The notes under the pieces: generated by a model
What the model saw: the letters and a program-made list of their open reading frames with translations, nothing else
The model's database searches: none
What the model was told of the DNA's origin: nothing
Shown here: positions 1-64,000 of the stretch, one piece after another
Numbering within the stretch: position 1 is the stretch's first letter
How the letters are laid out: every line of letters starts with the position of its first letter
Assembly: GCF_016863135.1 (NCBI RefSeq)
Contig: NZ_BOOH01000023.1
Location: 248,001 to 312,000, forward strand
Source of the DNA: Planobispora longispora
Lineage (GTDB): Bacteria > Actinomycetota > Actinomycetes > Streptosporangiales > Streptosporangiaceae
Reading direction: 5' to 3'
Length of the DNA stretch: 64,000 nt
Program-made: the position numbers and the translations under genes

Positions 1-65
1 CACGAACATCCACGCGTTTCGGCTCTCGGGATGAACCGGCGGCCACGGACTTCTAGGGTGAGATC

Positions 66-440
66 ATGGACAGCTCTGGCGCCAACCGGCCGCACACCCG
101 CTGGACGTTCCTCACCAACCACGCGCGGGTGCTGCTGATGGTCGCCCGGGACCCGCGGGCACGGCTGCGCGACGTGGCCGCCGGCATCGGGATCACCGAA
201 CGGGCCGCGCAGGCGATCGTCTCCGATCTGGAGGAGGCCGGTTATCTCACCCGCACCCGGGTGGGACGGCGCAACCACTACAGCATCGACCCCACCCGGC
301 GGTTCCGGCATCCGGCCGAGGCCGGGGTCCGCATCGAGAGCCTGCTCGACATCTTCACCCACCGGGAGAACACGCCCTCGGCCGATCCGGACGGCGCCGG
401 GCAGGATCACGCCCAGCGGGGCCGACGGGAACACCCCTGA
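66..440 (+). CDS. Winged helix-turn-helix transcriptional regulator
   Basis: A 124-residue protein with a MarR/ArsR-like winged-helix fold at about residues 10-80. A helix-turn-helix reads LRDVAAGIGITERAAQAIV, then a wing reads EEAGYLTRTRVGRRNHYSI. This layout is typical of small actinobacterial regulators that use AAQ-IV-DLE in the recognition helix. The C-terminal 30 residues are hydrophilic and probably disordered. The ATG at 66 follows a GGGTGAG ribosome-binding site. It converges on moaA, so no operon partner shows its target. DNA binding is inferred from the fold; ligand and regulon are unknown. Confidence 0.8.
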   Translation: MDSSGANRPHTRWTFLTNHARVLLMVARDPRARLRDVAAGIGITERAAQAIVSDLEEAGYLTRTRVGRRNHYSIDPTRRFRHPAEAGVRIESLLDIFTHRENTPSADPDGAGQDHAQRGRREHP

Positions 441-474
441 CCGCCGGCGCTCGCCGGACCGGAGGGATCCGCGA

Positions 475-1464
475 TCAGCCGCCGATGGCGGACATCGGGC
501 GGGCCGGCTGCAGGAACGCGGGGTCGTCGATGCCGTGCCCGGCCTTCTTCGTCCGGACCGCCGCCGTCCAGCGCTCGGCGAGCTCGTCGTCGGAGGCTCC
601 CGAGCGCATCGCCGCCCGCAGATCGGACTCCTCGGTGGCGAACAGGCAGTTGCGGATCTGGCCGTCGGCGGTGAGCCGCACCCGGTCACAGGCGCCGCAG
701 AACGGCCGGGTCACCGAGCCGATCACGCCGACCCGGGCCGGGCCGCCGTCGACGAGGAACAGCTCGGCGGGGGCGCTGCCGCGCTCGACCGGGTCGTCCT
801 CGGTGAGGTCGAAGGACTCCTTCAGCATCGCGAGGATCTCGTCGGCGGTGATCATGTTCTCCCGGCGCCAGCCGTGCTGCGCGTCCAGGGGCATCTGCTC
901 GATGAAGCGGAGCTCGTATCCCCGCTCCAGGCAGTAGCGGAGCAGCGGGGCGGCCTCGTGCTCGTTGATCCCGCGCATGAGCACCGCGTTGACCTTGACC
1001 GGCCGGAGCCCGGCGGCCTCGGCCGCGGCCAGGCCGGCCAGGACGTCCGCCAGCCGGTCGCGGTGGGCGAGCTTGACGAACGTCTCGCGGTCGAGGGTGT
1101 CGAGCGAGACGTTGACACGGTGCAGTCCGGCCTCGGCGAGCGGGGCGGCCAGCCGGGCCAGCCCGATGCCGTTGGTGGTCAGCGAGACCTGCGGCGTGGG
1201 CGTGAGGGCGACCGTACGGGCCACGATCTCCACCAGCTCCCGGCGGAGCAGCGGCTCGCCGCCGGTGTAGCGGACCTCGGTGATGCCCAGGCGCTCCACC
1301 CCGATGGCCACCAGCCGGACGATCTCCTCGGCGGTCAGCAGGTCCGGCTTGGGCAGCCAGTCGAGGCCCTCCGGGGGCATGCAATATGAACAGCGCAGAT
1401 TGCACCGGTCCGTGAGGGACACCCGCAGATCGGTCGCCACCCGCCCGAACGAGTCCTGCAACAC
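475..1464 (-). CDS. moaA: GTP 3',8-cyclase MoaA (molybdenum cofactor biosynthesis)
   Basis: A 329-residue radical SAM enzyme that converts GTP to (8S)-3',8-cyclo-7,8-dihydroguanosine 5'-triphosphate, the first step of molybdopterin synthesis. The N-terminal SAM cluster is C21-x3-C25-x2-C28. The C-terminal substrate-side cluster uses C256, C259 and C273. The TGGEP motif (68-72) that contacts SAM is present, and the protein ends in the conserved Gly-Gly tail needed for catalysis. Length is normal for the family. The start is GTG, read as GTG-TTG-CAG. No other Mo-cofactor gene is in the window, so it is a solo moaA here, downstream of a LanC-like gene on the same strand. Confidence 0.96.
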
Positions 1465-1570
1465 GAGGCGTCCCCTCCATCCATCACGGCCGAACAGGGA
1501 GCCAGCCTAAGGCCGCCTCCCTGTCTTGCCCAAACATACGTTCCATCCGCTGACAACAGCCGTCCCCGGC

Positions 1571-1594
1571 GGATGATTCCTCGGAGGATCATCC
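1571..1594 (-). terminator. Stem-loop between the LanC-like gene and moaA
   Basis: The arms GGATGAT and ATCATCC (7 bp) enclose an inner partly paired TCCTCGGAGG. The hairpin lies 32 nt after the LanC-like stop codon, in the 161-bp gap before moaA. It has no U-run, so it could be a processing or attenuation hairpin and not a terminator. Confidence 0.3.
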
Positions 1595-1625
1595 GAATCC
1601 GGGTCTCCCCACTCGGGAGCGCCGC

Positions 1626-2981
1626 CTACTCCGGACGGCCGAGCGCGGCGGCCGGCACCGGGATGGCCGGGAAGGGGTTGTCCGGCAGCAGGATCACCCG
1701 CCGCGCCCGGTCCGGCTGCATGGCGGCGTCCAGGTGCAGCAGCGCGGCGCCGACGCCGGCCGCGCCGACCATGTAGCCGGTGTCGGCCGAGACCTCGCCC
1801 GGGCGGAGCCGGCGGTAGGCCTGGTACCAGCGCATGCCCCGGCCGTCGGGGTCGGTCGCGTGGCCGATGAGGCTCCCGGCGAGGGTGCCGGCGAACTCCA
1901 GATACCGCTCCCGCCCGGTCGCCGCCCACAGCCCGACGAACAGCTCCAGCAGCCCGGCGGTGCCGCAGCACTGGCAGGCCGTGTTCCACAGCCCGGGCGC
2001 GCTCCGCTGCGGGACGCCGGAGCGCACGATGCCGTGCGCCATCCGCTCGGCCCAGTCCAGGTCGCCCGGGTCCCCCGCGGCCCGGTACAGCTCGTAGAAC
2101 ATCCGCGCCACCCCGGCCGAGCCCGAGCAGAAGCCCAGATAGTGCAGGCTCCTGGCCTGCGGGACGTGATGCGGGACGACCGCGCACCCGCCGGTGACGA
2201 CGCTGACCTCGCGGACGAAGCCGGCCCCCCGGCGCGCGGCGTCCAGGAAGCGCCGCTCGCCGGTGACCCCGTGCAGGCGCGCCAGCAGCAGGGCGGTGCC
2301 CGCCGTGCCGGACAGGAAGCCCGGGGTGACCGCGTCGGCGGGCAGATCGGGGCAGTCGCCGAAGCGGTGGCCGGGCACGGCCAGCCCGGCGATGCGCTCG
2401 CCGGCCTCCAGCGCCACCTGCTCGTAGACGGGCACGCCGAATGCGGCGGCGGCCCGCAGCAGCACGAGCACGATGCCGCCGTCACCGCGCTGCGCGGGGT
2501 CCGCGGACCAGCCGAGGCCGCCGCCGACCGGGCGCACGGCGCGGACGATCCGGTCGGCGGCCGCCAGGGCCTCCGCCTCGAATCTCTCCTCGCCCAGCGC
2601 CCACCCCGCCTCGGTGAGCGCGACGACCGTGCCGGCCAGGCCGTGGTAGAGGGACGGGTCCGCCTGATCCCGCCAGGTCGCGGCGAGGTAGCGGGCCCCC
2701 GCGCGGGCGTCCTCCAGGTACGCCTCATGGCCGGTCGCCGCGGCGAGCTCCAGGAAGAACAGCACGATGCCCGCCGCCCCGGAGTAGAGCGAGGCGGGCT
2801 CCGCGGTCACGGCCGACCTGCCCCGGGGGTCGGGATTGGCCCGCCAGTGCCGCCCGCGCCCGTCGTCGACGGCCGCCGATCGAATCCAGCGGCCCGCCGC
2901 GACGGCAGCGGTCAGGGGCGTCTCGGCGCGCTCGCTCGACGCGCGAATCCAGTCCAGACCCATGCCCGAAGTATCCCACAC
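1626..2981 (-). CDS. LanC-like lanthionine synthetase C family protein (orphan)
   Basis: A 451-residue alpha/alpha-barrel protein with repeated LanC motifs: SLYSGAAGI (64-72), YHGLAG (112-117), GFLSGTAG (221-228), GFCSGSAG (283-290) and CQCCGTAG (336-343). The likely zinc ligands are C285, C338 and C339. The usual Cys-His pair is therefore Cys-Cys, as in ProcM-type cyclases with three cysteine ligands. LanC enzymes add cysteine thiols to dehydrated residues to form thioether rings; eukaryotic LANCLs add glutathione. No dehydratase, precursor peptide or transporter lies beside it, so the substrate is unknown. The GTG at 2981 sits just after a TACTAAT box and could be a leaderless start; ATG at 2963 is the alternative. 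Confidence 0.85.
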   Translation of the reverse strand: MWDTSGMGLDWIRASSERAETPLTAAVAAGRWIRSAAVDDGRGRHWRANPDPRGRSAVTAEPASLYSGAAGIVLFFLELAAATGHEAYLEDARAGARYLAATWRDQADPSLYHGLAGTVVALTEAGWALGEERFEAEALAAADRIVRAVRPVGGGLGWSADPAQRGDGGIVLVLLRAAAAFGVPVYEQVALEAGERIAGLAVPGHRFGDCPDLPADAVTPGFLSGTAGTALLLARLHGVTGERRFLDAARRGAGFVREVSVVTGGCAVVPHHVPQARSLHYLGFCSGSAGVARMFYELYRAAGDPGDLDWAERMAHGIVRSGVPQRSAPGLWNTACQCCGTAGLLELFVGLWAATGRERYLEFAGTLAGSLIGHATDPDGRGMRWYQAYRRLRPGEVSADTGYMVGAAGVGAALLHLDAAMQPDRARRVILLPDNPFPAIPVPAAALGRPE

Positions 2982-3096
2982 AATTAGTAGGTAAATAGGG
3001 TTTTCTGGGAACCCTCCTCCTCACAAGGTCCCGCCGCGTCGCCCGCCTGTCGAGCCCCGCCGGCGACCCGAACGGGGCCCGCGCCGGCGCGCGCCT

Positions 3097-3552
3097 TCAC
3101 GGCGCACCGCCGTCGAGAGGGAGGACAGGGCCGAGCGCCTCGATCAGCCGGTCCGGAACCGGCACCGTCCCCGAACCGTCGGGGGCGAACGCGACGTACA
3201 CCGCGGAGCCGGTGGCGGTCAGCTCACCGTCGCGGCGGAAGGCGAAGTCCAGCGTGAAGCTCTTCTTGCCGATCCGCGCCGTGCTGATCAGGACCTCGGG
3301 GCGGTCCTCGCCCCGGATGGGCGACTTCCAGTCGATGTCGACGTGCGCGATGTGCACGTCGATGCCCAGCTCCTTCCAGCGGGAGTACGACACGCCGCGA
3401 TGGGCGAAGAAGCCGTCCACCGCCTCGTCCACGTACGCCAGATACCACATGTTGAACATGACGCCCTGGCCGTCGATCTCGTAGAAACGCGGCGTGAAGC
3501 GCTGCGCGTACACATCACCGGGAGCCGGCGTCGCCGTTGTTCCGTCCGCCAT
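3097..3552 (-). CDS. Acyl-CoA thioesterase, 4HBT/YbgC hotdog family
   Basis: A 151-residue single hotdog-fold protein. The motif YEIDGQGVMFNMWYLAYVDEA contains the family's catalytic Asp at about position 27 and the GV-x3-WYLAY pattern of 4-hydroxybenzoyl-CoA/YbgC thioesterases, which hydrolyse acyl-CoA thioesters in the cytosol. Its length matches the family. It is followed at 115 bp by the LanC-like gene on the same strand, but nothing ties the two functionally. Its upstream region carries four regularly spaced TGATC words. The acyl substrate cannot be read from sequence. Confidence 0.85.
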   Translation of the reverse strand: MADGTTATPAPGDVYAQRFTPRFYEIDGQGVMFNMWYLAYVDEAVDGFFAHRGVSYSRWKELGIDVHIAHVDIDWKSPIRGEDRPEVLISTARIGKKSFTLDFAFRRDGELTATGSAVYVAFAPDGSGTVPVPDRLIEALGPVLPLDGGAP

Positions 3553-3577
3553 TCGGGTTCCTGTTCCGAGTTCCTGG

Positions 3578-3613
3578 TGATCGACGTGATCACCGTGATC
3601 GCCCTGATCGCCG
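3578..3613. repeat. Four 9-bp direct repeats (TGATC words) upstream of the thioesterase gene
   Basis: TGATC occurs at 3578, 3587, 3596 and 3605, an exact 9-bp spacing, with unit consensus TGATCGNCS. The array starts 26 bp upstream of the thioesterase ATG and reads as a possible multi-site operator. It could also be a chance low-complexity stretch. Confidence 0.45.
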
Positions 3614-3667
3614 CCACCAAGGAAAAGCCTTTCCGGGGCGGAAGTCCATACCGCGGGCGGCGTCGGA

Positions 3668-4933
3668 CTACCTGCGGCGGGCTCCCGTACGGTCCTCGTC
3701 CAGGACGCTCCGGTAGACGGCCAGCGTCTCCTCGACGGTCCGGTCCCAGTTCAGCTGTTTCCGGACGAACCGCTCCCCCTCGGCCGCGAGCGACTCCCGC
3801 GCCGCCGGGTCCGACATGAGCTCGATCACAGTCCCGGCGATGTCGTCCGGATCGTCCCCGCGGACGAAGCGCACCGCCGGGCGGGCCGGGTCGCCCAGGA
3901 AGATCCGGGAGAAGCCGTGGCCGAGGATCGTCGGCTTCCCCATGGCCATCGCCTCGGTCGCCACCAGGCCGAACGGCTCGAAGAGCGAGGGGAAGACGCA
4001 GGCGTCGGCCATCTCGTAGTAGTCCAGCAGTTCCTCGCCGCCGACCCACCCTCCGGAGGTGCGGACGTGCCCGGACAGCCCCGCCCCGGCGGCGATCCGC
4101 CGTACACCGTCCTCGTCGCCCTCGCCGACGATCACCAGGCGCAGCCCGGGCGCCCCGGCGACGATCCGCGGCATGGCCTCCAGCAGCGGGTAGATCCCCT
4201 TCTGCCGTTCGATCCTGCCGACGAACAGCAGGACCGGGTCACCGGCTCCGATGCCCAGCCGGGCGCGCAGGCCGCCGGCCCGCTCCCGCAGCGCCTCCCC
4301 GTCCGGCCCGCCTCCGGCGAGCAGCCGCTCGAACGTGCCGCCCAGGCAGACCACCTCGATCGACGAACGGTCCCAGCCGGCGGCGGCGAGCCGGTCGCGC
4401 ACCTCCGGGGTGGGGACCACGACCCGGCGGGCGACCCGTGCCAGCCACCGCTCCACGACGGCGAGCAGTCCCTTCGCCCCCGCGGTGCCGTTGCGGCGGT
4501 CGACGCCGTACTCGGTGGTGTGCACGTGGAAGACGACGGGGAGCCGCAGCAGGTGGTGGCAGAGCAGGCCGGACAGGAAGTTGGTGGAGTCGTGCACCGC
4601 CACCAGGTCGGGACGCCCGCTCCGGCCGGCGGAGAACAGCCGCAGGAAATACCGCCAGTTGCTGACCACGACGTTCAGCGTGAGCAGGGCGAAGTCGAGC
4701 CTGCGGGTGCGGTTGAGCCGCCGCCGGCGGCTGATCGCGCCGAACAGCCGGTTCCGGGGACGGTGGACGGCGATGCCCCCGGCGCGTTCGGAGACCGGCA
4801 GGCGGCCGTCGTTGAGCGTGAAGACGCTCAGGCGGTGCCCCTCGGCCATCCGCGGGGCGATCTCGGCGATGTAGCGGCCCAGTCCCGCGGTGATGTTCGG
4901 CGGGAACTGGGTGATGATGTGGGCGATCCTCAT
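3668..4933 (-). CDS. Glycosyltransferase family 4 (GT-B), last gene of the glycan operon
   Basis: A 421-residue retaining GT4 enzyme. The N-terminal Rossmann half starts MRIAHIITQFPPN-x2-AGLGRY, the acceptor-side glycine loop. The nucleotide-sugar half has LLFVGRIERQKGIYPLLEAM and the catalytic E-x7-E element in PSLFEPFGLVATEAMAMGKP. The ATG at 4933 overlaps the TGA of the flippase gene (ATGA), so translation is coupled. Donor and acceptor sugars are unknown. It is the terminal gene of the eight-gene surface-glycan operon and resembles the sister GT4 at 6216-7514, including the shared PVVFHVHT segment. Confidence 0.9.
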   Translation of the reverse strand: MRIAHIITQFPPNITAGLGRYIAEIAPRMAEGHRLSVFTLNDGRLPVSERAGGIAVHRPRNRLFGAISRRRRLNRTRRLDFALLTLNVVVSNWRYFLRLFSAGRSGRPDLVAVHDSTNFLSGLLCHHLLRLPVVFHVHTTEYGVDRRNGTAGAKGLLAVVERWLARVARRVVVPTPEVRDRLAAAGWDRSSIEVVCLGGTFERLLAGGGPDGEALRERAGGLRARLGIGAGDPVLLFVGRIERQKGIYPLLEAMPRIVAGAPGLRLVIVGEGDEDGVRRIAAGAGLSGHVRTSGGWVGGEELLDYYEMADACVFPSLFEPFGLVATEAMAMGKPTILGHGFSRIFLGDPARPAVRFVRGDDPDDIAGTVIELMSDPAARESLAAEGERFVRKQLNWDRTVEETLAVYRSVLDEDRTGARRR

Positions 4934-6219
4934 CGGCTGACCTCCGGATGGCGGGTGCTCGGCGCCCCCGCCCGGTACGCGCGGGCGGAGACGACGACCA
5001 CGGCCGCGGCGAGAACGAGATTGGACAGGATGAACGCCACCAGCCCGCCGACCAGGCCCTGCCAGGCGATGAGGACGACCTGGCAGGCGAGGACGGGCGC
5101 CGCCGCGGCGGACAGGGCGGTGATGAGCACCTTGGCGCCCCGCACCCCGTCCATCGACAGCGCCGCCGAGTAGACGTTGAAGACCGTGTGGGCGCCGATG
5201 CCCAGGGCCGACAGGGCCATGAGGCCGAAGGAGTACGGATACTCGTCCCGCAGCAGGAGGAAGAACACCGCGCTCGCCGTGAACGACAGCACGGCCGTCG
5301 CCGCGAAGACGGCCGGGGACAGCCTCCCGATGCGGCGCAGCGCCGTGGAGGTGTCCATGACGGCCAGGGTCGGGAGCAGCACCAGGCCGATGCCGTCGGC
5401 GAGCACCACCCCCAGGAGGCGCTTGGGGAAGTTGTTGTAGATCGAGTAGACCCCCACCTCGGCGGGCTCCGCCCAGTGGTTGAGGAAGATCACGTCCACG
5501 CCGAACAGCACGGCGGTGAGGGCGCCGAGAGCGGTGAGGTAGGCGCCGTGCCGGTACAGCGAGCGGGCCAGCGCGCGCGACCACAGGCGCGGGTCGATCC
5601 GGTAGCCGACCGCCGAGACGAGGGCGAACAGCAGGTTCGTGCCGATCAGCGCCAGCAGGTACCAGTCGACGTCCTCGACGCCGAGCACGAGCAGGAAGTA
5701 GGCCGAGCCGCCCAGGTAGACGAGGGCGACGGCGACCTTCAGCCCGGAGGTGAGGGCGTACCTCCGCAGGCCCCTCAGGAAGCTCTCGGTGAGGTAGTTC
5801 ACCGCCATCGCCAGGGAGAGGGCCAGCGCGAGGCAGAGGGTGCGCAGATCCACGCCCAGAACCGCGGTCAGGACGGGGGCGGCCAGCAGCCCCGCCAGAG
5901 CCAGGACGGCGCCCAGCACGAGGGTGGACAGCAGCGCCGTGGTGATCAGAGCCCGGTGCTCCTCGGGCCGGGACCGCGGGAGCTCCTGGTACATGACGAA
6001 GTGCAGGCTCATCACCATGCCGACGGTGACGATCAGCGCGATCGACAGGACCAGGGTGAAGCGCCCGAACTCGGCGGCGCTGACCCCCCAGGCCACCAGC
6101 AGCGTGGTCGAGGCGGAGATCCCGCTGGCGATCGCGTTGACCGCCATCGGGGCCGCGACGGCCCAGCGGCGCTCCGGGGCCGCGCCGGCCCGGTGACGCC
6201 TGCCGATGCGGAAGGTCAC
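4930..6219 (-). CDS. MOP-superfamily polysaccharide/lipid flippase (Wzx-like)
   Basis: A 429-residue, strongly hydrophobic protein with about 12-14 predicted membrane helices and short charged loops, typical of MATE/Wzx-type flippases that move lipid-linked glycans across the cytoplasmic membrane. The start is GTG at 6219, whose TGA-overlap (GTGA) with the upstream glycosyltransferase stop fixes it; the open frame continues farther upstream but only as antisense-like low-complexity sequence. It ends with an ATGA overlap on the next GT4. The neighbours make export of the operon's glycan product the best inference. Confidence 0.88.
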   Translation of the reverse strand: MTFRIGRRHRAGAAPERRWAVAAPMAVNAIASGISASTTLLVAWGVSAAEFGRFTLVLSIALIVTVGMVMSLHFVMYQELPRSRPEEHRALITTALLSTLVLGAVLALAGLLAAPVLTAVLGVDLRTLCLALALSLAMAVNYLTESFLRGLRRYALTSGLKVAVALVYLGGSAYFLLVLGVEDVDWYLLALIGTNLLFALVSAVGYRIDPRLWSRALARSLYRHGAYLTALGALTAVLFGVDVIFLNHWAEPAEVGVYSIYNNFPKRLLGVVLADGIGLVLLPTLAVMDTSTALRRIGRLSPAVFAATAVLSFTASAVFFLLLRDEYPYSFGLMALSALGIGAHTVFNVYSAALSMDGVRGAKVLITALSAAAAPVLACQVVLIAWQGLVGGLVAFILSNLVLAAAVVVVSARAYRAGAPSTRHPEVSR

Positions 6220-7514
6220 CGCGCCGCCTCGGCGTAGGCGGCCAGCGTCCGCTCGGCCGTACGGGACCAGCTGTAGCGCTCCCGCACGTACGCGGCGCCG
6301 CGGGCGGCGATCCGCGCGGCCCCCGCCGGGTCGTCGAGGCAGCGCGACAGGGCGTCGGCCAACTCCTCGGGACGGTCGTGCGCGCACCGCACCGCCCCGT
6401 CCCCCACGACCTCGGGAGAGTAGCCCGGGCCGACGAGCACCGGCCGGGCCAGCGCCATGGCCTCCACCGCGACCAGCCCGAACGGCTCGTACACGGACGG
6501 GAAGACGCACACGTCGGCGGCGAGGAAGTGCGCGAACAGCTCGGCCGAGTCGAGGAACCGGTAGTCGGCCGCCACGTGCTCGCCGGCGCCGACCTCGCCG
6601 ATCAGCCGCGCGACGACCGCGTTGTCGTCGGTCTGCGGCAGCTGGGCGCCGATGATCACGACCCGCAGGTCGCCGTACCGCTTCACCAGGTCCGGCACCG
6701 CCCGGATCAGGGTCTGCACGCCCTTGTGCGCGGACAGGCGGCCGGCGAAGACGACCAGCCGGCCCTCGCCGCCCGGCAGGTAGCGGCCGCGCACCCGCGA
6801 GGCGACGCGCGCGCGCTCGTCATCGGGCAGCGCGGCCAGCCGCAGCAGCTCCGGCTCCTCGAAACCGTGCGGCAGGACCCGGAGCCGCTCCTTCGGCCAG
6901 CCGCGGGCCGCGAGATCGTCGCGGACGCTCACGCTCGGCACGATGATCAGATCGGCCAGGCGGGCCTGCGCCGTCTCCAGCGCGTCGAGACAGGCCGCGT
7001 GCAGGGAGCGCCTCCCGGACCGGGCGGCCTCCGGGTCGGCGTTGAGCTCGCGGGTGTGCACGTGGAAGACCACCGGAAGGCGGCCCAGCAGCCGGCACAC
7101 GATGCCGGCCGGGGCTCCCATCCAGTCGTGCACGGCGACGACCGTTCCGGCCCGCCCGGCCCGGGACCGCCCCGCCTCGGCGCGCAGGACGCGGCCCGCG
7201 ACGCGCGCGTTGAAGGCGAGCAGCCCGGCGATCCTGGCCGCCCGCCGGAGCACGCTCGGCGTGCGCGAGTCCCTGGCGTGGTCGCTGCTCGCCGTCGTCA
7301 GCCGGTGCAGTGTGACGTCGCCCCGACGTTCGATCCGGGGTGAGCGGCCCTTGCGGGCCGTGCCGTACACCGTGACGGGGACCCCGCCGCGGCTCAGGGC
7401 CGCCATCATGCGCTCGGCGTAGCGGCCGAGCCCGCCCACGACGTCCGGGGGGATCTCCGAGCAGACGATGTGAACCCGGCGGAGCGGCCCGGGATCGGGG
7501 GTCAGCTCGCGCAT
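6216..7514 (-). CDS. Glycosyltransferase family 4 (GT-B)
   Basis: A 432-residue GT4 enzyme. The N-terminal EIPPDVVGGLGRYAERMMAA is the acceptor-side glycine loop, and VVAVHDWMGAPAG and PVVFHVHTRE follow. The C-terminal half has VVFAGRLSAHKGVQTLIRAV and the E-x7-E motif in PSVYEPFGLVAVEAMALARP. Acting in the cytosol at the membrane face, it would add a sugar from an NDP donor to a lipid or glycan acceptor. The ATG at 7514 overlaps the upstream nucleotidyltransferase by 13 bp. It is about as long as the GT4 at 3668-4933 and probably arose with it by duplication. Confidence 0.9.
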   Translation of the reverse strand: MRELTPDPGPLRRVHIVCSEIPPDVVGGLGRYAERMMAALSRGGVPVTVYGTARKGRSPRIERRGDVTLHRLTTASSDHARDSRTPSVLRRAARIAGLLAFNARVAGRVLRAEAGRSRAGRAGTVVAVHDWMGAPAGIVCRLLGRLPVVFHVHTRELNADPEAARSGRRSLHAACLDALETAQARLADLIIVPSVSVRDDLAARGWPKERLRVLPHGFEEPELLRLAALPDDERARVASRVRGRYLPGGEGRLVVFAGRLSAHKGVQTLIRAVPDLVKRYGDLRVVIIGAQLPQTDDNAVVARLIGEVGAGEHVAADYRFLDSAELFAHFLAADVCVFPSVYEPFGLVAVEAMALARPVLVGPGYSPEVVGDGAVRCAHDRPEELADALSRCLDDPAGAARIAARGAAYVRERYSWSRTAERTLAAYAEAAR

Positions 7515-8284
7515 CGCGAATACGCCCTCCGGGTGAACTCCAGATCGGCGGGGGTGTTGATGCCCAGGGCCTCGGTGGGGTCGGCGACCGGCACCACCGT
7601 GGTCCGCCAGCCGTGCTCCCGCGACAGGTACGGCAGGAACGGCAGGAAGTTGACCTCCCCGGTGACCGACCCGAGGCGGGCCTCGGCCAGGTAGCGGGTC
7701 CAGGCCCGCGGCAGCCCCTCCGCGCTGAGGCAGAAGACGCCGACGTCGCTGAGTCCTCCGGGGTCGCACTCGTCCCCCTCCCTGGACATGCGCACCCGCA
7801 GCAGGGTCGAGGAGGCCGCGTCGTAGTCGTACTGGACGTAGGGGTCGGGCAGCGGGACCAGCGGGAGGACCAGTCCCGGCTCTCCCCCGGACACGCTTTC
7901 ACGATGGGCCCGCACCACCTCGCCGACCGTCCGTGACGACAGGTTCGCCTGGTCGCCCCAGACGACCAGGATCGCGTCGTGGCCCGCCCAGTACGGCACC
8001 GCGGCCCCGAAGACGGCGTCGCCCATGCCCGTCGGCTCGGCCTGGACGCTGACGGAGACCTCTGCCCGCTCGATCGCCTCGGCGGCCAGCCGCCGGAAGG
8101 GGGCCTCCCCCTCCGGGGAGAGCACCACGTGGATGTGCTCCGCCCACGGCGTGAGGCGACGGCGCAGCAGGTCCCAGACCGTGACGCCCTCGGCTATCTC
8201 CAGCATGATCTTCGGGATGCCGAGGCCGAGCCTGGACCCCTGTCCCGCCGCGGGGATCACCGCGCAGACACGTTCGTCACCCAA
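7502..8284 (-). CDS. Sugar-phosphate (or alcohol-phosphate) nucleotidyltransferase
   Basis: A 260-residue GT-A-fold nucleotidyltransferase. The signature VIPAAGQGSRLG at residues 10-21, followed by PK, binds the NTP; VWGDQ supplies the metal-binding Asp. Such enzymes make an NDP-activated precursor from NTP and a phosphorylated sugar or alcohol. I place the start at TTG 8284, because GGAGG lies 9 nt upstream and the signature then falls at the usual position. An ATG at 8344 is in frame but would add residues read through the repeat tail of the preceding gene. It overlaps the HAD gene by 8 bp and probably supplies the donor used by the operon's glycosyltransferases. Confidence 0.88.
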   Translation of the reverse strand: MGDERVCAVIPAAGQGSRLGLGIPKIMLEIAEGVTVWDLLRRRLTPWAEHIHVVLSPEGEAPFRRLAAEAIERAEVSVSVQAEPTGMGDAVFGAAVPYWAGHDAILVVWGDQANLSSRTVGEVVRAHRESVSGGEPGLVLPLVPLPDPYVQYDYDAASSTLLRVRMSREGDECDPGGLSDVGVFCLSAEGLPRAWTRYLAEARLGSVTGEVNFLPFLPYLSREHGWRTTVVPVADPTEALGINTPADLEFTRRAYSRCAS

Positions 8285-9020
8285 TGGGGTTCGCCTCCAT
8301 GCCGAGAGTCTCCGTGCCGGACTGCGTGCCGGGCTGTATGTCAAGCTGCGTGCCAGGCTGCGTGCCGAGAAGGGACACGACCTCGTCCAGATCCCGCACC
8401 CGCACCGCCCCGGCCACCGGGACGTCCCCGTGCACCTGGAGCGTGAGCAGTCCCGCGCCGACGGCGGAGGCCACCCCGTGGGCGGAGTCCTCCAGCGCGA
8501 CGGCGTCGGCGGGATCGACGGACCAGATCTGGCACGCCCGCCGGTAGAAGCCCGGATCGGGCTTGCTGCACGGCACGTCGTCGGCGGTCAGCACGCCGCG
8601 GAAGTACCCGGTCAACGCGGAGGCCGCCAGGACCCGGGTGACCGAGTCGCGGCTCCCGCCGGTGACGAGGTAGGCCGCGCACCCCCGGTCGGCCAGGAGC
8701 GTCAGCAGCCGGTGCGCGCCGGGCAGGACCGCCACGGCCCCGTCCCTGACGTACGCGCGGTACAGGTGCTGTTTGCGCCCGGCCACCCGCTCGACGAGGG
8801 CCGGCGGCACGCCCAGGTCCTCCACCACCTGCCGGGTGCTCGCCCCCATGTGGGCGCCGTAGTCGAAGGAGCCGAGCGCCTCCGGCGAGATCTCGGCGAG
8901 CGCGGCGCGGAAGGCGGCCTCGTGGGCGGGGGCGGAGTCGACGAGCGTGCCGTCCAGATCGCACAGCCAGGCACGCCGCCCGGCGAGCGCCGCGGCCGTG
9001 CGGCGTGCGGTCGCGCTCAT
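8277..9020 (-). CDS. HAD-superfamily phosphatase/phosphomutase-like hydrolase
   Basis: A 247-residue HAD subfamily IA protein. Motif I is CDLDGTLVDS with the nucleophile Asp, motif II is VTGGS, motif III is SKPDPGFYRRA and motif IV is ALEDSAHG. These give a haloacid-dehalogenase phosphatase or beta-phosphoglucomutase-like enzyme. The ATG at 9020 overlaps the stop of the YvcK-like gene (ATGA). The last 30 residues, beyond the HAD fold, are a degenerate four-residue repeat (GTQP/GTQL/DIQP/GTQS). It sits between a nucleotidyltransferase and a YvcK/CofD-like protein, so a step in making an activated precursor is likely; the substrate is unknown. Confidence 0.87.
   Translation of the reverse strand: MSATARRTAAALAGRRAWLCDLDGTLVDSAPAHEAAFRAALAEISPEALGSFDYGAHMGASTRQVVEDLGVPPALVERVAGRKQHLYRAYVRDGAVAVLPGAHRLLTLLADRGCAAYLVTGGSRDSVTRVLAASALTGYFRGVLTADDVPCSKPDPGFYRRACQIWSVDPADAVALEDSAHGVASAVGAGLLTLQVHGDVPVAGAVRVRDLDEVVSLLGTQPGTQLDIQPGTQSGTETLGMEANPIG
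8314..8367. repeat. 12-bp tandem repeat encoding the HAD protein tail
   Basis: About four and a half copies of a 12-bp unit, GTGCCGGGCTGC-like, at 8314, 8326, 8338, 8350 and 8362. The period is a multiple of three, so copies are added or lost in frame. It lies just before the overlap with the nucleotidyltransferase start. Confidence 0.8.
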
Positions 9021-10234
9021 CCGGTCCCCAGCAGGGAGGTCTCGCCGACGATGCGGGCCAGTGCGGCCACCGTGCGGGTCCCGGAGTGCACGCCGGGCCG
9101 CCGCGGGTCCTCCAGGTCGGCCGTGACCCATCGCGGCCCCGTCCCGGCGCTCCCGGCGGGACCCTCCGGCGCGGCGGACCCCGTCCCCGCGGACCCGGCG
9201 TGGCAGAGGACGTGGGTGACCATGCGCCGCTCGTTGCGGGGATCGCCGAGGTAGCGCAGGGTCCGGTTCACCAGGGCGCGGGCGTCGAGTCCCTGGACGT
9301 CGTGGTCGTCCTCGATGTTGACCACGAACACCTTGGCGGCGGCGCGGCTGACGGCGATCGCGTCGGCGATCCCGGGGGTGAGGTAGCTGGGCAGCAGCGA
9401 CGAGTGCGGCGTGCCGGGCCCGTACACGATCAGGTCGGCGTGCGCGACGGCGTCCCCGGCCTCGGGATTGAGGGAGATCTCGGCGCCGCCGCGGGCCAGG
9501 ACGCGCCGCCGGTGCTCGTCGGGGAGCGCTTCCAGTACGGCCCGCCGCCGCGGGGTGACCGGCCTGTCGAGGAGGAACAGGTCGGAGATGGCCACCGCGT
9601 CCTGCGGGGCGACGATGTCGGCCTCGTCCGCCAGGAGCCGGCCGTCCTGTTTGAGCGCCACGAGGAAGGCGTTCTCGCCGCCCGTCACGTTGACGAGCCG
9701 CGCCGGCGACTCGAACGCCTCGGCGCAGGAGCGGATCGCGGCGTTGAAGTCGCGGCCCAGCCGCAGGTAGGCGCCCGCGAACACGAGGTTGCCGAGCGCG
9801 CAGTCCCCGAGTTCGAGTCCGGGCCGGTCGTCGAGCGCCTCCGTCAGGACGGAGAGGTCGCGCGCCACCGCGGCCCTCGTGCGCGGTGGCAGCATCCCGT
9901 ACGCCGTCCCGCGGGCCAGCCCGTCCGCGAGGCGGTCGAGATCCTTGCGGGTGGCCCGTGCGGGCAGCCGGTGGTCGAGCACGCCCTTCAGCGCCTCCTG
10001 GCGCGGGTCGCCTCCGTGGAGGTGCAGCAGGAGGTTCTTGCGGAAGTCGGAGGGGCCGAGCATCCCGGGCAGGTAGCGGCGGAGCGCCCCGGTGGACTGC
10101 CCGTTGTCGTATCCGTTGATCAGCACGGACAGGTCGAGGTCCGGCACGCCCAGGAGGCCGCGGGCGATGCTGGCCCCGCCCCGCCCGCCGCTGAACAGGA
10201 CCACCGAGGCCCGGTCGAGGTACGGCGCGATCAT
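9017..10234 (-). CDS. YvcK/CofD-like (UPF0052) protein in the glycan operon
   Basis: A 405-residue homologue of the YvcK/CofD superfamily. Recognisable blocks are FSGGRGGASIARGL (nucleotide-binding glycine loop), NGYDNGQSTGALRR (YvcK has DDGG-SSGRLR), LGPSDFRKNL, LGDCALGNLVFAGAYL and IVYGPGTPHSSLLPSYL. CofD transfers a phospho-alcohol to the F420 precursor, while YvcK binds UDP-sugars and influences cell-envelope metabolism. The FO-binding CofD context is absent. Between a GT2 and a HAD gene, a role in sugar-nucleotide sensing or in a novel phosphoalcohol transfer is inferred. The ATG at 10234 overlaps the GT2 stop. Near the C terminus is an inserted Gly/Ser/Ala-rich stretch (GSAGTGS and similar). 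Confidence 0.83.
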   Translation of the reverse strand: MIAPYLDRASVVLFSGGRGGASIARGLLGVPDLDLSVLINGYDNGQSTGALRRYLPGMLGPSDFRKNLLLHLHGGDPRQEALKGVLDHRLPARATRKDLDRLADGLARGTAYGMLPPRTRAAVARDLSVLTEALDDRPGLELGDCALGNLVFAGAYLRLGRDFNAAIRSCAEAFESPARLVNVTGGENAFLVALKQDGRLLADEADIVAPQDAVAISDLFLLDRPVTPRRRAVLEALPDEHRRRVLARGGAEISLNPEAGDAVAHADLIVYGPGTPHSSLLPSYLTPGIADAIAVSRAAAKVFVVNIEDDHDVQGLDARALVNRTLRYLGDPRNERRMVTHVLCHAGSAGTGSAAPEGPAGSAGTGPRWVTADLEDPRRPGVHSGTRTVAALARIVGETSLLGTG

Positions 10235-11154
10235 CGGGCCTCCAGCGGCAGGTCGGCGCGCTCGCCGGAGAGGGCGGACGCGGCGGGGGGCGCGGTGGAG
10301 GACCGGGCGGAGGACCGGGTGGGGGGCACGGCGGGAGACGCGGCAGGGGACGCGGCGGGAGACCCGGTGGGGGGCGCCGCGGGGGGCCGCAGCACGCCCC
10401 GGCGGAGCAGCCAGTGCCGGTATCCGAGGTAGCCCACGAACAGGGCCCGGTCGCGCGCCCCTCGCCAGAACCGCCATCCCCGGCTGCCGCCGCCGCGCTC
10501 CCTGTGCTCGATCGGAACCTCGATCCAGTCGTGTCCGAGCTCGACGACCCGGGCGGTGATCTCGGTCGAGCAGTTCATCCCGCCGGACTCCAGCGGCAGG
10601 GCGCGGAAGAGCGGGCCGTACACCACCTTGAAGATCGAGTTGAAGTCGCGGTACCGGGTGCCGTGGAGCAGGTTCCCCACGGCGCCGCTGAGCGCCGACC
10701 CCCACCGGTACGGCAGGCCGTCCGCCTTCCTGATCCTGGCCCCGGAGAAGGCCGTCCCCTCGCCGCGGCGGATGCGGTCGAGGAACCCGTCCAGGTTGGC
10801 GATGGGGAACTGGCCGTCGGAGTCGAGCAGCGCGACCCAGTCGAGGCGGGTCGCGGCGATCGCGGCGGCGATCGCCGCGCCCGCGCCGCGGTTGCGCGTG
10901 AAGCCCACCACGACGAGCCCGGGGCACTCCCGGCTCAGTTCCTCCAGGATCGCGCGGGTGGCGTCGGTGCTGCCGTCGTCGCAGACGACGATCTCCCACG
11001 CGCCGATCACCGGGTGCCCTTCCAGGTACTCGCGCCACTCCCCCACCGACGCCGCGATGTTCTCGGCCTCGTTGAAGGCGGGCGCCGCGACCGAGACGTC
11101 GACCGTCCGGGACGCGGCGGAGACGTGCGGCATGTGCTCGCCTCCCGTGGTCAT
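10231..11154 (-). CDS. Family 2 glycosyltransferase (DPM1/polyprenol-phosphate type)
   Basis: A 307-residue GT-A enzyme. SVAAPAFNEAENIAASV begins the nucleotide-sugar site, CDDGSTDAT follows, then RNRGAGAAIAAAI and the DSDGQF metal-binding motif. The order is that of DPM1-like enzymes that load polyprenol phosphate or start glycolipid assembly. The C-terminal 55 residues are Pro/Ala/Ser/Thr-rich repeats (SPAASPAASPAVPPT) of doubtful function. The start at 11154 (ATGA overlap with the membrane-protein stop) is preferred over M at 11133. As the second operon gene it probably starts or extends the lipid-linked product. Confidence 0.9.
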   Translation of the reverse strand: MTTGGEHMPHVSAASRTVDVSVAAPAFNEAENIAASVGEWREYLEGHPVIGAWEIVVCDDGSTDATRAILEELSRECPGLVVVGFTRNRGAGAAIAAAIAATRLDWVALLDSDGQFPIANLDGFLDRIRRGEGTAFSGARIRKADGLPYRWGSALSGAVGNLLHGTRYRDFNSIFKVVYGPLFRALPLESGGMNCSTEITARVVELGHDWIEVPIEHRERGGGSRGWRFWRGARDRALFVGYLGYRHWLLRRGVLRPPAAPPTGSPAASPAASPAVPPTRSSARSSTAPPAASALSGERADLPLEAR

Positions 11155-11897
11155 CGCGGGCCGCCGGACGGTGCGACGCCGAGCAGGCGATCGATCCACC
11201 GGTCTACTGGGAGCGCTCCCACAGCGATGATGAGGGGAACGTGGACCAGAGTGAACAAGACGGTCGCCCCGTAGGAGATCGGCCCGCCCGTGAAGATCGA
11301 AATGTGCGGCGCGTCGATGACCGGGGGCAGCTCGACCGGGTTGACGAGGTACCACATCAGGTCGAGGAAACCGGAGAACACGATGACGATGCCGTTCACC
11401 GCGATCTTCAGGCAGTTGCCCGGGGTCCCGCCGCCCAGCCGGTGGGCGGCCGCGACGGTGAGCACGATCCCGGGGTAGAGCAGCAGGTAGACATGCGTGT
11501 AGAAGCTGTCACCCTCGGCGCGTGCGACGTCCCCGTAGTAGAAGTAGCTGATCCGCGGGATGACGTACCCGGTGAAGAACACGAAGGGGACGTACAGCAG
11601 CCAGTGCAGGCGCGGGGACGACCAGGGGAAGAAGGCGATCGCCGCGCACAGGCAGGCGAACGCGACCAGCTTGACGCCGAGCTCCCACACCGCCTCTATC
11701 TCCCTGCCGTGCGGTGTGGCCAGCCAGACGAACGCCGCTCCGGCGCCGCCGACGGCCAGGGCGACCCACCACAGGTGCCGCGCCCACGCCCGTTCCGACC
11801 TCAGGACGGCGCCCCGGGGAGGCTGCGGATGCCCGATGACCGGGGCGCCGCCGTCGAGGAGTCCAGGGGAAGACGGAGTTCCCCTCTCTACTGCCAT
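11151..11897 (-). CDS. Polytopic membrane protein, first gene of the glycan operon
   Basis: A 248-residue protein with about six hydrophobic segments after a 40-residue cytoplasmic N-terminal region. I do not recognise the family. Conserved-looking polar membrane residues include the FFTGYVIPRISYFYYGD and FLDLMWYLVNPVE stretches. The ATG at 11897 follows GAAAGG; a longer frame to 12137 exists but has no good start. It leads an operon of glycosyltransferases and a flippase, so an envelope or lipid role is likely. Its coding sequence contains a perfect LacI-family operator-like palindrome near the 3' end. Confidence 0.75.
   Translation of the reverse strand: MAVERGTPSSPGLLDGGAPVIGHPQPPRGAVLRSERAWARHLWWVALAVGGAGAAFVWLATPHGREIEAVWELGVKLVAFACLCAAIAFFPWSSPRLHWLLYVPFVFFTGYVIPRISYFYYGDVARAEGDSFYTHVYLLLYPGIVLTVAAAHRLGGGTPGNCLKIAVNGIVIVFSGFLDLMWYLVNPVELPPVIDAPHISIFTGGPISYGATVLFTLVHVPLIIAVGALPVDRWIDRLLGVAPSGGPR
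11208..11221. promoter_or_regulatory. LacI-family (CebR-type) operator-like palindrome
   Basis: TGGGAGCGCTCCCA is a perfect 14-bp palindrome identical to the operator known for the actinomycete LacI-family repressor CebR. It lies inside the membrane-protein gene, about 1.2 kb from the LacI-family gene at 12449. Occupancy is not shown; it could be chance in a GC-rich coding region. Confidence 0.5.
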
Positions 11898-12448
11898 GGC
11901 TTCAGCACCTTTCTTCCGTTGCCGGCGCTCCGGCGCCCGTTCGGGTCCGGCACGTGGGACCCGCCGGGGCCCGGGGAGGTCGCGCTCGCGGTGCACGGCG
12001 GGCGAGGCGCCGGGGGAGGCTGAGACGGGGGGTGTTCGGCGTCGGGTTCTCCCAGGAGGGACCGACTGATGAGTGAGGCACGGGGAGCGCAGAGCGAAGA
12101 CGCGTCCCGCCCGCATTCCCCGAGAAAGTTGCTGCAAAGGATCATAGTGCTTTCAGTAACTTTCAGAAAGACCCAACAATCCGCCGTGCTGCCGGAATGT
12201 ATCTTTCCGCAACTCCACCGTGATGTCTCCCGAACGAGGGCGACTCTCCCAAATCGGGCGACTCTTACAGATAACGGCGAAAAAGTGTCAAGGTGGAATG
12301 TGGAACCACCCGCCTCCGGGTCCGCTCCGGGCCCGCTCCGCCGACGTGGCGGGAACGCGACGGGCGACGACGCGAGACCCCCGTCCCGATCTCCTCACCA
12401 GGTGAGGAGCCCGACGACCCCGCTCGGGCTCACGATAAGTTGACGGCC
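11898..12448. promoter_or_regulatory. Divergent intergenic region between the glycan operon and the LacI gene
   Basis: A 551-bp gap with a locally AT-richer core at about 12120-12290. On the minus strand TATGAT (complement of 12141-12146) is a plausible -10 box for the glycan operon. Two CTTTCAG words and a CTTTCAGAAAG inverted repeat lie at 12149-12170. On the plus strand GATAAG ends 9 nt before the LacI ATG, so that transcript may have almost no leader. Short frames here look spurious. Confidence 0.4.
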
Positions 12449-13483
12449 ATGACAACGCGTATCGCTGATATCGCGGCCCACTCCGGGGTCAGCGAGGCAA
12501 CCGTGAGCCGTGTTCTGAACGGCAAACCGGGCGTCTCACCGGCCAGCCGTCAGGCCGTTCTCAGCGCCCTCGACGTGCTCGGCTACGAGCGCCCCGCCCG
12601 GCTCCGCCAGCAGCGGGCCGGGCTCGTCGGCCTGATCGTGCCCGAGCTCTCCAACCCCGTCTTCCCGGCGTTCGCCGGAATCGTCGAGGGCGCACTGGCG
12701 ATGCGCGGCTACGCCGCCGTTCTCTGCACGCAGGCGCCCGGGGGCATGCGCGAAGACGACTACATCGAGTTGCTGATGGAGCGGGGAGTGAGCGGAATCA
12801 TCTTCGTCAGCGGCCTGCACGCCGACTCCACGTCCGACCGCACCCGCTACGTCCGGCTCGTCGAGAGCAGGCTGCCGATCGTCATGATCAACGGCTACCG
12901 TGCGGACATCGAGGCCCCGTACATCTCCAACGACGACGTGACGGCGATGGAGATGGCCGTCGACCACCTGGCCGCGCTGGGCCACCGGCGCATCGGCCTG
13001 GCCGTCGGCCAGGACCGCTTCGTCCCCTCGATCCGCAAGACGGAGGGGTTCCGCCGCGGCGTCTCCCGCCACTTCGACGACGACCTGCCCGACGGACTGG
13101 TCGTGAACACGCTGTTCACGATCGAGGGCGGCCAGGCGGCCGCCCAGCTGCTGCTGGAGCAGGGGTGCACCGCGATCTGCTGCGGCAGCGACATCATGGC
13201 GATCGGCGTGATCAGGGCCGTCCGCCAGCGCGGGCTCCGCGTCCCCCAGGACATCTCCGTGGTCGGCTTCGACGACTCGCTGTTCACCCCGTACCTCGAC
13301 CCGCCCCTCACCACGATCCGGCAGCCCGTGCGGGAGATGAGCCTCGCCGCGGTGAGCGCCCTCCTGGACGAGATCGGCGGCACCAAGGGCCCGCGCACCG
13401 AGCTGCTCTACCGCCCCGAGCTCGTGGTGCGCGGGAGCACGGCCCCGGCCCCGCTGTCCCTGTCCACGGCGGCCGGCGCCTGA
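12449..13483 (+). CDS. LacI-family transcriptional regulator
   Basis: A 344-residue repressor. The N-terminal HTH, TRIADIAAHSGVSEATVSRV, and hinge LNGKPGVSPASR are followed by a periplasmic-binding-protein-like effector domain (about 60-330), with GLIVPELSNPVF, VSGIIFVSGLH, GHRRIGLAVG, CGSDIMAIG and SVVGFDDS in the standard order. It would bind palindromic operators and respond to a sugar or sugar phosphate. It is divergent from the glycan operon, and a CebR-like palindrome lies inside that operon's first gene, so the operon is its most plausible local target. The effector is unknown. Confidence 0.93.
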   Translation: MTTRIADIAAHSGVSEATVSRVLNGKPGVSPASRQAVLSALDVLGYERPARLRQQRAGLVGLIVPELSNPVFPAFAGIVEGALAMRGYAAVLCTQAPGGMREDDYIELLMERGVSGIIFVSGLHADSTSDRTRYVRLVESRLPIVMINGYRADIEAPYISNDDVTAMEMAVDHLAALGHRRIGLAVGQDRFVPSIRKTEGFRRGVSRHFDDDLPDGLVVNTLFTIEGGQAAAQLLLEQGCTAICCGSDIMAIGVIRAVRQRGLRVPQDISVVGFDDSLFTPYLDPPLTTIRQPVREMSLAAVSALLDEIGGTKGPRTELLYRPELVVRGSTAPAPLSLSTAAGA

Positions 13484-13681
13484 CCTTCCGGGAACGCCCG
13501 CGTTCCGGAAAACCCTCGGGGACCGGCGCCTCCCGGGGACCGGCGCCTCCGCGGGGCCCTGCCGTACCACGCGTCCGCCGGGATCCCTCGGGGTTCACAC
13601 GGGAACACGTCCGGCATACGCTCCGACCGGACACGTTCCCGGCGGGCGGAGCGCCCGGGGGAGGGCGCGGGCGGAGGCATC

Positions 13682-14977
13682 GTGACGATCGTGAGCGAGC
13701 TGGACCTGCCGGTCTTCGACTACTCGGCGCCCGACCTGACCGGAGAGGTCTACCACCGGCGGCTGGCCGAGGTGGCCGGGCGGGGCTGGCTGGCCCAGGG
13801 GCCGCTGTCGTACGTGGTGCTGGACCGGGAGTCCGGCGAGTTCTTCCTGCGCTCGCGGGCCACGGCGTTCCCCGGCAGGCAGATCGCCGAGCTGTTCGGC
13901 GTCACCGCGGGCCGGCTGTGGGAGCAGATCGACGCGAACATCCTCAACCAGAGCGGCGAGCGCCACCGGCGGCTGCGGGCGCTGGTGGGCCCGGCCTTCA
14001 CCCCGCGGGCGGCGGACCGCTGGCGCCCGGCCATGCGGGAGTTCCTCACGCTGCTCTGGGACGGACTGCGGCAGGACGGGAAAGCGCAGGGCGAGAAGGC
14101 ACGGAATGGGGAGACGCGGAACGAGAAGGCGGGCGGGGAGGCGGGTGGGGAGACGGCCTCGTGCGAGTTCGTCGAGGCCGTGGCCAGGCCGTACCCCGCG
14201 CTGACCGTCGCCGCGGTGCTCGGCGCGCCGGCGGCGGACGCCCCGCGGCTGCACGAGTGGTCCAACTGGGTGCAGCGGCAGTTCGACATCCGCTCGCTGG
14301 CCACCGAGCTGCCCCGCATCGAGCGGGCCGTGGCCGAGGTGTACGACTACGTCGAGGAGCTGCTCGCCGAACGCCGCGTCGCGCCGGGCGACGACCTGGT
14401 CAGCGCGCTGCTGGCCGCCGAGGAGGAGGGCGAGCGGCTCTCCCACGCCGAGTGCGTCAACCTGGTGCTGAACGTGCTGGCCGGCGGGGTGGACACCACC
14501 CAGGCGCAGCTGGCGCACGCGCTGCGGCTGTTCGCCGGGCACCCCGGCCAGTGGGAGCTGCTGGCCGCCGACCCCGGGCTGGCCGGGCGGGCGGTGCAGG
14601 AGGTGCTGCGCTTCGAGCCGATCACCCCGTTCACCGCGCGGGTCTGCCTGGAGCAGGTCGAGTACCGGGGGGTGGTCTTCCCGGCCGGGTCGATCGTGGC
14701 GGTCTGCGCCGAGCGCGGCAATCGCGAGATCGAGGCGGGCGAGGCGTTCGACATCACCGCCGAGCGCGACGCCCGGCTGCTGACCTTCGGCGCCGGGGCC
14801 CACTACTGCCTGGGCGCGAACCTGGCCCGGGCCGAGCTGGAGGAGGCGCTGGCGTTCCTGGCCCCGCGCATGCCGGATCTGACCCCGGACGGCCCGCCCC
14901 GGTTCGGCGGCGTGGAGGGCATCTACGGCCTGGAGGCCCTGCCCCTGCGCTGGTCCTCCCCTACGGCCCCCGTATGA
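13682..14977 (+). CDS. Cytochrome P450
   Basis: A 431-residue bacterial class I P450. The I-helix oxygen-activation motif is AGGVDTT, the ExxR pair lies in VQEVLRFEP, and the heme loop is FGAGAHYCLGANLARAE with C376 as the thiolate ligand. The GTG at 13682 has GGAGG 7 nt upstream. Residues about 133-160 form a low-complexity, charged insert with repeated GEKARNGET/NEKAGGEAGGE units that most P450s lack, probably in a surface loop. No ferredoxin partner is adjacent, and the substrate cannot be inferred. It stands alone between the LacI gene and a DUF2267 gene. Confidence 0.93.
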   Translation: MTIVSELDLPVFDYSAPDLTGEVYHRRLAEVAGRGWLAQGPLSYVVLDRESGEFFLRSRATAFPGRQIAELFGVTAGRLWEQIDANILNQSGERHRRLRALVGPAFTPRAADRWRPAMREFLTLLWDGLRQDGKAQGEKARNGETRNEKAGGEAGGETASCEFVEAVARPYPALTVAAVLGAPAADAPRLHEWSNWVQRQFDIRSLATELPRIERAVAEVYDYVEELLAERRVAPGDDLVSALLAAEEEGERLSHAECVNLVLNVLAGGVDTTQAQLAHALRLFAGHPGQWELLAADPGLAGRAVQEVLRFEPITPFTARVCLEQVEYRGVVFPAGSIVAVCAERGNREIEAGEAFDITAERDARLLTFGAGAHYCLGANLARAELEEALAFLAPRMPDLTPDGPPRFGGVEGIYGLEALPLRWSSPTAPV

Positions 14978-15136
14978 CCGGACCGGCGCGACCGCAGGCG
15001 CTCACGTTTTCCGTGTCGGACATAAGGGCATAAATCACCCGGTCCGAGCGGCTGCCGACAGCGGTCCCGCTGCGGCGAAGAAGGCGGCTCCCCTCCCACC
15101 CGGACTCGAGATCATGACGTGAAAGGGCGGGCAGCC

Positions 15137-15547
15137 ATGCAGCACGACGAATTCATCGGACGGGTCCAGGCCCGGGCCCAGCTGCCGAGCCGGGGCGCGG
15201 CCGAACGGGCCTGCCGGGCGACCCTGGAGACCCTCGGGGAGCGCGTCCCCGAGGGACTGGCGGACAATCTCGCCTCCCAGCTCCCCTACGAGATCGGCGA
15301 GAACCTCCGGCGTACGGAGGTCTACGACGGAGTCGGCACGGGAGAGGGCTTCGGCCGGGACGAATTCATCCGGCGCGTCGCGGACCGGGCCGGCGTCGAC
15401 GGGCTCGAGGCCGCCCAGCTGGCACGCGTGGTCCTGGAGGTCACCGACGAGGCCACCAGCGGATTGATCATGAACGTCGTCCGCGAGAGCCTCCCATCCG
15501 ACCTGCGCACCCTGGTCACCGCAGGCACCCGGCACTCCACCGGCTGA
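15137..15547 (+). CDS. DUF2267 domain protein
   Basis: A 136-residue soluble protein with two DUF2267 helical repeats: HDEFIGRVQARAQL...LETLGERVPEGLADNLASQLP and RDEFIRRVADRAGV...LEVTDEATSGLI. The family is common in actinobacteria and cyanobacteria, is often stress-linked and has no proven activity. The start is taken at ATG 15137 (MQHDEF), which places the first repeat at the N terminus; GTG 15119 is also in frame. The preceding 160-bp gap has no gene. Confidence 0.8.
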   Translation: MQHDEFIGRVQARAQLPSRGAAERACRATLETLGERVPEGLADNLASQLPYEIGENLRRTEVYDGVGTGEGFGRDEFIRRVADRAGVDGLEAAQLARVVLEVTDEATSGLIMNVVRESLPSDLRTLVTAGTRHSTG

Positions 15548-15706
15548 ACCGGGAACACGTCCGGGGACACGACCGCCCCCACCTCCGGAACCGACCGCCC
15601 CGGCTCCCGTCTTCGACAGCGGCCCGCATCGCGGGATGAACCATCCCGCACAGAACCTTCACACGTCCTCCCCGATTCCGCCGTACGGCGGTGCTTGGCT
15701 TGCCCC

Positions 15707-16288
15707 ATGGGACAGGAACGACATGCGGGCCGGCGTCTTGAGCCGGTCCCTCCGGAACAGATGCGGCAGGGAGAGAATGCGGCGGCTGCCCCGTCGAACG
15801 GCTCACGGGAGCCGTCCCTCCACTCGTTCCGGGAAGACATGCATGCCTGGAAGCGATTCCGCAGGCGGCGAATCCGCCGTTCGGTGACCGCCCTTACACC
15901 ATTCCTTCTGCTCTACGCCCTGTTCACGGCACCACAGTGGATCCACGACCACCGGTTGAACGGCCTCGCCGACCGGTTCCTGAACCATCCCCTCCCTCCG
16001 GAAACCGATGTCGCCGACGACGAGGTGCAGTCGTCAGTAGCGCTGCGCGGCAACGGCAACCACTGCGACTACCGCCTGAGATTCAATCTGCGGTCGAAAC
16101 TCCCGGTGAGCGAGATCGAGAGCCACTACGAATCCGCCGCCATCGGCGTCGAGGGCGGCAAGGTCTCAGTCACCGTCTGGACGCCTTCGGACGCTCCGCC
16201 CTTCCCTCTCACCTTCGACGACCGGTTGGTCATCGTCGAAGTGCAGGACATCCTGCATGACCCCGGCTGGGACCCCCGGTGCCACTGA
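15707..16288 (+). CDS. Hypothetical single-pass membrane protein
   Basis: About 193 residues. A basic stretch (KRFRRRRIRRS) precedes one hydrophobic segment, TALTPFLLLYALF (about 62-75), so the C-terminal 110 residues should lie outside the membrane. That domain has two cysteines (CDYRLRFNL and a near-terminal RCH). I recognise no family. The start is uncertain: ATG 15707 is the first, and ATG 15839, just before the basic stretch, is equally plausible. It begins the accessory-looking 15.6-22.9 kb region. Confidence 0.55.
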   Translation: MGQERHAGRRLEPVPPEQMRQGENAAAAPSNGSREPSLHSFREDMHAWKRFRRRRIRRSVTALTPFLLLYALFTAPQWIHDHRLNGLADRFLNHPLPPETDVADDEVQSSVALRGNGNHCDYRLRFNLRSKLPVSEIESHYESAAIGVEGGKVSVTVWTPSDAPPFPLTFDDRLVIVEVQDILHDPGWDPRCH

Positions 16289-16334
16289 CGGATGCCCCCT
16301 CGCCGACGACCCCGGCTGCAGAGGGTAACCACAG

Positions 16335-16886
16335 ATGGACATCCTTCGGCCCCACCGACGTGCTGCGCCATCGGGTCAGCACCGCTTCGGTCATGGGCGA
16401 CGCCCCGGGCATCCTGGCCGCAGCCCCCGCCTGGGCGTCCCCGTGGTGGTCCTGCCCTTCGTCAACACCGCATTCACTTCCCGTGTCCCGTTCCGCCGCA
16501 GCATCGAGCAGCTCGGCGCCGAAGGTGTGCGCGTCCCGCTCGGTCCTGGCGAGTTCGAGCTGGGATACAACACAGGATTCGCCTCCGCCGGAGGTGAGGG
16601 ACCACTTTCCGGCTTCCGCGAATGGCTGATCATGAGACTGGGCACGGAGAGCAGCCTCGGACGGGAAGGGCTCGTGCTTCAGCTCATCCTGTCGGAGGCG
16701 TCCTTCTCCTCGCCCTCTCCCGACGCTGACGCCCAGGCGGTTGCCGCTCTCTTCGAACTGCTCGACCGGTTCATGGAGGAGTGCGCCACAGAAGGGGACG
16801 CAGCCAACATCATCGAGAAGTACCACGCTTGGCACCAATCCTGGCTCGATACCGTGCGATCCTCTCACCGCAGACACCAGCCTTGA
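16335..16886 (+). pseudogene. Flavoprotein-like fragment with lost N terminus
   Basis: Residues about 33-78, containing VPVVVLPFVNTAFTSRVPFR followed by RSIEQLGAEGVRVPLGPGEF, match the C-terminal half of actinobacterial flavoprotein (phosphopantothenoylcysteine decarboxylase-like) proteins, which normally continue from a flavin-binding N-terminal half. Here the upstream sequence is unrelated arginine/proline-rich translation, and the tail after residue 80 also diverges. I read it as a decayed gene or a fusion of scraps. The 183-residue frame is intact, so expression of a chimera cannot be excluded. Confidence 0.45.
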
Positions 16887-16967
16887 GCACTGCCGAATTG
16901 TTCTTATGAGATATCAAGGGCGGCGCTACGCGCCGCCACGCGACCCGGGCTTGCGGGCCACAGGAGA

Positions 16968-17321
16968 ATGGATGCCGAGCACAAAGTAGGCGAAACTCGC
17001 AACATGGCGAGACTAAGTCCTGGCTCTTCAGAGGAACTGACCGCCCCCGACGGCCGCACCTGGCAAGTGCGGAGACGCAAGCTTGACCCCAGGACTGTCC
17101 GGAGCCTGATGCGCCACCACGATGTTCCGGTCCTGCTGGGCGAATCCGGCGGCTTCGACTTGCGCTGGATCCCAGACGGGGAGCGGAGTGCTCTGTCAGA
17201 GCTGGTACTCCGGAACTACGCACTCCCGACCGAGCCTGCGGCCTCTGACACCGTGTACATGGGCCACGAGTTCGGCGATGAAGCCGGACAACGTCTGCTC
17301 TACATCGAGGAATGGTGCTAA
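16968..17321 (+). CDS. Hypothetical protein
   Basis: A 117-residue (or 105 if starting at ATG 17004) soluble protein of mixed charge with no recognised domain; tryptophans lie in GRTWQVRRR and LRWIPDGER. The AGGAGA before ATG 16968 is too close to be an ideal ribosome-binding site, so the start is unsure. It lies between the flavoprotein fragment and a tRNA-like scrap, and may be real but lineage-specific. Confidence 0.4.
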   Translation: MDAEHKVGETRNMARLSPGSSEELTAPDGRTWQVRRRKLDPRTVRSLMRHHDVPVLLGESGGFDLRWIPDGERSALSELVLRNYALPTEPAASDTVYMGHEFGDEAGQRLLYIEEWC

Positions 17322-17375
17322 GGCTCGCGGACATCCGTCGGCCGCTCCGCTCCCCGCAGACAAGCGAAAGCCGCC

Positions 17376-17417
17376 ACGGACTACCGGACTCGAACCGGCT
17401 CATCCCTGCAAAGGGTG
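17376..17417 (-). other. tRNA 3'-half-like sequence (degenerate)
   Basis: On the minus strand a 5-bp T stem, GCCGG/CCGGT, encloses a canonical TTCGAGT T-loop, followed by AGTCCGT. Just upstream CACCC/GGATG (one mismatch) encloses TTTGCAG, an anticodon-like loop with TGC. Only one base separates the two arms and no D-arm is found, so this is not a working tRNA. It resembles the remnant left by integration or excision at a tRNA gene. Confidence 0.35.
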
Positions 17418-17626
17418 TTAGCGCGAAGCCAGTAACGAACTTTCCCATTCGTCTTTGCCCGTGGCGGCACCCGAAGGATAAGCCACCGAAAACAGTGGCT
17501 GGAAAGCCTGCCTCCGGCGGGGGCAGATCAAGTACGCCGGAAGGGGCTGATAGGGCTGGTCATGGTGGTGGTGGCGGCCGGAGATGGCAGGATGACGTGC
17601 CGGACGCCGGTTCCCGGGAGGAAGAC

Positions 17627-18046
17627 ATGCGGCAGCGACTCAATCTGATTCTGCTTGGTGTGCGCGATGTCGCCGCCTCGGTCGCGTTCTACCGGGAACT
17701 GGGCTGGCGAAGGTCCACGGCAGGCTCGGACGAGTTCGCGTTGTTCGAGTTGGGTGGGGTCGCGGTCGCGTTTCAGTCCCGGGAAGCCTTCGCGGCCGAC
17801 GCCGGTCTACCCGACCGTCAGCCGGGCGGCTTCGCCGGATTCGCCCTGGCATATGTGGCCCGCAGCGCCGAGGAGGTGTACCAGGTCATGGCCAAGGCCG
17901 CCGAGTTGGGCGCCACCGTCACCCGCCCGGCCGGCCCGAATTCCTGGGGACACAGCGGATACTTCGCCGATCCCGACGGCCACCTGTTCGAGGTGCTCTA
18001 CGAAGACGGTTGGATCTTCGACGAACACGACGATCTGGTGCTCTGA
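17627..18046 (+). CDS. VOC-family (glyoxalase/bleomycin-resistance-like) protein
   Basis: A 139-residue protein with paired beta-alpha-beta-beta-beta modules. LNLILLGVRDVAASVAFYRE opens module 1, and YFADPDGHLFEVLYEDGW closes module 2 with the metal-position Glu. The fold serves glyoxalases, dioxygenases and antibiotic-binding proteins; the substrate is unknown. The start at ATG 17627 has a strong GGGAGGAAG site. It is a single gene with no evident partner. Confidence 0.85.
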   Translation: MRQRLNLILLGVRDVAASVAFYRELGWRRSTAGSDEFALFELGGVAVAFQSREAFAADAGLPDRQPGGFAGFALAYVARSAEEVYQVMAKAAELGATVTRPAGPNSWGHSGYFADPDGHLFEVLYEDGWIFDEHDDLVL

Positions 18047-18253
18047 CCGCCTGCCCTTGAGGGCGGATCGGGAACGCCGGAAAGAGGTGACGGAAGTCGG
18101 CGCACCGGGCAGAACCCGGGTTCCGCCCGGTCACCCTGTGGCGTTATCCCAAGTCAGCGCCACCATATCGAAACCCTTGCCGATTCGCTCTCGTGGATGA
18201 TCCGGCAGTAGGCTGCCGAAACCCGCTCTCGACGAGCAGCGCAACGGGCCGCG

Positions 18254-18727
18254 TCACTCTTGGCCCCTTTCCGGCGCACTTGGTCTGCCTCCCTTCGGAG
18301 CACGGTCGAGGCCGGAGGGCGCGACGGCGATGGCGTCGATCTCGACTCGGACAGCGGGATGGAACAGTGCGGTGACGCCGATCAGTGCACTGGCGGGCGG
18401 TGCTGCGGGGTCGATCCACCGATCGCGGACAGCCCGGATGGTCTCCAGGGAGCGGTCGGGGAGGTCGCGGACATACAGGGTGATCCGGGCCAGGTGGGCG
18501 GTGGTGGCACCGGCACGTCGCAGAGCGTCGGCCACATGGGCGAAAGCGGCGTCGAGTTCCGACGCGAAGTCGTCGGGCACCTCTCCGTGGACGTCCATGG
18601 CGGTCTGCCCGGAGACGAATAAGAGGTCGCCCCGGATGTGAACGGCGTCGGAGATGCCAGGGATGGTGGTGCTGGGCGTGCGGGTGAGGATTGTTCCACC
18701 AGCGGCGGGAGGCGGCGGGAGGTGCAT
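18254..18727 (-). CDS. RidA/YjgF/YER057c family protein
   Basis: A 157-residue Rid-family protein: ISDAVHIRGDLLFVSGQTAMD, VADALRRAGATTAHLARITLYV and VRVEIDAIAV match the family blocks. The position of the Arg that deaminates imines in true RidA (normally in a PARS-type motif) reads PASA here, so deaminase activity is doubtful and it fits the Rid subgroups without that Arg. The ATG at 18727 has a GGAGA upstream. Rid proteins are usually trimeric and cytosolic. No partner gene is adjacent. Confidence 0.85.
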   Translation of the reverse strand: MHLPPPPAAGGTILTRTPSTTIPGISDAVHIRGDLLFVSGQTAMDVHGEVPDDFASELDAAFAHVADALRRAGATTAHLARITLYVRDLPDRSLETIRAVRDRWIDPAAPPASALIGVTALFHPAVRVEIDAIAVAPSGLDRAPKGGRPSAPERGQE

Positions 18728-18944
18728 GGTGTCTCTCCGGTGAGATGGGTGATGGATGGGGCGGTGACGGCATGCGCCGTCCGGAGTGCTGATGCGTTTC
18801 TGCGATGGATGAGATGAGTGGGGGCGGCGGGGGTGGTTTCCGCGTCGCCGCCCCCCGATCTGGCCCGGGCTCTGGCCCGGGTCCCGCTCTGCATGGGGTC
18901 CTCGCCCGGACGCCCGGGACCCCTGGAGTGATTTCCGACAGGTG

Positions 18945-19712
18945 TCAGCGCCTCGCGAGCGCGTACGGAGCGTCCGGTTGCGGGCCGGTGCCCTCATGCG
19001 CGGCGATCCAGCGGTCGTGCAGCCACATCTCGGTGCCCCGGCGGCCCGCGCCGCCGTCCCAGCGCACATCCCGCTCGTAGGCGAGGACCGTTCCCCGGTC
19101 TCCGACGATGACCCAGGTGTACAGGCCGTTAGGATGCCGGGTCTTGACCTTCGTACCGGTCACAACCCGCTTGCGCCCCGCCTTGTCGCGGATCTCTTCA
19201 TCATGCTGGTCCACCCACTGCACATCGAGCCCGGCGGCATGCTCGGCCGCGAAACCACGGAGCCAGTCGAAGGCAGCCCGTTCCGCCCGGTCGGCCTGCG
19301 GTCGCGGTCGGCCCGCGGTCGCGGCCGTCAGCCGTGTGTAGCCCAGCAGGGTGCCTTTGTCGTCGACGACGACGGTGAGGTGTTCACCGCCGAGGGTGCG
19401 GGTGGTTCCCGGCTCGTAGCGCACAACGGTCACCGGACGCTCGTCGTGCCGCTCCCGGCGCGTGTGCACCGGTCGCCAGCCCTCGGGCACGGCCAGGCCC
19501 GCGTGCTTCAGTGCCCGCTCGGCTCGCTCCACGGAAATCTCCCGGGGTTTGATGTCAACGTCGATACCGGTGGTGCGGATGGTCGGTGCGACGGGTGGTC
19601 CGCCATCGGCAGCAGAGACGCCCGCAACAGTGAGCGCGGCCAGGAGCGCGCCCGTCCCGACGGTGAGCAGAGCCTTCGGCATGCCGCTCGCGGCGGACGT
19701 GAAGCGTTTCAT
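18945..19712 (-). CDS. Secreted hypothetical protein
   Basis: A 255-residue protein with an N-terminal signal peptide (basic MKRFTS, then MPKALLTVGTGALLAALTVAGVSA, cleavage after about residue 35). The mature part has repeated beta-rich blocks, LTVVVDDKGTLLGYTRL and YTWVIVGDRGTVLAYERDV, that resemble PepSY-like propeptide folds; this is only a resemblance. Its ATG overlaps the stop of the small membrane protein gene upstream (TGATG), so the two form an operon. That operon is divergent from a broken TetR gene with an intervening palindrome. Confidence 0.7.
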   Translation of the reverse strand: MKRFTSAASGMPKALLTVGTGALLAALTVAGVSAADGGPPVAPTIRTTGIDVDIKPREISVERAERALKHAGLAVPEGWRPVHTRRERHDERPVTVVRYEPGTTRTLGGEHLTVVVDDKGTLLGYTRLTAATAGRPRPQADRAERAAFDWLRGFAAEHAAGLDVQWVDQHDEEIRDKAGRKRVVTGTKVKTRHPNGLYTWVIVGDRGTVLAYERDVRWDGGAGRRGTEMWLHDRWIAAHEGTGPQPDAPYALARR

Positions 19713-20068
19713 CACCGTGCCTCCCGGGTGGCGCGGCTGCGGAGAGCGATGAACGCGGCACCACAGGTCGACAGCGCGACCCCGCCGGCGGCCACAGCCG
19801 CCGGCAGCACCACGGGTGCCCGCCCCACGGCCCGCCCCACGGCCGGCCGCGCGGCGTAGCCGGCGCTGAAGGCGGTGGCCGTCCACCCGGTCACCTCAGC
19901 TGTACTCAGCCGCCCCCCGCCGGTCCGGCCGAGCATGAGCAGGGTGGTCGACAGTCGGCCGATGACCGGTGAACTCGCCGTACCCAGCACTCTGACGGTC
20001 CCCGGGGAGGCGACCTCGGGGACGGCGGGCGGAGCCGATGCCGCGCCCGCGAGATTTGTCTCGATCAT
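19712..20068 (-). CDS. Small hypothetical membrane protein
   Basis: A 118-residue Ala/Gly/Val-rich protein with one clear hydrophobic segment, APVVLPAAVAAGGVALSTCGAAFIAL (about 80-105), and perhaps a weaker one near 40-50. No family is recognised. It is translationally coupled to the secreted protein downstream. A CCAACTAGTTGG palindrome 17 bp upstream of its start suggests repression by the neighbouring, now broken, TetR regulator. Confidence 0.6.
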   Translation of the reverse strand: MIETNLAGAASAPPAVPEVASPGTVRVLGTASSPVIGRLSTTLLMLGRTGGGRLSTAEVTGWTATAFSAGYAARPAVGRAVGRAPVVLPAAVAAGGVALSTCGAAFIALRSRATREAR

Positions 20069-20084
20069 GCCGTCATGAAACCAA

Positions 20085-20096
20085 CCAACTAGTTGG
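20085..20096. promoter_or_regulatory. Probable TetR operator
   Basis: CCAACTAGTTGG is a perfect 12-bp palindrome between the divergent small membrane gene and the TetR remnant, the usual place for a TetR autoregulatory operator. Confidence 0.5.
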
Positions 20097-20139
20097 ATGT
20101 CAATCCTTCACCCTTTCGGGCCCACAGGAGAGAACTGGC

Positions 20140-20450
20140 GTGTACTTCTCTGACACTTCGCCGAGGAGCAAAGGTCTGCACCGGTCTACGATGCGGCACT
20201 GACCAGGAAGAAACTGCTCGAGGCCGCCCGGCAGGAGTTCGCCGAGCCGGGGCTGGCCGGGGCGCGCGTCGATCGCATCGCCGCCCGGGCCGGCGTCGGC
20301 AAGGAGCGCCTGCACGGCCGCTTCAGCAGCAAGGAGGCACTCTTCGCCGCAGTGATCAGCATCGCGATGGATGAGCTCTCCGGGCCGGTGGCCCGGCCGC
20401 TGGATGACATCGCGACCCGGGTCGGCCCGGTGTACGACTTCCACCGTGAA
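20140..20450 (+). pseudogene. TetR-family regulator, frameshifted and truncated
   Basis: AGGAGA precedes GTG 20140, which opens MYFSDTSPRSKG, a typical TetR N terminus, but this frame stops at 20200. The HTH, TRKKLLEAARQEFAEPGLAG with VDRIAARAGVGKERLHGRF and SKEALFAAVI, continues in another frame from about 20187, so an indel near 20185 breaks the gene. The effector domain is lost after about 20450, where the sequence runs into an unrelated acetyltransferase fragment. A full-length TetR would need about 190 residues. Confidence 0.75.
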
Positions 20451-20507
20451 AGGAGTCCCACCCTCGGACGGCCACCCGGACACCCGGCGCGCGGATGCTT
20501 CGGCGCC

Positions 20508-20655
20508 CTACGGGCCGACGGGCTTTTCGAACCAGTGATGGACGTAGGGCTCGGCGTTGAACGCGTCCACCTCCCGGTATCCAGCACTGCGGTAGATCCC
20601 GATCGCCCCGGTCAGGACGCGGTTGGTCTCCAGGCGAAGCGTCCGCACGCCGCAC
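20508..20655 (-). pseudogene. GNAT acetyltransferase C-terminal fragment
   Basis: About 48 residues, TLRLETNRVLTGAIGIYRSA then GYREVDAFNAEPYVHHWFEK, match the end of a GNAT domain (motif B, Y/F-x3-GY/F) and stop at a normal position. The acetyl-CoA-binding R/Q-x2-G-x-G/A part is absent, so only the 3' end of the gene survives. It abuts the TetR remnant on one side and a transposase remnant on the other. Confidence 0.7.
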
Positions 20656-20667
20656 TCTGAAGCCGCC

Positions 20668-20944
20668 ATCGAATCTGCGCGCTTGGAGCGGGCCGGCATT
20701 CTCACCCTCGCCGACAGGGGCTACCAAGGTGCCGAAGGGTCGATCGTCACGCCGTGCAAAGGCCGGAGCAAGCCCGTCGCGCAGCAACAGGCAACCATTC
20801 CCACGCCCGGCTACGCGATCCCGGCGAGCGCGCCAACGCCCAGCTCAAGAGCTGGCGCACTCTCCGCTGGAGCCCCACAGTGAGGCCGGGCACCTGTGCA
20901 AGGCCATCGCCGTCCTGCAGGACTACGAGATCACCCGAGAATGA
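20668..20944 (+). mobile_element. IS5-family transposase C-terminal remnant
   Basis: The translation LERAGILTLADRGYQGAEGS, then (next frame) ARLRDPGERANAQLKSW, then (third frame) AGHLCKAIAVLQDYE matches the C-terminal DDE portion of a common actinobacterial IS5-type transposase. At least two frameshifts and a missing 5' part make it dead. No terminal inverted repeats were found. It shows that an insertion sequence once sat here and probably caused the neighbouring gene truncations. Confidence 0.75.
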
Positions 20945-20962
20945 GAAAGGTTCAGTGCTCAC

Positions 20963-21184
20963 TCACTTGGGCCGACGCTGTCTGGGCCGATACTGAGCGA
21001 CGCGTTCTGCCGCCATACGTTCCCGTCGTTCTTGATCCGCGATCTCACGAGGAGTCGGCAGTCGCCGCTTCTCATGTCTGATGGCCAATCGGATCGTCCA
21101 ATAGAGGAAGAAGAACAGCAGCGCGGCCAGAACAACCCATACGGCCCATACCATCAGCACGAGCAAAATATCGACGATCTGCAT
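20963..21184 (-). CDS. Small single-pass membrane protein
   Basis: Seventy-three residues. One long hydrophobic helix, DILLVLMVWAVWVVLAALLF with continuing FFLYW (about 4-28), is followed by a strongly basic, charged tail ending RPRQRRPK. Topology should be N-out/C-in by the positive-inside rule. The ATG at 21184 has GCGGAGG 5 nt upstream, a better start than the upstream in-frame codon. Function unknown. Confidence 0.6.
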   Translation of the reverse strand: MQIVDILLVLMVWAVWVVLAALLFFFLYWTIRLAIRHEKRRLPTPREIADQERRERMAAERVAQYRPRQRRPK

Positions 21185-21249
21185 CCGATCCTCCGCATAG
21201 GGGGAACCAGCATGCCTAATCTTGCAACCTGCGTCCATCGACGTCCACC

Positions 21250-21471
21250 GTGCTGGACATGATCGCCGCCTCCGTGCTCATGGAATGGGCACGAGAGAGT
21301 GGCCGTGAGTCGCTCGGTGAAGTCTTATTCATATGCTCCCTGCTCTTCCAGATCGCATTCCTCTTCGGTGTGGTTCGGCTTCTCCTGCGTGACTTGCGGC
21401 GGGGCAGTGGTTTCTTCGCGCCTCGGCGGCGGAGGGAGCCGCGAAACCTTTCCGAACCGCCGGGCTATTAG
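21250..21471 (+). CDS. Possible small membrane protein
   Basis: A 73-residue frame (70 from ATG 21259) with one hydrophobic segment, VLFICSLLFQIAFLFGVVRL, followed by a basic tail RRGSGFFAPRRRREPR. There is no clear ribosome-binding site. Its size and layout echo the divergent small membrane gene beside it, which is the main reason to list it. Confidence 0.35.
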   Translation: MLDMIAASVLMEWARESGRESLGEVLFICSLLFQIAFLFGVVRLLLRDLRRGSGFFAPRRRREPRNLSEPPGY

Positions 21472-21615
21472 CAGGCCGTTAAGGGCGGTCAACAGCGGTC
21501 AGTCACGGTAACTCACGGGGAGTTCTCCGCCCAGCTCGCGGTCCGTAGGGTCCGAGATCGGACCGATTTGCAAGCAGGGTGTCAGGAATTCGGGTCTTCC
21601 TATCTAGTCAACGGC

Positions 21616-22077
21616 TCAGGGTGCCGGGACACTCACCTTTCGAGAGCGTCTGACGGCGGCGTTTCGGTGAGCCAGGATGACCATTCCCACGATCAAGGCC
21701 GCTCCTCCGGAGAGCACGGCGAGCGCCGCCATGGCGGTCTCGCCGTCCGGATCGCCGACACCGGAGGGCCGGCCGTCGAGCCATCGCATGACGACCAACC
21801 CCAGAGCCACGACCAGAGCTCCGAAGGTGAGGGTGATCCCTCCCAGGACAAAGCCCGGAGGCGCGGGCCGAGGGCGTTTGCGCCAGGGACTGATCTCCCA
21901 GGCACAGATGGTCAACGCGATGGGAACTGAGAAGAACTGGCCAACGTCGAGGCCGATGAGTGTGGCCAGGGCCAGGTGCTCGAACTCATCGCCGCTCTGG
22001 ATCCACAGGAGAGGAAGCGGGGCGACCCCGATGAGGAGTCCGAGGGCGAGGGCTCGAATGATCCACATGCCCGGCAT
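21616..22077 (-). CDS. Hypothetical four-helix membrane protein
   Basis: A 153-residue protein with four hydrophobic segments: ALALGLLIGVAPLPLLWI, a second near LDVGQFFSVPIALTICAW, FVLGGITLTFGALVVALGLVV and AALAVLSGGAALIVGMVIL. A short basic tail follows. No family recognised. The start at 22077 or M 22068 cannot be decided because the upstream Shine-Dalgarno is weak. It stands alone in the accessory region. Confidence 0.55.
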   Translation of the reverse strand: MPGMWIIRALALGLLIGVAPLPLLWIQSGDEFEHLALATLIGLDVGQFFSVPIALTICAWEISPWRKRPRPAPPGFVLGGITLTFGALVVALGLVVMRWLDGRPSGVGDPDGETAMAALAVLSGGAALIVGMVILAHRNAAVRRSRKVSVPAP

Positions 22078-22224
22078 GCTCTCAGATGGGGAGGGGACGA
22101 GTCGCGTGCGGAAGGAGAGTCAGGGAAGGGGCCACCCCTGATGAGAGCTGCATTCCATCTCCAGAATGCAGCCCTCTTGAAAACCGCTACCAACGCTGGC
22201 TGGCGCGGCACGGCGTCGGCGGTC

Positions 22225-22728
22225 TCAGCCGCGAGAGGGCTGCTTCTCAGGGCAGTCGGCCTCCTCCCACGTAGCGGTCAGGTCTCGACAGACCACCATC
22301 ACCGTTCCCGGCCGGAGGGCGATCTCATGGCTGCATCCATCCGGATGCGGCAGGATCTCGTCGAGGATCACCACACTGCGCGGCTCGATCCCGGAGGGTG
22401 CGGCGATGTCGAGTCTGTAGTCCGACACGCCTTCGTAGCGGATGACGAGGTCCTCTTCGTGCTTCCAGCAGTTGTGCCGGAACGCGAGTTCCATGAAGTG
22501 CTCTCCCCCGGTCCCGCCGAACGAGATCTGTTCCAGCTTGAGGTCCTTCACACACCGAGGGCCGTAGAAGTCGTAGTGCAGGGGATCCGTCGCGAACACA
22601 CGGGCACCCGCCGGCAGTGCGTCGGCGAACTCGGGAAGCCGTTCCAGGTAGGTGAGCGGGCTGGTGACGCCATGGATGACACCACCGGCGGGCAGGGGCA
22701 TCGAGGCGTTGAGGTCGACGTACTTCAT
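22225..22728 (-). CDS. Hypothetical soluble protein
   Basis: A 167-residue, acidic, mainly beta-predicted protein starting MKYVDLNASMPLPAGG. Four cysteines and WKHEEDLVIRYEGVSDYRLD are visible, but no family is recognised. The ATG at 22728 has GGAGGTGG 7 nt upstream and overlaps the stop of a short upstream frame (ATGA), implying coupling. Small paired genes like this are common in actinobacterial accessory regions; no toxin or immunity role can be assigned from sequence. Confidence 0.6.
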   Translation of the reverse strand: MKYVDLNASMPLPAGGVIHGVTSPLTYLERLPEFADALPAGARVFATDPLHYDFYGPRCVKDLKLEQISFGGTGGEHFMELAFRHNCWKHEEDLVIRYEGVSDYRLDIAAPSGIEPRSVVILDEILPHPDGCSHEIALRPGTVMVVCRDLTATWEEADCPEKQPSRG

Positions 22729-22835
22729 GTGTCGGCCACCTCCGGAAGCATGCGGATGCGACCATCGCGGAACGTGCACGGAATGATCTCCATCTCACTC
22801 ACCGTGCCATGGTCTGTAGTCGCCGGCCACCGCAT
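22725..22835 (-). CDS. Short coupled ORF upstream of the 22225-22728 gene
   Basis: A 36-codon frame (ATG 22835; GTG 22802 and ATG 22793 are internal options) reads ...EMEIIPCTFRDGRIRMLPEV... and stops at an ATGA overlap with the next gene. The overlap is typical of real operon genes. It may be an intact micro-protein or the 3' end of a deleted gene. Confidence 0.35.
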   Translation of the reverse strand: MRWPATTDHGTVSEMEIIPCTFRDGRIRMLPEVADT

Positions 22836-23001
22836 TACGGAGCCATCGACTGCCGCTCCACTTCTCATCCGACGGTCACGGGTTCGGGCGCTACAGGGAG
22901 CGCGATCACATGGGCTTCGTCCGGTTCCCGTACTCTGCGCAGAGCGAGGTCAAGGCACATTCAGGGCACATGACGTCGCGATCACACGCGAAACGACGAG
23001 A

Positions 23002-23044
23002 CCTGCGCCGCAGGTCGGCGGGGGTTCCGCTGGTGCGGCGCAGG
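23002..23044 (-). terminator. Hairpin downstream of rtcB
   Basis: CCTGCGCCGCA (23002-23012) pairs perfectly with TGCGGCGCAGG (23034-23044), an 11-bp stem and 21-nt loop starting 14 nt after the rtcB stop. There is no U-tract, as is common for actinobacterial terminators. The rest of the 222-bp gap (22836-23057) shows nothing further. Confidence 0.55.
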
Positions 23045-23057
23045 CTCTCAGGTCAGG

Positions 23058-24245
23058 TCAGCCCTTGATGCAGATGAGCTGGCGCAGGTGGGCGACGACC
23101 TCGACCAGGTCGGACTGGGCCGCCATGACCGACTCGATGTCCTTGTAGGCGGCGGGGATCTCGTCGATCACCCCGGTGTCCTTGCGGCACTCGACGCCCG
23201 CGGTCTGGGCCTTGAAGTCGTCCAGGCTGAAGGTCTTCCTCGCCTTGTTCCGGCTCATCCGGCGACCCGCGCCGTGCGAGGCGGAGTTGAACGCCGCCGC
23301 GTTCCCCAGGCCCTTCACGATGTAGGTTCCGGTCGCCATCGAACCGGGGATGATGCCGAACTCGCCCGAGCCCGCGCGGATCGCGCCCTTGCGGGTGACG
23401 AGCACGTCCACGCCGTCGTACCGCTCCTCGGCCACGTAGTTGTGGTGGCAGGAGATCGGCTTGTCGAACGTGATGTTCGGCAGGTGGCGCTGGAGCACGT
23501 CGCAGACCAGGGCCATCATGACCGCCCGGTTGCGGCGCGCGTAGTCCTGCGCCCAGAACAGGTCGCGCCGGTAGGCGTCCATCTGCGGCGTGCCCCCGAG
23601 GAACACCGCGAGGTCGCGGTCCGGCAGATCCTGGTTGTGCGGCAGGCCCCGCGCCACCTCGATGTGGCGGTCGGCCAGTTCCTTGCCGATGTTGCGCGAC
23701 CCGGAGTGCAGCACCACCCAGACCACGCCCTCGTCGTCGGCGCAGACCTCCAGGAAGTGGTTGCCGCCGCCGAGGGTGCCCATCTGCACCTCGGCCTTCT
23801 CCCGCTTTCCGCGTACGGACGGGTCCAGCTCGTCGAAGCCCTTCCAGAACTCCGCCCAGCCGGTGCCCTTGAGCCCGTGCAGCTTCGCCGGGTCGACCGG
23901 CAGCTTGTGGTGCCCGAATCCGACCGGGACCGCCTGCTCCAGCTTGGAGCGCAGGTAGCGCAGGTTGTCGGGCAGGTTCTCGACCTTGTAGGAGGTCTTC
24001 ACCGCGGTCATGCCGCAGCCGATGTCCACGCCCACCGCCGCCGGCGAGACCGCGTCCCGCATGGCGATGACCGAGCCGACCGTGGCGCCCTTGCCGTGGT
24101 GCACGTCCGGCATCACCGCGACGCCGTGCACCCAGGGCATCCCGGCCACGTTGCGCAGCTGCTGCATGACGTTCGTCTCGACCTCGTCGGGGTCGGCCCA
24201 CATGCGGATTGGCGCCCGGCCACCCATCACCTCGTTGTACGTCAT
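23058..24245 (-). CDS. rtcB: RtcB RNA-splicing ligase
   Basis: A 395-residue RtcB that joins RNA 2',3'-cyclic-phosphate or 3'-phosphate ends to 5'-OH ends using GTP and Mn2+. Family blocks are complete: VMPDVHHGKGATVGSVI, VGVDIGCGM, LGGGNHFLE, HSGSRNIG, CHHNY and the guanylylated histidine in SHGAGRRMSR (H324). The ATG at 24245 follows GAGGGAGG. No rtcA, archease or RtcR lies alongside. The expected role is repair of RNA cleaved by endonucleases; the neighbourhood gives no target. Length is normal for the actinobacterial type. Confidence 0.96.
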   Translation of the reverse strand: MTYNEVMGGRAPIRMWADPDEVETNVMQQLRNVAGMPWVHGVAVMPDVHHGKGATVGSVIAMRDAVSPAAVGVDIGCGMTAVKTSYKVENLPDNLRYLRSKLEQAVPVGFGHHKLPVDPAKLHGLKGTGWAEFWKGFDELDPSVRGKREKAEVQMGTLGGGNHFLEVCADDEGVVWVVLHSGSRNIGKELADRHIEVARGLPHNQDLPDRDLAVFLGGTPQMDAYRRDLFWAQDYARRNRAVMMALVCDVLQRHLPNITFDKPISCHHNYVAEERYDGVDVLVTRKGAIRAGSGEFGIIPGSMATGTYIVKGLGNAAAFNSASHGAGRRMSRNKARKTFSLDDFKAQTAGVECRKDTGVIDEIPAAYKDIESVMAAQSDLVEVVAHLRQLICIKG

Positions 24246-24452
24246 CCCTGCGTCGCCTCCCTCCGGTCGATCAGTTGCGAACGCGCTCAATGACGCCAGA
24301 AACCCCACAGACCTCGCAACCGAATTACGTACCCCCAGTCCAGGTGAACAGCCACGACGTCGCAGACCTTCCCGTACGGCGCGCGCCGCCCGCCCCCTCC
24401 CTCAGGCCGGCGCGCCCGCGCTCGGACACTCAGCCGAAAGGGGCACCCTCCT

Positions 24453-24485
24453 GAAACGGACGATCACCCGAAACGGACGATCACC
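24453..24485. repeat. Two direct 16-bp repeats (GAAACGGACGATCACC)
   Basis: Two identical copies start at 24453 and 24470 with a 17-bp period in the 247-bp gap between rtcB and the GNAT gene. The repeat could be a regulatory pair or a simple duplication. Nothing else is evident in the gap. Confidence 0.7.
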
Positions 24486-24492
24486 TCTCGGT

Positions 24493-24972
24493 TCACAGAT
24501 CCGCCTGCAATGACAGGGACATGGGCACGAACCCGTGCGCCCGATAGAAACGGATGGCGTCGGAATTGGCGGCGTACGCCGACACGGTGGCCCGATTGGC
24601 GCCCTTTTCCCCGGCCCATGCGAGAAACCGGTCGACGAGCTGCGCGCCCACTCCCCGGCTCCGCCATTCCTCGGCCACCCGCATGCTCACGAGCTCGGCC
24701 GCCACCACCCCCGGGCGCAGCGCGTCGGGCTCTTTCATCTGGCCGGTGAGGTGCCCGATCACCGGCCCGTCAGGCGTTGCGAGACGCGCCAGGAGCGCCA
24801 GGCACGCGGGGCCGGTGGCCATCATGGTGTAGTAGTCCCGGCCGTCCCGCTCAGGCCATTCCACGTCCATGAACGGATCTCGCCTGCCGCCGTCCTCCCG
24901 GAACAGCGCACCGGCGGAAACCATCAGGGCGGGAACGTCTCCGGCGGTCGCGGTGACGATGATGATGTCCAT
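24493..24972 (-). CDS. GNAT-family N-acetyltransferase
   Basis: A 159-residue GNAT protein. Motif A, VSMRVAEEWRSRGVGAQLVD, carries the RxxGxG acetyl-CoA pyrophosphate loop, and motif B, AIRFYRAHGFVP, follows. It transfers acetyl groups to an unknown amine. It starts at ATG 24972. It is a single gene with no evident operon. Unlike the GNAT scrap at 20.5 kb it is complete. Confidence 0.9.
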   Translation of the reverse strand: MDIIIVTATAGDVPALMVSAGALFREDGGRRDPFMDVEWPERDGRDYYTMMATGPACLALLARLATPDGPVIGHLTGQMKEPDALRPGVVAAELVSMRVAEEWRSRGVGAQLVDRFLAWAGEKGANRATVSAYAANSDAIRFYRAHGFVPMSLSLQADL

Positions 24973-25145
24973 GACATCAGAGACTATTGACCGCCATTAA
25001 TCATGTAAATTTTTAATCCGCGTAAATCAATTGCCTCCCGAACCGACAAAACCCGGCCGGGCGGGCCGGGTCCGCGGCCCGCGCCACGCCGCAGCCGGTG
25101 AGGGCCGCGCCGTGGCGGATCGGTGGAACCGGCCGGTGGAGCGGG

Positions 25146-26735
25146 TCAGCGGAGAGGGGCCCCGAACTGCCCGGCCGCCTGCGGGGTGGCCGGGCGCTGG
25201 AGGGTCAGGTTGGAGTCGGGGTCGAGGCCCCCGAAGCCGATGATCGGGTCCCTGCCGTAGACGACGTTGACCTGACCGTGGTCGGCGCCGGTGGCGCCGC
25301 TGACGTCCTCCCCCGGCACCCCGGCCGCCAGATCGGCTTCGCCGTTGTCGTCGTAGTCACCCGCGGCCAGGCCCGCGCCGAACCGGTCGCCCTGCTCGGC
25401 GTTGGCCCCCAGGGAGATCTGCACGAAGAACTGCTGGTGGTCCACCCCGAGCGCGGGATCGTCGGGGGAGTTCTGGCCGTCGTTCTCGCCGTACAGGACG
25501 TTGACCCCGCCGACGTCGGCGCGGTTGTCCACCTCGCGGTCCTCCTCGGGCACCCCGATGGCCAGGTCGTCCTGGTTGTCGCTGTTGAAGTCCCCGGCCG
25601 CCAGCACCGCGCCGAAGCGGTCGCCCGGGTCGGACGTCTCCGAGACGCCGGCCGAGTTCTGGCTCCACAGCTGGGTGCGGGCGATGTTCAGCCCGCCGGA
25701 GGCTCCGTAGAGGACGTGGACCATTCCCGAGCCGCCGTTCTCGCCGGGGGCGCCGATGGCCAGGTCGTCGGGGCCGCCGTCGAAGTCGCCGACCGTCAGC
25801 GCGGCGCCGACGGCGTCCTCGGCCTCCCGTCCTCCGGGCAGCGTGCCCTGGGCCCACAGCTGGTCGTCGGCGCCGGTCAGCGGGATGGAGCCGGCGCCGT
25901 AGAAGACGTTCACCTCGCCGCCGGGGTCGACGCTGCCCGGCTGGTCGGCCGGGGCTCCCACGGCCAGGTCGTCGAAGCTGTCGCCGTCGAAGTTGCCCGT
26001 CGCCACGGCGGCCCCGAACCGGTCGAAGGCGGCCGCGGCGCCCTCGACCAGGCTCTCGTCCTGGTGCAGCCGGCGCACGCTGTCCAGCGCGCCGCCCTCG
26101 AAGTGCAGCACGTCGACCGCGCCGGCGTCGACCACGGCGAGGTCCTCCCCCGGGCCGCCCACCGCGAGGTCGGAGCCGGAGCGGCCGACCCGTCCGACCG
26201 CGAGCGCCGCGCCCCACTGGTCCCCGGCCTCGACCTCGGCCAGCCCCAGCTGCGCGTTGACCGGGTCCAGGGTGATCGCGGCGTTGAGGTTGAGCAGGGC
26301 GCCCGTGCCGCCGGTCAGGATGTGGACCATCCCGGAGTCGGCCCGGTCGCCGGCGATCTCGTCGTCGTCCTCGAAGGGGACGCCGATCACCAGTTCCGAT
26401 CCGGCCCCGAACAGGAAGTCCCCCACGGTCAGGGAGGCGCCGAAGCGGTCTCCCGGCTCGGCGGCGCTGCCGAGGTTCCCGGAGTTCTGGGTGATGGTCT
26501 GCACCCCGCCGGAGCCCGGGCCGTCCGGGCCCCCGTAGAAGACCCGTACCACTCCGGCGTCCGGGACGCCTCCCAGGTCCTCCAGCGGGGAGGCCACGAC
26601 GAGGTCGGCGAACCCGTCGAAGTCGAAGTCGCCGACGCCGCGGAGGGCGTCGGCCCCGGCCGGGGCGGGGACGAGGAGCGCGGACAACGCGAGAGACGCG
26701 GCCGCGAGCGCGGCCACGCGTCGGGCAGAGAACAT
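25146..26735 (-). CDS. Secreted FG-GAP repeat protein (integrin-alpha-like beta-propeller)
   Basis: A 529-residue extracellular protein. The signal peptide is MFSARRVAALAAASLALSAL plus an alanine-rich cleavage zone near residue 29. The mature region is about seven FG-GAP repeats, each with a calcium-binding DxDxDG/DFNSDNQDDLAIG-like loop, GDRFGA and VNVLYG. The repeats should close into a seven-bladed beta-propeller. FG-GAP proteins act in adhesion or glycan binding; no attached catalytic domain is seen. The start at ATG 26735 fits the signal peptide. Confidence 0.9.
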   Translation of the reverse strand: MFSARRVAALAAASLALSALLVPAPAGADALRGVGDFDFDGFADLVVASPLEDLGGVPDAGVVRVFYGGPDGPGSGGVQTITQNSGNLGSAAEPGDRFGASLTVGDFLFGAGSELVIGVPFEDDDEIAGDRADSGMVHILTGGTGALLNLNAAITLDPVNAQLGLAEVEAGDQWGAALAVGRVGRSGSDLAVGGPGEDLAVVDAGAVDVLHFEGGALDSVRRLHQDESLVEGAAAAFDRFGAAVATGNFDGDSFDDLAVGAPADQPGSVDPGGEVNVFYGAGSIPLTGADDQLWAQGTLPGGREAEDAVGAALTVGDFDGGPDDLAIGAPGENGGSGMVHVLYGASGGLNIARTQLWSQNSAGVSETSDPGDRFGAVLAAGDFNSDNQDDLAIGVPEEDREVDNRADVGGVNVLYGENDGQNSPDDPALGVDHQQFFVQISLGANAEQGDRFGAGLAAGDYDDNGEADLAAGVPGEDVSGATGADHGQVNVVYGRDPIIGFGGLDPDSNLTLQRPATPQAAGQFGAPLR

Positions 26736-27077
26736 GCGTGCCTCCGATGGCAGATGTCCCGGGCCCCGCGCCATCCCACCAACCGGCCGGGACCGCTTCC
26801 AGGTCCTTGTCCGCACACCGGGCGAGGGGAAATCCCTTGTGGAATTCCCCGGCCCTTCTCGCGCCGGGAAACCGCGCACGCCGGACGCCCGCCGTACCGG
26901 CCGGACCGGACCTGGGTATCCCAGTAATCGACCGGCGGGGAGGGAATTACCCTTCGACCATGCCCGAGCGGCCTCGTCCTGACCTCCGGACGGGTCTCCG
27001 AACCGGAGACCCGGCAGCCGGAGATCGGGGAGTCAGAGATCTGAGACTCGGAGCTCTGAGACTCGGAGACCGGCTGA
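26736..27077. other. Intergenic region with CTGAGACTCGGAG-type repeats
   Basis: A 342-bp gap. The half next to the UbiA gene (26998-27072) is a degenerate array of GGAGAYC and CTGAGACTCGGAG words, the latter repeated exactly at about 27039 and 27053 and able to form small hairpins. The other half should hold the promoter of the FG-GAP gene; no clear -10/-35 was found. Confidence 0.6.
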
Positions 27078-27944
27078 TCAGGAGGCGGTGATCCCGGTGC
27101 CCCGGGCGAGCAGGAGGACGACGTCGAGCGCCGCCACGGCGATGGCCGCGGCGAACGGGGCGCGGGGTGAGCGGCGGCCCAGGGACAGGCCCGCGAGGGC
27201 GAGCGCGCAGGCCGCGGCCAGGGCGGCCCAGCCGCCCGCGGCGGGCGGTCCCGGAGGGGCGAGGACGAGCAGGCCGGTCGCCAGGAGGAGCGGGAGCGGG
27301 GCGAGCGCGCGGACCCGGCCGGGGCCGAGCCGCTGCGGCCAGCCGCGGACCCCGGTGGCGAGGTCGTCGGAGATGTCGGGCAGCACGTTCGCCAGGTGCG
27401 CTCCGCAGCCGAGCAGTGCCCCGGCCAGGACCGCCCACCACGCGGGCCACGGCTGTCCCGGCAGGCCGAGCGTGACGAACGCGGGCAGCGAGCCGAAACC
27501 CACCGCGTAGGGGATCCAGGACAGGACGGTCGCCTTCAGGCCGAGGTCGTAGGCCCACGCGGCGGCGACACCGGTCAGGTGGACGGCCCCGGCCGCCGGG
27601 CCGGAGGCGAAGGAGAGCGGCGCGCAGAGCACCAGGGCGGTGATCGCGGCGATCCGCACCGCCCGCACGCTCACCGCGCCGCCGACGATCGGCTTGTCCG
27701 CCCGTCCCGCCGTACGGTCCCGCCCGGCGTCCACCGCGTCGTTGCACCAGCCGACGGAGAGCTGCCCGGTGAGCACGGCGGCGGCCACCAGGGCGCACCC
27801 CGCCGCGTCGCGCCCGCTCGCCACGGCCAGGGCGGTCGTCAGGACGGTGACCGCGGCGGTCGGCCCGGGATGGCAGGCCCGCACCAGCCCGAGGATCACC
27901 CTCACGGCGGGGTGGGTACCGGGGGAATGCCCGCTCGTCGTCAC
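27078..27944 (-). CDS. UbiA-family prenyltransferase
   Basis: A 288-residue membrane prenyltransferase with about eight helices. The first Asp-rich motif is NDAVDAGRDRTAGRADKP (N68, D69, D72, D76) and the second is DISDD in ANVLPDISDDLATG. These bind Mg-prenyl diphosphate and transfer the prenyl chain to an aromatic or other acceptor. It is divergent from a type III PKS operon and shares a 246-bp promoter region, so the polyketide or its quinone product is the likely acceptor. This would give a prenylated phenol or meroterpenoid. Confidence 0.93.
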   Translation of the reverse strand: MTTSGHSPGTHPAVRVILGLVRACHPGPTAAVTVLTTALAVASGRDAAGCALVAAAVLTGQLSVGWCNDAVDAGRDRTAGRADKPIVGGAVSVRAVRIAAITALVLCAPLSFASGPAAGAVHLTGVAAAWAYDLGLKATVLSWIPYAVGFGSLPAFVTLGLPGQPWPAWWAVLAGALLGCGAHLANVLPDISDDLATGVRGWPQRLGPGRVRALAPLPLLLATGLLVLAPPGPPAAGGWAALAAACALALAGLSLGRRSPRAPFAAAIAVAALDVVLLLARGTGITAS

Positions 27945-27970
27945 GGACCCGATCCTAGATCGTCGTACGG

Positions 27971-28034
27971 CGGCGCCGGGGGTCTCGGTGCGACGCCTCG
28001 CCCTTCCGTCGCCGCACCGAGACCCCCGGCGCCG
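27971..28034. repeat. Perfect 21-bp inverted repeat in the UbiA/PKS divergent promoter
   Basis: A 21-nt arm (27971-27991, beginning CGGCGCCGGGGG) pairs without mismatch with 28014-28034 (ending CCCCCGGCGCCG). The 22-nt spacer holds a further GACG/CGTC pair. The left arm starts 27 bp from the UbiA ATG. This is far beyond chance and could be an operator, a divergent transcription barrier or an mRNA leader hairpin. Confidence 0.85.
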
Positions 28035-28190
28035 TCAAGGAGCGCGGGGAGCGACGGAGATCGGTGACGGGTATGGCCGGGGCGAGGGGAGACGGGGATG
28101 CTGGGGAGTGCACGGGGCCGGGAAGGCATGAGGCCGGACCGGATGGGCACAGAGCGGGTGTTCTGCCGTCCTTGATCAGGGAGTGTCCAG

Positions 28191-29318
28191 ATGAGCCGTA
28201 TCGCCGCGGTCCGGGGGGCGCTCCCGCCCAACCGCCACACCCAGGGCGAGATCGCGGACGCGTTCGCCCGGATGTGCCTGCCCGAGGGGACCGACCGGGC
28301 GTTGCTCGACCGGCTGTACGCGAGCGCCCGGGTCAGGCACCGGCACCTGAGCCTGCCGCTCGACCGGTACGGCAAGCTCGACGGCTTCGGGGCGGCCAAC
28401 GACGCCTTCATCGAGGTCGGCCTCGAACTGGCGGCGGAGGCCGTCGGGAGCGCGCTGGAGGCGGCCGGGCTGACGCCGTACGACGTGGACATGATCATGT
28501 GCACGTCCGTGACGGGCGTCGCCGCGCCCTCGCTGGAGGCCCGGCTGGCCGGGCGGATCGGGCTGCGTCCCGATGTGAAGCGGGTGCCGGTGTTCGGGCT
28601 GGGGTGCGTCGCGGGGGCCGCCGGGATCGCCCGCGTCCACGACTACCTGCGCGGCTGGCCGGATCACGTGGCCGTGCTGCTCTCGGTCGAACTGTGCTCC
28701 CTGACCCTGCAGCGTGAGGACGCCTCCGTCGCCAACATGGTGGCGGGGGCGCTGTTCGGCGACGGCGCCGCCGCGGTGGTGATGCGCGGCGAGGAGTGGC
28801 GCCCGCGGGCGCCGGACTCGCCCGGGACCCCGCGATCGCCCGGGACGCCGCGATCGCCTGAGGCGCCGGGACAGGCCGAAACTCCGGGACCGGTCGTGGT
28901 GGCCACCCGCAGTCACCTGTATCCCGGCTCCGGCCAGATGATGGGCTGGGAGGTGAGCGACACCGGCTTCCGGGTGGTGCTCGACGCGGGCGTCCCCGAC
29001 GTCGTACGCACCTATCTCGCCGACGACGTGCACGGTTTCCTCGCCGACCACGGTCTGACCGCCGGCGACGTCACGGCCTGGGTCTGCCATCCCGGCGGCC
29101 CGAAGGTGCTGGAGGCGGTCGCCGAGACGCTGGAGCTGCCGCCGGGCGCGCTGGACGTCACCTGGCGCTCGCTGGCCGAGGTCGGCAACCTCTCCTCCTC
29201 GTCGGTGCTGCACGTCCTGCGGGACACCCTCGATCTCCGGCCGCCGCCGGGGACGCCGGGCCTGATCATCGCGATGGGCCCCGGCTTCTGTTCCGAGCTC
29301 GTACTGCTGCGCTGGTAG
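28191..29318 (+). CDS. Type III polyketide synthase (alkylresorcinol/quinone type)
   Basis: A 375-residue chalcone-synthase-fold enzyme. The catalytic triad is complete: C139 in FGLGCVAG, H300 in VCHPGGPK and N333 in GNLSSSS. It extends a starter acyl-CoA with malonyl-CoA and cyclises the chain. With the ICMT-like methyltransferase and FAD enzyme that follow, the order matches the Streptomyces griseus srsABC phenolic-lipid operon. Residues about 209-232 are an inserted low-complexity SPGTPRSPGTPRSPEAPG repeat after strand VVMRGEEWRPR, absent from typical type III PKSs. ATG at 28191; the next gene starts 9 bp after the stop. Confidence 0.93.
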   Translation: MSRIAAVRGALPPNRHTQGEIADAFARMCLPEGTDRALLDRLYASARVRHRHLSLPLDRYGKLDGFGAANDAFIEVGLELAAEAVGSALEAAGLTPYDVDMIMCTSVTGVAAPSLEARLAGRIGLRPDVKRVPVFGLGCVAGAAGIARVHDYLRGWPDHVAVLLSVELCSLTLQREDASVANMVAGALFGDGAAAVVMRGEEWRPRAPDSPGTPRSPGTPRSPEAPGQAETPGPVVVATRSHLYPGSGQMMGWEVSDTGFRVVLDAGVPDVVRTYLADDVHGFLADHGLTAGDVTAWVCHPGGPKVLEAVAETLELPPGALDVTWRSLAEVGNLSSSSVLHVLRDTLDLRPPPGTPGLIIAMGPGFCSELVLLRW

Positions 29319-29327
29319 GAGGCCGCC

Positions 29328-30008
29328 ATGCCGTGGTATCCGCTGCTCGTCCTTCTGATCGGCGTGGAGCGCCTGGCCGAGCTGGTCGTCTCCCGCCGCA
29401 ACATGCGCTGGAGCCTGGCCCGCGGCGGGGTGGTCGCCGGGCGCGGGCACTACCCGTGGATGGTGGCCCTGCACACGGGCCTGCTGGCGGGCTGCCTGGC
29501 CGAGGTGTACCTGGCGGGACGCCCCTTCCTCCCGGCGCTGGGCTGGCCGATGCTCATCCTCGTGGCCGCCTCCCAGGCGCTGCGCTGGTGGTGCATCACC
29601 ACGCTGGGGCCGCAGTGGAACACCGAGGTGGTCGTGGTCCCCGGCCTGCCGCGGGTGGAGTCGGGACCCTACCGGCTCCGCTGGCTCCGCCATCCCAACT
29701 ACGTCGCGGTCGTCGTCGAGGGCGCGGCGCTGCCCCTGGTGCACAGCGCGTGGATCACCGCGGCGGTCTTCACCGCCTGCAACGCCGTGCTGATGGCGGT
29801 ACGGATCCGGTGCGAGAACGCCGCGCTGGCCGCGCTCGCCCCGCCCGCGGAGGGAACGGGCGACCGGACGGCGGATCCGGCGGCCGGGACCGCGCCCGGC
29901 GACCGGACGGCGGATCCGGCGGCCGGGACCGCGCCCGGCGACCGGACGGCGGATCCGGCCCCCGGGGCGGGGGCCGGCGGCTCCGCCGACGATCAGGCTC
30001 TGGCGTGA
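29328..30008 (+). CDS. Isoprenylcysteine carboxyl methyltransferase (ICMT)-family methyltransferase
   Basis: A 226-residue membrane methyltransferase with about five helices and the SAM-binding GPYRLRWLRHPNYVAVVVEG block typical of ICMT/PEMT-like enzymes. In the srsB position it would O- or C-methylate the PKS phenol. The C-terminal 50 residues are outside the fold and consist of two and a half copies of GDRTADPAAGTAP. It begins 9 bp after the PKS stop and ends in a GTGA overlap with the flavoenzyme. Confidence 0.9.
   Translation: MPWYPLLVLLIGVERLAELVVSRRNMRWSLARGGVVAGRGHYPWMVALHTGLLAGCLAEVYLAGRPFLPALGWPMLILVAASQALRWWCITTLGPQWNTEVVVVPGLPRVESGPYRLRWLRHPNYVAVVVEGAALPLVHSAWITAAVFTACNAVLMAVRIRCENAALAALAPPAEGTGDRTADPAAGTAPGDRTADPAAGTAPGDRTADPAPGAGAGGSADDQALA
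29859..29958. repeat. 39-bp tandem repeat (2.5 copies) in the methyltransferase tail
   Basis: Units at 29859-29897 and 29898-29936 are identical, and a partial third copy runs to 29958. Each encodes GDRTADPAAGTAP, in frame. The identity at DNA level implies recent expansion. Confidence 0.9.
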
Positions 30009-31018
30009 TCGACGTTCTGGTCGCCGGGGGCGGTCCGGCGGGGCTGGCCACGGCCATTCACGCGGCGGCGGCCGGGATGGAGGCGGTCGTGGTCGAGCCG
30101 AGGCCCGGGCCGGTGGACAAGGCGTGCGGCGAGGGCCTGATGCCCACCGGGGCCGCCGTGCTGCGGTCGATGGGCGTCGAGCCGGACGGCTGGCCGCTGC
30201 GCGGCATCCGCTACCTCGACGGCCGGCACGAGGCGCAGGCCGCCTTCCCCGGCGGCCGCGGGCTGGGCGTGCGCCGTACCGCGCTGCACGCCGCGCTGTC
30301 GCGGCGCGCGGCCGAGCTGGGCGTGCGGGTCGTCCCCGGGAAGGTCACCGAGGTACGGCAGGGCCCCGACGGCGTCCGGGCGGCCGGGTTCCGGGCCCGC
30401 TGGCTGGTGGCCGCCGACGGTCTGCACTCGCCGGTGCGGGCCATGCTCGGACTGGACCTGCCCGGCCGCGGGCAGCGCCGGTACGGCCTGCGGCAACACT
30501 ACCCGGTCGCCCCCTGGACGGACTTCGTCGAGGTCCACTGGGCCGCGGACGGGGAGGCGTACGTGACGCCGGTGGCCGGGGACATGGTGGGCGTGGCGGT
30601 GCTGACCTCCCGGCGTGGCGGCTACCCGGAGCGGCTGGCGGCGTTCCCCTCGCTCCTGGACCGGCTGAGCGGGCCGCCCGTGACCCGGGTGCGCGGCGCC
30701 GGCCCGCTGCGCCAGCGGGTCCGCACCCGGGTCGCGGGGCGGGTGCTGCTGGTCGGCGACGCCGCGGGGTACGTCGACGCGCTCACCGGCGAGGGGGTCG
30801 CGCTGGCGCTGCTGTCGGCGCGCTCCCTGGTCCGCTGCCTGCGCGCGGGCGCCCCGCAGGCGTACGAGACCGCCTGGCTCAGGTTGTCGCGGCGCCACCG
30901 GCTGCTCACCGGGGCGCTCCTGTCCGCCCGGCGGCACCCGGCGGCGGCCCGGCTGATCGTTCCGGCGGCGCACCGCCTGCCCGCGGTGTTCGCGGCGGCG
31001 GTGCGTGCGCTCGCCTGA
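30005..31018 (+). CDS. FAD-dependent oxidoreductase/hydroxylase (SrsC-like)
   Basis: A 337-residue flavoprotein of the group A monooxygenase / geranylgeranyl-reductase superfamily. DVLVAGGGPAGLATAIHAAA is the dinucleotide-binding GxGxxG, ACGEGLMP follows, WLVAADGLHSPVRAML holds the DG motif, and VLLVGDAAGYVDALTGEGVA is the second FAD motif. It probably hydroxylates or oxidises the methylated phenol to a quinone. The GTG at 30005 overlaps the methyltransferase stop. A 30-bp direct duplication spans its stop codon (30989-31018 and 31019-31048, one mismatch), so the gene end has been copied once. Confidence 0.9.
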   Translation: MIDVLVAGGGPAGLATAIHAAAAGMEAVVVEPRPGPVDKACGEGLMPTGAAVLRSMGVEPDGWPLRGIRYLDGRHEAQAAFPGGRGLGVRRTALHAALSRRAAELGVRVVPGKVTEVRQGPDGVRAAGFRARWLVAADGLHSPVRAMLGLDLPGRGQRRYGLRQHYPVAPWTDFVEVHWAADGEAYVTPVAGDMVGVAVLTSRRGGYPERLAAFPSLLDRLSGPPVTRVRGAGPLRQRVRTRVAGRVLLVGDAAGYVDALTGEGVALALLSARSLVRCLRAGAPQAYETAWLRLSRRHRLLTGALLSARRHPAAARLIVPAAHRLPAVFAAAVRALA

Positions 31019-31048
31019 TTCGCGGCGGCGGTGCGTGCGCTCCCCTGA
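30989..31048. repeat. 30-bp tandem duplication across a stop codon
   Basis: The last 30 bp of the FAD gene, including TGA, are repeated once directly after it with one mismatch. The second copy is non-coding. Confidence 0.9.
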
Positions 31049-31166
31049 GGTGCGCCTCCCGGACGCTCCCCCGAGGCGTGCCTCCCGGAGCCCGCGGAGC
31101 CCGGCGTCCGTTTCCCGGACTCGGGGTGTGCTCGCCGGATCCGGACGCGTGTTCCCCGGAACGGCC

Positions 31167-32135
31167 TCAGCTCGCCCGGTGGACCGCGCTCAGCGCGGGG
31201 GCGTAATGATCCGTCCCGGAGAAACGTGCCCGCCACTGCCCGCGCCGGTGCCCCCGTACCTTCTCGGCGAAGATCCCCTGGCGGTCCGTGGTGGTGGTCG
31301 CCACCGTCGTCCAGTCCTCCCGGGCCCCGGCCCGGTGCAGGATCTCCACGGGCCGGTCGGCGAAGGGCGCGTAGTCCAGGTACCCCTGCGGGTCGACCCG
31401 GTTCAGCACGCCGCTGACGCGTACCGCCCGACCTTTCCTCTCCGCCTCGACGGCGCTGAACACGGTCTCGCGCTTCAGCCAGAACTCGGCGTGCCGGGTG
31501 ACCGTCGTCCCCTCCGTTCCCCGGGCGGTGGCGACGATGGTCCACAGGCCGGCGGGGTACCAGCGGTTCAGCCGGGTCTCGGGCAGGAACCGCCAGGTCT
31601 CCCAGCCCTCGCCGGCGTCGTCCTGCCCGAGCCGCCGCGGGGGTTCGGCGTCCGCCGGTCCCGACGGCGACGGCTCCGGGGACGGCGGCGCGACGGACGG
31701 CGGCGCGACGGACGGCGGCGCGAACACGGAAGACGGGACGACCGCGGCGGGTGACGGGATCGAGCCGGACGACGGGGCCGCGGAGAACGAGGACGCCGGA
31801 TCTGACGGCGACCCGGTGGACGGCGACCCGGTGGACGGCGACCCGGTGGACGCCGGGGGCGCCACGGAAGGCCTGGGGGCGGACGGCTCCTGCGCCCTCG
31901 GCCTGGGGGCCGCACCGGGTTCGACCCGGATCGTCACGCCCTCGGATCCCGAGGCTCCGCGGGCGACCACATCGATCACCAGGCGCACGGCGCTGTCCGG
32001 GCGGACCACCGGTTCCGCGGGGCGGACGGTGATCGAGCGGATCACCGGGCCACCGGCCGCGGGTTGCGCCGCGGCCGCCGCGGGCACCGCGCAGGCCCCG
32101 GCCGCCATGGACGCGAGAAGAACTCTAACCCTCAT
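31167..32135 (-). CDS. Secreted protein with proline/serine repeat linker
   Basis: A 322-residue exported protein. The signal peptide MRVRVLLASMAAGACAVPAA ends at about residue 24. A short beta domain (about 30-75) is followed by a 90-residue Pro/Ser linker with STGSP and SVAPP repeats. A C-terminal beta-rich domain (about 170-322) contains AGLWTIVATARGTEG, DRPVEILHRA and GQWRARFSGTDHY, resembling Ig-like or bacterial surface modules. No catalytic motif is seen. The start is ATG 32135. Nothing adjacent shows its role. Confidence 0.75.
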   Translation of the reverse strand: MRVRVLLASMAAGACAVPAAAAAQPAAGGPVIRSITVRPAEPVVRPDSAVRLVIDVVARGASGSEGVTIRVEPGAAPRPRAQEPSAPRPSVAPPASTGSPSTGSPSTGSPSDPASSFSAAPSSGSIPSPAAVVPSSVFAPPSVAPPSVAPPSPEPSPSGPADAEPPRRLGQDDAGEGWETWRFLPETRLNRWYPAGLWTIVATARGTEGTTVTRHAEFWLKRETVFSAVEAERKGRAVRVSGVLNRVDPQGYLDYAPFADRPVEILHRAGAREDWTTVATTTTDRQGIFAEKVRGHRRGQWRARFSGTDHYAPALSAVHRAS

Positions 32136-32204
32136 GATCACGACGCTAGGAAGCGTTCGGTAATGGCCGTTGGACGACACCTGCCCGGTTGGGCAAAACA
32201 CCGG

Positions 32205-32276
32205 GGGCGTCCGCTCCCGCACGGGGAACGGACGCCCTCAGGGTCTCCGGCCGACCGGCGCCGGAGCCGGTCGGCC
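32205..32276 (-). terminator. Double hairpin downstream of the acyl-CoA ligase gene
   Basis: Directly after the ligase stop, GGCCGACCGG (32249-32258) pairs perfectly with CCGGTCGGCC (32267-32276), 10 bp with an 8-nt loop. A second stem, GGGCGTCCG/CGGACGCCC, lies at 32205-32237. Together they should end minus-strand transcription. Confidence 0.65.
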
Positions 32277-32284
32277 CGGGGCCG

Positions 32285-34120
32285 TCAGCCCTCGTACATC
32301 GAGGCGATGACCTCGGCGTACTTGGCGTGGATGACGCGGCGCTTGAGCTTCAGGCTCGGGGTGAGCTCCTCGGTCTCGGCCGTCCACTCCACCGGGAGCA
32401 GGCGCCAGCGCTTGACCTGCTGGACCCGGGCGAGCTTGTCGTTGGCCGTCTCGACCGCCGCCTCCACGGCCTTGAGGACGTCGGGGTGCTCGGCGAGCTC
32501 GGCGAGGGTGGTGAACGCGATGCCGTTGGCCTGCGCCCAGCCGGGGGCGACCTCGCCGTCGAGGGTGAGGACGGCCACCGGGTACGGCCTGCCGTCGCCG
32601 AAGGCGAGGGCCTGCCCGATGATGGGGTGCTCCTTGAGGTAGCTCTCGATGTTGGCCGGGGAGATGTTCTCGCCGCCGGCGGTGATGATGAGCTCCTTCT
32701 TCCGGTCGACGATCTTGACGAAGCCGTCCTCGTCGATGGAGCCCACGTCCCCGGTGTGCAGCCAGCCGTCGGCGTCCAGAAGCTCCTCGGTGGCCTCCGG
32801 CCGGTTCAGGTAGCCCTTGGTGTTGAGCGGGCTGCGGGTGAGGATCTCGCCGTCCTCGGCGATGCGGACCTCGACGCCGGGCTCGGCGCGGCCGACGGTG
32901 CCGAGCTTGTAGTGCTCGGGGCTGTTGGCGGTGAAGGCGCCCGTCGTCTCGGTCATGCCGTACACGTCGAGGAGCTTCATGCCGAGGCCGGCGAAGAAGC
33001 GCTGCACCTCCAGCGGCATGGGGGCCGCGGCGGTGGCCAGCCAGCGGGCGTTGTCGAAGCCGATCATGGACCGGATGATCGCCAGGAGCGCGGCGTCGGC
33101 CTGCTCGTAGGCCTGCTGGACCTCCGGCGTCACGGTCTGGCCGTGCTGGCCGGCCTCGACGTAGGCGAGCCCGGCGGCCATGGCCTTGCGGACGTTCTCC
33201 TGCTGCTCCTCCGGCTGGGTCGCCAGCAGGGACTGCAGGCGGGCCATCATCTTCTCCCACACGCGGGGGACGCCGAAGAACAGGACCGGCTTGACCTTGC
33301 CGAGCGTCGCGCCCAGGTTCGCCAGGTCGGTGCAGAAGTGCACGTGGGAGATCTTGAACAGCGGCAGGTACAGGCTGAGCACCCGCTCGGCGATGTGCGC
33401 GTAGGTCAGATAGGAGATCTGGGTGCCGTGGGTGGGCAGCGAGGTCATCCGGTCGGTGGCGCCCACCTCGTAGAACACGTTGGCGTGGGTGAGCGGCACG
33501 CCCTTGGGGTTGCCGGTGGTCCCCGAGGTGTACAGGACCGTCAGCACGTCGTCGGCCTTGACCGCCCGCCAGCGGGCCTCGACGGCCTCCGGGTCCTCCG
33601 CCAGGCGCTCGGCGCCCAGGGCCAGGAAGTCGTCCCAGCTCATGTACCTGTCGCCGGCCGGTGCGCCCTCGAGCATGATGATCTTCGTGAGCCCGGGCAG
33701 CTCGCCGAGGATCGGCTCCCAGCGGGCCAGCTCGGCCGGGCCGCCCAGCACCGCGACCTTGGCGCCGACGTTGCTCGCGACGAAGGCGATCTGGTCGGGG
33801 GCGAAGGTGGAGTAGACCGAGCAGGGCACCGCCCCCGCGTGCACGGCGCCGAGGTCGGCGAGCACGTGCTCGCTGCGGTTGACCATCATCAGCGCGACGG
33901 CGTCTCCGGGCCCGGCGCCCAGGGCGGCGAACCCGGCCGCGATCTCCAGGACCCGCCGGCGAGCCTCGGCGTAGGTGATCGTGGTCCAGCCGTCCCCGTC
34001 CGGATCCGAGTAGGCCGGCGCCTCGGGATCGCTCTCCGCCGTCTGCTTCAGTTGCTCGCATACGGTACGGCCCGCGATCGTCTCCTGGATCGACATGCGT
34101 TCCGCAAGGACATCGGCCAT
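32285..34120 (-). CDS. Long-chain fatty-acid-CoA ligase (FadD-like)
   Basis: A 611-residue AMP-forming acyl-CoA synthetase. The P-loop is YTSGTTGNPKG, the substrate gate region is YGMTETTG, GWLHTGDVG binds AMP, the hinge is DRKKELIITAGGENISP and the catalytic lysine lies in SLKLKRR near the C terminus. Size and spacing match FACS15-type long-chain ligases, which activate fatty acids with ATP and CoA. The start is ATG 34120 (MADVLAERMS); a longer frame to 34189 exists. It may feed lipid catabolism or the starter for the phenolic-lipid PKS 4 kb away, but that link is speculative. Confidence 0.94.
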   Translation of the reverse strand: MADVLAERMSIQETIAGRTVCEQLKQTAESDPEAPAYSDPDGDGWTTITYAEARRRVLEIAAGFAALGAGPGDAVALMMVNRSEHVLADLGAVHAGAVPCSVYSTFAPDQIAFVASNVGAKVAVLGGPAELARWEPILGELPGLTKIIMLEGAPAGDRYMSWDDFLALGAERLAEDPEAVEARWRAVKADDVLTVLYTSGTTGNPKGVPLTHANVFYEVGATDRMTSLPTHGTQISYLTYAHIAERVLSLYLPLFKISHVHFCTDLANLGATLGKVKPVLFFGVPRVWEKMMARLQSLLATQPEEQQENVRKAMAAGLAYVEAGQHGQTVTPEVQQAYEQADAALLAIIRSMIGFDNARWLATAAAPMPLEVQRFFAGLGMKLLDVYGMTETTGAFTANSPEHYKLGTVGRAEPGVEVRIAEDGEILTRSPLNTKGYLNRPEATEELLDADGWLHTGDVGSIDEDGFVKIVDRKKELIITAGGENISPANIESYLKEHPIIGQALAFGDGRPYPVAVLTLDGEVAPGWAQANGIAFTTLAELAEHPDVLKAVEAAVETANDKLARVQQVKRWRLLPVEWTAETEELTPSLKLKRRVIHAKYAEVIASMYEG

Positions 34121-34333
34121 GACGCGCCTCCAGAAAGTGCTTACTTGCACGATGGGATGCATCGCACCACACCGGGTCAGCGCAGACAAGACCCCCGCGG
34201 CAGGAATCGTTCCGGCACTCCCCCGGACGCCACCGGTATCCTGCTGCCCTCCCCTCCTCCGGGCCCGGGGCTCGCCATGCCGCGGGCCGGGACGGCTCGC
34301 CCGATATAGGGCCCATCATGGGATGATCCTCCC

Positions 34334-34948
34334 GTGAACCAGGTGCTCGATCTCGTCGGGATCTTCGTCTTCGCGCTCTCCGGCGCGCTCGTCGGCGTCC
34401 GCAGGAGACTGGACGCGGTCGGCATGGCCGTCCTGGCCGCGGTGACCGCGCTGGGCGGCGGGATCCTGCGGGATCTGATCCTCAACGTGCCGCCCGCGGC
34501 CTTCTCCAGCGTCGGCTACGTCGTCACTCCCCTGGCCGCCGCGGCCATCGTTTTCTTCTGGCACCCACAGGTGGAGCGGGTGATGCCCGTGGTGAACGTG
34601 TTCGACGCGGCCGGTCTGGGCCTGTTCTGCGCGGTCGGCACCGAGAAGGCGATGGACTACGGCCTGAGCCCGCTGCACGCGGCCCTGCTGGGGGTGACCA
34701 CGGCGGTCGGCGGCGGCGTGCTGCGCGACATCCTGGCCGGGCAGACTCCCACGCTGCTGTACGACCGCCAGCTCTACGCGGTGCCCGCCATGCTCGGCTC
34801 CGGGGTGATGGCCGTGCTCTACGTGATGGACCTGCACGGCTGGCCCGCCACCCTGGCGGCGGCCGTCCTGGCCTTCGGGCTGCGGATCGCGGCGGTGCGC
34901 TTCCGGTTCCAGGCGCCCCTCGCCCGCGGCGTCACGGCCGAAGAGTGA
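34334..34948 (+). CDS. TRIC-type (UPF0126/YadS) membrane protein
   Basis: A 204-residue protein with seven membrane helices and two internal repeats, each with the glycine motif and GGGxLRD: ALGGGILRDLILN (repeat 1) and AVGGGVLRDILAG (repeat 2). These are the hallmark of the trimeric intracellular cation channel / UPF0126 family, which forms potassium-permeable pores; prokaryotic members are also called YadS. GTG at 34334. A monocistronic gene converging on the MocR gene. Confidence 0.92.
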   Translation: MNQVLDLVGIFVFALSGALVGVRRRLDAVGMAVLAAVTALGGGILRDLILNVPPAAFSSVGYVVTPLAAAAIVFFWHPQVERVMPVVNVFDAAGLGLFCAVGTEKAMDYGLSPLHAALLGVTTAVGGGVLRDILAGQTPTLLYDRQLYAVPAMLGSGVMAVLYVMDLHGWPATLAAAVLAFGLRIAAVRFRFQAPLARGVTAEE

Positions 34949-35050
34949 CCACGCCCCGGCACACCCCGACCGTGCCGCGGCAGCCCCGACCGCCCTCCGG
35001 TCGCACCCCGACCGCCCTGCGGCCGCGCCCCGGGTCCGCCCCCGCTCCGG

Positions 35051-36484
35051 TCACAGCGCCGGGGTGAGCGGCTCGGCCGGGCGCGCGCCGTACGAGCCTC
35101 TCGTCCTGGCCTCGGCGATGCGCTCCACGGCCTCCTCGACGACCTGGGGCGGCTGGGTGAACGGCAGGCGCAGGCGGCTCTCCAGCGTGCCGTCCACGCC
35201 GAACCAGGTGCCCGGCGCGAGCCGTACCCCGTGGCAGGCCGCCGCGTCGGCCAGCGGGCCCGCGGCGGGCCCGTCGAGCCGGACCCAGAGCGACCCGCCG
35301 CCCTGCGGGACCGTGAAGGACCACTCGGGGACCCGCTCCCGCAACGCGGCGACCAGGGCCTGCCGCGACGCGCCCAGGGAGCGCCGCCGCTCGGCCCTGG
35401 TCTCCTCGATCCGCTCGAACAGGCGGGTCACGACCAGCTGCTCGAACAGCGGGCTGGCGATGTCCACGGCCGCGCGGAGCACGGCCAGGCGGCGGACCGT
35501 GGCCGCGGTGGCGCGGATCCAGCCGATGCGCAGGCCGCCCCACCACAGCTTGGAGGCCGACCCGACGCTGATCACCCGGTTGTCGGTGTCGAACGCGCCC
35601 AGCGGCGCGGTCCGGGGCACCTCGTCGATCGCCAGCTCGCACCACGTCTCGTCCACCACCAGCGTGGTGTCGTTCCTGCGGGCCGCGCCGACCAGCCCGG
35701 CCCGCGCGGCGTCGTCCATCAGGTGCCCGGTCGGGTTCTGGAAGTCGGGGATCACGTAGGTCAGGCGGGGAGCCGACTGGCGCATCGCGCTGGCGAACAG
35801 GTCCAGGTCCCAGCCCTCCTCGGGGATGCCGACCGGGACGATCCTGGCCCCGCGCATCCTGGCCAGGTCGATCGCGTGCGGGTACGTCGGCGACTCGATC
35901 ATCATAGCGTCGCCCGGCGCGAGCACCATCATGATCACCAGGTGGATCGCCTGCTGCGCGCCCGTGGTGACGAGGATCTGCTCGGGCAGGGTGGCCAGGC
36001 CCCGGGCGGTGTAGCGGGCCGCGATCGCCTCGCGCAGCGGCCCGATGCCGACCGGATCGTAGCCCATGCCGAGCCCGTAGCGCGGGTAGTGCTCGCTCGC
36101 GTAGGCGATCGCCTCCGGGAGCCCGGCGGTGGCGTGCGGCGCGGCGCAGTGCAGCGGGAGCAGGCCGTCGTCGCCCGCCGCGATCCACGGGTTCTCGGTG
36201 CCGAGCGCGCCGGGATCGGGCAGCGCGGTCCAGCTCCCCGCGCCCTGCCGGCTCTCCAGGTAGCCCTGCTCGCGGAGACGGTCGTAGGCGGCGGTCACGG
36301 TGGTGCGGCTGACGCCCAGGGCGTCGGCGAGGTGGCGCTCGGCCGGCACGCGCACCCGGACGGGGAGCCGCCCGTCGAGGATCAGCGACCGCACGGCCCC
36401 GGCCAGCGCCCGGTAGTAGGGCCGCGCGCCGGGGTCGATCGCGACGAGCCTGGCCAGCTGGTGTCCGCTCAGATACCGGTCCAT
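35051..36484 (-). CDS. MocR-type GntR/aminotransferase regulator
   Basis: A 477-residue fusion. The N-terminal GntR winged helix (about 20-90) includes PAERHLADALGVSRTTVTAA, a linker follows, then a class I aminotransferase-like effector domain with TGAQQAIHLV, VIPDFQNPTGHLMD and the PLP lysine in SVGSASKLWWGGLRIG. MocR proteins sense PLP with a ligand and usually control a divergent gene, here yczE 76 bp away. A palindrome in the gap is the likely operator. The start is ATG 36484. Confidence 0.93.
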   Translation of the reverse strand: MDRYLSGHQLARLVAIDPGARPYYRALAGAVRSLILDGRLPVRVRVPAERHLADALGVSRTTVTAAYDRLREQGYLESRQGAGSWTALPDPGALGTENPWIAAGDDGLLPLHCAAPHATAGLPEAIAYASEHYPRYGLGMGYDPVGIGPLREAIAARYTARGLATLPEQILVTTGAQQAIHLVIMMVLAPGDAMMIESPTYPHAIDLARMRGARIVPVGIPEEGWDLDLFASAMRQSAPRLTYVIPDFQNPTGHLMDDAARAGLVGAARRNDTTLVVDETWCELAIDEVPRTAPLGAFDTDNRVISVGSASKLWWGGLRIGWIRATAATVRRLAVLRAAVDIASPLFEQLVVTRLFERIEETRAERRRSLGASRQALVAALRERVPEWSFTVPQGGGSLWVRLDGPAAGPLADAAACHGVRLAPGTWFGVDGTLESRLRLPFTQPPQVVEEAVERIAEARTRGSYGARPAEPLTPAL

Positions 36485-36494
36485 ACAGCACAGC

Positions 36495-36526
36495 ATAAGG
36501 CCATTTATGTTGATTGGACCTTTTAT
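36495..36526. promoter_or_regulatory. Candidate MocR operator between mocR and yczE
   Basis: ATAAGGCCA (36495-36503) and TTGGACCTTTTAT (36514-36526) are imperfect inverted half-sites around an AT-rich spacer in a 75-bp divergent gap. They occupy the position expected to block both promoters. Confidence 0.4.
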
Positions 36527-36559
36527 CCCTGCCGGGCAGCCGCGACGATTGACCGTGTT

Positions 36560-37204
36560 ATGAGCGAACTCTCCCTTTCCACCCGCACCTCCCTCCCCAA
36601 CCGTCTCGTCCGGCTCTACGCGGGCCTGATGCTCTACGGCGCCGGCATCGGCCTGCAGATCGAGTCCCACCTCGGCAACGACCCCTGGGACGTGTTCCAC
36701 CAGGGCCTGTCGGTCCGCTTCGGCCTGTCGATCGGAACCTGGATCATCATCGTGGGCGCCGCCGCGATGCTGCTGTGGATCCCCCTGCGCCAGAAGCCCG
36801 GCATCGGCACCCTCAGCAACGTCGTCTTCCTCGGCCTGTTCGCCGACGCGACCATATGGCTGGCCCCCACGCCGGACTCGCTCGCCGTCCGGTGGGCTTA
36901 CCTGCTCTTCGCCGTCGTGGCCATCGCCGCGGCGACGGCGCTGTACATCGGCGCGGGCCTGGGCCCCGGCCCCCGCGACGGCATCATGACCGGCCTGGTC
37001 CGGCTGGGCCTGTCGATCCGCCTGGCCCGGACCCTCATCGAGGTGACCGTGCTGGCGGCCGGCTGGCTGCTCGGCGGCACCGTGGGCGTGGGCACCCTGG
37101 TCTTCGCCGTCGCCATCGGGCCGCTCACCCAGTTCTTCATGCCGCGGCTGCGGTTCTCCGGCGCGCAGGCTCAGGAGCAGACTCAGGAGCAGGCCCGGGA
37201 GTAG
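36560..37204 (+). CDS. yczE: YczE/YyaS/YitT-family membrane protein
   Basis: A 214-residue protein with five to six membrane helices. The opening RLYAGLMLYGAGIGLQIESH followed by LGNDPWDVFHQGLS and later GAGLGPGPRDGIMTGL are the two internal YczE repeats. In Bacillus, YczE is an integral membrane protein needed for antibiotic production; its activity is unknown. The start at ATG 36560 lies 75 bp from the divergent MocR regulator, the usual arrangement. The C-terminal QAQEQTQEQARE tail is another short repeat. Confidence 0.9.
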   Translation: MSELSLSTRTSLPNRLVRLYAGLMLYGAGIGLQIESHLGNDPWDVFHQGLSVRFGLSIGTWIIIVGAAAMLLWIPLRQKPGIGTLSNVVFLGLFADATIWLAPTPDSLAVRWAYLLFAVVAIAAATALYIGAGLGPGPRDGIMTGLVRLGLSIRLARTLIEVTVLAAGWLLGGTVGVGTLVFAVAIGPLTQFFMPRLRFSGAQAQEQTQEQARE

Positions 37205-37323
37205 CCCCGCGACCGGCCGGGCGGAGCGGGGCGGGCGCATCCGGTCCACCGTACCCGGCCGGCAAGCAGACAACCTCCGGCCGGAGGACTGACGGCGGGC
37301 CCCCCGGGTATTAGCGTCGGATC

Positions 37324-39084
37324 ATGCGGATCGAGGACTACGCCCTCATTGGCGACATGCAGTCGGCGGCCCTGGTCGGCCGGGACGGTTCCATCGACTG
37401 GCTCTGCCTGCCCAGATTCGACTCCCCCTCGTGCTTCGGGGCGCTCCTCGGCGACGAGGACCACGGGCAGTGGTGGCTCGGTCCGGCCGAGGGTGGGCGA
37501 CGCCCCTCCGACCGGCGGCGTTACCGGGGTGACACCCTGGTGCTGGAGAACGAGTGGGACACCTCCGGCGGCACCGTCCGGGTCATCGACTTCATGCCGC
37601 CCCGGCAGACGAATCCCGACCTGGTCAGGATCGTCGAGGGGGTGTCGGGCACGGTGGACATGTCCACCGAGATCCACATCCGTTTCGACTACGGCCGGAC
37701 CGTTCCCTGGGTGCGGCGCACCGGCGACCTGCTGCACGCCGTCGGCGGCCCCGACTCGGTCTGGCTGCACTCCCCCGTGCCGCTGCACAGCGTCGGGTTC
37801 TCGCACGAGGGCTCCTTCCGGATCTCGGAGGGCGAGCGCGTGGCGTTCACCTTCACCTGGCACCCGTCCCACGAGGATCGCCCCATCGAGATCGACCCCT
37901 TCGAGCAGCTGACCGAGACCGAGGCCCTGTGGCTGGAGTGGGTCGAGCAGTGCTGCTACAAGGGCCCGTGGCGGGACGCCGTGGTCCGCTCCCTCATCAC
38001 GCTCAAGGCCCTCACCTACTCCCCCACCGGCGGCATCGTCGCCGCCCCCACCACCTCCCTGCCCGAGGACCTGGGCGGGGTCCGCAACTGGGACTACCGC
38101 TTCTGCTGGCTTCGCGACGCCACCATGACCCTGGACGCCCTGATCGGCGCCGGATACCTGCAGGAGGCCCGCGACTGGCGGGCGTGGCTGCTGCGCGCCA
38201 TCGCCGGCCGGGCCGAGGACCTGCAGATCATGTACGGCGTCGCCGGGGAGCGCCGCCTGCCGGAGCTGGAGATCGGCTGGCTGCCCGGCTACGAGGACTC
38301 CCGGCCGGTCCGGATCGGCAACGGCGCGGTCAACCAGCTCCAGCTCGACGTCTACGGCGAGGTGATGGGCTCGCTGTATCTGGCGCGCACCTCCGGCATG
38401 GAGGCGGACGACCGCGCCTGGACCATCCAGCGGCAGCTGATCGACTACGTCGAGGCCCACTGGGACGAGCCCGACGAGGGCCTGTGGGAGGTGCGCGGCC
38501 CCCGCCGCCACTTCACGCACTCCAAGATGATGTGCTGGGTCGCCATGGACCGCGCGATCAAGTACGTGGAGGTCCTCGGCCACAAGGGCGAGGCGGAGCG
38601 GTGGCGGGAGGTCCGCGACCGGATCCACGCCGAGGTCTGCGAGAAGGCCTACGACCCGGTGCGCAACACCTTCACGCAGTCGTACGGCTCCCAGGAGCTG
38701 GACGCCGCCCTGCTGCTCATCCCGATCGTCGGTTTCCTCCCCCCGGACGACCCGCGGGTGATCGGGACCGTCGAGGCGGTCGAGCGCGAGCTGCTGGCGG
38801 ACGGGTTCGTGCTGCGCTACCCGGTGGCCAGGGACAACGACGTGGACGGCCTGCCGGGCGGCGAGGGCGCGTTCATCGCGTGCAGCTTCTGGCTCGCCGA
38901 GGCCCGGGCGATGATCGGCCGCCGGGACGAGGCGGTCGAGCTGTTCGAGCGCCTGCTGGCCCTGCGCAACGACGTCGGCCTGCTCGCCGAGGAGTACGAC
39001 CCGCGCTACGACCGCCTGGTCGGCAACTTCCCGCAGGCGTTCAGCCACGTCCCGCTGATCCACACCGCCCGCGCGCTCGGCTGA
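37324..39084 (+). CDS. Glycoside hydrolase family 15 (trehalase/glucoamylase-like)
   Basis: A 586-residue protein with an N-terminal beta-sandwich (IEDYALIGDMQSAALVGRDG-type start) and a C-terminal alpha/alpha-barrel. The barrel has NWDYRFCWLRDATMTLDAL, the general acid region EGLWEVRGPRRHFTHSKMMC and LLAEEYDP near the end, where the second catalytic Glu lies. The length and the early SIDWLCLPRFDSPS block fit the cytosolic actinobacterial GH15 enzymes, several of which are trehalases in mycobacteria. It hydrolyses alpha-glucosidic bonds. There is no signal peptide. A single gene. Confidence 0.93.
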   Translation: MRIEDYALIGDMQSAALVGRDGSIDWLCLPRFDSPSCFGALLGDEDHGQWWLGPAEGGRRPSDRRRYRGDTLVLENEWDTSGGTVRVIDFMPPRQTNPDLVRIVEGVSGTVDMSTEIHIRFDYGRTVPWVRRTGDLLHAVGGPDSVWLHSPVPLHSVGFSHEGSFRISEGERVAFTFTWHPSHEDRPIEIDPFEQLTETEALWLEWVEQCCYKGPWRDAVVRSLITLKALTYSPTGGIVAAPTTSLPEDLGGVRNWDYRFCWLRDATMTLDALIGAGYLQEARDWRAWLLRAIAGRAEDLQIMYGVAGERRLPELEIGWLPGYEDSRPVRIGNGAVNQLQLDVYGEVMGSLYLARTSGMEADDRAWTIQRQLIDYVEAHWDEPDEGLWEVRGPRRHFTHSKMMCWVAMDRAIKYVEVLGHKGEAERWREVRDRIHAEVCEKAYDPVRNTFTQSYGSQELDAALLLIPIVGFLPPDDPRVIGTVEAVERELLADGFVLRYPVARDNDVDGLPGGEGAFIACSFWLAEARAMIGRRDEAVELFERLLALRNDVGLLAEEYDPRYDRLVGNFPQAFSHVPLIHTARALG

Positions 39085-39309
39085 GCCCGTCCGTGAGGCG
39101 AACCCGTCCGGGACGGGCGGCGGCGTGTCACCGGGCGCCGATCACGGAGTACACCCTCACCGGGACCGGGTGACCGCTCCGGGGGCCCGGAAGGCCCTTT
39201 CACCGGGTGCCGGGAGGATCTCAGAAAAATCTTGGAACTGACTGTAACAATCCCCCGGGATCGCCTCTCTTATCTGACGACCGACACGATGAGGGGAACG
39301 GGAACCACG

Positions 39310-39567
39310 ATGAGCGGCGACTTCTACGTCACGACCACCGACTACTACGACACCGACGGCGACGGCGGCACCGACGTCCAGCTCATCGACACCGACGGCG
39401 ACTACGTGGCCGACGAGGAGCGCTACGACACCGACGGCGACGGCGTGACCGACGTGGTCTACCTCGACCACAACGGCGACGGCTACACCGACGAGGTGCG
39501 CGTCGACCTCAACGGCGACGGCGTCTCCGACTACACCGAGTACCAGGGCCCGTTCCCGACCGCCTGA
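39310..39567 (+). CDS. Small cytosolic DxDGDG repeat (calcium-binding-like) protein
   Basis: Eighty-five residues made almost wholly of five acidic DTDGDG/DHNGDG/DLNGDG loops, for example YYDTDGDGGTDVQLIDTDGD. They resemble thrombospondin-type-3 or EF-hand-like Ca2+ loops. There is no signal peptide and no other domain, so this would be an intracellular calcium-binding protein. The start at ATG 39310 lies 12 nt after GAGGGGAACGGG; ATG 39289 and an upstream TTG are alternatives. It precedes the GrpE-domain protein by 90 bp on the same strand, perhaps cotranscribed. Confidence 0.7.
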   Translation: MSGDFYVTTTDYYDTDGDGGTDVQLIDTDGDYVADEERYDTDGDGVTDVVYLDHNGDGYTDEVRVDLNGDGVSDYTEYQGPFPTA

Positions 39568-39656
39568 CCACACCATCCGGCATGAGCCCGTGCGACCCCC
39601 GGCCAGGGGAGAACCCGGATCCGGGCCGCACGGGCCGCCGACGAGGAAGGCCACCG

Positions 39657-40886
39657 ATGAGAGACCGACGCGCGCTCCTTTCCCTGCTGCTCCTGGGCTG
39701 CCTGGCACTGGCCGGGTGCGGCCAGGCGGCGGGGCTGGGCGGAGACGCCGCGGCTCCGGGCGGGGAGGCGGCCAGCACCGCTCCGCCGTCGGCGTCCGCC
39801 GGGAAGGGCCAGGGCGGCCAGGACGACGTGCAGCGCCTGCGGCCCAAGGAGCAGAACCGGCCCGGCGCGGCGAAGACGCCGGGCGGGGCCGGATCGGCCG
39901 GAGCCTCGGGGGGATCGGGCACGGACGACGAGGCCGGCGGGCAGGACGAGTCCGGCGCGGGGGGCGCGCCGGGTCCGTTCGGGCCCGTCACCCTGGCGCT
40001 CGCGCTGGCGGCGGGGGCTCTCGCCCTGATCGCCGCGGGAGTGCTGCTGTGGTTGCGCAACCGCAGGGCCGCGTCCGCTCCCGCCGAGCGGCGGGACGGA
40101 TCCGGCGTCGCGGGAGCGCCCGGCCCGGTGGCTCCGTTCCCCTCCGCGTCGCCGGCCGCGCCGGCAGGTCCGGTCACCGGGCCCGTGACGGGGCCGGTCA
40201 CGTACCGGGGACCGGAGGAGGCGACCGCGCAGGTGCGCGCCGTGCCGGCCGGACCGGCGGCGCCGCCCGCGCCCGCCGCACCGTCAGGACCGTCAGGACC
40301 CGTCGCGCCGCCGCCCGCGGAGGCCGCGCCGGCCGGGCCGTTCCCGGCGCCGGCCGCGCCGTCCGGATCACCCGCGACGCCTGCGGAGTCGCCCGCCGCC
40401 CCTTCGGAGCAGACCGGGACGCCCGTGTCGGGCCCGATGGAGGACGCCCTGGCCGAGGTGGCCGGGAGCGGGATCAGCCAGGCGCTCACCCAGCAGGTGG
40501 AGCGTCTTTTCGCCGGTGGGGGCCCCGGCCGGGAGGCTCTGATCGAGGCGTGCATCGGCTACCGGGACCAGATCGCCGAACGGCATCCCCGGCTGGCCGC
40601 CACGCTGCTGGAGGGACTGAACCGGGCGGGGGTGCGGGAGATCGTCGCCGACGGGCAGCGCTTCGACCCGCGCCTGCACGAGGCGTTCGGCACCGAGCCG
40701 ACCGACCGGCCGGAGCTGCACGACGTCGTCGCGGAGACCATCAAGCAGGGGTACGCCGACGGCGACCAGGTGATCCGCGTGCCGCAGGTCGCCGTCTACC
40801 GGTACGGGGCGGGAACCCCCGAGCGGCCGGAGAGCCACGGGCCGTCCGGAGGCGACGAGCCGTCCGGGACGGAGGACGCGCGATGA
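39657..40886 (+). CDS. Membrane-anchored GrpE-domain protein (lipobox plus TM)
   Basis: A 409-residue protein. A lipoprotein signal with lipobox L18-A19-G20-C21 starts it. A flexible exported stretch follows (22-108), then a TM helix (110-134, LALALAAGALALIAAG), an Ala/Pro linker (135-255, with GPVT repeats) and a C-terminal domain. Residues 320-384, GVREIVADGQRFDPRLHEAF... and TIKQGYADGDQVIRVPQVAV, match the beta-wing head of GrpE, the Hsp70 nucleotide-exchange factor. Topology places this head in the cytosol at the membrane. The long GrpE coiled coil is missing. It ends 32 bp from the convergent ECF sigma gene. Confidence 0.82.
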   Translation: MRDRRALLSLLLLGCLALAGCGQAAGLGGDAAAPGGEAASTAPPSASAGKGQGGQDDVQRLRPKEQNRPGAAKTPGGAGSAGASGGSGTDDEAGGQDESGAGGAPGPFGPVTLALALAAGALALIAAGVLLWLRNRRAASAPAERRDGSGVAGAPGPVAPFPSASPAAPAGPVTGPVTGPVTYRGPEEATAQVRAVPAGPAAPPAPAAPSGPSGPVAPPPAEAAPAGPFPAPAAPSGSPATPAESPAAPSEQTGTPVSGPMEDALAEVAGSGISQALTQQVERLFAGGGPGREALIEACIGYRDQIAERHPRLAATLLEGLNRAGVREIVADGQRFDPRLHEAFGTEPTDRPELHDVVAETIKQGYADGDQVIRVPQVAVYRYGAGTPERPESHGPSGGDEPSGTEDAR

Positions 40887-40918
40887 ACGTCTCCGCCCGG
40901 AGCGCGGCCCGCGGCTCC

Positions 40919-41476
40919 TCAGGCGAGGCCGGGCTCCGCGAGCTCGCTCTGGAGCTTCTTCCTCGCGCGGTGGATCCAGACCTTCACCGTGTTGAGCGGC
41001 ACCCCGATCGAGGCCGCCACCTGTTCGTAGGTCAGGCCGCCCGCCCACAGCAGGAGCGCCTCCCGGTGGGAGCCGGGCAGGGTGGACATGGCCCGGCGCA
41101 GGTCGGTCAGCTCGGCGACGGTGTCCTCGAAGGGGTCGGTGACCACCGAGTCCTCCGCCAGCTCGTCGAAGATCCCGCCCGCCGGGGAGCGGCGCCGTAT
41201 CACCGCCAGGGCGGCGTTGCGCGCGATGGCCAGGACCCACGCCCGGAAGGGGGCCTTGCCCTCGAAGGTGGCCAGCCCCTTCCAGGCCGCGAGCTGGGTG
41301 TCCTGCAGCGCGTCGAGCGCGTCCGCCCGGTTCTCGGTCAGGTGGTAGCAGACGCCGAAGGCCGGGCGCTGCGCCGTGGCCCACAGCGTGGCGAAGGCGT
41401 TCTCGTCACCCGCCCTCGCTGCGACGACGAGCAGGCTCTCGTCGTCAACGGCACCGCTCAGGGACCCACTCGTCAT
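40919..41476 (-). CDS. ECF-type RNA polymerase sigma factor
   Basis: A 185-residue sigma-70 family factor. Region 2 spans about 20-90 with ALDALQDTQLAAWKGLATFE and FRAWVLAIARNAAL. Region 4 spans about 125-178 with LTYEQVAASIGVPLNTVKVW and IHRARKKLQ. No anti-sigma factor is adjacent. It is divergent from the acidic-protein/dynamin operon (79-bp gap) and convergent with the GrpE-domain gene, so it is the obvious candidate regulator of this block. Its target promoter could not be identified. Confidence 0.92.
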   Translation of the reverse strand: MTSGSLSGAVDDESLLVVAARAGDENAFATLWATAQRPAFGVCYHLTENRADALDALQDTQLAAWKGLATFEGKAPFRAWVLAIARNAALAVIRRRSPAGGIFDELAEDSVVTDPFEDTVAELTDLRRAMSTLPGSHREALLLWAGGLTYEQVAASIGVPLNTVKVWIHRARKKLQSELAEPGLA

Positions 41477-41554
41477 CGGTCGCCATCCTCCCGAGGTGGA
41501 AAATCAGCCAATGACATCACGCCGCACGTTTCGCCCGGTATGAGGTAGTCACCC

Positions 41555-41941
41555 ATGATATTGGACCGTAACAATACAGAGTTCGACCCGGCCGGGGGAG
41601 AGGCAGACGACCTGGCTGAGCTGCACCGACTTCTTTTCGACACGGTGCCCGCACCGACCGAGGAGGAGAGCGCGGAGATGCTGGCGGAGACGTTCTCCGC
41701 GGACGACGCCGACCTCTCCCTGCTGCCCGACTCCGGTGTCTTCTCCGACGCCGGCGCGGACGCCGCAGCCGCCGACGAGCCCGGCCCGTTCGACGCGGAC
41801 GGCCCCTTCGGCGCCGAGGACCACTGGGACGCCCTGGGCTCCGGCTCCGGCGACGCGGACGGCGCCGACCACGGTGAGGACTTCCACGCGCAGGACGACT
41901 CCTACGACGCCTGGGACCCGCTCTTCGGCGGTGACGTGTGA
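41555..41941 (+). CDS. Small highly acidic protein leading the dynamin operon
   Basis: A 128-residue protein, very rich in Asp/Glu with almost no Lys, and no signal peptide. An N-terminal helix-like segment (EADDLAELHRLLFD) is followed by disordered acidic repeats. It is not recognised. It occupies the place of the small first gene (iniB) in mycobacterial iniBAC dynamin operons, but I see no reliable sequence match. ATG at 41555 has GAGG 9 nt upstream; its stop overlaps the GTG of the first dynamin (GTGA), indicating coupled translation and a likely shared function. Confidence 0.7.
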   Translation: MILDRNNTEFDPAGGEADDLAELHRLLFDTVPAPTEEESAEMLAETFSADDADLSLLPDSGVFSDAGADAAAADEPGPFDADGPFGAEDHWDALGSGSGDADGADHGEDFHAQDDSYDAWDPLFGGDV

Positions 41942-43785
41942 CGGCCGTGGCGGCCGGGCCCGCGGAGCTGCTGCGCCGGCTGTGCGACGCCACCTCCGCC
42001 CGGCTCGCCGGGGCGGAGCTGCGCGAGCGGGTGGCGCGGATCCGCGCCGACCTCGACGCGCCGCTGCGGGTGGCGGTGGCCGGCGCGGTCAGCAGCGGGA
42101 AGTCCACCCTGGTGAACGCGCTGCTCGGGCTCCCGGTCGCCCCGGTGGACGCGGGCGAGTGCACCTTCGTGGTCACCCAGTACGAGTACGGCGCGGACGA
42201 CGGCCGCATCACGATCGAGCTGACCGACGGCGGCGTGGCCCACTCCCGGCTGCTGCCCGGCCACCGGCTCCCGGACGACCTCGGCGTGGAGGTCTCCCGG
42301 ATCCGGCGGCTGCGCGTCGCGCTGAACCTGCCGGCGCTCCGCACGGTCACCATCGTCGACACCCCCGGCATGAACACGGTGACGGCCGTCAACGAGCGGG
42401 CCGCCCGGAGCATGCTGTTCGGCTCGGGCGAGGAGGACGACCGCGCGCAGGCGATGATCTACGTTCTGCGCTACGTCCAGAAGTTCGACGACACCACCCT
42501 CGCCGAGTTCCGCGGCCTCACCGACGCGTGCGGCATGAGCTGCGTCAACACCCTGGCCGTGCTCGGCCAGATCGACCGGCGCGGCGACGAGGACGACCCC
42601 TGGCCGACGGCCCGGCGGCTGGCCGCCGGGGGCTACCAGGACCTGCGCACCTCGGTCTTCGACGTGGTCCCGGTGATCGGCCTGCTGGCCGAGACCGCGC
42701 GCGCCCACCCGCTGGCCGACGACGAGGTCGCCGCCCTGGTCCGCCTGGCCGCGATGGACGAGGACGACCTGGAGGACTACCTCCTGGACCTGGACGACTT
42801 CCGCACCGCGTCCGACCTTCCCGTCCCGGCGGAGGCACGGCGCCGCCTGGTCGAGCGGCTGCACCGCTACGGCATCCGCGCCGCGGTGGAGGCGCTGCGC
42901 CGGGGCGAGGCGTCCGACGCCGCCTCCCTCGCCGACCACCTGCTCCGCTGCTCGGGGTACGCCTCGGCGGGCCGGGCCGCGACCGGCTCGGTGGCCGCGG
43001 GCCTGGCGCACTTCGCCCGCCGCGCCGACCAGCTGAAGGCGCTGGACGCCGTGACCCGGCTCCGCAAGCTCGCCCGCTCCCCCGCCCTGGGATCGGACCG
43101 CGCCACCCTGGACGCGCTGGCGGCCCAGCTCGACGAGAACAGGCCGATCGCGACCGCCCTGGGCGGTCTGCGGATCTTCGCCGCGGCCGAGGCCCTCGGC
43201 CGCGGCACGCTGGTGCTGAACGAGGAGATGACCGCCGAGCTGCTGCGCCTGTCCCGCCACGACGACCCCGCCGAGCAGCTCGGCCTGGTCGCGGGGGCCA
43301 CCCGGGAGGAGATCGCCGCCTCGGCCACCGCCGCCTCCACGCGCTGGCGCACGCTCGCCATGATGAACGAGGGCCGCACCGCCGGCCACCGGGCCAGGGA
43401 CGTGCTGACCGTCCTGGAGGACATGGCCATCGCGGCCCTGGAGGCGCCCGCCGACCCGGCCGCCGGGAGCGGCGCGCCCCTTCCTCCGGTCCGGGTCGAC
43501 CCCGCCGCGATCGAGACGCTGCGCACCGCCCCGATGGTCCCCGCCGGGGACAAGCGGGCGCTGGAGCTGCTGCTCGCCGGGACCGAGCTGGCGGCCCAGC
43601 TCGGCGCCCCGCCCGGGGCCCCGCGCGCCGAGATCGCCGGCTACGCCGCCGCCCTGAGCGCCCGGTTCCGCGTCCTGACCCACCGGCCGCTCTCGCTGCG
43701 GCAGCGGCGGGCGGCGGAGACCCTCTGCGACGCCTACGAGGCCATCTGGTCGCAGCACCACCAGGACGGTTCCCACCCCCGGTGA
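41938..43785 (+). CDS. Bacterial dynamin-like GTPase, first of a pair
   Basis: A 615-residue protein with an N-terminal GTPase: P-loop GAVSSGKST (49-57), switch I Thr in ECTFVVT, and G3 DTPG (141-144). The rest is helical, as in DynA/IniA-type proteins. No clear membrane helix is seen, so membrane contact may come from the partner protein. In Streptomyces, DynA and DynB are adjacent genes whose products stabilise FtsZ rings in sporulating hyphae; in mycobacteria IniA and IniC remodel the membrane. The GTG at 41938 overlaps the acidic gene. The second dynamin starts 41 bp downstream. Confidence 0.9.
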   Translation: MTAVAAGPAELLRRLCDATSARLAGAELRERVARIRADLDAPLRVAVAGAVSSGKSTLVNALLGLPVAPVDAGECTFVVTQYEYGADDGRITIELTDGGVAHSRLLPGHRLPDDLGVEVSRIRRLRVALNLPALRTVTIVDTPGMNTVTAVNERAARSMLFGSGEEDDRAQAMIYVLRYVQKFDDTTLAEFRGLTDACGMSCVNTLAVLGQIDRRGDEDDPWPTARRLAAGGYQDLRTSVFDVVPVIGLLAETARAHPLADDEVAALVRLAAMDEDDLEDYLLDLDDFRTASDLPVPAEARRRLVERLHRYGIRAAVEALRRGEASDAASLADHLLRCSGYASAGRAATGSVAAGLAHFARRADQLKALDAVTRLRKLARSPALGSDRATLDALAAQLDENRPIATALGGLRIFAAAEALGRGTLVLNEEMTAELLRLSRHDDPAEQLGLVAGATREEIAASATAASTRWRTLAMMNEGRTAGHRARDVLTVLEDMAIAALEAPADPAAGSGAPLPPVRVDPAAIETLRTAPMVPAGDKRALELLLAGTELAAQLGAPPGAPRAEIAGYAAALSARFRVLTHRPLSLRQRRAAETLCDAYEAIWSQHHQDGSHPR

Positions 43786-43825
43786 CCGGTCGCCCGGCAC
43801 CAGATCCCCGACAGGAGAGACGACG

Positions 43826-45727
43826 ATGACCACCCCTGACCCCAACGGCCCGGTGGCCCGGCTGCTGCGCTACGCCAACGAGGTCCACTCGCTGGCCGGC
43901 CGGTGCGGCAGGGCGGACCTGGCGGAGGTGCTGGCCGCCGCGGCGGCCCGCTGGAAGGACGAGTGCACCGACATCGTGGTGGCCGGGGCGCAGAAGCGCG
44001 GCAAGAGCCGGCTGATCAACACCCTGGTGGGCCACCCCGACCTGGTCCCCGTCGACGCCGACGTGGCCACCAACTGCTTCCTGTCCCTGCGCCGCGGTCC
44101 CAAGCTCGCCGCCGTCGTCCACCGGAGCACCGAGGACGGCCCGGTGCGGACGCCGATCACCGTCGAGTCGATCCCCGACTACGCCTCGATGCGCGGCGAC
44201 GCCGGCAAGCGCCGCGACGTCGTCAGCGTGGACATCACCCTCGACAACCCCCTCCTCGACGGCCTGCGCCTGCTCGACACCCCCGGGGTGGACAGTCTGA
44301 CCGTGGGGCACCGGCAGGTGACCGTGGCCATGCTCCAGCGGGCCGACGCCCTGCTGTTCACGCTCAGCGCGCAGGACCAGCCGGTGCTCCGGCACGAGCT
44401 GGAGTTCCTGGCCGAGGCCGCCGAGCGGGTCCAGGCGATCGCGTTCGTGCTGACCAAGGTCGAGGACTCCGCCAACTGGCGGACCCTGATGGAGGAGAAC
44501 CAGGCCCGCCTGAAGACCTTCGTCGCCGACGCCGTCGCGGAGAACCCGGCCCGGTCGACCACGCTGACCCCGCTGCTGTCGGCGCCGTGGATCCCGGTGA
44601 GCTCCAAGCTCGCCGAGGCCGCCGAGGCCAAGCGGCGGGAGGGGCGCCAGGAGCGCGCGGACGCGCTGCGCTCCCGCAGCGGAATGGACGCGCTGGAACG
44701 GCACCTGCGGGGGTTCGCCGACGGCCGGGAGTTCGCGCGCGGCGCCACCGTGGTCAACGCCGCGCTGTCGGTCCTGGGCTCGCTGGGCACCGGGGCCAAG
44801 GACGACGTCGCCGCGGGCTCCGACGACGAGAACGACGTGGCGGCCCGGCTGGCCCAGGTGGAGACGGGGCTGGAGGAGCTGACCGAGCTGGCCGCCCGCC
44901 GCCGGGCGGGCGCGGTGGCCAACACCTTCCTCGGGCGCGAGGTGGCGGGCATCGTCGCGGCGCGGGCGGCGGAGATCCGCCAGCCGTACGAGAACGCGAT
45001 CGCCACGCTGAAGAAGCAGGACCAGATCGACCGGTACATGGCGGAGCTGCCGATGAGCGTGCAGCGCTCGCTGGAGGCCGCCTGGTCGCAGATCGTCTAC
45101 GACGTGGAGGTGCTGGCGCGCACCACCCTGGACGCCTTCGCCCGCGATCTCGGCCTGGACCCGGTGGACCTGGCCGCCGACCGGCGGATGATGCCCAGCT
45201 TCTCGCAGGTCCAGGTCAAGGGCGACGTGGGGCCCGAGGCCCCGGAGCAGGTGGACATGGTCCGGGACGTGCTGCCCTCGGCCTCGATCGGCCTGTCCCT
45301 GGGCGGCTTCGCCGCGACGCTGCTCGGCCCGGTGGGCTTCATCCTGGTCGCCCCGGCGATCGGCGCGGCCATCTTCATGGGACGCCGCTCGATGGAGAAG
45401 GTGCAGCGCAACCAGGCGGCGCTGCGCACCGCGCTCCGCGACCAGTTCTCGCTGGTCTCCCGGGAGATGACGCTCGACCTGGAGCGGATGGTCGCCACCT
45501 GGCGGGTGAACGTGGAGCAGGCCGCGGACGAGAGCCTGATGCGGCGCCGCAAGGAGCTGGAGACCCGGCGCGCCGAGCTGAAGGCCGCCTCCGCGCGCTC
45601 GGCCGAGGAGCGCAGGAAGGCCCGGCAGTCCGGCCAGGACCGGATGACCTCGATCGACACCCTCACCGCCCGCGGCCTGGAGCTCCGCAAGGAGCTGGCC
45701 GCCGCGGTGGCCGCCCTGGGCCGCTGA
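43826..45727 (+). CDS. Bacterial dynamin-like GTPase, second of a pair, with membrane segment
   Basis: A 633-residue dynamin-family GTPase. The P-loop is GAQKRGKSR (54-62), with Arg after GKS in place of the common Ser/Thr. G3 is DTPG (151-154) and G4 is TKVED (210-214). Residues 484-519 (SIGLSLGGFAATLLGPVGFI and on) are a hydrophobic paddle or hairpin likely to insert in the membrane. The C-terminal region is a charged coiled coil. The GAGAGACG site precedes ATG 43826. Together with its partner it should bind and remodel the cytoplasmic membrane. Confidence 0.9.
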   Translation: MTTPDPNGPVARLLRYANEVHSLAGRCGRADLAEVLAAAAARWKDECTDIVVAGAQKRGKSRLINTLVGHPDLVPVDADVATNCFLSLRRGPKLAAVVHRSTEDGPVRTPITVESIPDYASMRGDAGKRRDVVSVDITLDNPLLDGLRLLDTPGVDSLTVGHRQVTVAMLQRADALLFTLSAQDQPVLRHELEFLAEAAERVQAIAFVLTKVEDSANWRTLMEENQARLKTFVADAVAENPARSTTLTPLLSAPWIPVSSKLAEAAEAKRREGRQERADALRSRSGMDALERHLRGFADGREFARGATVVNAALSVLGSLGTGAKDDVAAGSDDENDVAARLAQVETGLEELTELAARRRAGAVANTFLGREVAGIVAARAAEIRQPYENAIATLKKQDQIDRYMAELPMSVQRSLEAAWSQIVYDVEVLARTTLDAFARDLGLDPVDLAADRRMMPSFSQVQVKGDVGPEAPEQVDMVRDVLPSASIGLSLGGFAATLLGPVGFILVAPAIGAAIFMGRRSMEKVQRNQAALRTALRDQFSLVSREMTLDLERMVATWRVNVEQAADESLMRRRKELETRRAELKAASARSAEERRKARQSGQDRMTSIDTLTARGLELRKELAAAVAALGR

Positions 45728-45763
45728 GGCACGGCTCGCAGAACGGCCCGCGGCACGGCGGGC

Positions 45764-45830
45764 GGGGCTTTCGGCAGCAGGCCCGTGGACGGGCGGTCAC
45801 GTCCCCGGGCCTGCTGCCGGAGCCCCTTTT
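45764..45830. terminator. Strong long-stem terminator after the dynamin operon
   Basis: CGGCAGCAGGCCCG (45772-45785) pairs perfectly with CGGGCCTGCTGCCG (45806-45819). It is extended by GGGGCT/AGCCCC and followed by TTTT (45827-45830). It lies between the convergent dynamin and secreted-protein genes and ends plus-strand transcription. Confidence 0.85.
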
Positions 45831-46351
45831 CAGTTCATGCAGTCCTGCCCCTTGAGGACCAGGGCCATCTGGGAGACCTTCCGGCCCGACAGGAGGAAGT
45901 AGTAGTGGGCGTTCGGGTTCCTCGGGACGGCGGCGATCGGGAACCCGCTCCCCGCCGTCTCCAGATCGGGGTAGGCCCTGCGCAGCTGACGCCGGGTGGA
46001 GCCGATCCCGATCCCCCGTGAGGTCTTGACGCCCTCGCCGACGATGATGACGGCCACGCCGTGCCGCCTGGAGATGAGCACGTCCGGTCCGCCGCGGTGC
46101 CGCGGGCCCGTCCTGAACTCCCATTCCGAGCAGTTCGCCCAGTTGCCCGTGCGCACGAGCTTCCCGGTCGCGCGGGCCTGCTCGACGCTCATCCCCAGCT
46201 TCACGCCGCGGTGTCCGAACGCCCCCAGTTTCCTCTTCCCGTCCGCGGGCGCGGCCTCCGCCGCCGGTACGCCGCCGGTCAGGAGCATCCCCCCGGCCAG
46301 CGCCGCCACCAGCGCCGGACGGCTCAGCCGCCGGGCAGTCGCATGCTTCAT
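45830..46351 (-). CDS. Secreted hypothetical protein
   Basis: A 173-residue exported protein. The signal peptide runs to about residue 34 (ALVAALAGGMLLTGGVPAAEA). The mature domain has two cysteines (WANCSEWEF and the C-terminal QDCMN), which could pair, and GVKLGMSVEQARATGKL, a helix typical of small extracellular actinobacterial proteins. No family named. It lies downstream of the Hsp70-like gene on the same strand (160-bp gap). Whether it belongs to that block is unknown. Confidence 0.75.
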   Translation of the reverse strand: MKHATARRLSRPALVAALAGGMLLTGGVPAAEAAPADGKRKLGAFGHRGVKLGMSVEQARATGKLVRTGNWANCSEWEFRTGPRHRGGPDVLISRRHGVAVIIVGEGVKTSRGIGIGSTRRQLRRAYPDLETAGSGFPIAAVPRNPNAHYYFLLSGRKVSQMALVLKGQDCMN

Positions 46352-46511
46352 CGTGATCCCCCGTGATTACGATCGGACGCTCCAGTCCCGTCCGCCGGAG
46401 CGGCACCTGAGCGGACTTTCACGTGTTCCTGTTTGCGCAGGTTAAGCAGGGGATGCCGGTGAAGGCGGGTTCTGGCCCGGCGTGTCGCCGCTGACCGCCC
46501 GGCGCGGTCCG

Positions 46512-48998
46512 TCAGAGCGGCAGGTGCACCAGGGTGGCGGGCTGGTCGCGGACGTTGCCGGCCGCGTCGTCGGGGTGGTGCAGGCACAGCAGGCCCGTGG
46601 GGATCCGGGCGACCGGCTCGAACGTCCCCGAGGTGCGGTGCACCTCCCGCGCGCCCCCGGGGGTGACGTGCAGCAGACGGCTCCGCCCCGCGTCCCGCAT
46701 GGTCATCCACATGGAGTCGCCGTCGGCGACCATCCGCGGGCGCTCCCAGCGGTGGCGGGAGGTGAGGTGGCCCGACAGGGTCGCCGACTGCTTGCCCATC
46801 AGGAAGTCCACCGCGTGGGTCCGCTCGTTGAAGACCCCGACCGACCAGCCCCGGGCAGGGCTCACCTGGTCGGCGCTGATCGCGTAGATGTGGTTGCCCG
46901 CCGGGAACCAGCGCAGCGCGCCGGCCCGCGGGCGCGGCATGACCAGCGTGGTCCGGCCGTCGGCGGTGTCGGCCTCCAGCCCCGCCGAGCTGGCCGTGAA
47001 CCACCGCCCCTTGTGCAGGACCACCTGGTGCAGCCAGCTGCGCCCGGGCTCGCGCACGGTCGGGCGCACGACGCCGCCGGGATCGATCAGGCAGAGCACC
47101 TGCCACGGCCGGAAGCCCTCGTGGCGGTTGCCGAACAGCGGCTTGTTGCTGCCGAACTGGCCGAGCACCACGGTGCAGCCGGGCGCGCCCACCGAGGGCG
47201 CGGGCTCGGTGCCGCTGGGTCCATCCTGGTCGACCAGGCGCCGCATCCGGTTGTCCTCGTTGACGAACCACTGGGCGTAGGGGCCGAGGTCGCGCGGGAC
47301 GGGCTCGGGGAAGAACCCGCCGCCCAGGTTGAGCTCCATCATCGCCAGATGGCCGGTCTCCCCCCAGGGCAGGCCCATCGTGCCGTCCACCGCGATGACC
47401 TGCCGGGGCTGGTAGAAGACCCACGCGACGGGACCGTGGGCCAGGACCGTGGGGTTGCCCCACATCTGCAGCGGGTGCGTGGTCCGCACGGTCAGCTCCG
47501 GGGTGAGCGTGCGGACCAGCACCTGCGCCGGTCCCACCTGCTCCACCGCGGCGACGCCCTCGCCCGTGGCGGCCCACTCCACCAGCCTGCCGAAGGGGAT
47601 CTCCCGGTCGTGGCGCCCGCCCAGGCCGTCCAGCCTGCGCAGGAAGTGGCCGCTGGGGAACGCCTGGTGGACGAAGATCCGGCCGCCCTCGGCGCGGGCC
47701 TCCAGGACCCCGTCCATGATCTTCTCGATCCCCGGGACCGCGGGGCCGTCCGCTCCGGCGACCCTGGCCGGGCCCACGGCGTGGCCGGTCGACGGGAGGG
47801 GGTGGCCCCCGGTCTGCCTGCCCGCGGGGAGCTGGTGGCCCCCGGTGTGCCCGGCGGCCGGGAGGGGGTGGCCTCCGGTGTGCCCGGGCAAGGAGTGGCC
47901 CCCGGTGGAGCGGCTGGGGTCGACCTTGAGCTTCCAGGCGAGCTGGGCGGCGCCGTACGCGACGACGATCTTCGGGTCGTCGTAGGTCCGCACCAGATCG
48001 CCGTGGCGCTCGCGCACCACCTGCTGGACCAGCGGCATCCGGCTGGCGCCCCCGGTCATGAACACCGCGCCGAGCTCGTCGGCGCCGATCCCGGCGCCGC
48101 GGATGGTCTCGTCCAGGATGTCGACCGTCTTGACGATCTCATCCCCGATGAGCCTCTCCAGGTCCACCCTGGTGATGTGCACGTCCTCGTTGATGCCGAC
48201 CACGTAGTGGGAGGAGGTGTCGAACTTCGACAGGGCCTCCTTGGCCTCCCGGGCCATCTTGAACAGGTCGGCGGCGTAGCTCGCGTAGCGGCGCTCGGGG
48301 TTGGTCGTCACCTGCGTCCACCACTCGGCGTCGAAGCGCTCGATCTGCTCCCCGAGGAAGGCGAACACCCGCTCGTCGAAGCCCTCGCCGCCGATCTCGT
48401 CGCTGCCGCCCGGCTCGCCGACGACCTTGAAGTCGCTGCCGTCCACGGTGAGCACGGCGGCGTCGAAGGTGCCGCCGCCGAGGTCGTAGACGGCCAGGTG
48501 CGAGCCGGCGGCCACCCGCCCGGCGGAGGCGAAGTAGCGGGCCGAGGCCACGGGCTCGTCGATGAGGACGATCCGCACGCCGCGCACGACCTTCCTGGCG
48601 GCGGCCACCAGCACCGCCTTGCGCTCCTCGCTCCAGGCGACCGGGTGGGTCAGCGCGATGCAGTCGGGCGTCGCCCCGTCGAAGCGCCGCCGCCCCTCGC
48701 TCACGAACAGCTCCAGCAGCGCCGCCATGGCGTCCACGACGTCCACCGGGACCCCGCCGAGCAGCATCTTGCCGCGGCCGACATACCGTTTGGGGTTGCG
48801 CTCGACGCGCTCGGGATTGATCGCGATCCCCCGCTGAGCGATCCGCCCCGCCACGAGGTTTCCGCGCTCGTCGAGCATGACCGCGGAGGGGATGCGCCTC
48901 TCCCCCTCCACCTCCAGGATGTCGAAGCGCCCCTCGGCGGCTATCACCCCGGCGGAGAAACTCGTCCCGAGGTCGACACCGAGGCACCACTGCGCCAT
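46512..48998 (-). CDS. Hsp70-family ATPase with beta-propeller-like C terminus
   Basis: An 828-residue protein. The N-terminal actin-fold ATPase (about 1-357) has phosphate-1 LGVDLGTSFSAGV, connect-1 LIDEPVASARYF, phosphate-2 YDLGGGTFDAAVL and adenosine MTGGASRMPLV motifs, so ATP binding is intact. The Hsp70 substrate-binding domain and lid are absent. After a GGHPLP/TGGH repeat linker (363-407), residues 408-828 form a Trp/Gly-rich all-beta region with repeated W-containing strands (WGNPTV, WFPAGNHIY, WFTASSAG), suggesting a beta-propeller. Near a GrpE-domain protein and two dynamins, it could be their chaperone ATPase. Confidence 0.87.
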   Translation of the reverse strand: MAQWCLGVDLGTSFSAGVIAAEGRFDILEVEGERRIPSAVMLDERGNLVAGRIAQRGIAINPERVERNPKRYVGRGKMLLGGVPVDVVDAMAALLELFVSEGRRRFDGATPDCIALTHPVAWSEERKAVLVAAARKVVRGVRIVLIDEPVASARYFASAGRVAAGSHLAVYDLGGGTFDAAVLTVDGSDFKVVGEPGGSDEIGGEGFDERVFAFLGEQIERFDAEWWTQVTTNPERRYASYAADLFKMAREAKEALSKFDTSSHYVVGINEDVHITRVDLERLIGDEIVKTVDILDETIRGAGIGADELGAVFMTGGASRMPLVQQVVRERHGDLVRTYDDPKIVVAYGAAQLAWKLKVDPSRSTGGHSLPGHTGGHPLPAAGHTGGHQLPAGRQTGGHPLPSTGHAVGPARVAGADGPAVPGIEKIMDGVLEARAEGGRIFVHQAFPSGHFLRRLDGLGGRHDREIPFGRLVEWAATGEGVAAVEQVGPAQVLVRTLTPELTVRTTHPLQMWGNPTVLAHGPVAWVFYQPRQVIAVDGTMGLPWGETGHLAMMELNLGGGFFPEPVPRDLGPYAQWFVNEDNRMRRLVDQDGPSGTEPAPSVGAPGCTVVLGQFGSNKPLFGNRHEGFRPWQVLCLIDPGGVVRPTVREPGRSWLHQVVLHKGRWFTASSAGLEADTADGRTTLVMPRPRAGALRWFPAGNHIYAISADQVSPARGWSVGVFNERTHAVDFLMGKQSATLSGHLTSRHRWERPRMVADGDSMWMTMRDAGRSRLLHVTPGGAREVHRTSGTFEPVARIPTGLLCLHHPDDAAGNVRDQPATLVHLPL

Positions 48999-49182
48999 TT
49001 CTCACTCCTCGTCGATGCGAAACCGATCATCCCGCATCCACCGGCCGGTCCCTTCGCGGGGGGCGGGGACCCGGGGAACGGTCCAGGGTGCGCGAAAGGA
49101 GCGTCGGAGTGGATCCGGAACAGCAACCATCTTCCTACGACCCACCGAGAGCTCAGGATGTTTCCGCTTTTGGCTGCTTTTT

Positions 49183-50115
49183 TCAGCTTCTTGCGGTTCC
49201 CCCGTCGGGGCGGGAGGCCAGGGCCGCCAGGACCCGGGCGAACTCCGGCGGCGGGGCCACCACCAGCCGGGTCTGTCCCTCCTGGCTGACCAGGTCGGCC
49301 CTGATCAGGGTCAGCCGGCCGCCGTGCCACCAGTAGACGTGCGGGCTGAGCGGGTCGTCGCCCCGCTCGAACTCCCGCAGGGCCAGCAGCCGCAGCCGCT
49401 CGATCGCGCGGACGACGCCGATCCCCTCGATCGGGTGCACGATCAGGGTCGCCGGGTCGGGCAGCACGACCAGCACGCCGTCGGCGGGGACGGGCAGGTA
49501 GTCGTCCAGGCGGCGCAGGTGGGCGGTGGCGCAGGCGGTGGGCCCGGTCAGCCGCCGCACCGGCACGCCGCCGAGGTCCTCCTCGATGACCATGAGCCGC
49601 TCGTCCAGGCGGGCGTTGTCCAGGGCCAGCTCCAGCGCCTGGGCGGCGGTGACCGGCCAGCAGCGGACCTCCTCCGGGCGGACCGGGCGCCCGGAGGCGC
49701 CGTACCCGACCGTCAGGACCTCGACCAGGTCGGCGGTGATGTGGCGGCCGACCACCCGGGCCGAGGCCAGATCGTCGTCGGACTGGATGCGGGTCCGCAG
49801 CAGCGGGCGGACCTGGGACAGGTCGCAGGCGTCCAGCGGTTCGTCCAGCGTGGCCAGGGTGTGCGCCAGGTGCTCGGAGACGAGCATCGGCCAGTCCTCA
49901 CGGGAGCGGCGGCCCGCCTCGGCGCGCAGGCCCGACAGCCGTACCGTGACCTCGCGCGGGCCGGACAGGGTGAGCGTGCCGCCGTCGGGGGCGAAGGAGC
50001 AGGTGTAGCCGAGGGACTCGGCGACCAGTCCCAGCAGGGAGTCGAGGTCGACGTCCTCGATCCGACGCGGGGGCGTCTCGGCCCTCCGGTCGCGACGCCG
50101 CCGGAACAGCCTCAC
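49183..50115 (-). CDS. Hypothetical conserved-looking soluble protein
   Basis: A 310-residue protein, basic at the N terminus (MRLFRRRRDRR), with alternating beta and helix. No domain recognised; VVGRHITADLVEVLTVGYG and LIVHPIEGIGVVRAIERLR are the most ordered segments. GTG at 50115 has AGGGG at good spacing. It precedes the Hsp70-like gene on the same strand by 184 bp, perhaps a separate transcript. No function can be proposed. Confidence 0.65.
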   Translation of the reverse strand: MRLFRRRRDRRAETPPRRIEDVDLDSLLGLVAESLGYTCSFAPDGGTLTLSGPREVTVRLSGLRAEAGRRSREDWPMLVSEHLAHTLATLDEPLDACDLSQVRPLLRTRIQSDDDLASARVVGRHITADLVEVLTVGYGASGRPVRPEEVRCWPVTAAQALELALDNARLDERLMVIEEDLGGVPVRRLTGPTACATAHLRRLDDYLPVPADGVLVVLPDPATLIVHPIEGIGVVRAIERLRLLALREFERGDDPLSPHVYWWHGGRLTLIRADLVSQEGQTRLVVAPPPEFARVLAALASRPDGGTARS

Positions 50116-50155
50116 GCGTGCATCCCCTCTGCCGGTTTCCTTCCACCCGTACCTT

Positions 50156-51181
50156 CTAGCGTGCCCCCTCCCGATTGCGGATCGAACAGGTCAGAGAGCA
50201 CGATTCAGCATCAATAACACCAAGAGCCCCCATGGGCAGCGTGAACTGGGGCGTTCCGTGCCCCACGGGCAATCCGCCGATCACCGGCACCCCGAGCGGT
50301 GCGAGCCGCTCCTCCAGCACCGGGTAGGGGTCGCCGCAGTCCACCCACGAGCCCAGCGCGAACCCCGCCGCCCCGTCCAGCGCGCCCGCCTGGAACAGCT
50401 GGGTGAGCATGCGGTCGATCCGGTAGGGCGCCTCGCAGACGTCCTCCAGCAGCACGATCCGCCCCCGGGCGTCCATCTGGTACGGCGTGCCGCACAGCGC
50501 CGCCAGCAGCGACAGGTTCCCCCCGGTGACCGGAGCCTCCGCGGCGCCCCCGGCGATCACCCGGTCGCCGGTGACGGCCGGGGCCCCGCCGAACAGGGAC
50601 GCGGTGAAGTGCGCGAAGGTGAGGGGCTCGGGCCCGTCCGGGTCGCTGATCGTGGCGCAGGCCGGCATGGGCCCGAACCAGGACACGACGCCGAGCTCGG
50701 CGGCGAACGCCAGGTGCAGGGCGGTGACGTCGCTGGACCCGGCCAGGATCTTCGGCCCGGCCGCCCGCATGGCGTCCCAGTCGAGCAGGTCCAGGATCCG
50801 GGTCGCGCCGTAGCCGCCCCGCGCGCACAGCACGGCCGCCACCGCGGGGTCGCACCAGGCGTCCTGCAGGTCGGCCGCCCGCCCGGCGTCGGATCCGGCC
50901 AGGTAGCGGTCGCGTTCCAGCACGTGCGCGCCCGTGACGACCTTCAGGCCGAGGTCCCGCAGCACCCCGACGCCGCGCTTCAGCCGCACGGGATCGGGCG
51001 GCCCGCAGGGGGCGACCACCGCGACGGTGTCCCCGGGGCTCAGGGCGGGCGGCACGATCGCCGCCCCGGGAGACGCGGCGGGCGGGACGGGCGGGGCGGT
51101 CGCGCCGGCGGAGCGCGGGGCGGCGGACCGGGCGGCCTCCGCATCCGTCCTGAGCTCAATGGGCGTGGCCGGTTCGTTCAC
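50156..51181 (-). CDS. LD-carboxypeptidase / MccF-like S66 peptidase
   Basis: A 341-residue S66 serine peptidase. VVAPCGPPDPVRLKRGVGVL opens the fold, RGGYGATRILDLLDW precedes the nucleophile Ser (about S150 in LAGSSDVTALH), and the C-terminal VDCGDP and PVGHGTPQ supply the remaining catalytic Glu/His region. LdcA trims the muropeptide tetrapeptide; MccF cleaves microcin C. GTG at 51181 lies 31 bp from a divergent sulfotransferase ATG, so the promoters overlap. The N-terminal 40 residues are Ala/Pro-rich and extra. Confidence 0.9.
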   Translation of the reverse strand: MNEPATPIELRTDAEAARSAAPRSAGATAPPVPPAASPGAAIVPPALSPGDTVAVVAPCGPPDPVRLKRGVGVLRDLGLKVVTGAHVLERDRYLAGSDAGRAADLQDAWCDPAVAAVLCARGGYGATRILDLLDWDAMRAAGPKILAGSSDVTALHLAFAAELGVVSWFGPMPACATISDPDGPEPLTFAHFTASLFGGAPAVTGDRVIAGGAAEAPVTGGNLSLLAALCGTPYQMDARGRIVLLEDVCEAPYRIDRMLTQLFQAGALDGAAGFALGSWVDCGDPYPVLEERLAPLGVPVIGGLPVGHGTPQFTLPMGALGVIDAESCSLTCSIRNREGAR

Positions 51182-51212
51182 CCGGGAAACGGTGCCACAC
51201 TGGGGGTCAGAT

Positions 51213-52094
51213 ATGCGACCTCCGACCCACATCCTCGTGGTCAACGGCATCAAGGTCCGCAGGCCGGTCTTCGTGCTCGCCGCCCCGCACTCCGGCGCGG
51301 ACCTGCTTGCCCGCGCCCTCAAACGGTCTCCCGGCTTCCACGTCACCATGGGGCGTGCCGCGGTGGCCCATGTCGTCTACGCCTTCGCCCGCCGCCCCTC
51401 CATCACCCGGCGCGGCCTGGGCGCCACCCGCGTGCTCCGCGACGCCATGGCCGAGGCCTGGCAGATCCTGCCGGGCGTGTGCCGGGAGTGCCCGGCCGCC
51501 TGCCGCGAGGCGGGCGGTGTGACGGGAGCCGGCCCGTGCGCCGTCGCCGGGACCGTGGCCCGCTTCGGCGACGCCAGCCCGGACCTGCTCTACAGCGCCC
51601 CGGTGCTGCTGCAGGCCTTCCCCGACGCCCGTTTCGTCCAGCTGATCCGGGACGGCCGCGACGTGGCCGCCGACATGCTGACCGACCCGGCGGCGCTGTC
51701 CTGGTTCAAGCCGGCCATGCTCACCGACGAGACGGAGTTCCCCAACCCCTTCCTCGGGGTCAACTCCGGCCGGCACGCCGACCGCTGGAAGGCGATGCCC
51801 ACGGCCGGCAAGTGCGCGCTGCGCTGGCGCGGGGCGGTCCGGCTGTCGGCCTCCCTCCGCCAGGAGTTCCCCCGCGAGCAGCTGCTGACCCTGCGCTACG
51901 AGGACATGGTCGCCTCCCCCGGCGAGGCGGTGGACCAGCTCTCCCACTTCCTGGAGACGCGCGTGTCCAAGGTCGCCCTGTACGGCGGGAACGCCCCGAA
52001 GGTCGGCGTCTGGCAGAACCGGCTCCGCCCCGAGGACGCCAAGCTGGTGGAGAAGGTCGCCCGCGAGGAGCTCAACCGCCTGGGCTACCAGTAG
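51213..52094 (+). CDS. Sulfotransferase-family protein
   Basis: A 293-residue PAPS-dependent sulfotransferase-like protein. The 5'-phosphosulfate loop is FVLAAPHSGADLLARAL (HSG in place of the usual RSG/TGT). The 3'-phosphate site is VQLIRDGRDVAADM, with a later LTLRYEDMV. The missing Arg in the first loop is a possible weak point. The short Cys-rich insert CRECPAACREAGG is unusual. It is divergent from an LD-carboxypeptidase. The acceptor is unknown. Confidence 0.85.
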   Translation: MRPPTHILVVNGIKVRRPVFVLAAPHSGADLLARALKRSPGFHVTMGRAAVAHVVYAFARRPSITRRGLGATRVLRDAMAEAWQILPGVCRECPAACREAGGVTGAGPCAVAGTVARFGDASPDLLYSAPVLLQAFPDARFVQLIRDGRDVAADMLTDPAALSWFKPAMLTDETEFPNPFLGVNSGRHADRWKAMPTAGKCALRWRGAVRLSASLRQEFPREQLLTLRYEDMVASPGEAVDQLSHFLETRVSKVALYGGNAPKVGVWQNRLRPEDAKLVEKVAREELNRLGYQ

Positions 52095-52155
52095 GGCTCC
52101 GGAGACGGGACGCCCGCCGGCCCCGACGGGCCCGGGGCGAGGAGCTCGCCCGCCC

Positions 52156-52190
52156 GGACGGCCGGGGGCGCCGCCGGGCCCGGGCCGTCC
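52156..52190. terminator. Hairpin between convergent sulfotransferase and ABC genes
   Basis: GGACGGCC (52156-52163) pairs with GGCCGTCC (52183-52190), an 8-bp stem directly next to the ABC gene stop. It may serve both strands. Confidence 0.5.
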
Positions 52191-52191
52191 G

Positions 52192-54066
52192 TCAGTGCTC
52201 CCGGCTGAACTGGGTCCGGTAGAGCTCGGCGTAGACCGCGCCCTTGGCCAGCAGCTCCTCGTGGCGGCCGCGCTCGACGATCCGGCCGTCGGAGACCACC
52301 AGGATCTGGTCGGCCTCGCGGATGGTGGACAGCCGGTGCGCGATGACCAGCGACGTCCGCCCGGCCAGCGCGGTCTTCAGCGCGCGCTGCACCGCGGCCT
52401 CCGACTCCGAGTCCAGGTGGGCGGTGGCCTCGTCGAGCACCACCACCCGGGGAGCCTTGAGCAGCAGCCTGGCCAGGGCCAGCCGCTGCTTCTCACCGCC
52501 GGACAGCCGGTAGCCCCGGTCGCCCACCACCGTCTCCAGGCCTTCCGGCAGGGACTCGACCAGCTCGGCGATCTGCGCGGCGCGCAGGGCCTCCCAGATC
52601 TCCTCCTCGCCGGCGTCCGGCCGGGCGTAGCGCAGGTTGGCCCCGATGGTGTCGTGGAACAGGTGGGCGTCCTGCATGACGACGCCCACGGTCTCGCGGA
52701 GCGAGGCGAGGGTGGCGTCGCGAACGTCCAGGCCGTTGATCCGGACCGCGCCGTCGTTGACGTCGTACAGCCTCGACACCAGCGAGGTGATGGTCGTCTT
52801 GCCCGCGCCCGAGGGACCGACCAGCGCCACCAGTTCGCCGGGGCGGGCGGTGAAGCCCACCCCGCGCAGCACCTCGTGGCTCTGCCCGGTGTCGGGCCTG
52901 GCCACCGACTCCAGCGAGGCCAGCGACACCTCCGAGGCGGCCGGGTAGCGGAAGACCACGTCGTCGAACTCCACCGTGGCGGGCCCCCCGGGGACGGGCT
53001 CCGCCCCGGGCTTCTCGGCGACCATCGGCTTCAGGTCCAGGACCTCGAAGACGCGGTCGAAGCTGACCAGCGCGGTCATCACGTCCACGTGCACGTTGGA
53101 CAGGCTCGTCAGCGGGCCGTACAGGCGCATCAGGAGCGCGGCGAGGGCGACCAGGGTGCCGACCTCGAACGCGCCGTTCACGGCCAGCACGCCGCCCGCG
53201 CCGTAGACCAGGGCGGTGGCGAGCGCGGCCACCAGCCCCAGGGCGACCCGGAAGACCGTCCCGTACATGCCGACGGTGACGCCGACGTCGCGGACCCGCC
53301 CGGCCCGGCCGCCGAAGACGGCCGCCTCCTCGTCGGGGCGGCCGTACAGCTTGGTGACCATGGCGCCGGCGACGTTGAAGCGCTCGGTCATCATCGAGCT
53401 CATCTCCGCGTCGAGCTCCATCTGCTCGCGGGTGAGCCCGGACATCTTCCGCCCGACCCACTTGGCCGGGAAGATGAAGATCGGCAGCAGCACCAGGGCG
53501 ACCGCCGTGATCTGCCAGGACAGCGCGATCATCGCGCCGAGCACGAGCACCAGCATGACCACGTTGGAGACGACCGAGGACAGCGTGCTGGTCAAGGCCC
53601 GCTGGGCGCCGATCACGTCGGTGTTCAGCCGGGAGACCAGGGCGCCGGTCTGGGTCCGCATGAAGAACGCCACCGGCATGCGCTGCACGTGGTCGAAGAC
53701 CTCGGTGCGCAGGTTGTAGATCAGGCCCTCGCCGACGCGGGCGGAGAACCAGCGCTGGGCCAGGCCGAGCCCGGCGTCCACGACCGCGAGCGCGGCGATG
53801 GCCAGCGCGAGCCAGGCGACCAGGGCGGCGTCCTTGCCGGCGATGCCGTCGTCGATGATCGCCTTCATCAGCAGCGGGTTGGCGATCACGATGACCGAGC
53901 CGAGCACCACCAGCGCGAGGAAGGCGGCGATCTGCCGGGAGAACGGCCGCGCGTACCGCGCGATCCGCTTCACCGTTCCCGGCGCGAGCCGCTCCTTCGT
54001 CACGGAACTGTCACGCCGCAGCGAGCGCATCGCCTGGGGGCCGAAGCCCCCTCCCATCATCGCCAT
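52192..54066 (-). CDS. ABC exporter (fused membrane domain and ATPase)
   Basis: A 624-residue half-transporter with six N-terminal helices (about 45-340) and a C-terminal ATPase: Walker A GPSGAGKTT, Q-loop VVMQDAHLFHD, signature LSGGEKQR, Walker B VVVLDEATAHLD and H-loop AHRLS. It exports lipids, peptides or drugs as a dimer. No accessory gene is present. The start is ATG 54066. The ATPase region has an inserted 25-residue stretch before the Walker A (SEVSLASLESVARPDTGQ). Substrate unknown. Confidence 0.93.
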   Translation of the reverse strand: MAMMGGGFGPQAMRSLRRDSSVTKERLAPGTVKRIARYARPFSRQIAAFLALVVLGSVIVIANPLLMKAIIDDGIAGKDAALVAWLALAIAALAVVDAGLGLAQRWFSARVGEGLIYNLRTEVFDHVQRMPVAFFMRTQTGALVSRLNTDVIGAQRALTSTLSSVVSNVVMLVLVLGAMIALSWQITAVALVLLPIFIFPAKWVGRKMSGLTREQMELDAEMSSMMTERFNVAGAMVTKLYGRPDEEAAVFGGRAGRVRDVGVTVGMYGTVFRVALGLVAALATALVYGAGGVLAVNGAFEVGTLVALAALLMRLYGPLTSLSNVHVDVMTALVSFDRVFEVLDLKPMVAEKPGAEPVPGGPATVEFDDVVFRYPAASEVSLASLESVARPDTGQSHEVLRGVGFTARPGELVALVGPSGAGKTTITSLVSRLYDVNDGAVRINGLDVRDATLASLRETVGVVMQDAHLFHDTIGANLRYARPDAGEEEIWEALRAAQIAELVESLPEGLETVVGDRGYRLSGGEKQRLALARLLLKAPRVVVLDEATAHLDSESEAAVQRALKTALAGRTSLVIAHRLSTIREADQILVVSDGRIVERGRHEELLAKGAVYAELYRTQFSREH

Positions 54067-54117
54067 TCGGTCTCCTCCCCCGGTGAGAGCACCGGGAGAG
54101 GCTACGCGATTCCCCCG

Positions 54118-54927
54118 TCAGCTCCGGGCGAACAGAGCCCGGATCCGGCCCATCTGTTCCTGGCGCTCAGCCGCGCACTGCTCTTCCAGTGTGCGCCCCG
54201 GGGCGCCCTGGAGCAGCCGCTTGGTCGCCGTCGCGGCGTCCCGGTTCGTCGACAGCAACGCCGCCGAGAGATCCCGTACGGCCTGCTCCAGCTCCCCGGG
54301 GGCGACCACCAGCGCCGCCAGGCCGAGCCCGGCGGCCTCCTCGGCCCCCACCACCCGCGCGGTCAGGCAGATCTCGACGGCGCGGGACACGCCGACGAGA
54401 TCGACCAGCGGCTTGGTCCCGGTCAGGTCGGGGACCAGCCCGAGCGCGGGCTCCTTCATGCACAGCTTGGCGTCGTCCGCCAGGACGCGCAGGTCACAGG
54501 CGAGCGCCAGCTGGAAGCCGGCGCCCACGGCGTGTCCCTGAACGGCCGCGATCGAGACGATGTCCGGCCGCCGCAACCACAGGAACCCCTGCTGCGCCTG
54601 CGCGATCCGTCCCTCGAACGCCGTGGCGTCGAGGGTCGCGGTGCTCGCGAAGGAGCCCTGACCGGGCACTCCCTCAGGAGTGAACATCCGCAGGTCGATG
54701 CCCGCCGAGAAGGACGGCCCCTCACCTCGGACCACGACGATTCTCACCTGCTGCGGCAGGTTCTCACCGATCTGAGCCAGCGCCGACCAGGTCGCGAACG
54801 TCTGTGCGTTCCGCTTCTCCGGCCGGTCCAGCGTGATCGTCGCGATCTCACCGTCCACCTCGTAGCGCAGACCGGCCTCCTCGTAGAAGACCTTCTCCGC
54901 ACTCCCCCCAGGTGCTGCTTCCGACAT
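54118..54927 (-). CDS. Enoyl-CoA hydratase/isomerase family protein
   Basis: A 269-residue crotonase-fold protein. The oxyanion-hole segments are GEGPSFSAGIDLRMF and VQGHAVGAGFQLALACDLRV, and a Glu-like EPALGLVPDL lies where ECH has its second catalytic region; these fit an ECH/ECI rather than a dehydratase. The start at ATG 54927 follows GGGAGG, preferred over the upstream codon at 54960. It lies 51 bp before the ABC exporter on the same strand. Acyl-CoA substrate unknown. Confidence 0.9.
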   Translation of the reverse strand: MSEAAPGGSAEKVFYEEAGLRYEVDGEIATITLDRPEKRNAQTFATWSALAQIGENLPQQVRIVVVRGEGPSFSAGIDLRMFTPEGVPGQGSFASTATLDATAFEGRIAQAQQGFLWLRRPDIVSIAAVQGHAVGAGFQLALACDLRVLADDAKLCMKEPALGLVPDLTGTKPLVDLVGVSRAVEICLTARVVGAEEAAGLGLAALVVAPGELEQAVRDLSAALLSTNRDAATATKRLLQGAPGRTLEEQCAAERQEQMGRIRALFARS

Positions 54928-55053
54928 CGCCCGTCCTCCCATGTGCGCCGTCCGTCGCACCCGAGCCTATCGACTCTCCAGAATGAGGTTCTACAGGCTC
55001 GGGCGGACGGCCGGCGTGGACGAGCGGCTGCGGTCGCGCGTTCCGAGGCGGGG

Positions 55054-55269
55054 TCAGCGCTTGGACTTGCCTCGGGTGGCGCCGCCGCGCCCGCGCAGAG
55101 TCACGCCGGACTCGCTCAGGATGCGGTGGATGAACCCGTACGAGCGGCCGGTCGAAGCGGCCAGGGCGCGGATGCTCTCGCCCGAGCTGTAGCGCTTCTT
55201 GAGATCGGCGGCCAGTTTTTCACGGTCGGCCCCGGTCACCCGGGTGCCCTTCTTCAGAGTCTCGGCCAC
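55054..55269 (-). CDS. Small helix-turn-helix protein
   Basis: A 71-residue basic protein with an HTH, SIRALAASTGRSYGFIHRIL, at 33-52 and a basic tail TLRGRGGATRGKSKR. Similar tiny regulators are widespread in actinobacteria, but their role is not settled. GTG at 55269 has GGAGG 5 nt upstream, a strong site. It lies between the ABC-F gene and the enoyl-CoA hydratase on the same strand, with a 113-bp gap upstream. Confidence 0.85.
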   Translation of the reverse strand: MAETLKKGTRVTGADREKLAADLKKRYSSGESIRALAASTGRSYGFIHRILSESGVTLRGRGGATRGKSKR

Positions 55270-55382
55270 GAGTACCTCCTGTAGTGCCAGACTTCCGCAG
55301 CGTTACTCCGCCATGATCAGTCATTTCTGCGGGATCGGCTACCTACTCCTAGGGAAAAGATCCGTACCCGCTCAAATTAAGA

Positions 55383-56981
55383 TCAGGCAAGTGCCACAAG
55401 ATCGGAAAATTCGTCGCTCCACGCGTCTTCGACTCCGTCCGGTAGCAAGATCACCCTATCGGGCTGCAGAGCGTCGACAGCACCCTCATCGTGCGTAACA
55501 AGAACAATCGCCCCGGAATAGGACCTTAGGGCGGAAAGCACCTGCTCCCGGCTGGCCGGATCGAGGTTGTTCGTGGGCTCGTCGAGGAGCAGCACGTTGG
55601 CCGACGAGAGCACCAGCGTGGCCAGCGCCAGACGCGTCTTCTCCCCGCCGGAGAGCACGCCCGCGGGCTTGTCCACGTCGTCCCCGGTGAACAGGAACGA
55701 CCCCAGCACCTTGCGCAGCTCGACGTCGGGGAGCTCGCTCCCGGCCGAGCGCATGTTCTCCAGCACGGTGCGCCCGGGATCGATGGTCTCGTGCTCCTGG
55801 GCGTAGTAGCCCGCCTTGAACCCGTGGCCGGGCCTGACCTCGCCCGTGTCGGGCTTCTCGATGCCGGCCAGGATGCGCAGCAGGGTGGTCTTGCCCGCGC
55901 CGTTCAAGCCCAGGATGACCACCCGCGACCCCCGGTCCACCGCGGCGTTGACGTCGGTGAAGACCTCCAGCGAGCCGTACGACTTCGACAGCTCGGTCGC
56001 CGTGAGCGGGGTGCGCCCGCACGGGGCGGGCTGCGGGAAGCGGAGCTTGGCGACCCGGTCGCCCTGCCGCTCCACCTCCAGGCCGGACAGCAGGCGCTCG
56101 GCCCGGCGCTGCATGTCCTGCGCCGCCTTGGCCTTGGTGGCCTTGGCCCGCATCTTGTCGGCCTGCGCCATCAGCGCCGAGGCCTGCTTCTCGGCGTTGG
56201 CGCGCTCGCGCTTGCGACGCTTCTCGTCGGTCTCCCGCTGCGCCAGATACGCCTTCCATCCGACGTTGTAGATATCGATCACCGCGCGGTTGGCGTCCAG
56301 GTGCAGAACCCTGTTTACCGTCGCTTCAAGGAGGCCGACGTCGTGGCTGATGATGATCAAGCCACCTTGATGTGATCGCAAAAAATCACGAAGCCAGATG
56401 ATCGAGTCCGCGTCGAGGTGGTTTGTGGGCTCGTCGAGCAGGAGAGTCTCGGCTCCGCTGAAGAGGATCCGGGCCAGCTCCACGCGCCGGCGCTGGCCTC
56501 CGGAGAGGGTCTCCAGCGGCTGCGTCAGCACCCGGTCCGGCAGCCCGAGGCTGGAGGCGATCGAGGCGGCCTCCGACTCGGCGGCGTATCCGCCGAGCAC
56601 GTGCAGGCGGTCCTCCAGCCGGCCGTAGGCGCGCACCGCGCGGTCCCTGGTGCGCTCGTCCGCCGAGGACATGCCCAGCTCGGCCCGGCGCAGCTCGCGC
56701 AGCACCTCGTCCAGCCCGCGCGCGGACAGGATGCGGTCGCGGGCGATCACCTGCAGGTCACCGGTGCGCGGGTCCTGCGGCAGGTAGCCCACCGAACCCG
56801 TGGTGGTGACCGCGCCCGCGGCGGGGAGGCCCTCGCCCGCCAGCACCTTGGTCAGCGTGGTCTTGCCCGCGCCGTTGCGCCCGACGAGACCGATCTTGTC
56901 GCCGGGGTTCACCCGGAACGAGGCGCCCTCGATGAGCAGGCGCGCCCCGGCGCGCAGTTCGATGTCAGAAGCAATGATCAT
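55383..56981 (-). CDS. ABC-F ATPase
   Basis: A 532-residue duplicated-ABC protein with no membrane helices. Domain 1 has GRNGAGKTT, LSGGQRRR and LLLDEPTNHLD. A charged helical linker (about 235-305) follows. Domain 2 has GLNGAGKTT, LSGGEKTR and LLLDEPTNNLD. ABC-F proteins bind the ribosome E site and rescue or protect stalled ribosomes. ATG at 56981. It resembles the constitutive Uup/EttA-like group more than drug-specific resistance types, but the subtype is unsure. The acVLRF1 gene lies upstream with a 225-bp gap. Confidence 0.93.
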   Translation of the reverse strand: MIIASDIELRAGARLLIEGASFRVNPGDKIGLVGRNGAGKTTLTKVLAGEGLPAAGAVTTTGSVGYLPQDPRTGDLQVIARDRILSARGLDEVLRELRRAELGMSSADERTRDRAVRAYGRLEDRLHVLGGYAAESEAASIASSLGLPDRVLTQPLETLSGGQRRRVELARILFSGAETLLLDEPTNHLDADSIIWLRDFLRSHQGGLIIISHDVGLLEATVNRVLHLDANRAVIDIYNVGWKAYLAQRETDEKRRKRERANAEKQASALMAQADKMRAKATKAKAAQDMQRRAERLLSGLEVERQGDRVAKLRFPQPAPCGRTPLTATELSKSYGSLEVFTDVNAAVDRGSRVVILGLNGAGKTTLLRILAGIEKPDTGEVRPGHGFKAGYYAQEHETIDPGRTVLENMRSAGSELPDVELRKVLGSFLFTGDDVDKPAGVLSGGEKTRLALATLVLSSANVLLLDEPTNNLDPASREQVLSALRSYSGAIVLVTHDEGAVDALQPDRVILLPDGVEDAWSDEFSDLVALA

Positions 56982-57206
56982 GTTTGGGGAACACTCCCGA
57001 GGTGGGGATACACAGGCTCACTACGTCGCTGTGGCCGAACCCGCCGCGCCCTGTGTCTCCCGGCTCTCGGCTCGGCCGTTCCCGCCTCACCGCGGACGGC
57101 GCATCAGGCTTTCAGTCGGGAGTGCGCATACGATCAGTGTACGGCGCGCGCACGCCTGCCCTTCCCGCGACGGCGAGGACTTCCCCGGCCAGCCGGGGCT
57201 TCCCGG

Positions 57207-57863
57207 TCAGGCGGGGTCGACGACCTTGATCCGCACCGCGCGGAACTGCGCGGGCGTGCCGGTGAGCACCGCGAGCCGGGGGTCGGGGACGGTCAGGAAG
57301 GGACCGGTCTCCAGCGCGAAGATCGGGGCGAGCCGGCGGTCGGGCCGCAGCGCGTCCACCGCGCGCCGGTCGCCGCCCAGGACCACCGCCTCCAGCTCGG
57401 CCACGCGCGGCCCGAGGACCCGCAGAGCCACCTCGGCCGCCGCGTCGTGCGCCTGGCTCGCCTGCTTCTCCCTGCGCCGGGCGAAGCGCTGCTGCGACCA
57501 GCCCCCCGCGGCGCTGCGGCCGTGCACGAGCCGCGACCCGACCTTGGAGGCGACGAGCCTCTCCCCCTGGAACACCCCGGCCGCGTAGCCGCCGAGCCGG
57601 ACCAGCAGCACGCCGACCCGGCGCTCCCTGCGCGCGTGGGTGGTCAGGCGGGCCAGCGGCCCCCCGCCCTCCGCCGTCAGCGGCGGGAAGGGCACCGCGC
57701 ACTCGGCCACCGCCCCGTCCGCGCCCTCGATCCGCACGACCTCGTCGGCGGCGGTCACCTCGATCGGGCCGTGCCGCCCGGCGAACCCGTCGATCCAGCG
57801 GCCGAGCCGCTCCGGCCCCACCGAGACCCAGCGTCCTCCCCCCGCGGCAGGTCGTGACGTCAT
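57207..57863 (-). CDS. acVLRF1-family peptidyl-tRNA hydrolase/release factor
   Basis: A 218-residue protein of the actinobacterial VLRF1 family, relatives of eukaryotic Vms1/ANKZF1 that release stalled nascent chains. The catalytic block GSRLVHGRSAAGGWSQQRFA contains the GGxSQQR motif, where Gln replaces the GGQ loop function. VLRF1 folds place this after a beta domain, as here. ATG at 57863; a longer frame exists only through a repeat. Next to an ABC-F ATPase it suggests a shared ribosome-rescue theme. Confidence 0.85.
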   Translation of the reverse strand: MTSRPAAGGGRWVSVGPERLGRWIDGFAGRHGPIEVTAADEVVRIEGADGAVAECAVPFPPLTAEGGGPLARLTTHARRERRVGVLLVRLGGYAAGVFQGERLVASKVGSRLVHGRSAAGGWSQQRFARRREKQASQAHDAAAEVALRVLGPRVAELEAVVLGGDRRAVDALRPDRRLAPIFALETGPFLTVPDPRLAVLTGTPAQFRAVRIKVVDPA

Positions 57864-57890
57864 GTCCCGGACCCTACCCGCTCCCGGACG

Positions 57891-57944
57891 CCCGGCCCGC
57901 ACGGCGGTCCCGGCCCGCACGACAGTCCCGGCCCGCACGCGGGC
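57891..57944. repeat. Three 18-bp repeats (CCCGGCCCGCAC core) upstream of acVLRF1
   Basis: CCCGGCCCGCAC occurs at 57891, 57909 and 57927, an 18-bp period, just upstream of the acVLRF1 start. It is probably a minisatellite in the leader and has no recognised function. Confidence 0.8.
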
Positions 57945-58028
57945 ACGGGCCGTACCCCGCCTTCCCTACCGAACATGGAGAGAAGAGTCGATGAACATCG
58001 ATGAACGGCACTTATGTGATGGAAGAGA

Positions 58029-59198
58029 GTGGTTCATCCTTTCCCCGTGTCGACTAACACGCAGCTCCTCCCGCCGACGACCGCGACGGCCACCGCAGCG
58101 GCCCCGCCGGTCTCCGTCGCGGGCATCACGCCGATCGTCGACCTCGACACCGGGGGCGTCATCGCGCTCCAGGCGATCGGCGGCGATCTGGGATACGGCG
58201 GCTCAGGCCACGGAGACGTCGTCGCCCTCGCCAGACTCGTCCTCGACATCTCCCGGAATGAGGCCCTGCTCCCCCTCCCCCTGGTCCTCACCCTGCCCAC
58301 GGCCGCGGTCGTCAGCGGCTCCGCCGCGCTGGCGCCGCTCCACGAGGCCCTGCGCGTGTCCGGGAGACGTCCCCGCGAAGTCATCCTCATGCTCAAGGGC
58401 GGCTTCTCCGAGGTCGACCGTCGCGCCCTGATCATGGGCGTGGAGGGACTGCGCGCCGTCGGCTACCTGATCGCGGTGGGAGAGGTGGGCACCGCGCACG
58501 TCCCGCTGGACCTGCTCACCGACGTCTCGCCGTACCTGACGGTGCTCTCCCCCGAGCTCATCGCGCGGGTGCCCCGCGACCAGCGCCGCGCCGCGCTGGG
58601 CGAGTCCCTGGCGGCCCTCGCCAGGAACGTGGGCGCCCACGTGCTCGCCCCCGGGGTGACGACGGAGGTCCAGCTGGCGACCGTGCGCGGCTGGGGGGTC
58701 CGGCTGGCGCAGGGGCCCCTGCTGGTCCCCGGCCCGTCGGGGCGGGTCCACGTGCCGCTCCCGGTCGTCGAGCCGGAACCCGTCCAGCTCCTGCTGGGCC
58801 CCCGCGTCCAGGAGTTCCTGCTCCCCGCCGTGACGCTCCCCGAGGAGGCCACCGCCGAGGAGATCGTGGAGATATTCAGCAGCGAGCCGTCCATCACCAG
58901 CGTGATCCTGGTGGACGAGTACCAGCGCCCGAAGGGCAGCCTGGACCGCAGCCGCTTCCTGCTCTCCATCGCCAGCCGCTTCGGCCACGCGCTGCACGGC
59001 AAGAAGCCCGCGATCCGCCTGGCCGACTCCGTCCGCGCGGTCCCGAAGACCACTCCCGCCATCGCCGCCATGCAGGTCGCCGGGCGCGACACCGAGCGCG
59101 TCTACGACGACCTGGTGGTCACCGACGAGGTCGGCCGCTGCATGGGCATCGTCCGCGTCTCCGACCTGATCCGCCAGGTGGCCGCGATGCAGCACTGA
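58029..59198 (+). CDS. Degenerate EAL-domain protein with CBS-like C terminus
   Basis: A 389-residue protein. PIVDLDTGGVIALQAIGG aligns with the EAL phosphodiesterase opening (PIVDL-x4-GYEALAR), but the Glu-Ala-Leu signature is lost. A TIM-barrel-like body to about 280 follows, then CBS/sensor-like segments with LVDEYQRPKGSLDRSRFLL and DLVVTDEVGRCMGIVRVSDL. It is likely a c-di-GMP- or nucleotide-sensing protein without hydrolytic activity. Start is unsure between GTG 58029 and GTG 58047. No DGC partner is nearby. Confidence 0.8.
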   Translation: MVHPFPVSTNTQLLPPTTATATAAAPPVSVAGITPIVDLDTGGVIALQAIGGDLGYGGSGHGDVVALARLVLDISRNEALLPLPLVLTLPTAAVVSGSAALAPLHEALRVSGRRPREVILMLKGGFSEVDRRALIMGVEGLRAVGYLIAVGEVGTAHVPLDLLTDVSPYLTVLSPELIARVPRDQRRAALGESLAALARNVGAHVLAPGVTTEVQLATVRGWGVRLAQGPLLVPGPSGRVHVPLPVVEPEPVQLLLGPRVQEFLLPAVTLPEEATAEEIVEIFSSEPSITSVILVDEYQRPKGSLDRSRFLLSIASRFGHALHGKKPAIRLADSVRAVPKTTPAIAAMQVAGRDTERVYDDLVVTDEVGRCMGIVRVSDLIRQVAAMQH

Positions 59199-59312
59199 GG
59201 ACGGCGGCGGGGATCCGGCGCCCGGAGATCCCGCGGCGCACCGCCTCGACGGCGAGCCCGTCTTCGGCGGGGATGAGATTTCCGACTGCCGACGCCTTTA
59301 CAATGTAGATTT

Positions 59313-59696
59313 TTACGAGAGCGCCTCGGCCCAGCGCGCGGTGTCGGTGATCTGGACGAGCTTGACCACCAGGCCGTCGCGCAGGTGCAGATCGTGCGCG
59401 AAGGCGGCCTCGTGGGGACGGCCGGTCTCGCGGGCGGCCCCGCGATAGTGACCGAGGACGACGACGCGGTCCGGCCCGATCCACAGCTCCTCCTCGGGCC
59501 GCGGGCAGGTGTCGAGCTTCCGGAAGACCACGCCCCAGCAGTCCCGGAAAATCGCCTCGACGCCCTGGTGCGTGCCGCCGACGCCCAGCGGCATGCCCGC
59601 GCTCACCACCCCGACGAAGTCCGGATGGAGGGCGGCCGCGATCTCCTCCGGATCACTGGCGGCGAAACCCTTGTAGAGCCGCTCGACGGCGTTCAT
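59313..59696 (-). CDS. SnoaL-like (nuclear transport factor 2 fold) protein
   Basis: A 127-residue cone-shaped NTF2-fold protein: VERLYKGFAASDPEEIAAAL, HPDFVGVVSAG, and HDLHLRDGLVVKLVQITDTA. The family serves small-molecule cyclases, isomerases or binding proteins; the substrate is unknown. The ATG at 59696 lies downstream of a TetR gene on the same strand, with a TAGAGA-N4-TCTCTA palindrome 28 bp upstream, so it is the likely target of that regulator. Confidence 0.85.
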   Translation of the reverse strand: MNAVERLYKGFAASDPEEIAAALHPDFVGVVSAGMPLGVGGTHQGVEAIFRDCWGVVFRKLDTCPRPEEELWIGPDRVVVLGHYRGAARETGRPHEAAFAHDLHLRDGLVVKLVQITDTARWAEALS

Positions 59697-59723
59697 GACT
59701 CCTCCGGCTCTCCGGGCCATTTT

Positions 59724-59739
59724 TAGAGAATGCTCTCTA
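59724..59739. promoter_or_regulatory. Probable TetR operator (TAGAGA-N4-TCTCTA)
   Basis: TAGAGAATGCTCTCTA is a perfect 6-6 inverted repeat, extended to 8 of 9 by flanking bases. It sits between the TetR stop and the SnoaL start, 28 bp before the latter. It is very AT-rich in a GC-rich region, as expected of an operator. Confidence 0.65.
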
Positions 59740-59742
59740 GAA

Positions 59743-60336
59743 CTATGCCTCCAGAACGGCCCTGGCCGCAAGGATCGCCATCCGCTCGGCCGACCCGGGC
59801 GGCCTGCGGCCCGCGAGCAGGTGCCTCCTGACCGCCGCGTACGGGATGTCCACCAGCGCGAAGACCATCCGCTCCGGCCCGTCCGGCACGTCCGCCCCGA
59901 AATACCGCCGGACCAGGTCGGCCAGCGCCTCCCGGACCTCCTCGTTCAGCCCCCTCAGGTCGTCGGCCAGCTCGGCGGGCCAGGAGTCGAGCAGGTCCTC
60001 CCGCCGGTGCAGCAGCAACAACCGCGCCTCGGCCGGGCGCCCGGCGGGCCAGCGGATCACGTGCGCGACCGCCGCCTCCACCGCGGCGCGCGGGTCGGCC
60101 CGCCGTACGGCCTCCAGATAGCCCTCCTGGAAGCGGCGGACCGCGCGGATCCACAGGTGCGCCACCAGAAGGTCGCGCGAGGCGTAACGGTGGTAGATCG
60201 ACCCGCTGGGCGCCCCCAGCCGGGCCGCGATCGCCGAGACCGTCACCGCCGCCTGCCCGCCCTCCGCGGCGAGCTCCGCCGCGGCGTCGAGGATCTGGTC
60301 GTTGCCGAACTTCGCTGGTCGTCCCACCCGAGGCAC
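59743..60336 (-). CDS. TetR-family regulator
   Basis: A 197-residue protein. The HTH, VTVSAIAARLGAPSGSIYHR, at residues about 33-52 is followed by the YASRDLLVAHLW segment, and the rest is the all-helical ligand-binding core. Size is normal. GTG at 60336 gives VPRVGRPAKFG; the next GTG at 60327 is possible. It is followed on the same strand by the SnoaL gene with a strong palindrome between, so it probably represses that gene in response to an unknown ligand. Confidence 0.92.
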   Translation of the reverse strand: MPRVGRPAKFGNDQILDAAAELAAEGGQAAVTVSAIAARLGAPSGSIYHRYASRDLLVAHLWIRAVRRFQEGYLEAVRRADPRAAVEAAVAHVIRWPAGRPAEARLLLLHRREDLLDSWPAELADDLRGLNEEVREALADLVRRYFGADVPDGPERMVFALVDIPYAAVRRHLLAGRRPPGSAERMAILAARAVLEA

Positions 60337-60546
60337 GGTAGCGCCTGATCCCGCGCCGGGCGCGGGGGAACGGTCCGGGAAACCGCCCGGGAAACCGCCC
60401 GCGACGACGGTCCGGACGATCCGCGGAGACGTTTCGGAGCACGACCTGCGGAGACGTCCAGGGAAAGGACCCGAGGAGACGGCACGGCACGACGTCGCAC
60501 CCCCGGCGCGCCGATCGGCGCCCCGCCGGCCCAGGCCGTATGCTAC

Positions 60547-60584
60547 AACTTAGGTATGCCTAATTAATTAGGCATACCTAAGTT
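60547..60584. promoter_or_regulatory. Double iron box (DtxR/IdeR-type), perfect 38-bp palindrome
   Basis: AACTTAGGTATGCCTAATT (60547-60565) is exactly mirrored by 60566-60584. Each half carries a TTAGG-N-ATGCCTAA core of the DmdR/IdeR iron box (consensus TTAGGTTAGSCTAACCTAA), giving two overlapping sites. It lies 18 bp upstream of the siderophore-interacting-protein start, in the place where repressor with Fe2+ would block transcription. Confidence 0.9.
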
Positions 60585-60602
60585 GATCTCATGGGAGTGG
60601 CG

Positions 60603-61445
60603 ATGGCAGAGGGCAGGCGCCCGCGGAAGGTGACCCGGGGCGAGGTGCTCCGCACGGAACGGCTCACCCCGCACATGATCAGAGTGGTGCTCGGCGGCGA
60701 GGGACTCCGCGACTTCACCGCGGGCGAGTTCACCGACCACTACGTGAAGCTGCTGTTCCCCCCGGCGGGGGTGACCTACCCGCGGCCGTTCGACCTGGAG
60801 GCGATCCAGCGCGACCTGCCGCGCGAGCAGTGGCCCACCACCCGCACCTACACGGTCCGCGCCTGGGACCCCGAGGCGGTCGAGCTGACGCTCGACTTCG
60901 TCCACCACGGCGACAGCGGTCTCGCCGGCCCGTGGGCCGCGCGGGTCCAGCCGGGCGAGGAGATCTTCTTCTTCGGCCCCGGCGGCGCCTACGCCCCCTC
61001 CCCCGAGGCCGACTGGCACCTGCTGGCCGGCGACGAGAGCGCCCTGCCCGCCATCGCCGCGTCCCTGGAGCGCCTGCCCTCCGGCGCCCCGGCCCACGTG
61101 TTCGTCGAGGTCGCCGGCCCCGAGGAGGAGCAGCCTCTCGGCTCCTCCGGCGACGTGAAGCTCGTCTGGCTGCACCGCGGCGACGCGCCGATCGGCGAGG
61201 CCCTGGTCGCCGCCGTCCGCGAGCTCGACTTCCCCGGGGGGACCCCGCACGTCTTCGTCCACGGCGAGGCGAACTTCGTCAAGGCCCTCCGCCGCCACCT
61301 GCGCGCCGAGCGCGACATCCCGCTCTCGCAGATGTCCATCTCCGGCTACTGGCGTCTGGGGCGCGACGAGGACGGCTGGCAGTCCACCAAGCGCGAGTGG
61401 AACCAGCAGGTCGAGGACGAAGAGGCCGCCATCCTCTCCCCCTGA
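60603..61445 (+). CDS. Siderophore-interacting protein (NAD(P)H flavin ferric-siderophore reductase)
   Basis: A 280-residue SIP of the ferredoxin-NADP reductase-like family. FAD-binding RTYTVRAWDPEAVELTLDFV and HGDSGLAGPWAARVQPGEEI are typical, and GGTPHVFVHGEANFVKALRR is the pyridine-nucleotide domain. The C-terminal ISGYWRLGRDEDGWQ is the family signature. It reduces imported Fe(III)-siderophores to release iron. ATG 60603 follows GGGAG; ATG 60591 is in frame. The overlapping iron boxes upstream predict iron repression. No siderophore synthesis or uptake gene is in the window. Confidence 0.94.
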   Translation: MAEGRRPRKVTRGEVLRTERLTPHMIRVVLGGEGLRDFTAGEFTDHYVKLLFPPAGVTYPRPFDLEAIQRDLPREQWPTTRTYTVRAWDPEAVELTLDFVHHGDSGLAGPWAARVQPGEEIFFFGPGGAYAPSPEADWHLLAGDESALPAIAASLERLPSGAPAHVFVEVAGPEEEQPLGSSGDVKLVWLHRGDAPIGEALVAAVRELDFPGGTPHVFVHGEANFVKALRRHLRAERDIPLSQMSISGYWRLGRDEDGWQSTKREWNQQVEDEEAAILSP

Positions 61446-61463
61446 TGGGGGGCGCCACGACGG

Positions 61464-64000
61464 TCACCGGTCGAGTCGCCCGTGCAGCGCGCGGGCCGCG
61501 CGGACGTAGCCGCTCGTCGCCCTGTGCGCGGCGATCCGCGCGACCTCCGGGATCGGGCCGCGCGCGTCCGCCCGGCGGGCGGCCTCGGCGGCGAAGGCGA
61601 GCGCCCGGGTGTGGGCGGAGTGCGCCCGCTCCCCCGGCCCCGGCAGGTAGACGGGGAGCAGGCCGGTCATGATCTCCCAGACCTCCCGGTGCGCCCCCTT
61701 CCTCGCGCACTCCTCCAGCGACGACAGCGCGTCGTTCAGCTTGGCCGACGTCCTGCGCAGCACCAGGCCGAGCTGGCGGCCGCACTCCGCGGCGGGCAGG
61801 CACCCGGCGGCGGCCGCCCGCAGAAACAGCTCCTGGCCTCGCTCGGCCGACCGGTGCCAGCCACGATCGGCCAGCAGGTAGGCGACCGGCAGCGCCAGCC
61901 CCTCACCCACCGGTCCGTCCTGGTGGAACAGCCCGGCGACGTATCGGTGGAAGTAACCGGGCCGGTTCCAGCCGTCGAGCAGGTGCGGCAGCAGGTGCAT
62001 GGCCACCGCCTCCCGGTCGGAGGGCAGCAGCAGCCACCAGGAGTCCATGTGGACGCCGTATTCGTCCCGCCGGTAGGGGGGCGGGTCGGCCAGCAGCACG
62101 TCGAGCAGGGGCTGCCCGGCCGGTTCCAGCCGGATGCGGGGGTGCAGCCGGGGGTGGTGCTCGCCCGGCTGCAGGTCATGGGTGTATTCGAGGTCGCCGT
62201 GGGACCAGTCCACGCGCGTCACCGGCTCCGGCCGCTCCTTCAGCCATCGCGCCAGCATGACGCCCGCCTCGGAGACCAGCCGCCCCCCGCGCTCCACGAT
62301 CTCCGGATCGACCTCCCGGGGCAGGCGCAGCAGCGCCTGCTGCAGGTCGGCGGGCAGGGCCGTCGCGCCCGCCCGCTCGTAGCCCTCCAGCCGGGCGACC
62401 AGCTCGGCGGGGTCGATGTGGCCGGAGGTCAGGGTCGGCGTGGCCAGCAGGTACGGCGGGAGCGTCCCGGCCTTCAGCGCGGCGTGGACCTCGGCGCAGC
62501 GCAGCAGCATGGCCCGGTGCGGCGGCGAGACGGAGTCCGGGCCGGGCAGCCGGTCACGTGGTTCCTCCGGTTCCTCCGGTTCCTCCTCCGGACGCCTCCA
62601 GCTCCCCGACGACATCATGGAGATGCCGAGGATCTCCCCTTCGATCGGGAGCCCCTCCTCGAAATGCTCAAGGTTGCCCAGGGGGATGCCCTGCTCTGCG
62701 AGAGCGGCGGCGATGTTCTCGCGCGTCTCGGCGGGCAGCCGGCCGAAATCGGTCTCCACGTCGGTCTCCACCCCATCCTCGGCGATGCGCACGCTGAGAA
62801 CATGATGGGCGTAGGCGGGGGCGCGCTCGGGCTCGGGGACGGGCGGCTCGGCGCCGGGGTCGGCGGCCTCCCGCAGCAGCGCCTCGGCCCACTGCTCGGG
62901 CCGGGTCCAGTGGCGGTGGCCGTAGAGCTCGGTCTGCCCCGGCAGCGGTTCCCCGGCCGTCCTCGCTTCCGGTGAGCGCACGAAGCCGTCGAGCCAGCGC
63001 TCGAACTCGACGCCGTCGTGGACCCGGGTGTACGTGCCGGTCAGGTCGCCGAGCGCCGGGAGGAACGGCCTGCGGGCGGGCGCCTCGAACGACGGAAGCG
63101 GGACCGGCCGGAAGTCGTCGGTCTCCTCGGCCGGCGAGCAGTCCACCTCGCCGTACGCCGCGGACAGCCGTTCCGCCAGGTCCGGGGGAAGGGTGCTCGC
63201 CGCCTCGCGCACGGCCTCGGCCCCGACCGGGGAGAAGCGCCCGGCGTGCCGGACGGCCAGCCGTACCGCACGCTCCCGGACCTCGTACGACTCGCTCAGG
63301 AACGCCGAGGCCAGCGCGGGCGCCAGGTGGTCGAGGCCGCCGCCGGCGTCCCGGGCCGCCCGGTCGAGCAGGGTCAGCCCGGCGCGGACCAGCTTGCCCT
63401 CGGCGCGGAACAGCAGCGCCTCCACCGCCTCGCCGATCAGCCCACCGGTCTCCCCGTCCAGGGCACCGGCGCGGCGCAGCTCCCGCAGCGCCAGCTCGGC
63501 CACCGGTCCCGGCGCGGCGGGCAGCAGCCGCAGGTGGTCGCGGGCGCGTTCCGGGCTCGGGGCGGGGTCGAGCAGGTCGTACAGACGTACGAAGAACCGC
63601 AGGTCGGCGGCGTCCCCGCCGAGCAGGAAGCGCCGGACGCAGCCGTCGACCAGCAGGTCGCGGTCGAGGCGGCCCGCGTCGGCCAGGTCGCGCAGCGAGC
63701 GCAGCCAGGAGTGCCGCTCCCGGTCCCATTCGGGCGCCTCGACCCGGTCCTCGCGCAGCGCCCGGCCCACGCCCTGGGCCTCGAAGATCCGCGGGAGCAG
63801 ATGCCCGGTCAGCGGGTCGTTCTCCAGGTCGGCCGGCGTGGACACCCAGGCGACCACGAGCGGGTCGTGGTCGGGCGGGACGGCTCCGGTACGGCGCAGC
63901 ATCTCCAGCGCCAGCTCCGCGCTGTCGTCCCTGGCCCGCCCCCGGGTGGCGCGCAACCGCAGAGCGAGACGGACGGCCAGGTCGGCCTGCCACTCCGGAG
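61464..64000 (-). CDS. Large hypothetical helical-repeat protein, cut by the window edge
   Basis: At least 845 residues; the frame is still open at the right edge, so the N terminus is outside. Much of the sequence is helical repeats (ELALEMLRRTG, LRSLRDLADAG, LALRELRRAGAL) suggesting HEAT-like or DUF6493-like architecture; no catalytic motif is seen. An acidic EEPEEPEEPRD insert lies at about residue 497. TTG 63956 is merely the first start in the window. The acceptor or partner is unknown. It converges on the SIP gene with an 18-bp gap. Confidence 0.75.
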   Translation of the reverse strand, partial: PEWQADLAVRLALRLRATRGRARDDSAELALEMLRRTGAVPPDHDPLVVAWVSTPADLENDPLTGHLLPRIFEAQGVGRALREDRVEAPEWDRERHSWLRSLRDLADAGRLDRDLLVDGCVRRFLLGGDAADLRFFVRLYDLLDPAPSPERARDHLRLLPAAPGPVAELALRELRRAGALDGETGGLIGEAVEALLFRAEGKLVRAGLTLLDRAARDAGGGLDHLAPALASAFLSESYEVRERAVRLAVRHAGRFSPVGAEAVREAASTLPPDLAERLSAAYGEVDCSPAEETDDFRPVPLPSFEAPARRPFLPALGDLTGTYTRVHDGVEFERWLDGFVRSPEARTAGEPLPGQTELYGHRHWTRPEQWAEALLREAADPGAEPPVPEPERAPAYAHHVLSVRIAEDGVETDVETDFGRLPAETRENIAAALAEQGIPLGNLEHFEEGLPIEGEILGISMMSSGSWRRPEEEPEEPEEPRDRLPGPDSVSPPHRAMLLRCAEVHAALKAGTLPPYLLATPTLTSGHIDPAELVARLEGYERAGATALPADLQQALLRLPREVDPEIVERGGRLVSEAGVMLARWLKERPEPVTRVDWSHGDLEYTHDLQPGEHHPRLHPRIRLEPAGQPLLDVLLADPPPYRRDEYGVHMDSWWLLLPSDREAVAMHLLPHLLDGWNRPGYFHRYVAGLFHQDGPVGEGLALPVAYLLADRGWHRSAERGQELFLRAAAAGCLPAAECGRQLGLVLRRTSAKLNDALSSLEECARKGAHREVWEIMTGLLPVYLPGPGERAHSAHTRALAFAAEAARRADARGPIPEVARIAAHRATSGYVRAARALHGRLDR

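What the first reader, a model, noticed from the sequence alone, without database searches (positions are those of the whole stretch)
39657..48998. A chaperone-dynamin locus: membrane GrpE, two dynamins, an SBD-less Hsp70 and an ECF sigma factor
Within 9.4 kb the window holds a membrane-anchored GrpE-head protein, an ECF sigma factor, a small acidic protein, two adjacent dynamin-like GTPases and an Hsp70-type ATPase with a propeller-like tail. Hsp70 and GrpE are functional partners, and dynamin pairs remodel bacterial membranes (Streptomyces DynA/DynB, mycobacterial IniA/IniC). My hypothesis is that the Hsp70-GrpE cycle assembles or disassembles the dynamin oligomers at the membrane, as Hsc70 does for clathrin coats. 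The link is inference from proximity and domain logic.
Basis: partly seen in the sequence, partly recalled or inferred. Interest (0 to 1): 0.85.

Follow-up and report, generated by a model that had tools for sequence, protein, structure and literature searches.

The report
Hsp70-linked membrane-remodelling dynamin pair module
In this soil bacterium, and in very distant relatives, a pair of membrane-shaping dynamin proteins is encoded beside an unusual Hsp70-type ATPase and sometimes a membrane-tethered Hsp70 exchange factor, which suggests that bacteria control membrane remodelling with a chaperone-type motor.

Summary
The window (Planobispora) encodes a lipoprotein/TM-anchored, head-only GrpE, an ECF sigma factor, an acidic protein, two dynamins, and an Hsp70 whose substrate-binding domain is replaced by a predicted beta-propeller.

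All 34 IniC-type dynamin loci examined carry an Hsp70-like gene within about 7 kb. Of 63 other dynamin loci one had a match, and that is MreB. The 34 include Mycobacterium-like iniAC loci, plasmid records of Rhodococcus, Gordonia and Nocardia, and one Anabaena plasmid. Gene order and strand vary; some copies form tight operons. GrpE recurs but is optional (12 of 34 against 0 of 63). The relatives are mycobacterial IniA/IniC, not Streptomyces-type DynA/DynB, whose loci lack Hsp70.

Twelve of these Hsp70s examined lack the substrate-binding domain. The IniC-type C-terminus faintly resembles a J-domain without HPD. The same genome separately carries the published DO-GTPase/GAP1-N2/Hsp70/GrpE system; I read the window locus as a dynamin counterpart of that design. 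That Hsp70 drives dynamin assembly or release is inference. Prior notes found: single sentences in PMC5760070 and PMC6104087.

The parts
39310..39567 (+). 85-aa protein of DxDGDG (calcium-binding-type) repeats, conserved companion gene upstream of GrpE
   Evidence: Repeat-type tblastn match in 25 of 25 Hsp70-tail-first loci and in L147 and L148 (low-complexity filter off); strict repeat count 6 of 34 IniC-type loci against 0 of 64 others. Role unknown.
39657..40886 (+). Lipoprotein/TM-anchored head-only GrpE (predicted Hsp70 nucleotide exchange factor)
   Evidence: Pfam GrpE E 7.7e-12; PDB GrpE chains; TM-like segments in 19 and lipobox in 17 of 24 orthologous frames; HMM match in 24 of 25 Hsp70-tail-first loci.
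40919..41476 (-). ECF sigma factor, divergent from the dynamin operon
   Evidence: Sigma70_r2/r4; in 23 of 25 Hsp70-tail-first loci.
41477..41554 (.). Divergent intergenic region with a conserved block (GGAAAATC..CAATGACATCACG); candidate ECF promoter
   Evidence: Alignment of 24 sequences. Promoter reading is inference.
41555..41941 (+). Acidic low-complexity 128-aa protein, first gene of the dynamin operon
   Evidence: No family; tblastn match in 16 of 25 related loci.
41938..43785 (+). Dynamin A, IniC-type, with two homologous C-terminal helical repeats (J-like, no HPD)
   Evidence: Dynamin_N E 4e-12; IniC-type clade; repeats R1/R2 hhalign E 7.4e-8.
43252..43440 (+). C-terminal repeat R1 of dynamin A (J-domain-like, suggestive)
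   Evidence: hhalign to J-domains E 0.0049, probability 3% alone; E 5.8e-4, probability 29% for the wider IniC-type module.
43564..43761 (+). C-terminal repeat R2 of dynamin A
   Evidence: Homologous to R1; weak to J-domains, E 0.078.
43826..45727 (+). Dynamin B, IniA-type
   Evidence: Dynamin_N E 3.5e-16; IniA 6j72 E 4.7e-20; tree.
47925..48998 (-). Hsp70 nucleotide-binding domain with canonical phosphate and adenosine motifs
   Evidence: HSP70 E 4.3e-32, profile to 372 of 599; motif table.
46512..47738 (-). Beta-propeller tail replacing the Hsp70 substrate-binding domain
   Evidence: AF2 model pLDDT 80.7; Foldseek best hits are propellers, 9co0_B E 2.1e-7, TM-scores of the top hits 0.2-0.5.

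Best explanation
This is the Planobispora copy of a conserved Hsp70-dynamin module: an IniA/IniC-type dynamin pair run together with a dedicated Hsp70-type ATPase that lacks the substrate-binding domain. SHOWN: the co-occurrence, the domain make-up, and sequence signals for membrane anchoring of GrpE. INFERRED: the Hsp70 works as an ATP-driven conformational switch, not as a general foldase. Its propeller (in other lineages a TM/extracytoplasmic tail) binds an envelope or dynamin partner. The membrane-tethered head-only GrpE resets it by nucleotide exchange at the membrane. The C-terminal repeats of the IniC-type subunit dock or regulate the ATPase domain. The output is timed assembly or release of the dynamin heteropolymer on stressed plasma membrane, expressed here under a divergent ECF sigma factor.
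For: 34 of 34 IniC-type loci carry an Hsp70-like gene at 0-6.8 kb, against 1 of 63 other dynamin loci, which is MreB; without the window and the Hsp70-first locus L144 it is 32 of 32; survey-only 11 of 12 against 1 of 59. Two dynamin clades hold all 63 Hsp70-linked rows of 139, plus one unlinked row. Orders differ but linkage stays: dynA-hsp70-grpE-dynB on one strand (L044), dynA-grpE-dynB-hsp70 (L146), dynamin-grpE-GTPase-hsp70-hsp70 with 4-base overlaps at three of four joints (L147, L191). Distances of dynamins and Hsp70 correlate (Mantel r 0.73 and 0.75, p 5e-4, 21 loci). ATP motifs are intact in the window Hsp70. Dedicated GrpEs match the head only; most in the window's family have TM-like segments. 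M. smegmatis IniA deforms and cuts membranes in vitro (PMC6715688 passages), and iniBAC is induced by cell-wall drugs (PMC5760070 passages).
Against: Neighbourhood is not contact; no complex was predicted or tested. GrpE was not found in 22 of 34 loci, including the three Mycobacterium-like ones; L079 and L145 have only the canonical GrpE beside DnaK. In L079 and L145 the nearest Hsp70 is canonical DnaK, the module's own lying about 3 kb away. Mycobacterium-like and Nocardia-type Hsp70-like proteins have degraded phosphate motifs, so an ATP cycle cannot be general. The J-like reading is weak: no Pfam DnaJ hit, no hit of a J profile to any dynamin, no Foldseek hit at E <= 0.001 and 14-3-3 proteins rank first. 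Mantel correlation is confounded by shared descent. In the reduced tree Streptomyces-type rows fall among IniA-type rows, so the IniA-type clade is less firm than the IniC-type one. In the window the Hsp70 is on the opposite strand to the dynamins.
Confidence: 0.5

Rival explanations
1. Envelope conflict or defence module: the dynamin pair plus Hsp70/GrpE is a dynamin version of the GTPase-centred conflict systems, sensing an invader (for instance phage entry) at the membrane, with the Hsp70 as threshold or assembly component.
For: Kaur et al. 2020 describe paired DO-GTPases with Hsp70, GrpE, an SBD-less Hsp70 and DnaJ fusions (PMC7159879 passages); the same genome carries one (DO-GTPase2 x2, GAP1-N2, Hsp70, GrpE on contig C69). 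Plasmid carriage and patchy presence (dynamin B in 18 of 121 genomes sampled from the order). PADLOC LeoA/LeoBC match dynamin B at E 3e-17 and 5.2e-17. A CHAT-domain gene lies near the Anabaena locus.
Against: No GAP1 or DO-GTPase match among the 9 window proteins scanned; an EACC1 match to the GrpE protein is not significant (E 0.82). No effector was recognised among those 9, though the rest of the window was not scanned. The PADLOC dynamin models may simply recognise dynamins. The mycobacterial relatives are induced by wall drugs.
Confidence: 0.25
2. Dedicated folding partner: the Hsp70-type protein merely helps these large, unstable dynamins fold or stay soluble.
For: IniC was too unstable to study after purification (PMC6715688 passage); strict genetic linkage fits a client-chaperone pair.
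Against: The proteins examined lack the substrate-binding domain; tails are propellers, TM segments or short; some copies lack intact ATPase motifs.
Confidence: 0.12
3. Hsp70-like protein as a sensor or regulator of the envelope-stress response, acting on expression of the dynamins (for example through the ECF sigma factor), not on the dynamin proteins.
For: Divergent sigma factor and a conserved intergenic block; TM/extracytoplasmic tails in several lineages; in mycobacteria the neighbour IniR is the regulator of iniBAC (PMC5760070 passages).
Against: The sigma gene was matched in only some loci outside the window's family (tblastn L147; annotated sigma genes in L147, L151, L189, L191), while an Hsp70-like gene is in all 34. 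On plasmids Hsp70 is usually downstream in the dynamin operon.
Confidence: 0.1

Closest known systems
Mycobacterial IniA/IniC (iniBAC) dynamin-like pair
   Same: Both window dynamins fall in the clades that hold IniA/IniC-type proteins; dynamin B matches IniA 6j72. Loci L082-L084, which I take for Mycobacterium (L084 IniA matches M. smegmatis IniA over 580 residues), also carry an Hsp70-like gene.
   Different: Window Hsp70 has intact ATP motifs and a propeller; the L082-L084 ones have degraded motifs and, by eye, a TM tail. No GrpE match in L082-L084; no iniB or iniR was sought.
DO-GTPase / GAP1-N2 conflict systems, Hsp70-GrpE theme (Kaur et al. 2020)
   Same: Two paralogous GTPases, Hsp70, GrpE, SBD-less Hsp70, membrane association (PMC7159879 passages).
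   Different: GTPases here are dynamins; no GAP1 or DO-GTPase match in the 9 window proteins scanned. The same genome holds a separate GAP1-N2 locus.
Hsc70-auxilin-NEF clathrin uncoating
   Same: Hsp70 plus exchange factor acting on a membrane-shaping polymer is the proposed analogy (PMC4436892 passages).
   Different: Hsc70 uses its substrate-binding domain (recalled) and auxilin a J-domain; here the first is absent and the second not shown. No evidence of uncoating.
Streptomyces DynA/DynB and other bacterial dynamins
   Same: Paired dynamin genes.
   Different: Fall in other clades of the main tree; all 75 rows outside the two linked clades come from loci without Hsp70, and 0 of 63 such loci have GrpE at E <= 1e-4.
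Nostoc BDLP neighbour B2IZD2
   Same: A dynamin-pair partner with a DnaJ-like C-terminal domain (PMC6104087 passage), the same place as the J-like repeats here.
   Different: Not fetched or compared; whether an Hsp70 lies beside it was not tested.

Membership tests
IniA/IniC-type dynamin pair | Two adjacent dynamin-family GTPases | tested here: met
   Dynamin_N over cut-off in both.
IniA/IniC-type dynamin pair | Each falls in the clade of bona fide IniA or IniC | tested here: met
   Dynamin A in a 32-row clade (SH-aLRT 100), dynamin B in a 32-row clade (99), with L082-L084 in both; long branches are flagged. In the reduced tree the IniC-type clade holds (100), but Streptomyces-type rows fall among the IniA-type rows at forks of support 86-90.
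IniA/IniC-type dynamin pair | GTP-dependent membrane remodelling | not testable with these tools
   Needs biochemistry; reported for M. smegmatis IniA (PMC6715688 passages).
Hsp70/DnaK chaperone | Hsp70 nucleotide-binding domain with ATP motifs | tested here: met
   DLGTSFS, DEPVAS, DLGGGTFD, GGASRMP; the roles of these motifs are recalled.
Hsp70/DnaK chaperone | C-terminal peptide-binding (SBD) and lid domains | tested here: not met
   Pfam match stops at position 372 of 599; tail is a predicted propeller.
GrpE nucleotide exchange factor | GrpE head domain | tested here: met
   Pfam E 7.7e-12, PDB GrpE chains.
GrpE nucleotide exchange factor | Long N-terminal dimerising helices | tested here: not met
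   Only profile positions 99-163 of 165 match; a canonical GrpE matches 25-164 (L145). A diverged helix could escape the profile.
J-domain protein (C-terminus of dynamin A) | Sequence or fold homology to J-domains | tested here: inconclusive
   For: module against J, E 5.8e-4, prob 29%, score 20.6 against best decoy 14.2 of 96; 29 of 30 J-domains above the 95th percentile of shuffles; Foldseek DnaJ-like 2ys8 prob 0.94. Against: E of 2ys8 is 0.39 and 14-3-3 proteins rank first; the best shuffle (9.5 bits) beats the J median (6.4); no Pfam hit; J profile finds no dynamin.
J-domain protein (C-terminus of dynamin A) | HPD motif | tested here: not met
   Absent from both repeats in the 25-row alignment.
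GAP1-N2 DO-GTPase conflict system | DO-GTPases and GAP1 | tested here: not met
   No such Pfam match in 9 window proteins; present at a second locus of the same genome.
Streptomyces DynA/DynB | Same clade as Streptomyces-type pairs | tested here: not met
   Separate clades in the 139-row tree; for dynamin B less clear in the reduced tree.

The most novel reading that the evidence does not exclude
A complete dedicated Hsp70 machine for dynamins exists in bacteria: a J-like tail on the IniC-type subunit, a propeller- or TM-tailed Hsp70 ATPase without substrate-binding domain, and a membrane-tethered head-only GrpE together drive cycles of assembly and release of an IniA/IniC heteropolymer on the plasma membrane. 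It would be an independent counterpart of Hsc70/auxilin, shared from cyanobacterial plasmids to mycobacteria, where it has decayed to a pseudo-ATPase.
Probability: 0.25. Interest if true: 0.9.

Novelty: new variant of a known kind. Interest (0 to 1): 0.72.

Why it matters
The iniBAC operon, which encodes the IniA/IniC dynamins, is strongly induced by first-line tuberculosis drugs (PMC5760070 passages), yet how these dynamins are switched on and with which partners is open; PMC6715688 notes low fission activity of IniA alone and an unstable IniC (passages). A near-obligate Hsp70-family partner gives a concrete, testable missing component. It also separates the bacterial dynamins examined here into Hsp70-linked and Hsp70-free classes, and suggests that coupling paired GTPases to Hsp70/GrpE is a recurrent bacterial design that uses unrelated GTPases.

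Tried and rejected
Streptomyces DynA/DynB as the closest relatives: rejected on the 139-row tree. Membership in the GAP1-N2 conflict systems: rejected for lack of GAP1 and DO-GTPase matches. p173 (45830-46351), GH15 and S66 as parts: p173 is matched in 1 of 25 related loci; S66 in 13 and GH15 in 12 of 25, all in the nearer group L120-L132. Chance neighbours: rejected. A true J-domain: not shown. The cyanobacterial spread: no route to named cyanobacterial genomes was found within caps; two cyanobacterial plasmids were looked at (Anabaena with, Kovacikia without Hsp70 in the fetched 18.6 kb). The Hsp70 match at L117 is set aside as MreB from its sequence. Near-copies L031-L039 of the window locus (all nine with Hsp70) were left out of the 34-locus count. 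Eight matches with frames of about 300 aa, which I took for Era GTPases, were not fetched. L144 in the 34 was found Hsp70-first and was not placed in a tree. Two weak GrpE matches (L048 E 3e-3, L081 E 4e-4) are not counted; L042's GrpE is cut by the region edge and also not counted. 13 of the 59 unlinked survey loci are shorter than 12 kb, so a distant Hsp70 could be missed there. The Hsp70 and GrpE profiles were built iteratively on these loci; GrpE calls were re-checked with Pfam on 9.

Full report
WHAT IS THERE. The window lies in an 8.84-Mb, 120-contig genome. It belongs to Planobispora or very near it: same-genus genomes G032 and G040 have contigs of the same length as Planobispora siamensis and P. 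takensis records, and the P. rosea Hsp70 tail is 95% identical. The GrpE-head protein has a lipobox and a single later TM followed by RNRR, so its head should face the cytoplasm (sequence; inference). The Hsp70 keeps the ATP motifs but its Hsp70 match ends at profile position 372 of 599. Its 408-aa tail, modelled from the window and 21 of the 25 related loci, is all-beta (mean pLDDT 80.7, pTM 0.83). In Foldseek against the PDB 491 matches have E <= 0.001, led by propellers such as BamB (9co0_B, E 2.1e-7) and YncE; TM-scores by query length reach only 0.50 in the 50 rows shown.

IS IT MORE THAN PROXIMITY? Three searches answer this. (1) Order: dynamin B matched 18 of 121 genomes, the window's own included. 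The 17 others gave 18 regions, and all 18 contain an Hsp70-like gene. (2) Phylum: Dynamin_N matched 68 of 246 genomes; 71 loci were fetched without regard to Hsp70. In a tree of 139 dynamins from these and the order regions, 63 rows from Hsp70-bearing loci fall in two clades, with one unlinked row (L106, an IniA-type singleton); the other 75 rows are all unlinked. By survey locus, IniA/IniC-clade dynamins have an Hsp70-like gene in 11 of 12, other dynamins in 1 of 59, and that one is MreB by its sequence. (3) Hsp70 tail first: 25 loci were found in named genomes, 24 of genera that I know as, or titles that say, Streptosporangiaceae and one Micromonosporaceae MAG. All 25 hold a dynamin (two in 24; L144 is a 6.7-kb contig), 24 a GrpE match, 23 the sigma factor, 16 the acidic gene, and all 25 a DxDGDG-repeat match.

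BEYOND THE FAMILY. Named records of the plasmid collection were found by dynamin searches. Of 16 records opened, the 11 actinobacterial ones all have the dynamin pair with an Hsp70-like gene; two of these, Nocardia (2.7 Mb) and Nonomuraea (11.9 Mb), are labelled plasmids but are probably chromosomal. Nine of the 11 carry annotation naming 'dynamin family protein', 'GTPase' and 'Hsp70 family protein'; in L147 and L191 a gene called hypothetical between the two dynamins is a GrpE head. Anabaena sp. 90 pANA01 has a dynamin pair and a 410-aa Hsp70 with no SBD about 6.8 kb away, and its second dynamin falls in the IniC-type clade. Lysinibacillus, Lichenicola, Kovacikia and Paenibacillus dynamins have no Hsp70 in the fetched regions. 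Pooled, 34 of 34 IniC-type loci have an Hsp70-like gene and 12 of 34 GrpE, against 1 of 63 and 0 of 63 for other dynamin loci; L106 has neither. Two of the 12 GrpEs (L079, L145) are canonical ones beside DnaK. The 34 are the window, 9 order-survey regions (9 near-copies left out), 11 phylum-survey loci, 12 regions of plasmid-collection records and L144.

DOMAIN LOGIC. I scanned 10 dynamin-linked Hsp70s from 9 loci with Pfam: all 10 match HSP70, and in none does the best stretch go beyond position 402 of 599. Tails include PQQ/BamB-type propellers (L044, E 3.9e-40), WD40 (L074, E 4.8e-40; L046 weaker) and a BON domain (L072). By eye, L070, L072, L079 and L082-L084 have one TM and an extracytoplasmic tail. 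With the window and Anabaena that makes 12 examined without an SBD match. Canonical DnaKs form their own group in the Hsp70 tree, but the split at the base is weak (75/40). Mycobacterium-like copies (L082-L084) and the Nocardia-type ones (L079, L145) have lost the usual phosphate motifs. L084's IniA matches M. smegmatis IniA (6j72) over 580 residues. GrpEs of the module match only the head (Pfam: all 9 tested, one of them the canonical L145, at E <= 3.2e-4; 5 of 9 over the cut-off), except L044, which has no Pfam hit at E <= 0.01 and is called only through similarity to the window protein.

A J-LIKE TAIL? The dynamin A C-terminus contains two homologous helical repeats (hhalign E 7.4e-8), of which one counterpart can be aligned in most other IniC-type proteins. 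The wider module aligns in register with J-domains (E 5.8e-4, probability 29%, score 20.6; the best of 96 decoy windows scored 14.2). A profile of the module scores 29 of 30 J-domains above the 95th percentile of shuffled ones, though the best shuffle (9.5 bits) beats the J median (6.4). Foldseek with the model (pLDDT 79.8, pTM 0.47) gives no match at E <= 0.001 and ranks 14-3-3 proteins first; two J-domain structures, 2ys8 and 6jmg, have high probability (0.94, 0.82) but E 0.39 and 0.89, and a designed protein has 0.99. There is no HPD, no Pfam hit, and a J profile finds no dynamin. I hold this at no better than even odds as remote homology and lower as a working J-domain.

REGULATION AND COMPANIONS. 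The sigma gene and the acidic-dynamin operon diverge; the intergenic region keeps a GGAAAATC..ATGACATCACG-like block in an alignment of 24, a candidate autoregulated ECF promoter (inference). C39-type peptidase genes (L147, L149, L154, L189-L191) and sigma genes (L147, L151, L189, L191) recur near plasmid copies.

HOW IT MOST LIKELY WORKS. Shown: constant linkage, membrane signals in most GrpEs of the family, SBD loss in the 12 examined, GTPase and ATPase families. Inferred: Hsp70 as an ATP switch acting on the dynamin pair at the membrane, reset by GrpE, with tails sensing a partner or envelope state. Without an SBD the reaction cannot be the textbook peptide-binding cycle. Rivals are listed with odds.

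WHAT IS KNOWN. My ten searches of the held library listed no paper that by title or the passages I opened joins these parts; I opened passages of eight papers and read none whole. PMC5760070 says that M. [quoted passage not shown] PMC6104087 notes a DnaJ-like domain on the partner of Nostoc BDLP1; PMC7159879 describes DO-GTPase/GAP1-N2 systems with Hsp70, GrpE and SBD-less Hsp70. Passages of PMC9950537, PMC8195603 and PMC11019930 showed nothing on the link. The window genome has a GAP1-N2 locus on contig C69 (DO-GTPase2 twice, GAP1-N2, Hsp70, GrpE), so two unrelated GTPase pairs in one genome are each encoded with Hsp70 and GrpE. Most subscription papers and all preprints are outside the library, so absence from print is not shown.

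VERDICT. Observation confirmed and strengthened; interpretation right in pairing, unproven in mechanism. A new variant of a known kind: the IniA/IniC dynamin system with an Hsp70 arm, parallel in design to the DO-GTPase systems.

Noticed in passing
G000 contig C69 about 10,800-21,000 (L192 1794-12027): The window's genome carries a separate DO-GTPase2 pair, GAP1-N2 protein, Hsp70 and GrpE: the published GAP1-N2/Hsp70 conflict-system theme.
   Followed up: partly
window 39310-39567: 85-aa DxDGDG-repeat protein with repeat-type matches beside GrpE in 25 of 25 related loci and in plasmid copies L147 and L148; possible extra component.
   Followed up: partly
L043 2513-19295: One genome of the window's family has three dynamin pairs clustered around a single Hsp70 and one GrpE.
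   Followed up: no
L048 8400-9705: A dynamin beside Hsp70 is split over three reading frames, apparently a broken copy, with an intact pair nearby.
   Followed up: no
L082-L084: Mycobacterium-like Hsp70-like proteins beside iniAC-type genes have lost the usual phosphate-binding motifs and end in a TM plus Thr/Pro-rich tail; L084 has a second copy, cut by the region's end.
   Followed up: partly
L145 13616-17328; L079 582-4375: In Nocardia farcinica and a relative the dynamin pair lies next to canonical dnaK-grpE-dnaJ as well as its own Hsp70-like gene.
   Followed up: partly
L147, L149, L154, L189, L190, L191: C39-type peptidase genes recur near the plasmid Hsp70-dynamin modules, in Rhodococcus and in Anabaena; DUF7373 genes lie divergently upstream of the dynamins in L147 and L149.
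   Followed up: no
L186 7265-12001: A large CHAT-domain gene lies upstream of the Anabaena Hsp70 gene.
   Followed up: no
L052 6170-11862: Three adjacent long-branch dynamins without Hsp70 in a genome of the f5/g36 group.
   Followed up: no
L106 8762-10444: An IniA-type dynamin without IniC-type partner and without Hsp70, in a genome that has a full module elsewhere (L079).
   Followed up: no
window 45830-46351: 173-aa secreted-looking protein between dynamin B and Hsp70, matched in only one of 25 related loci.
   Followed up: partly
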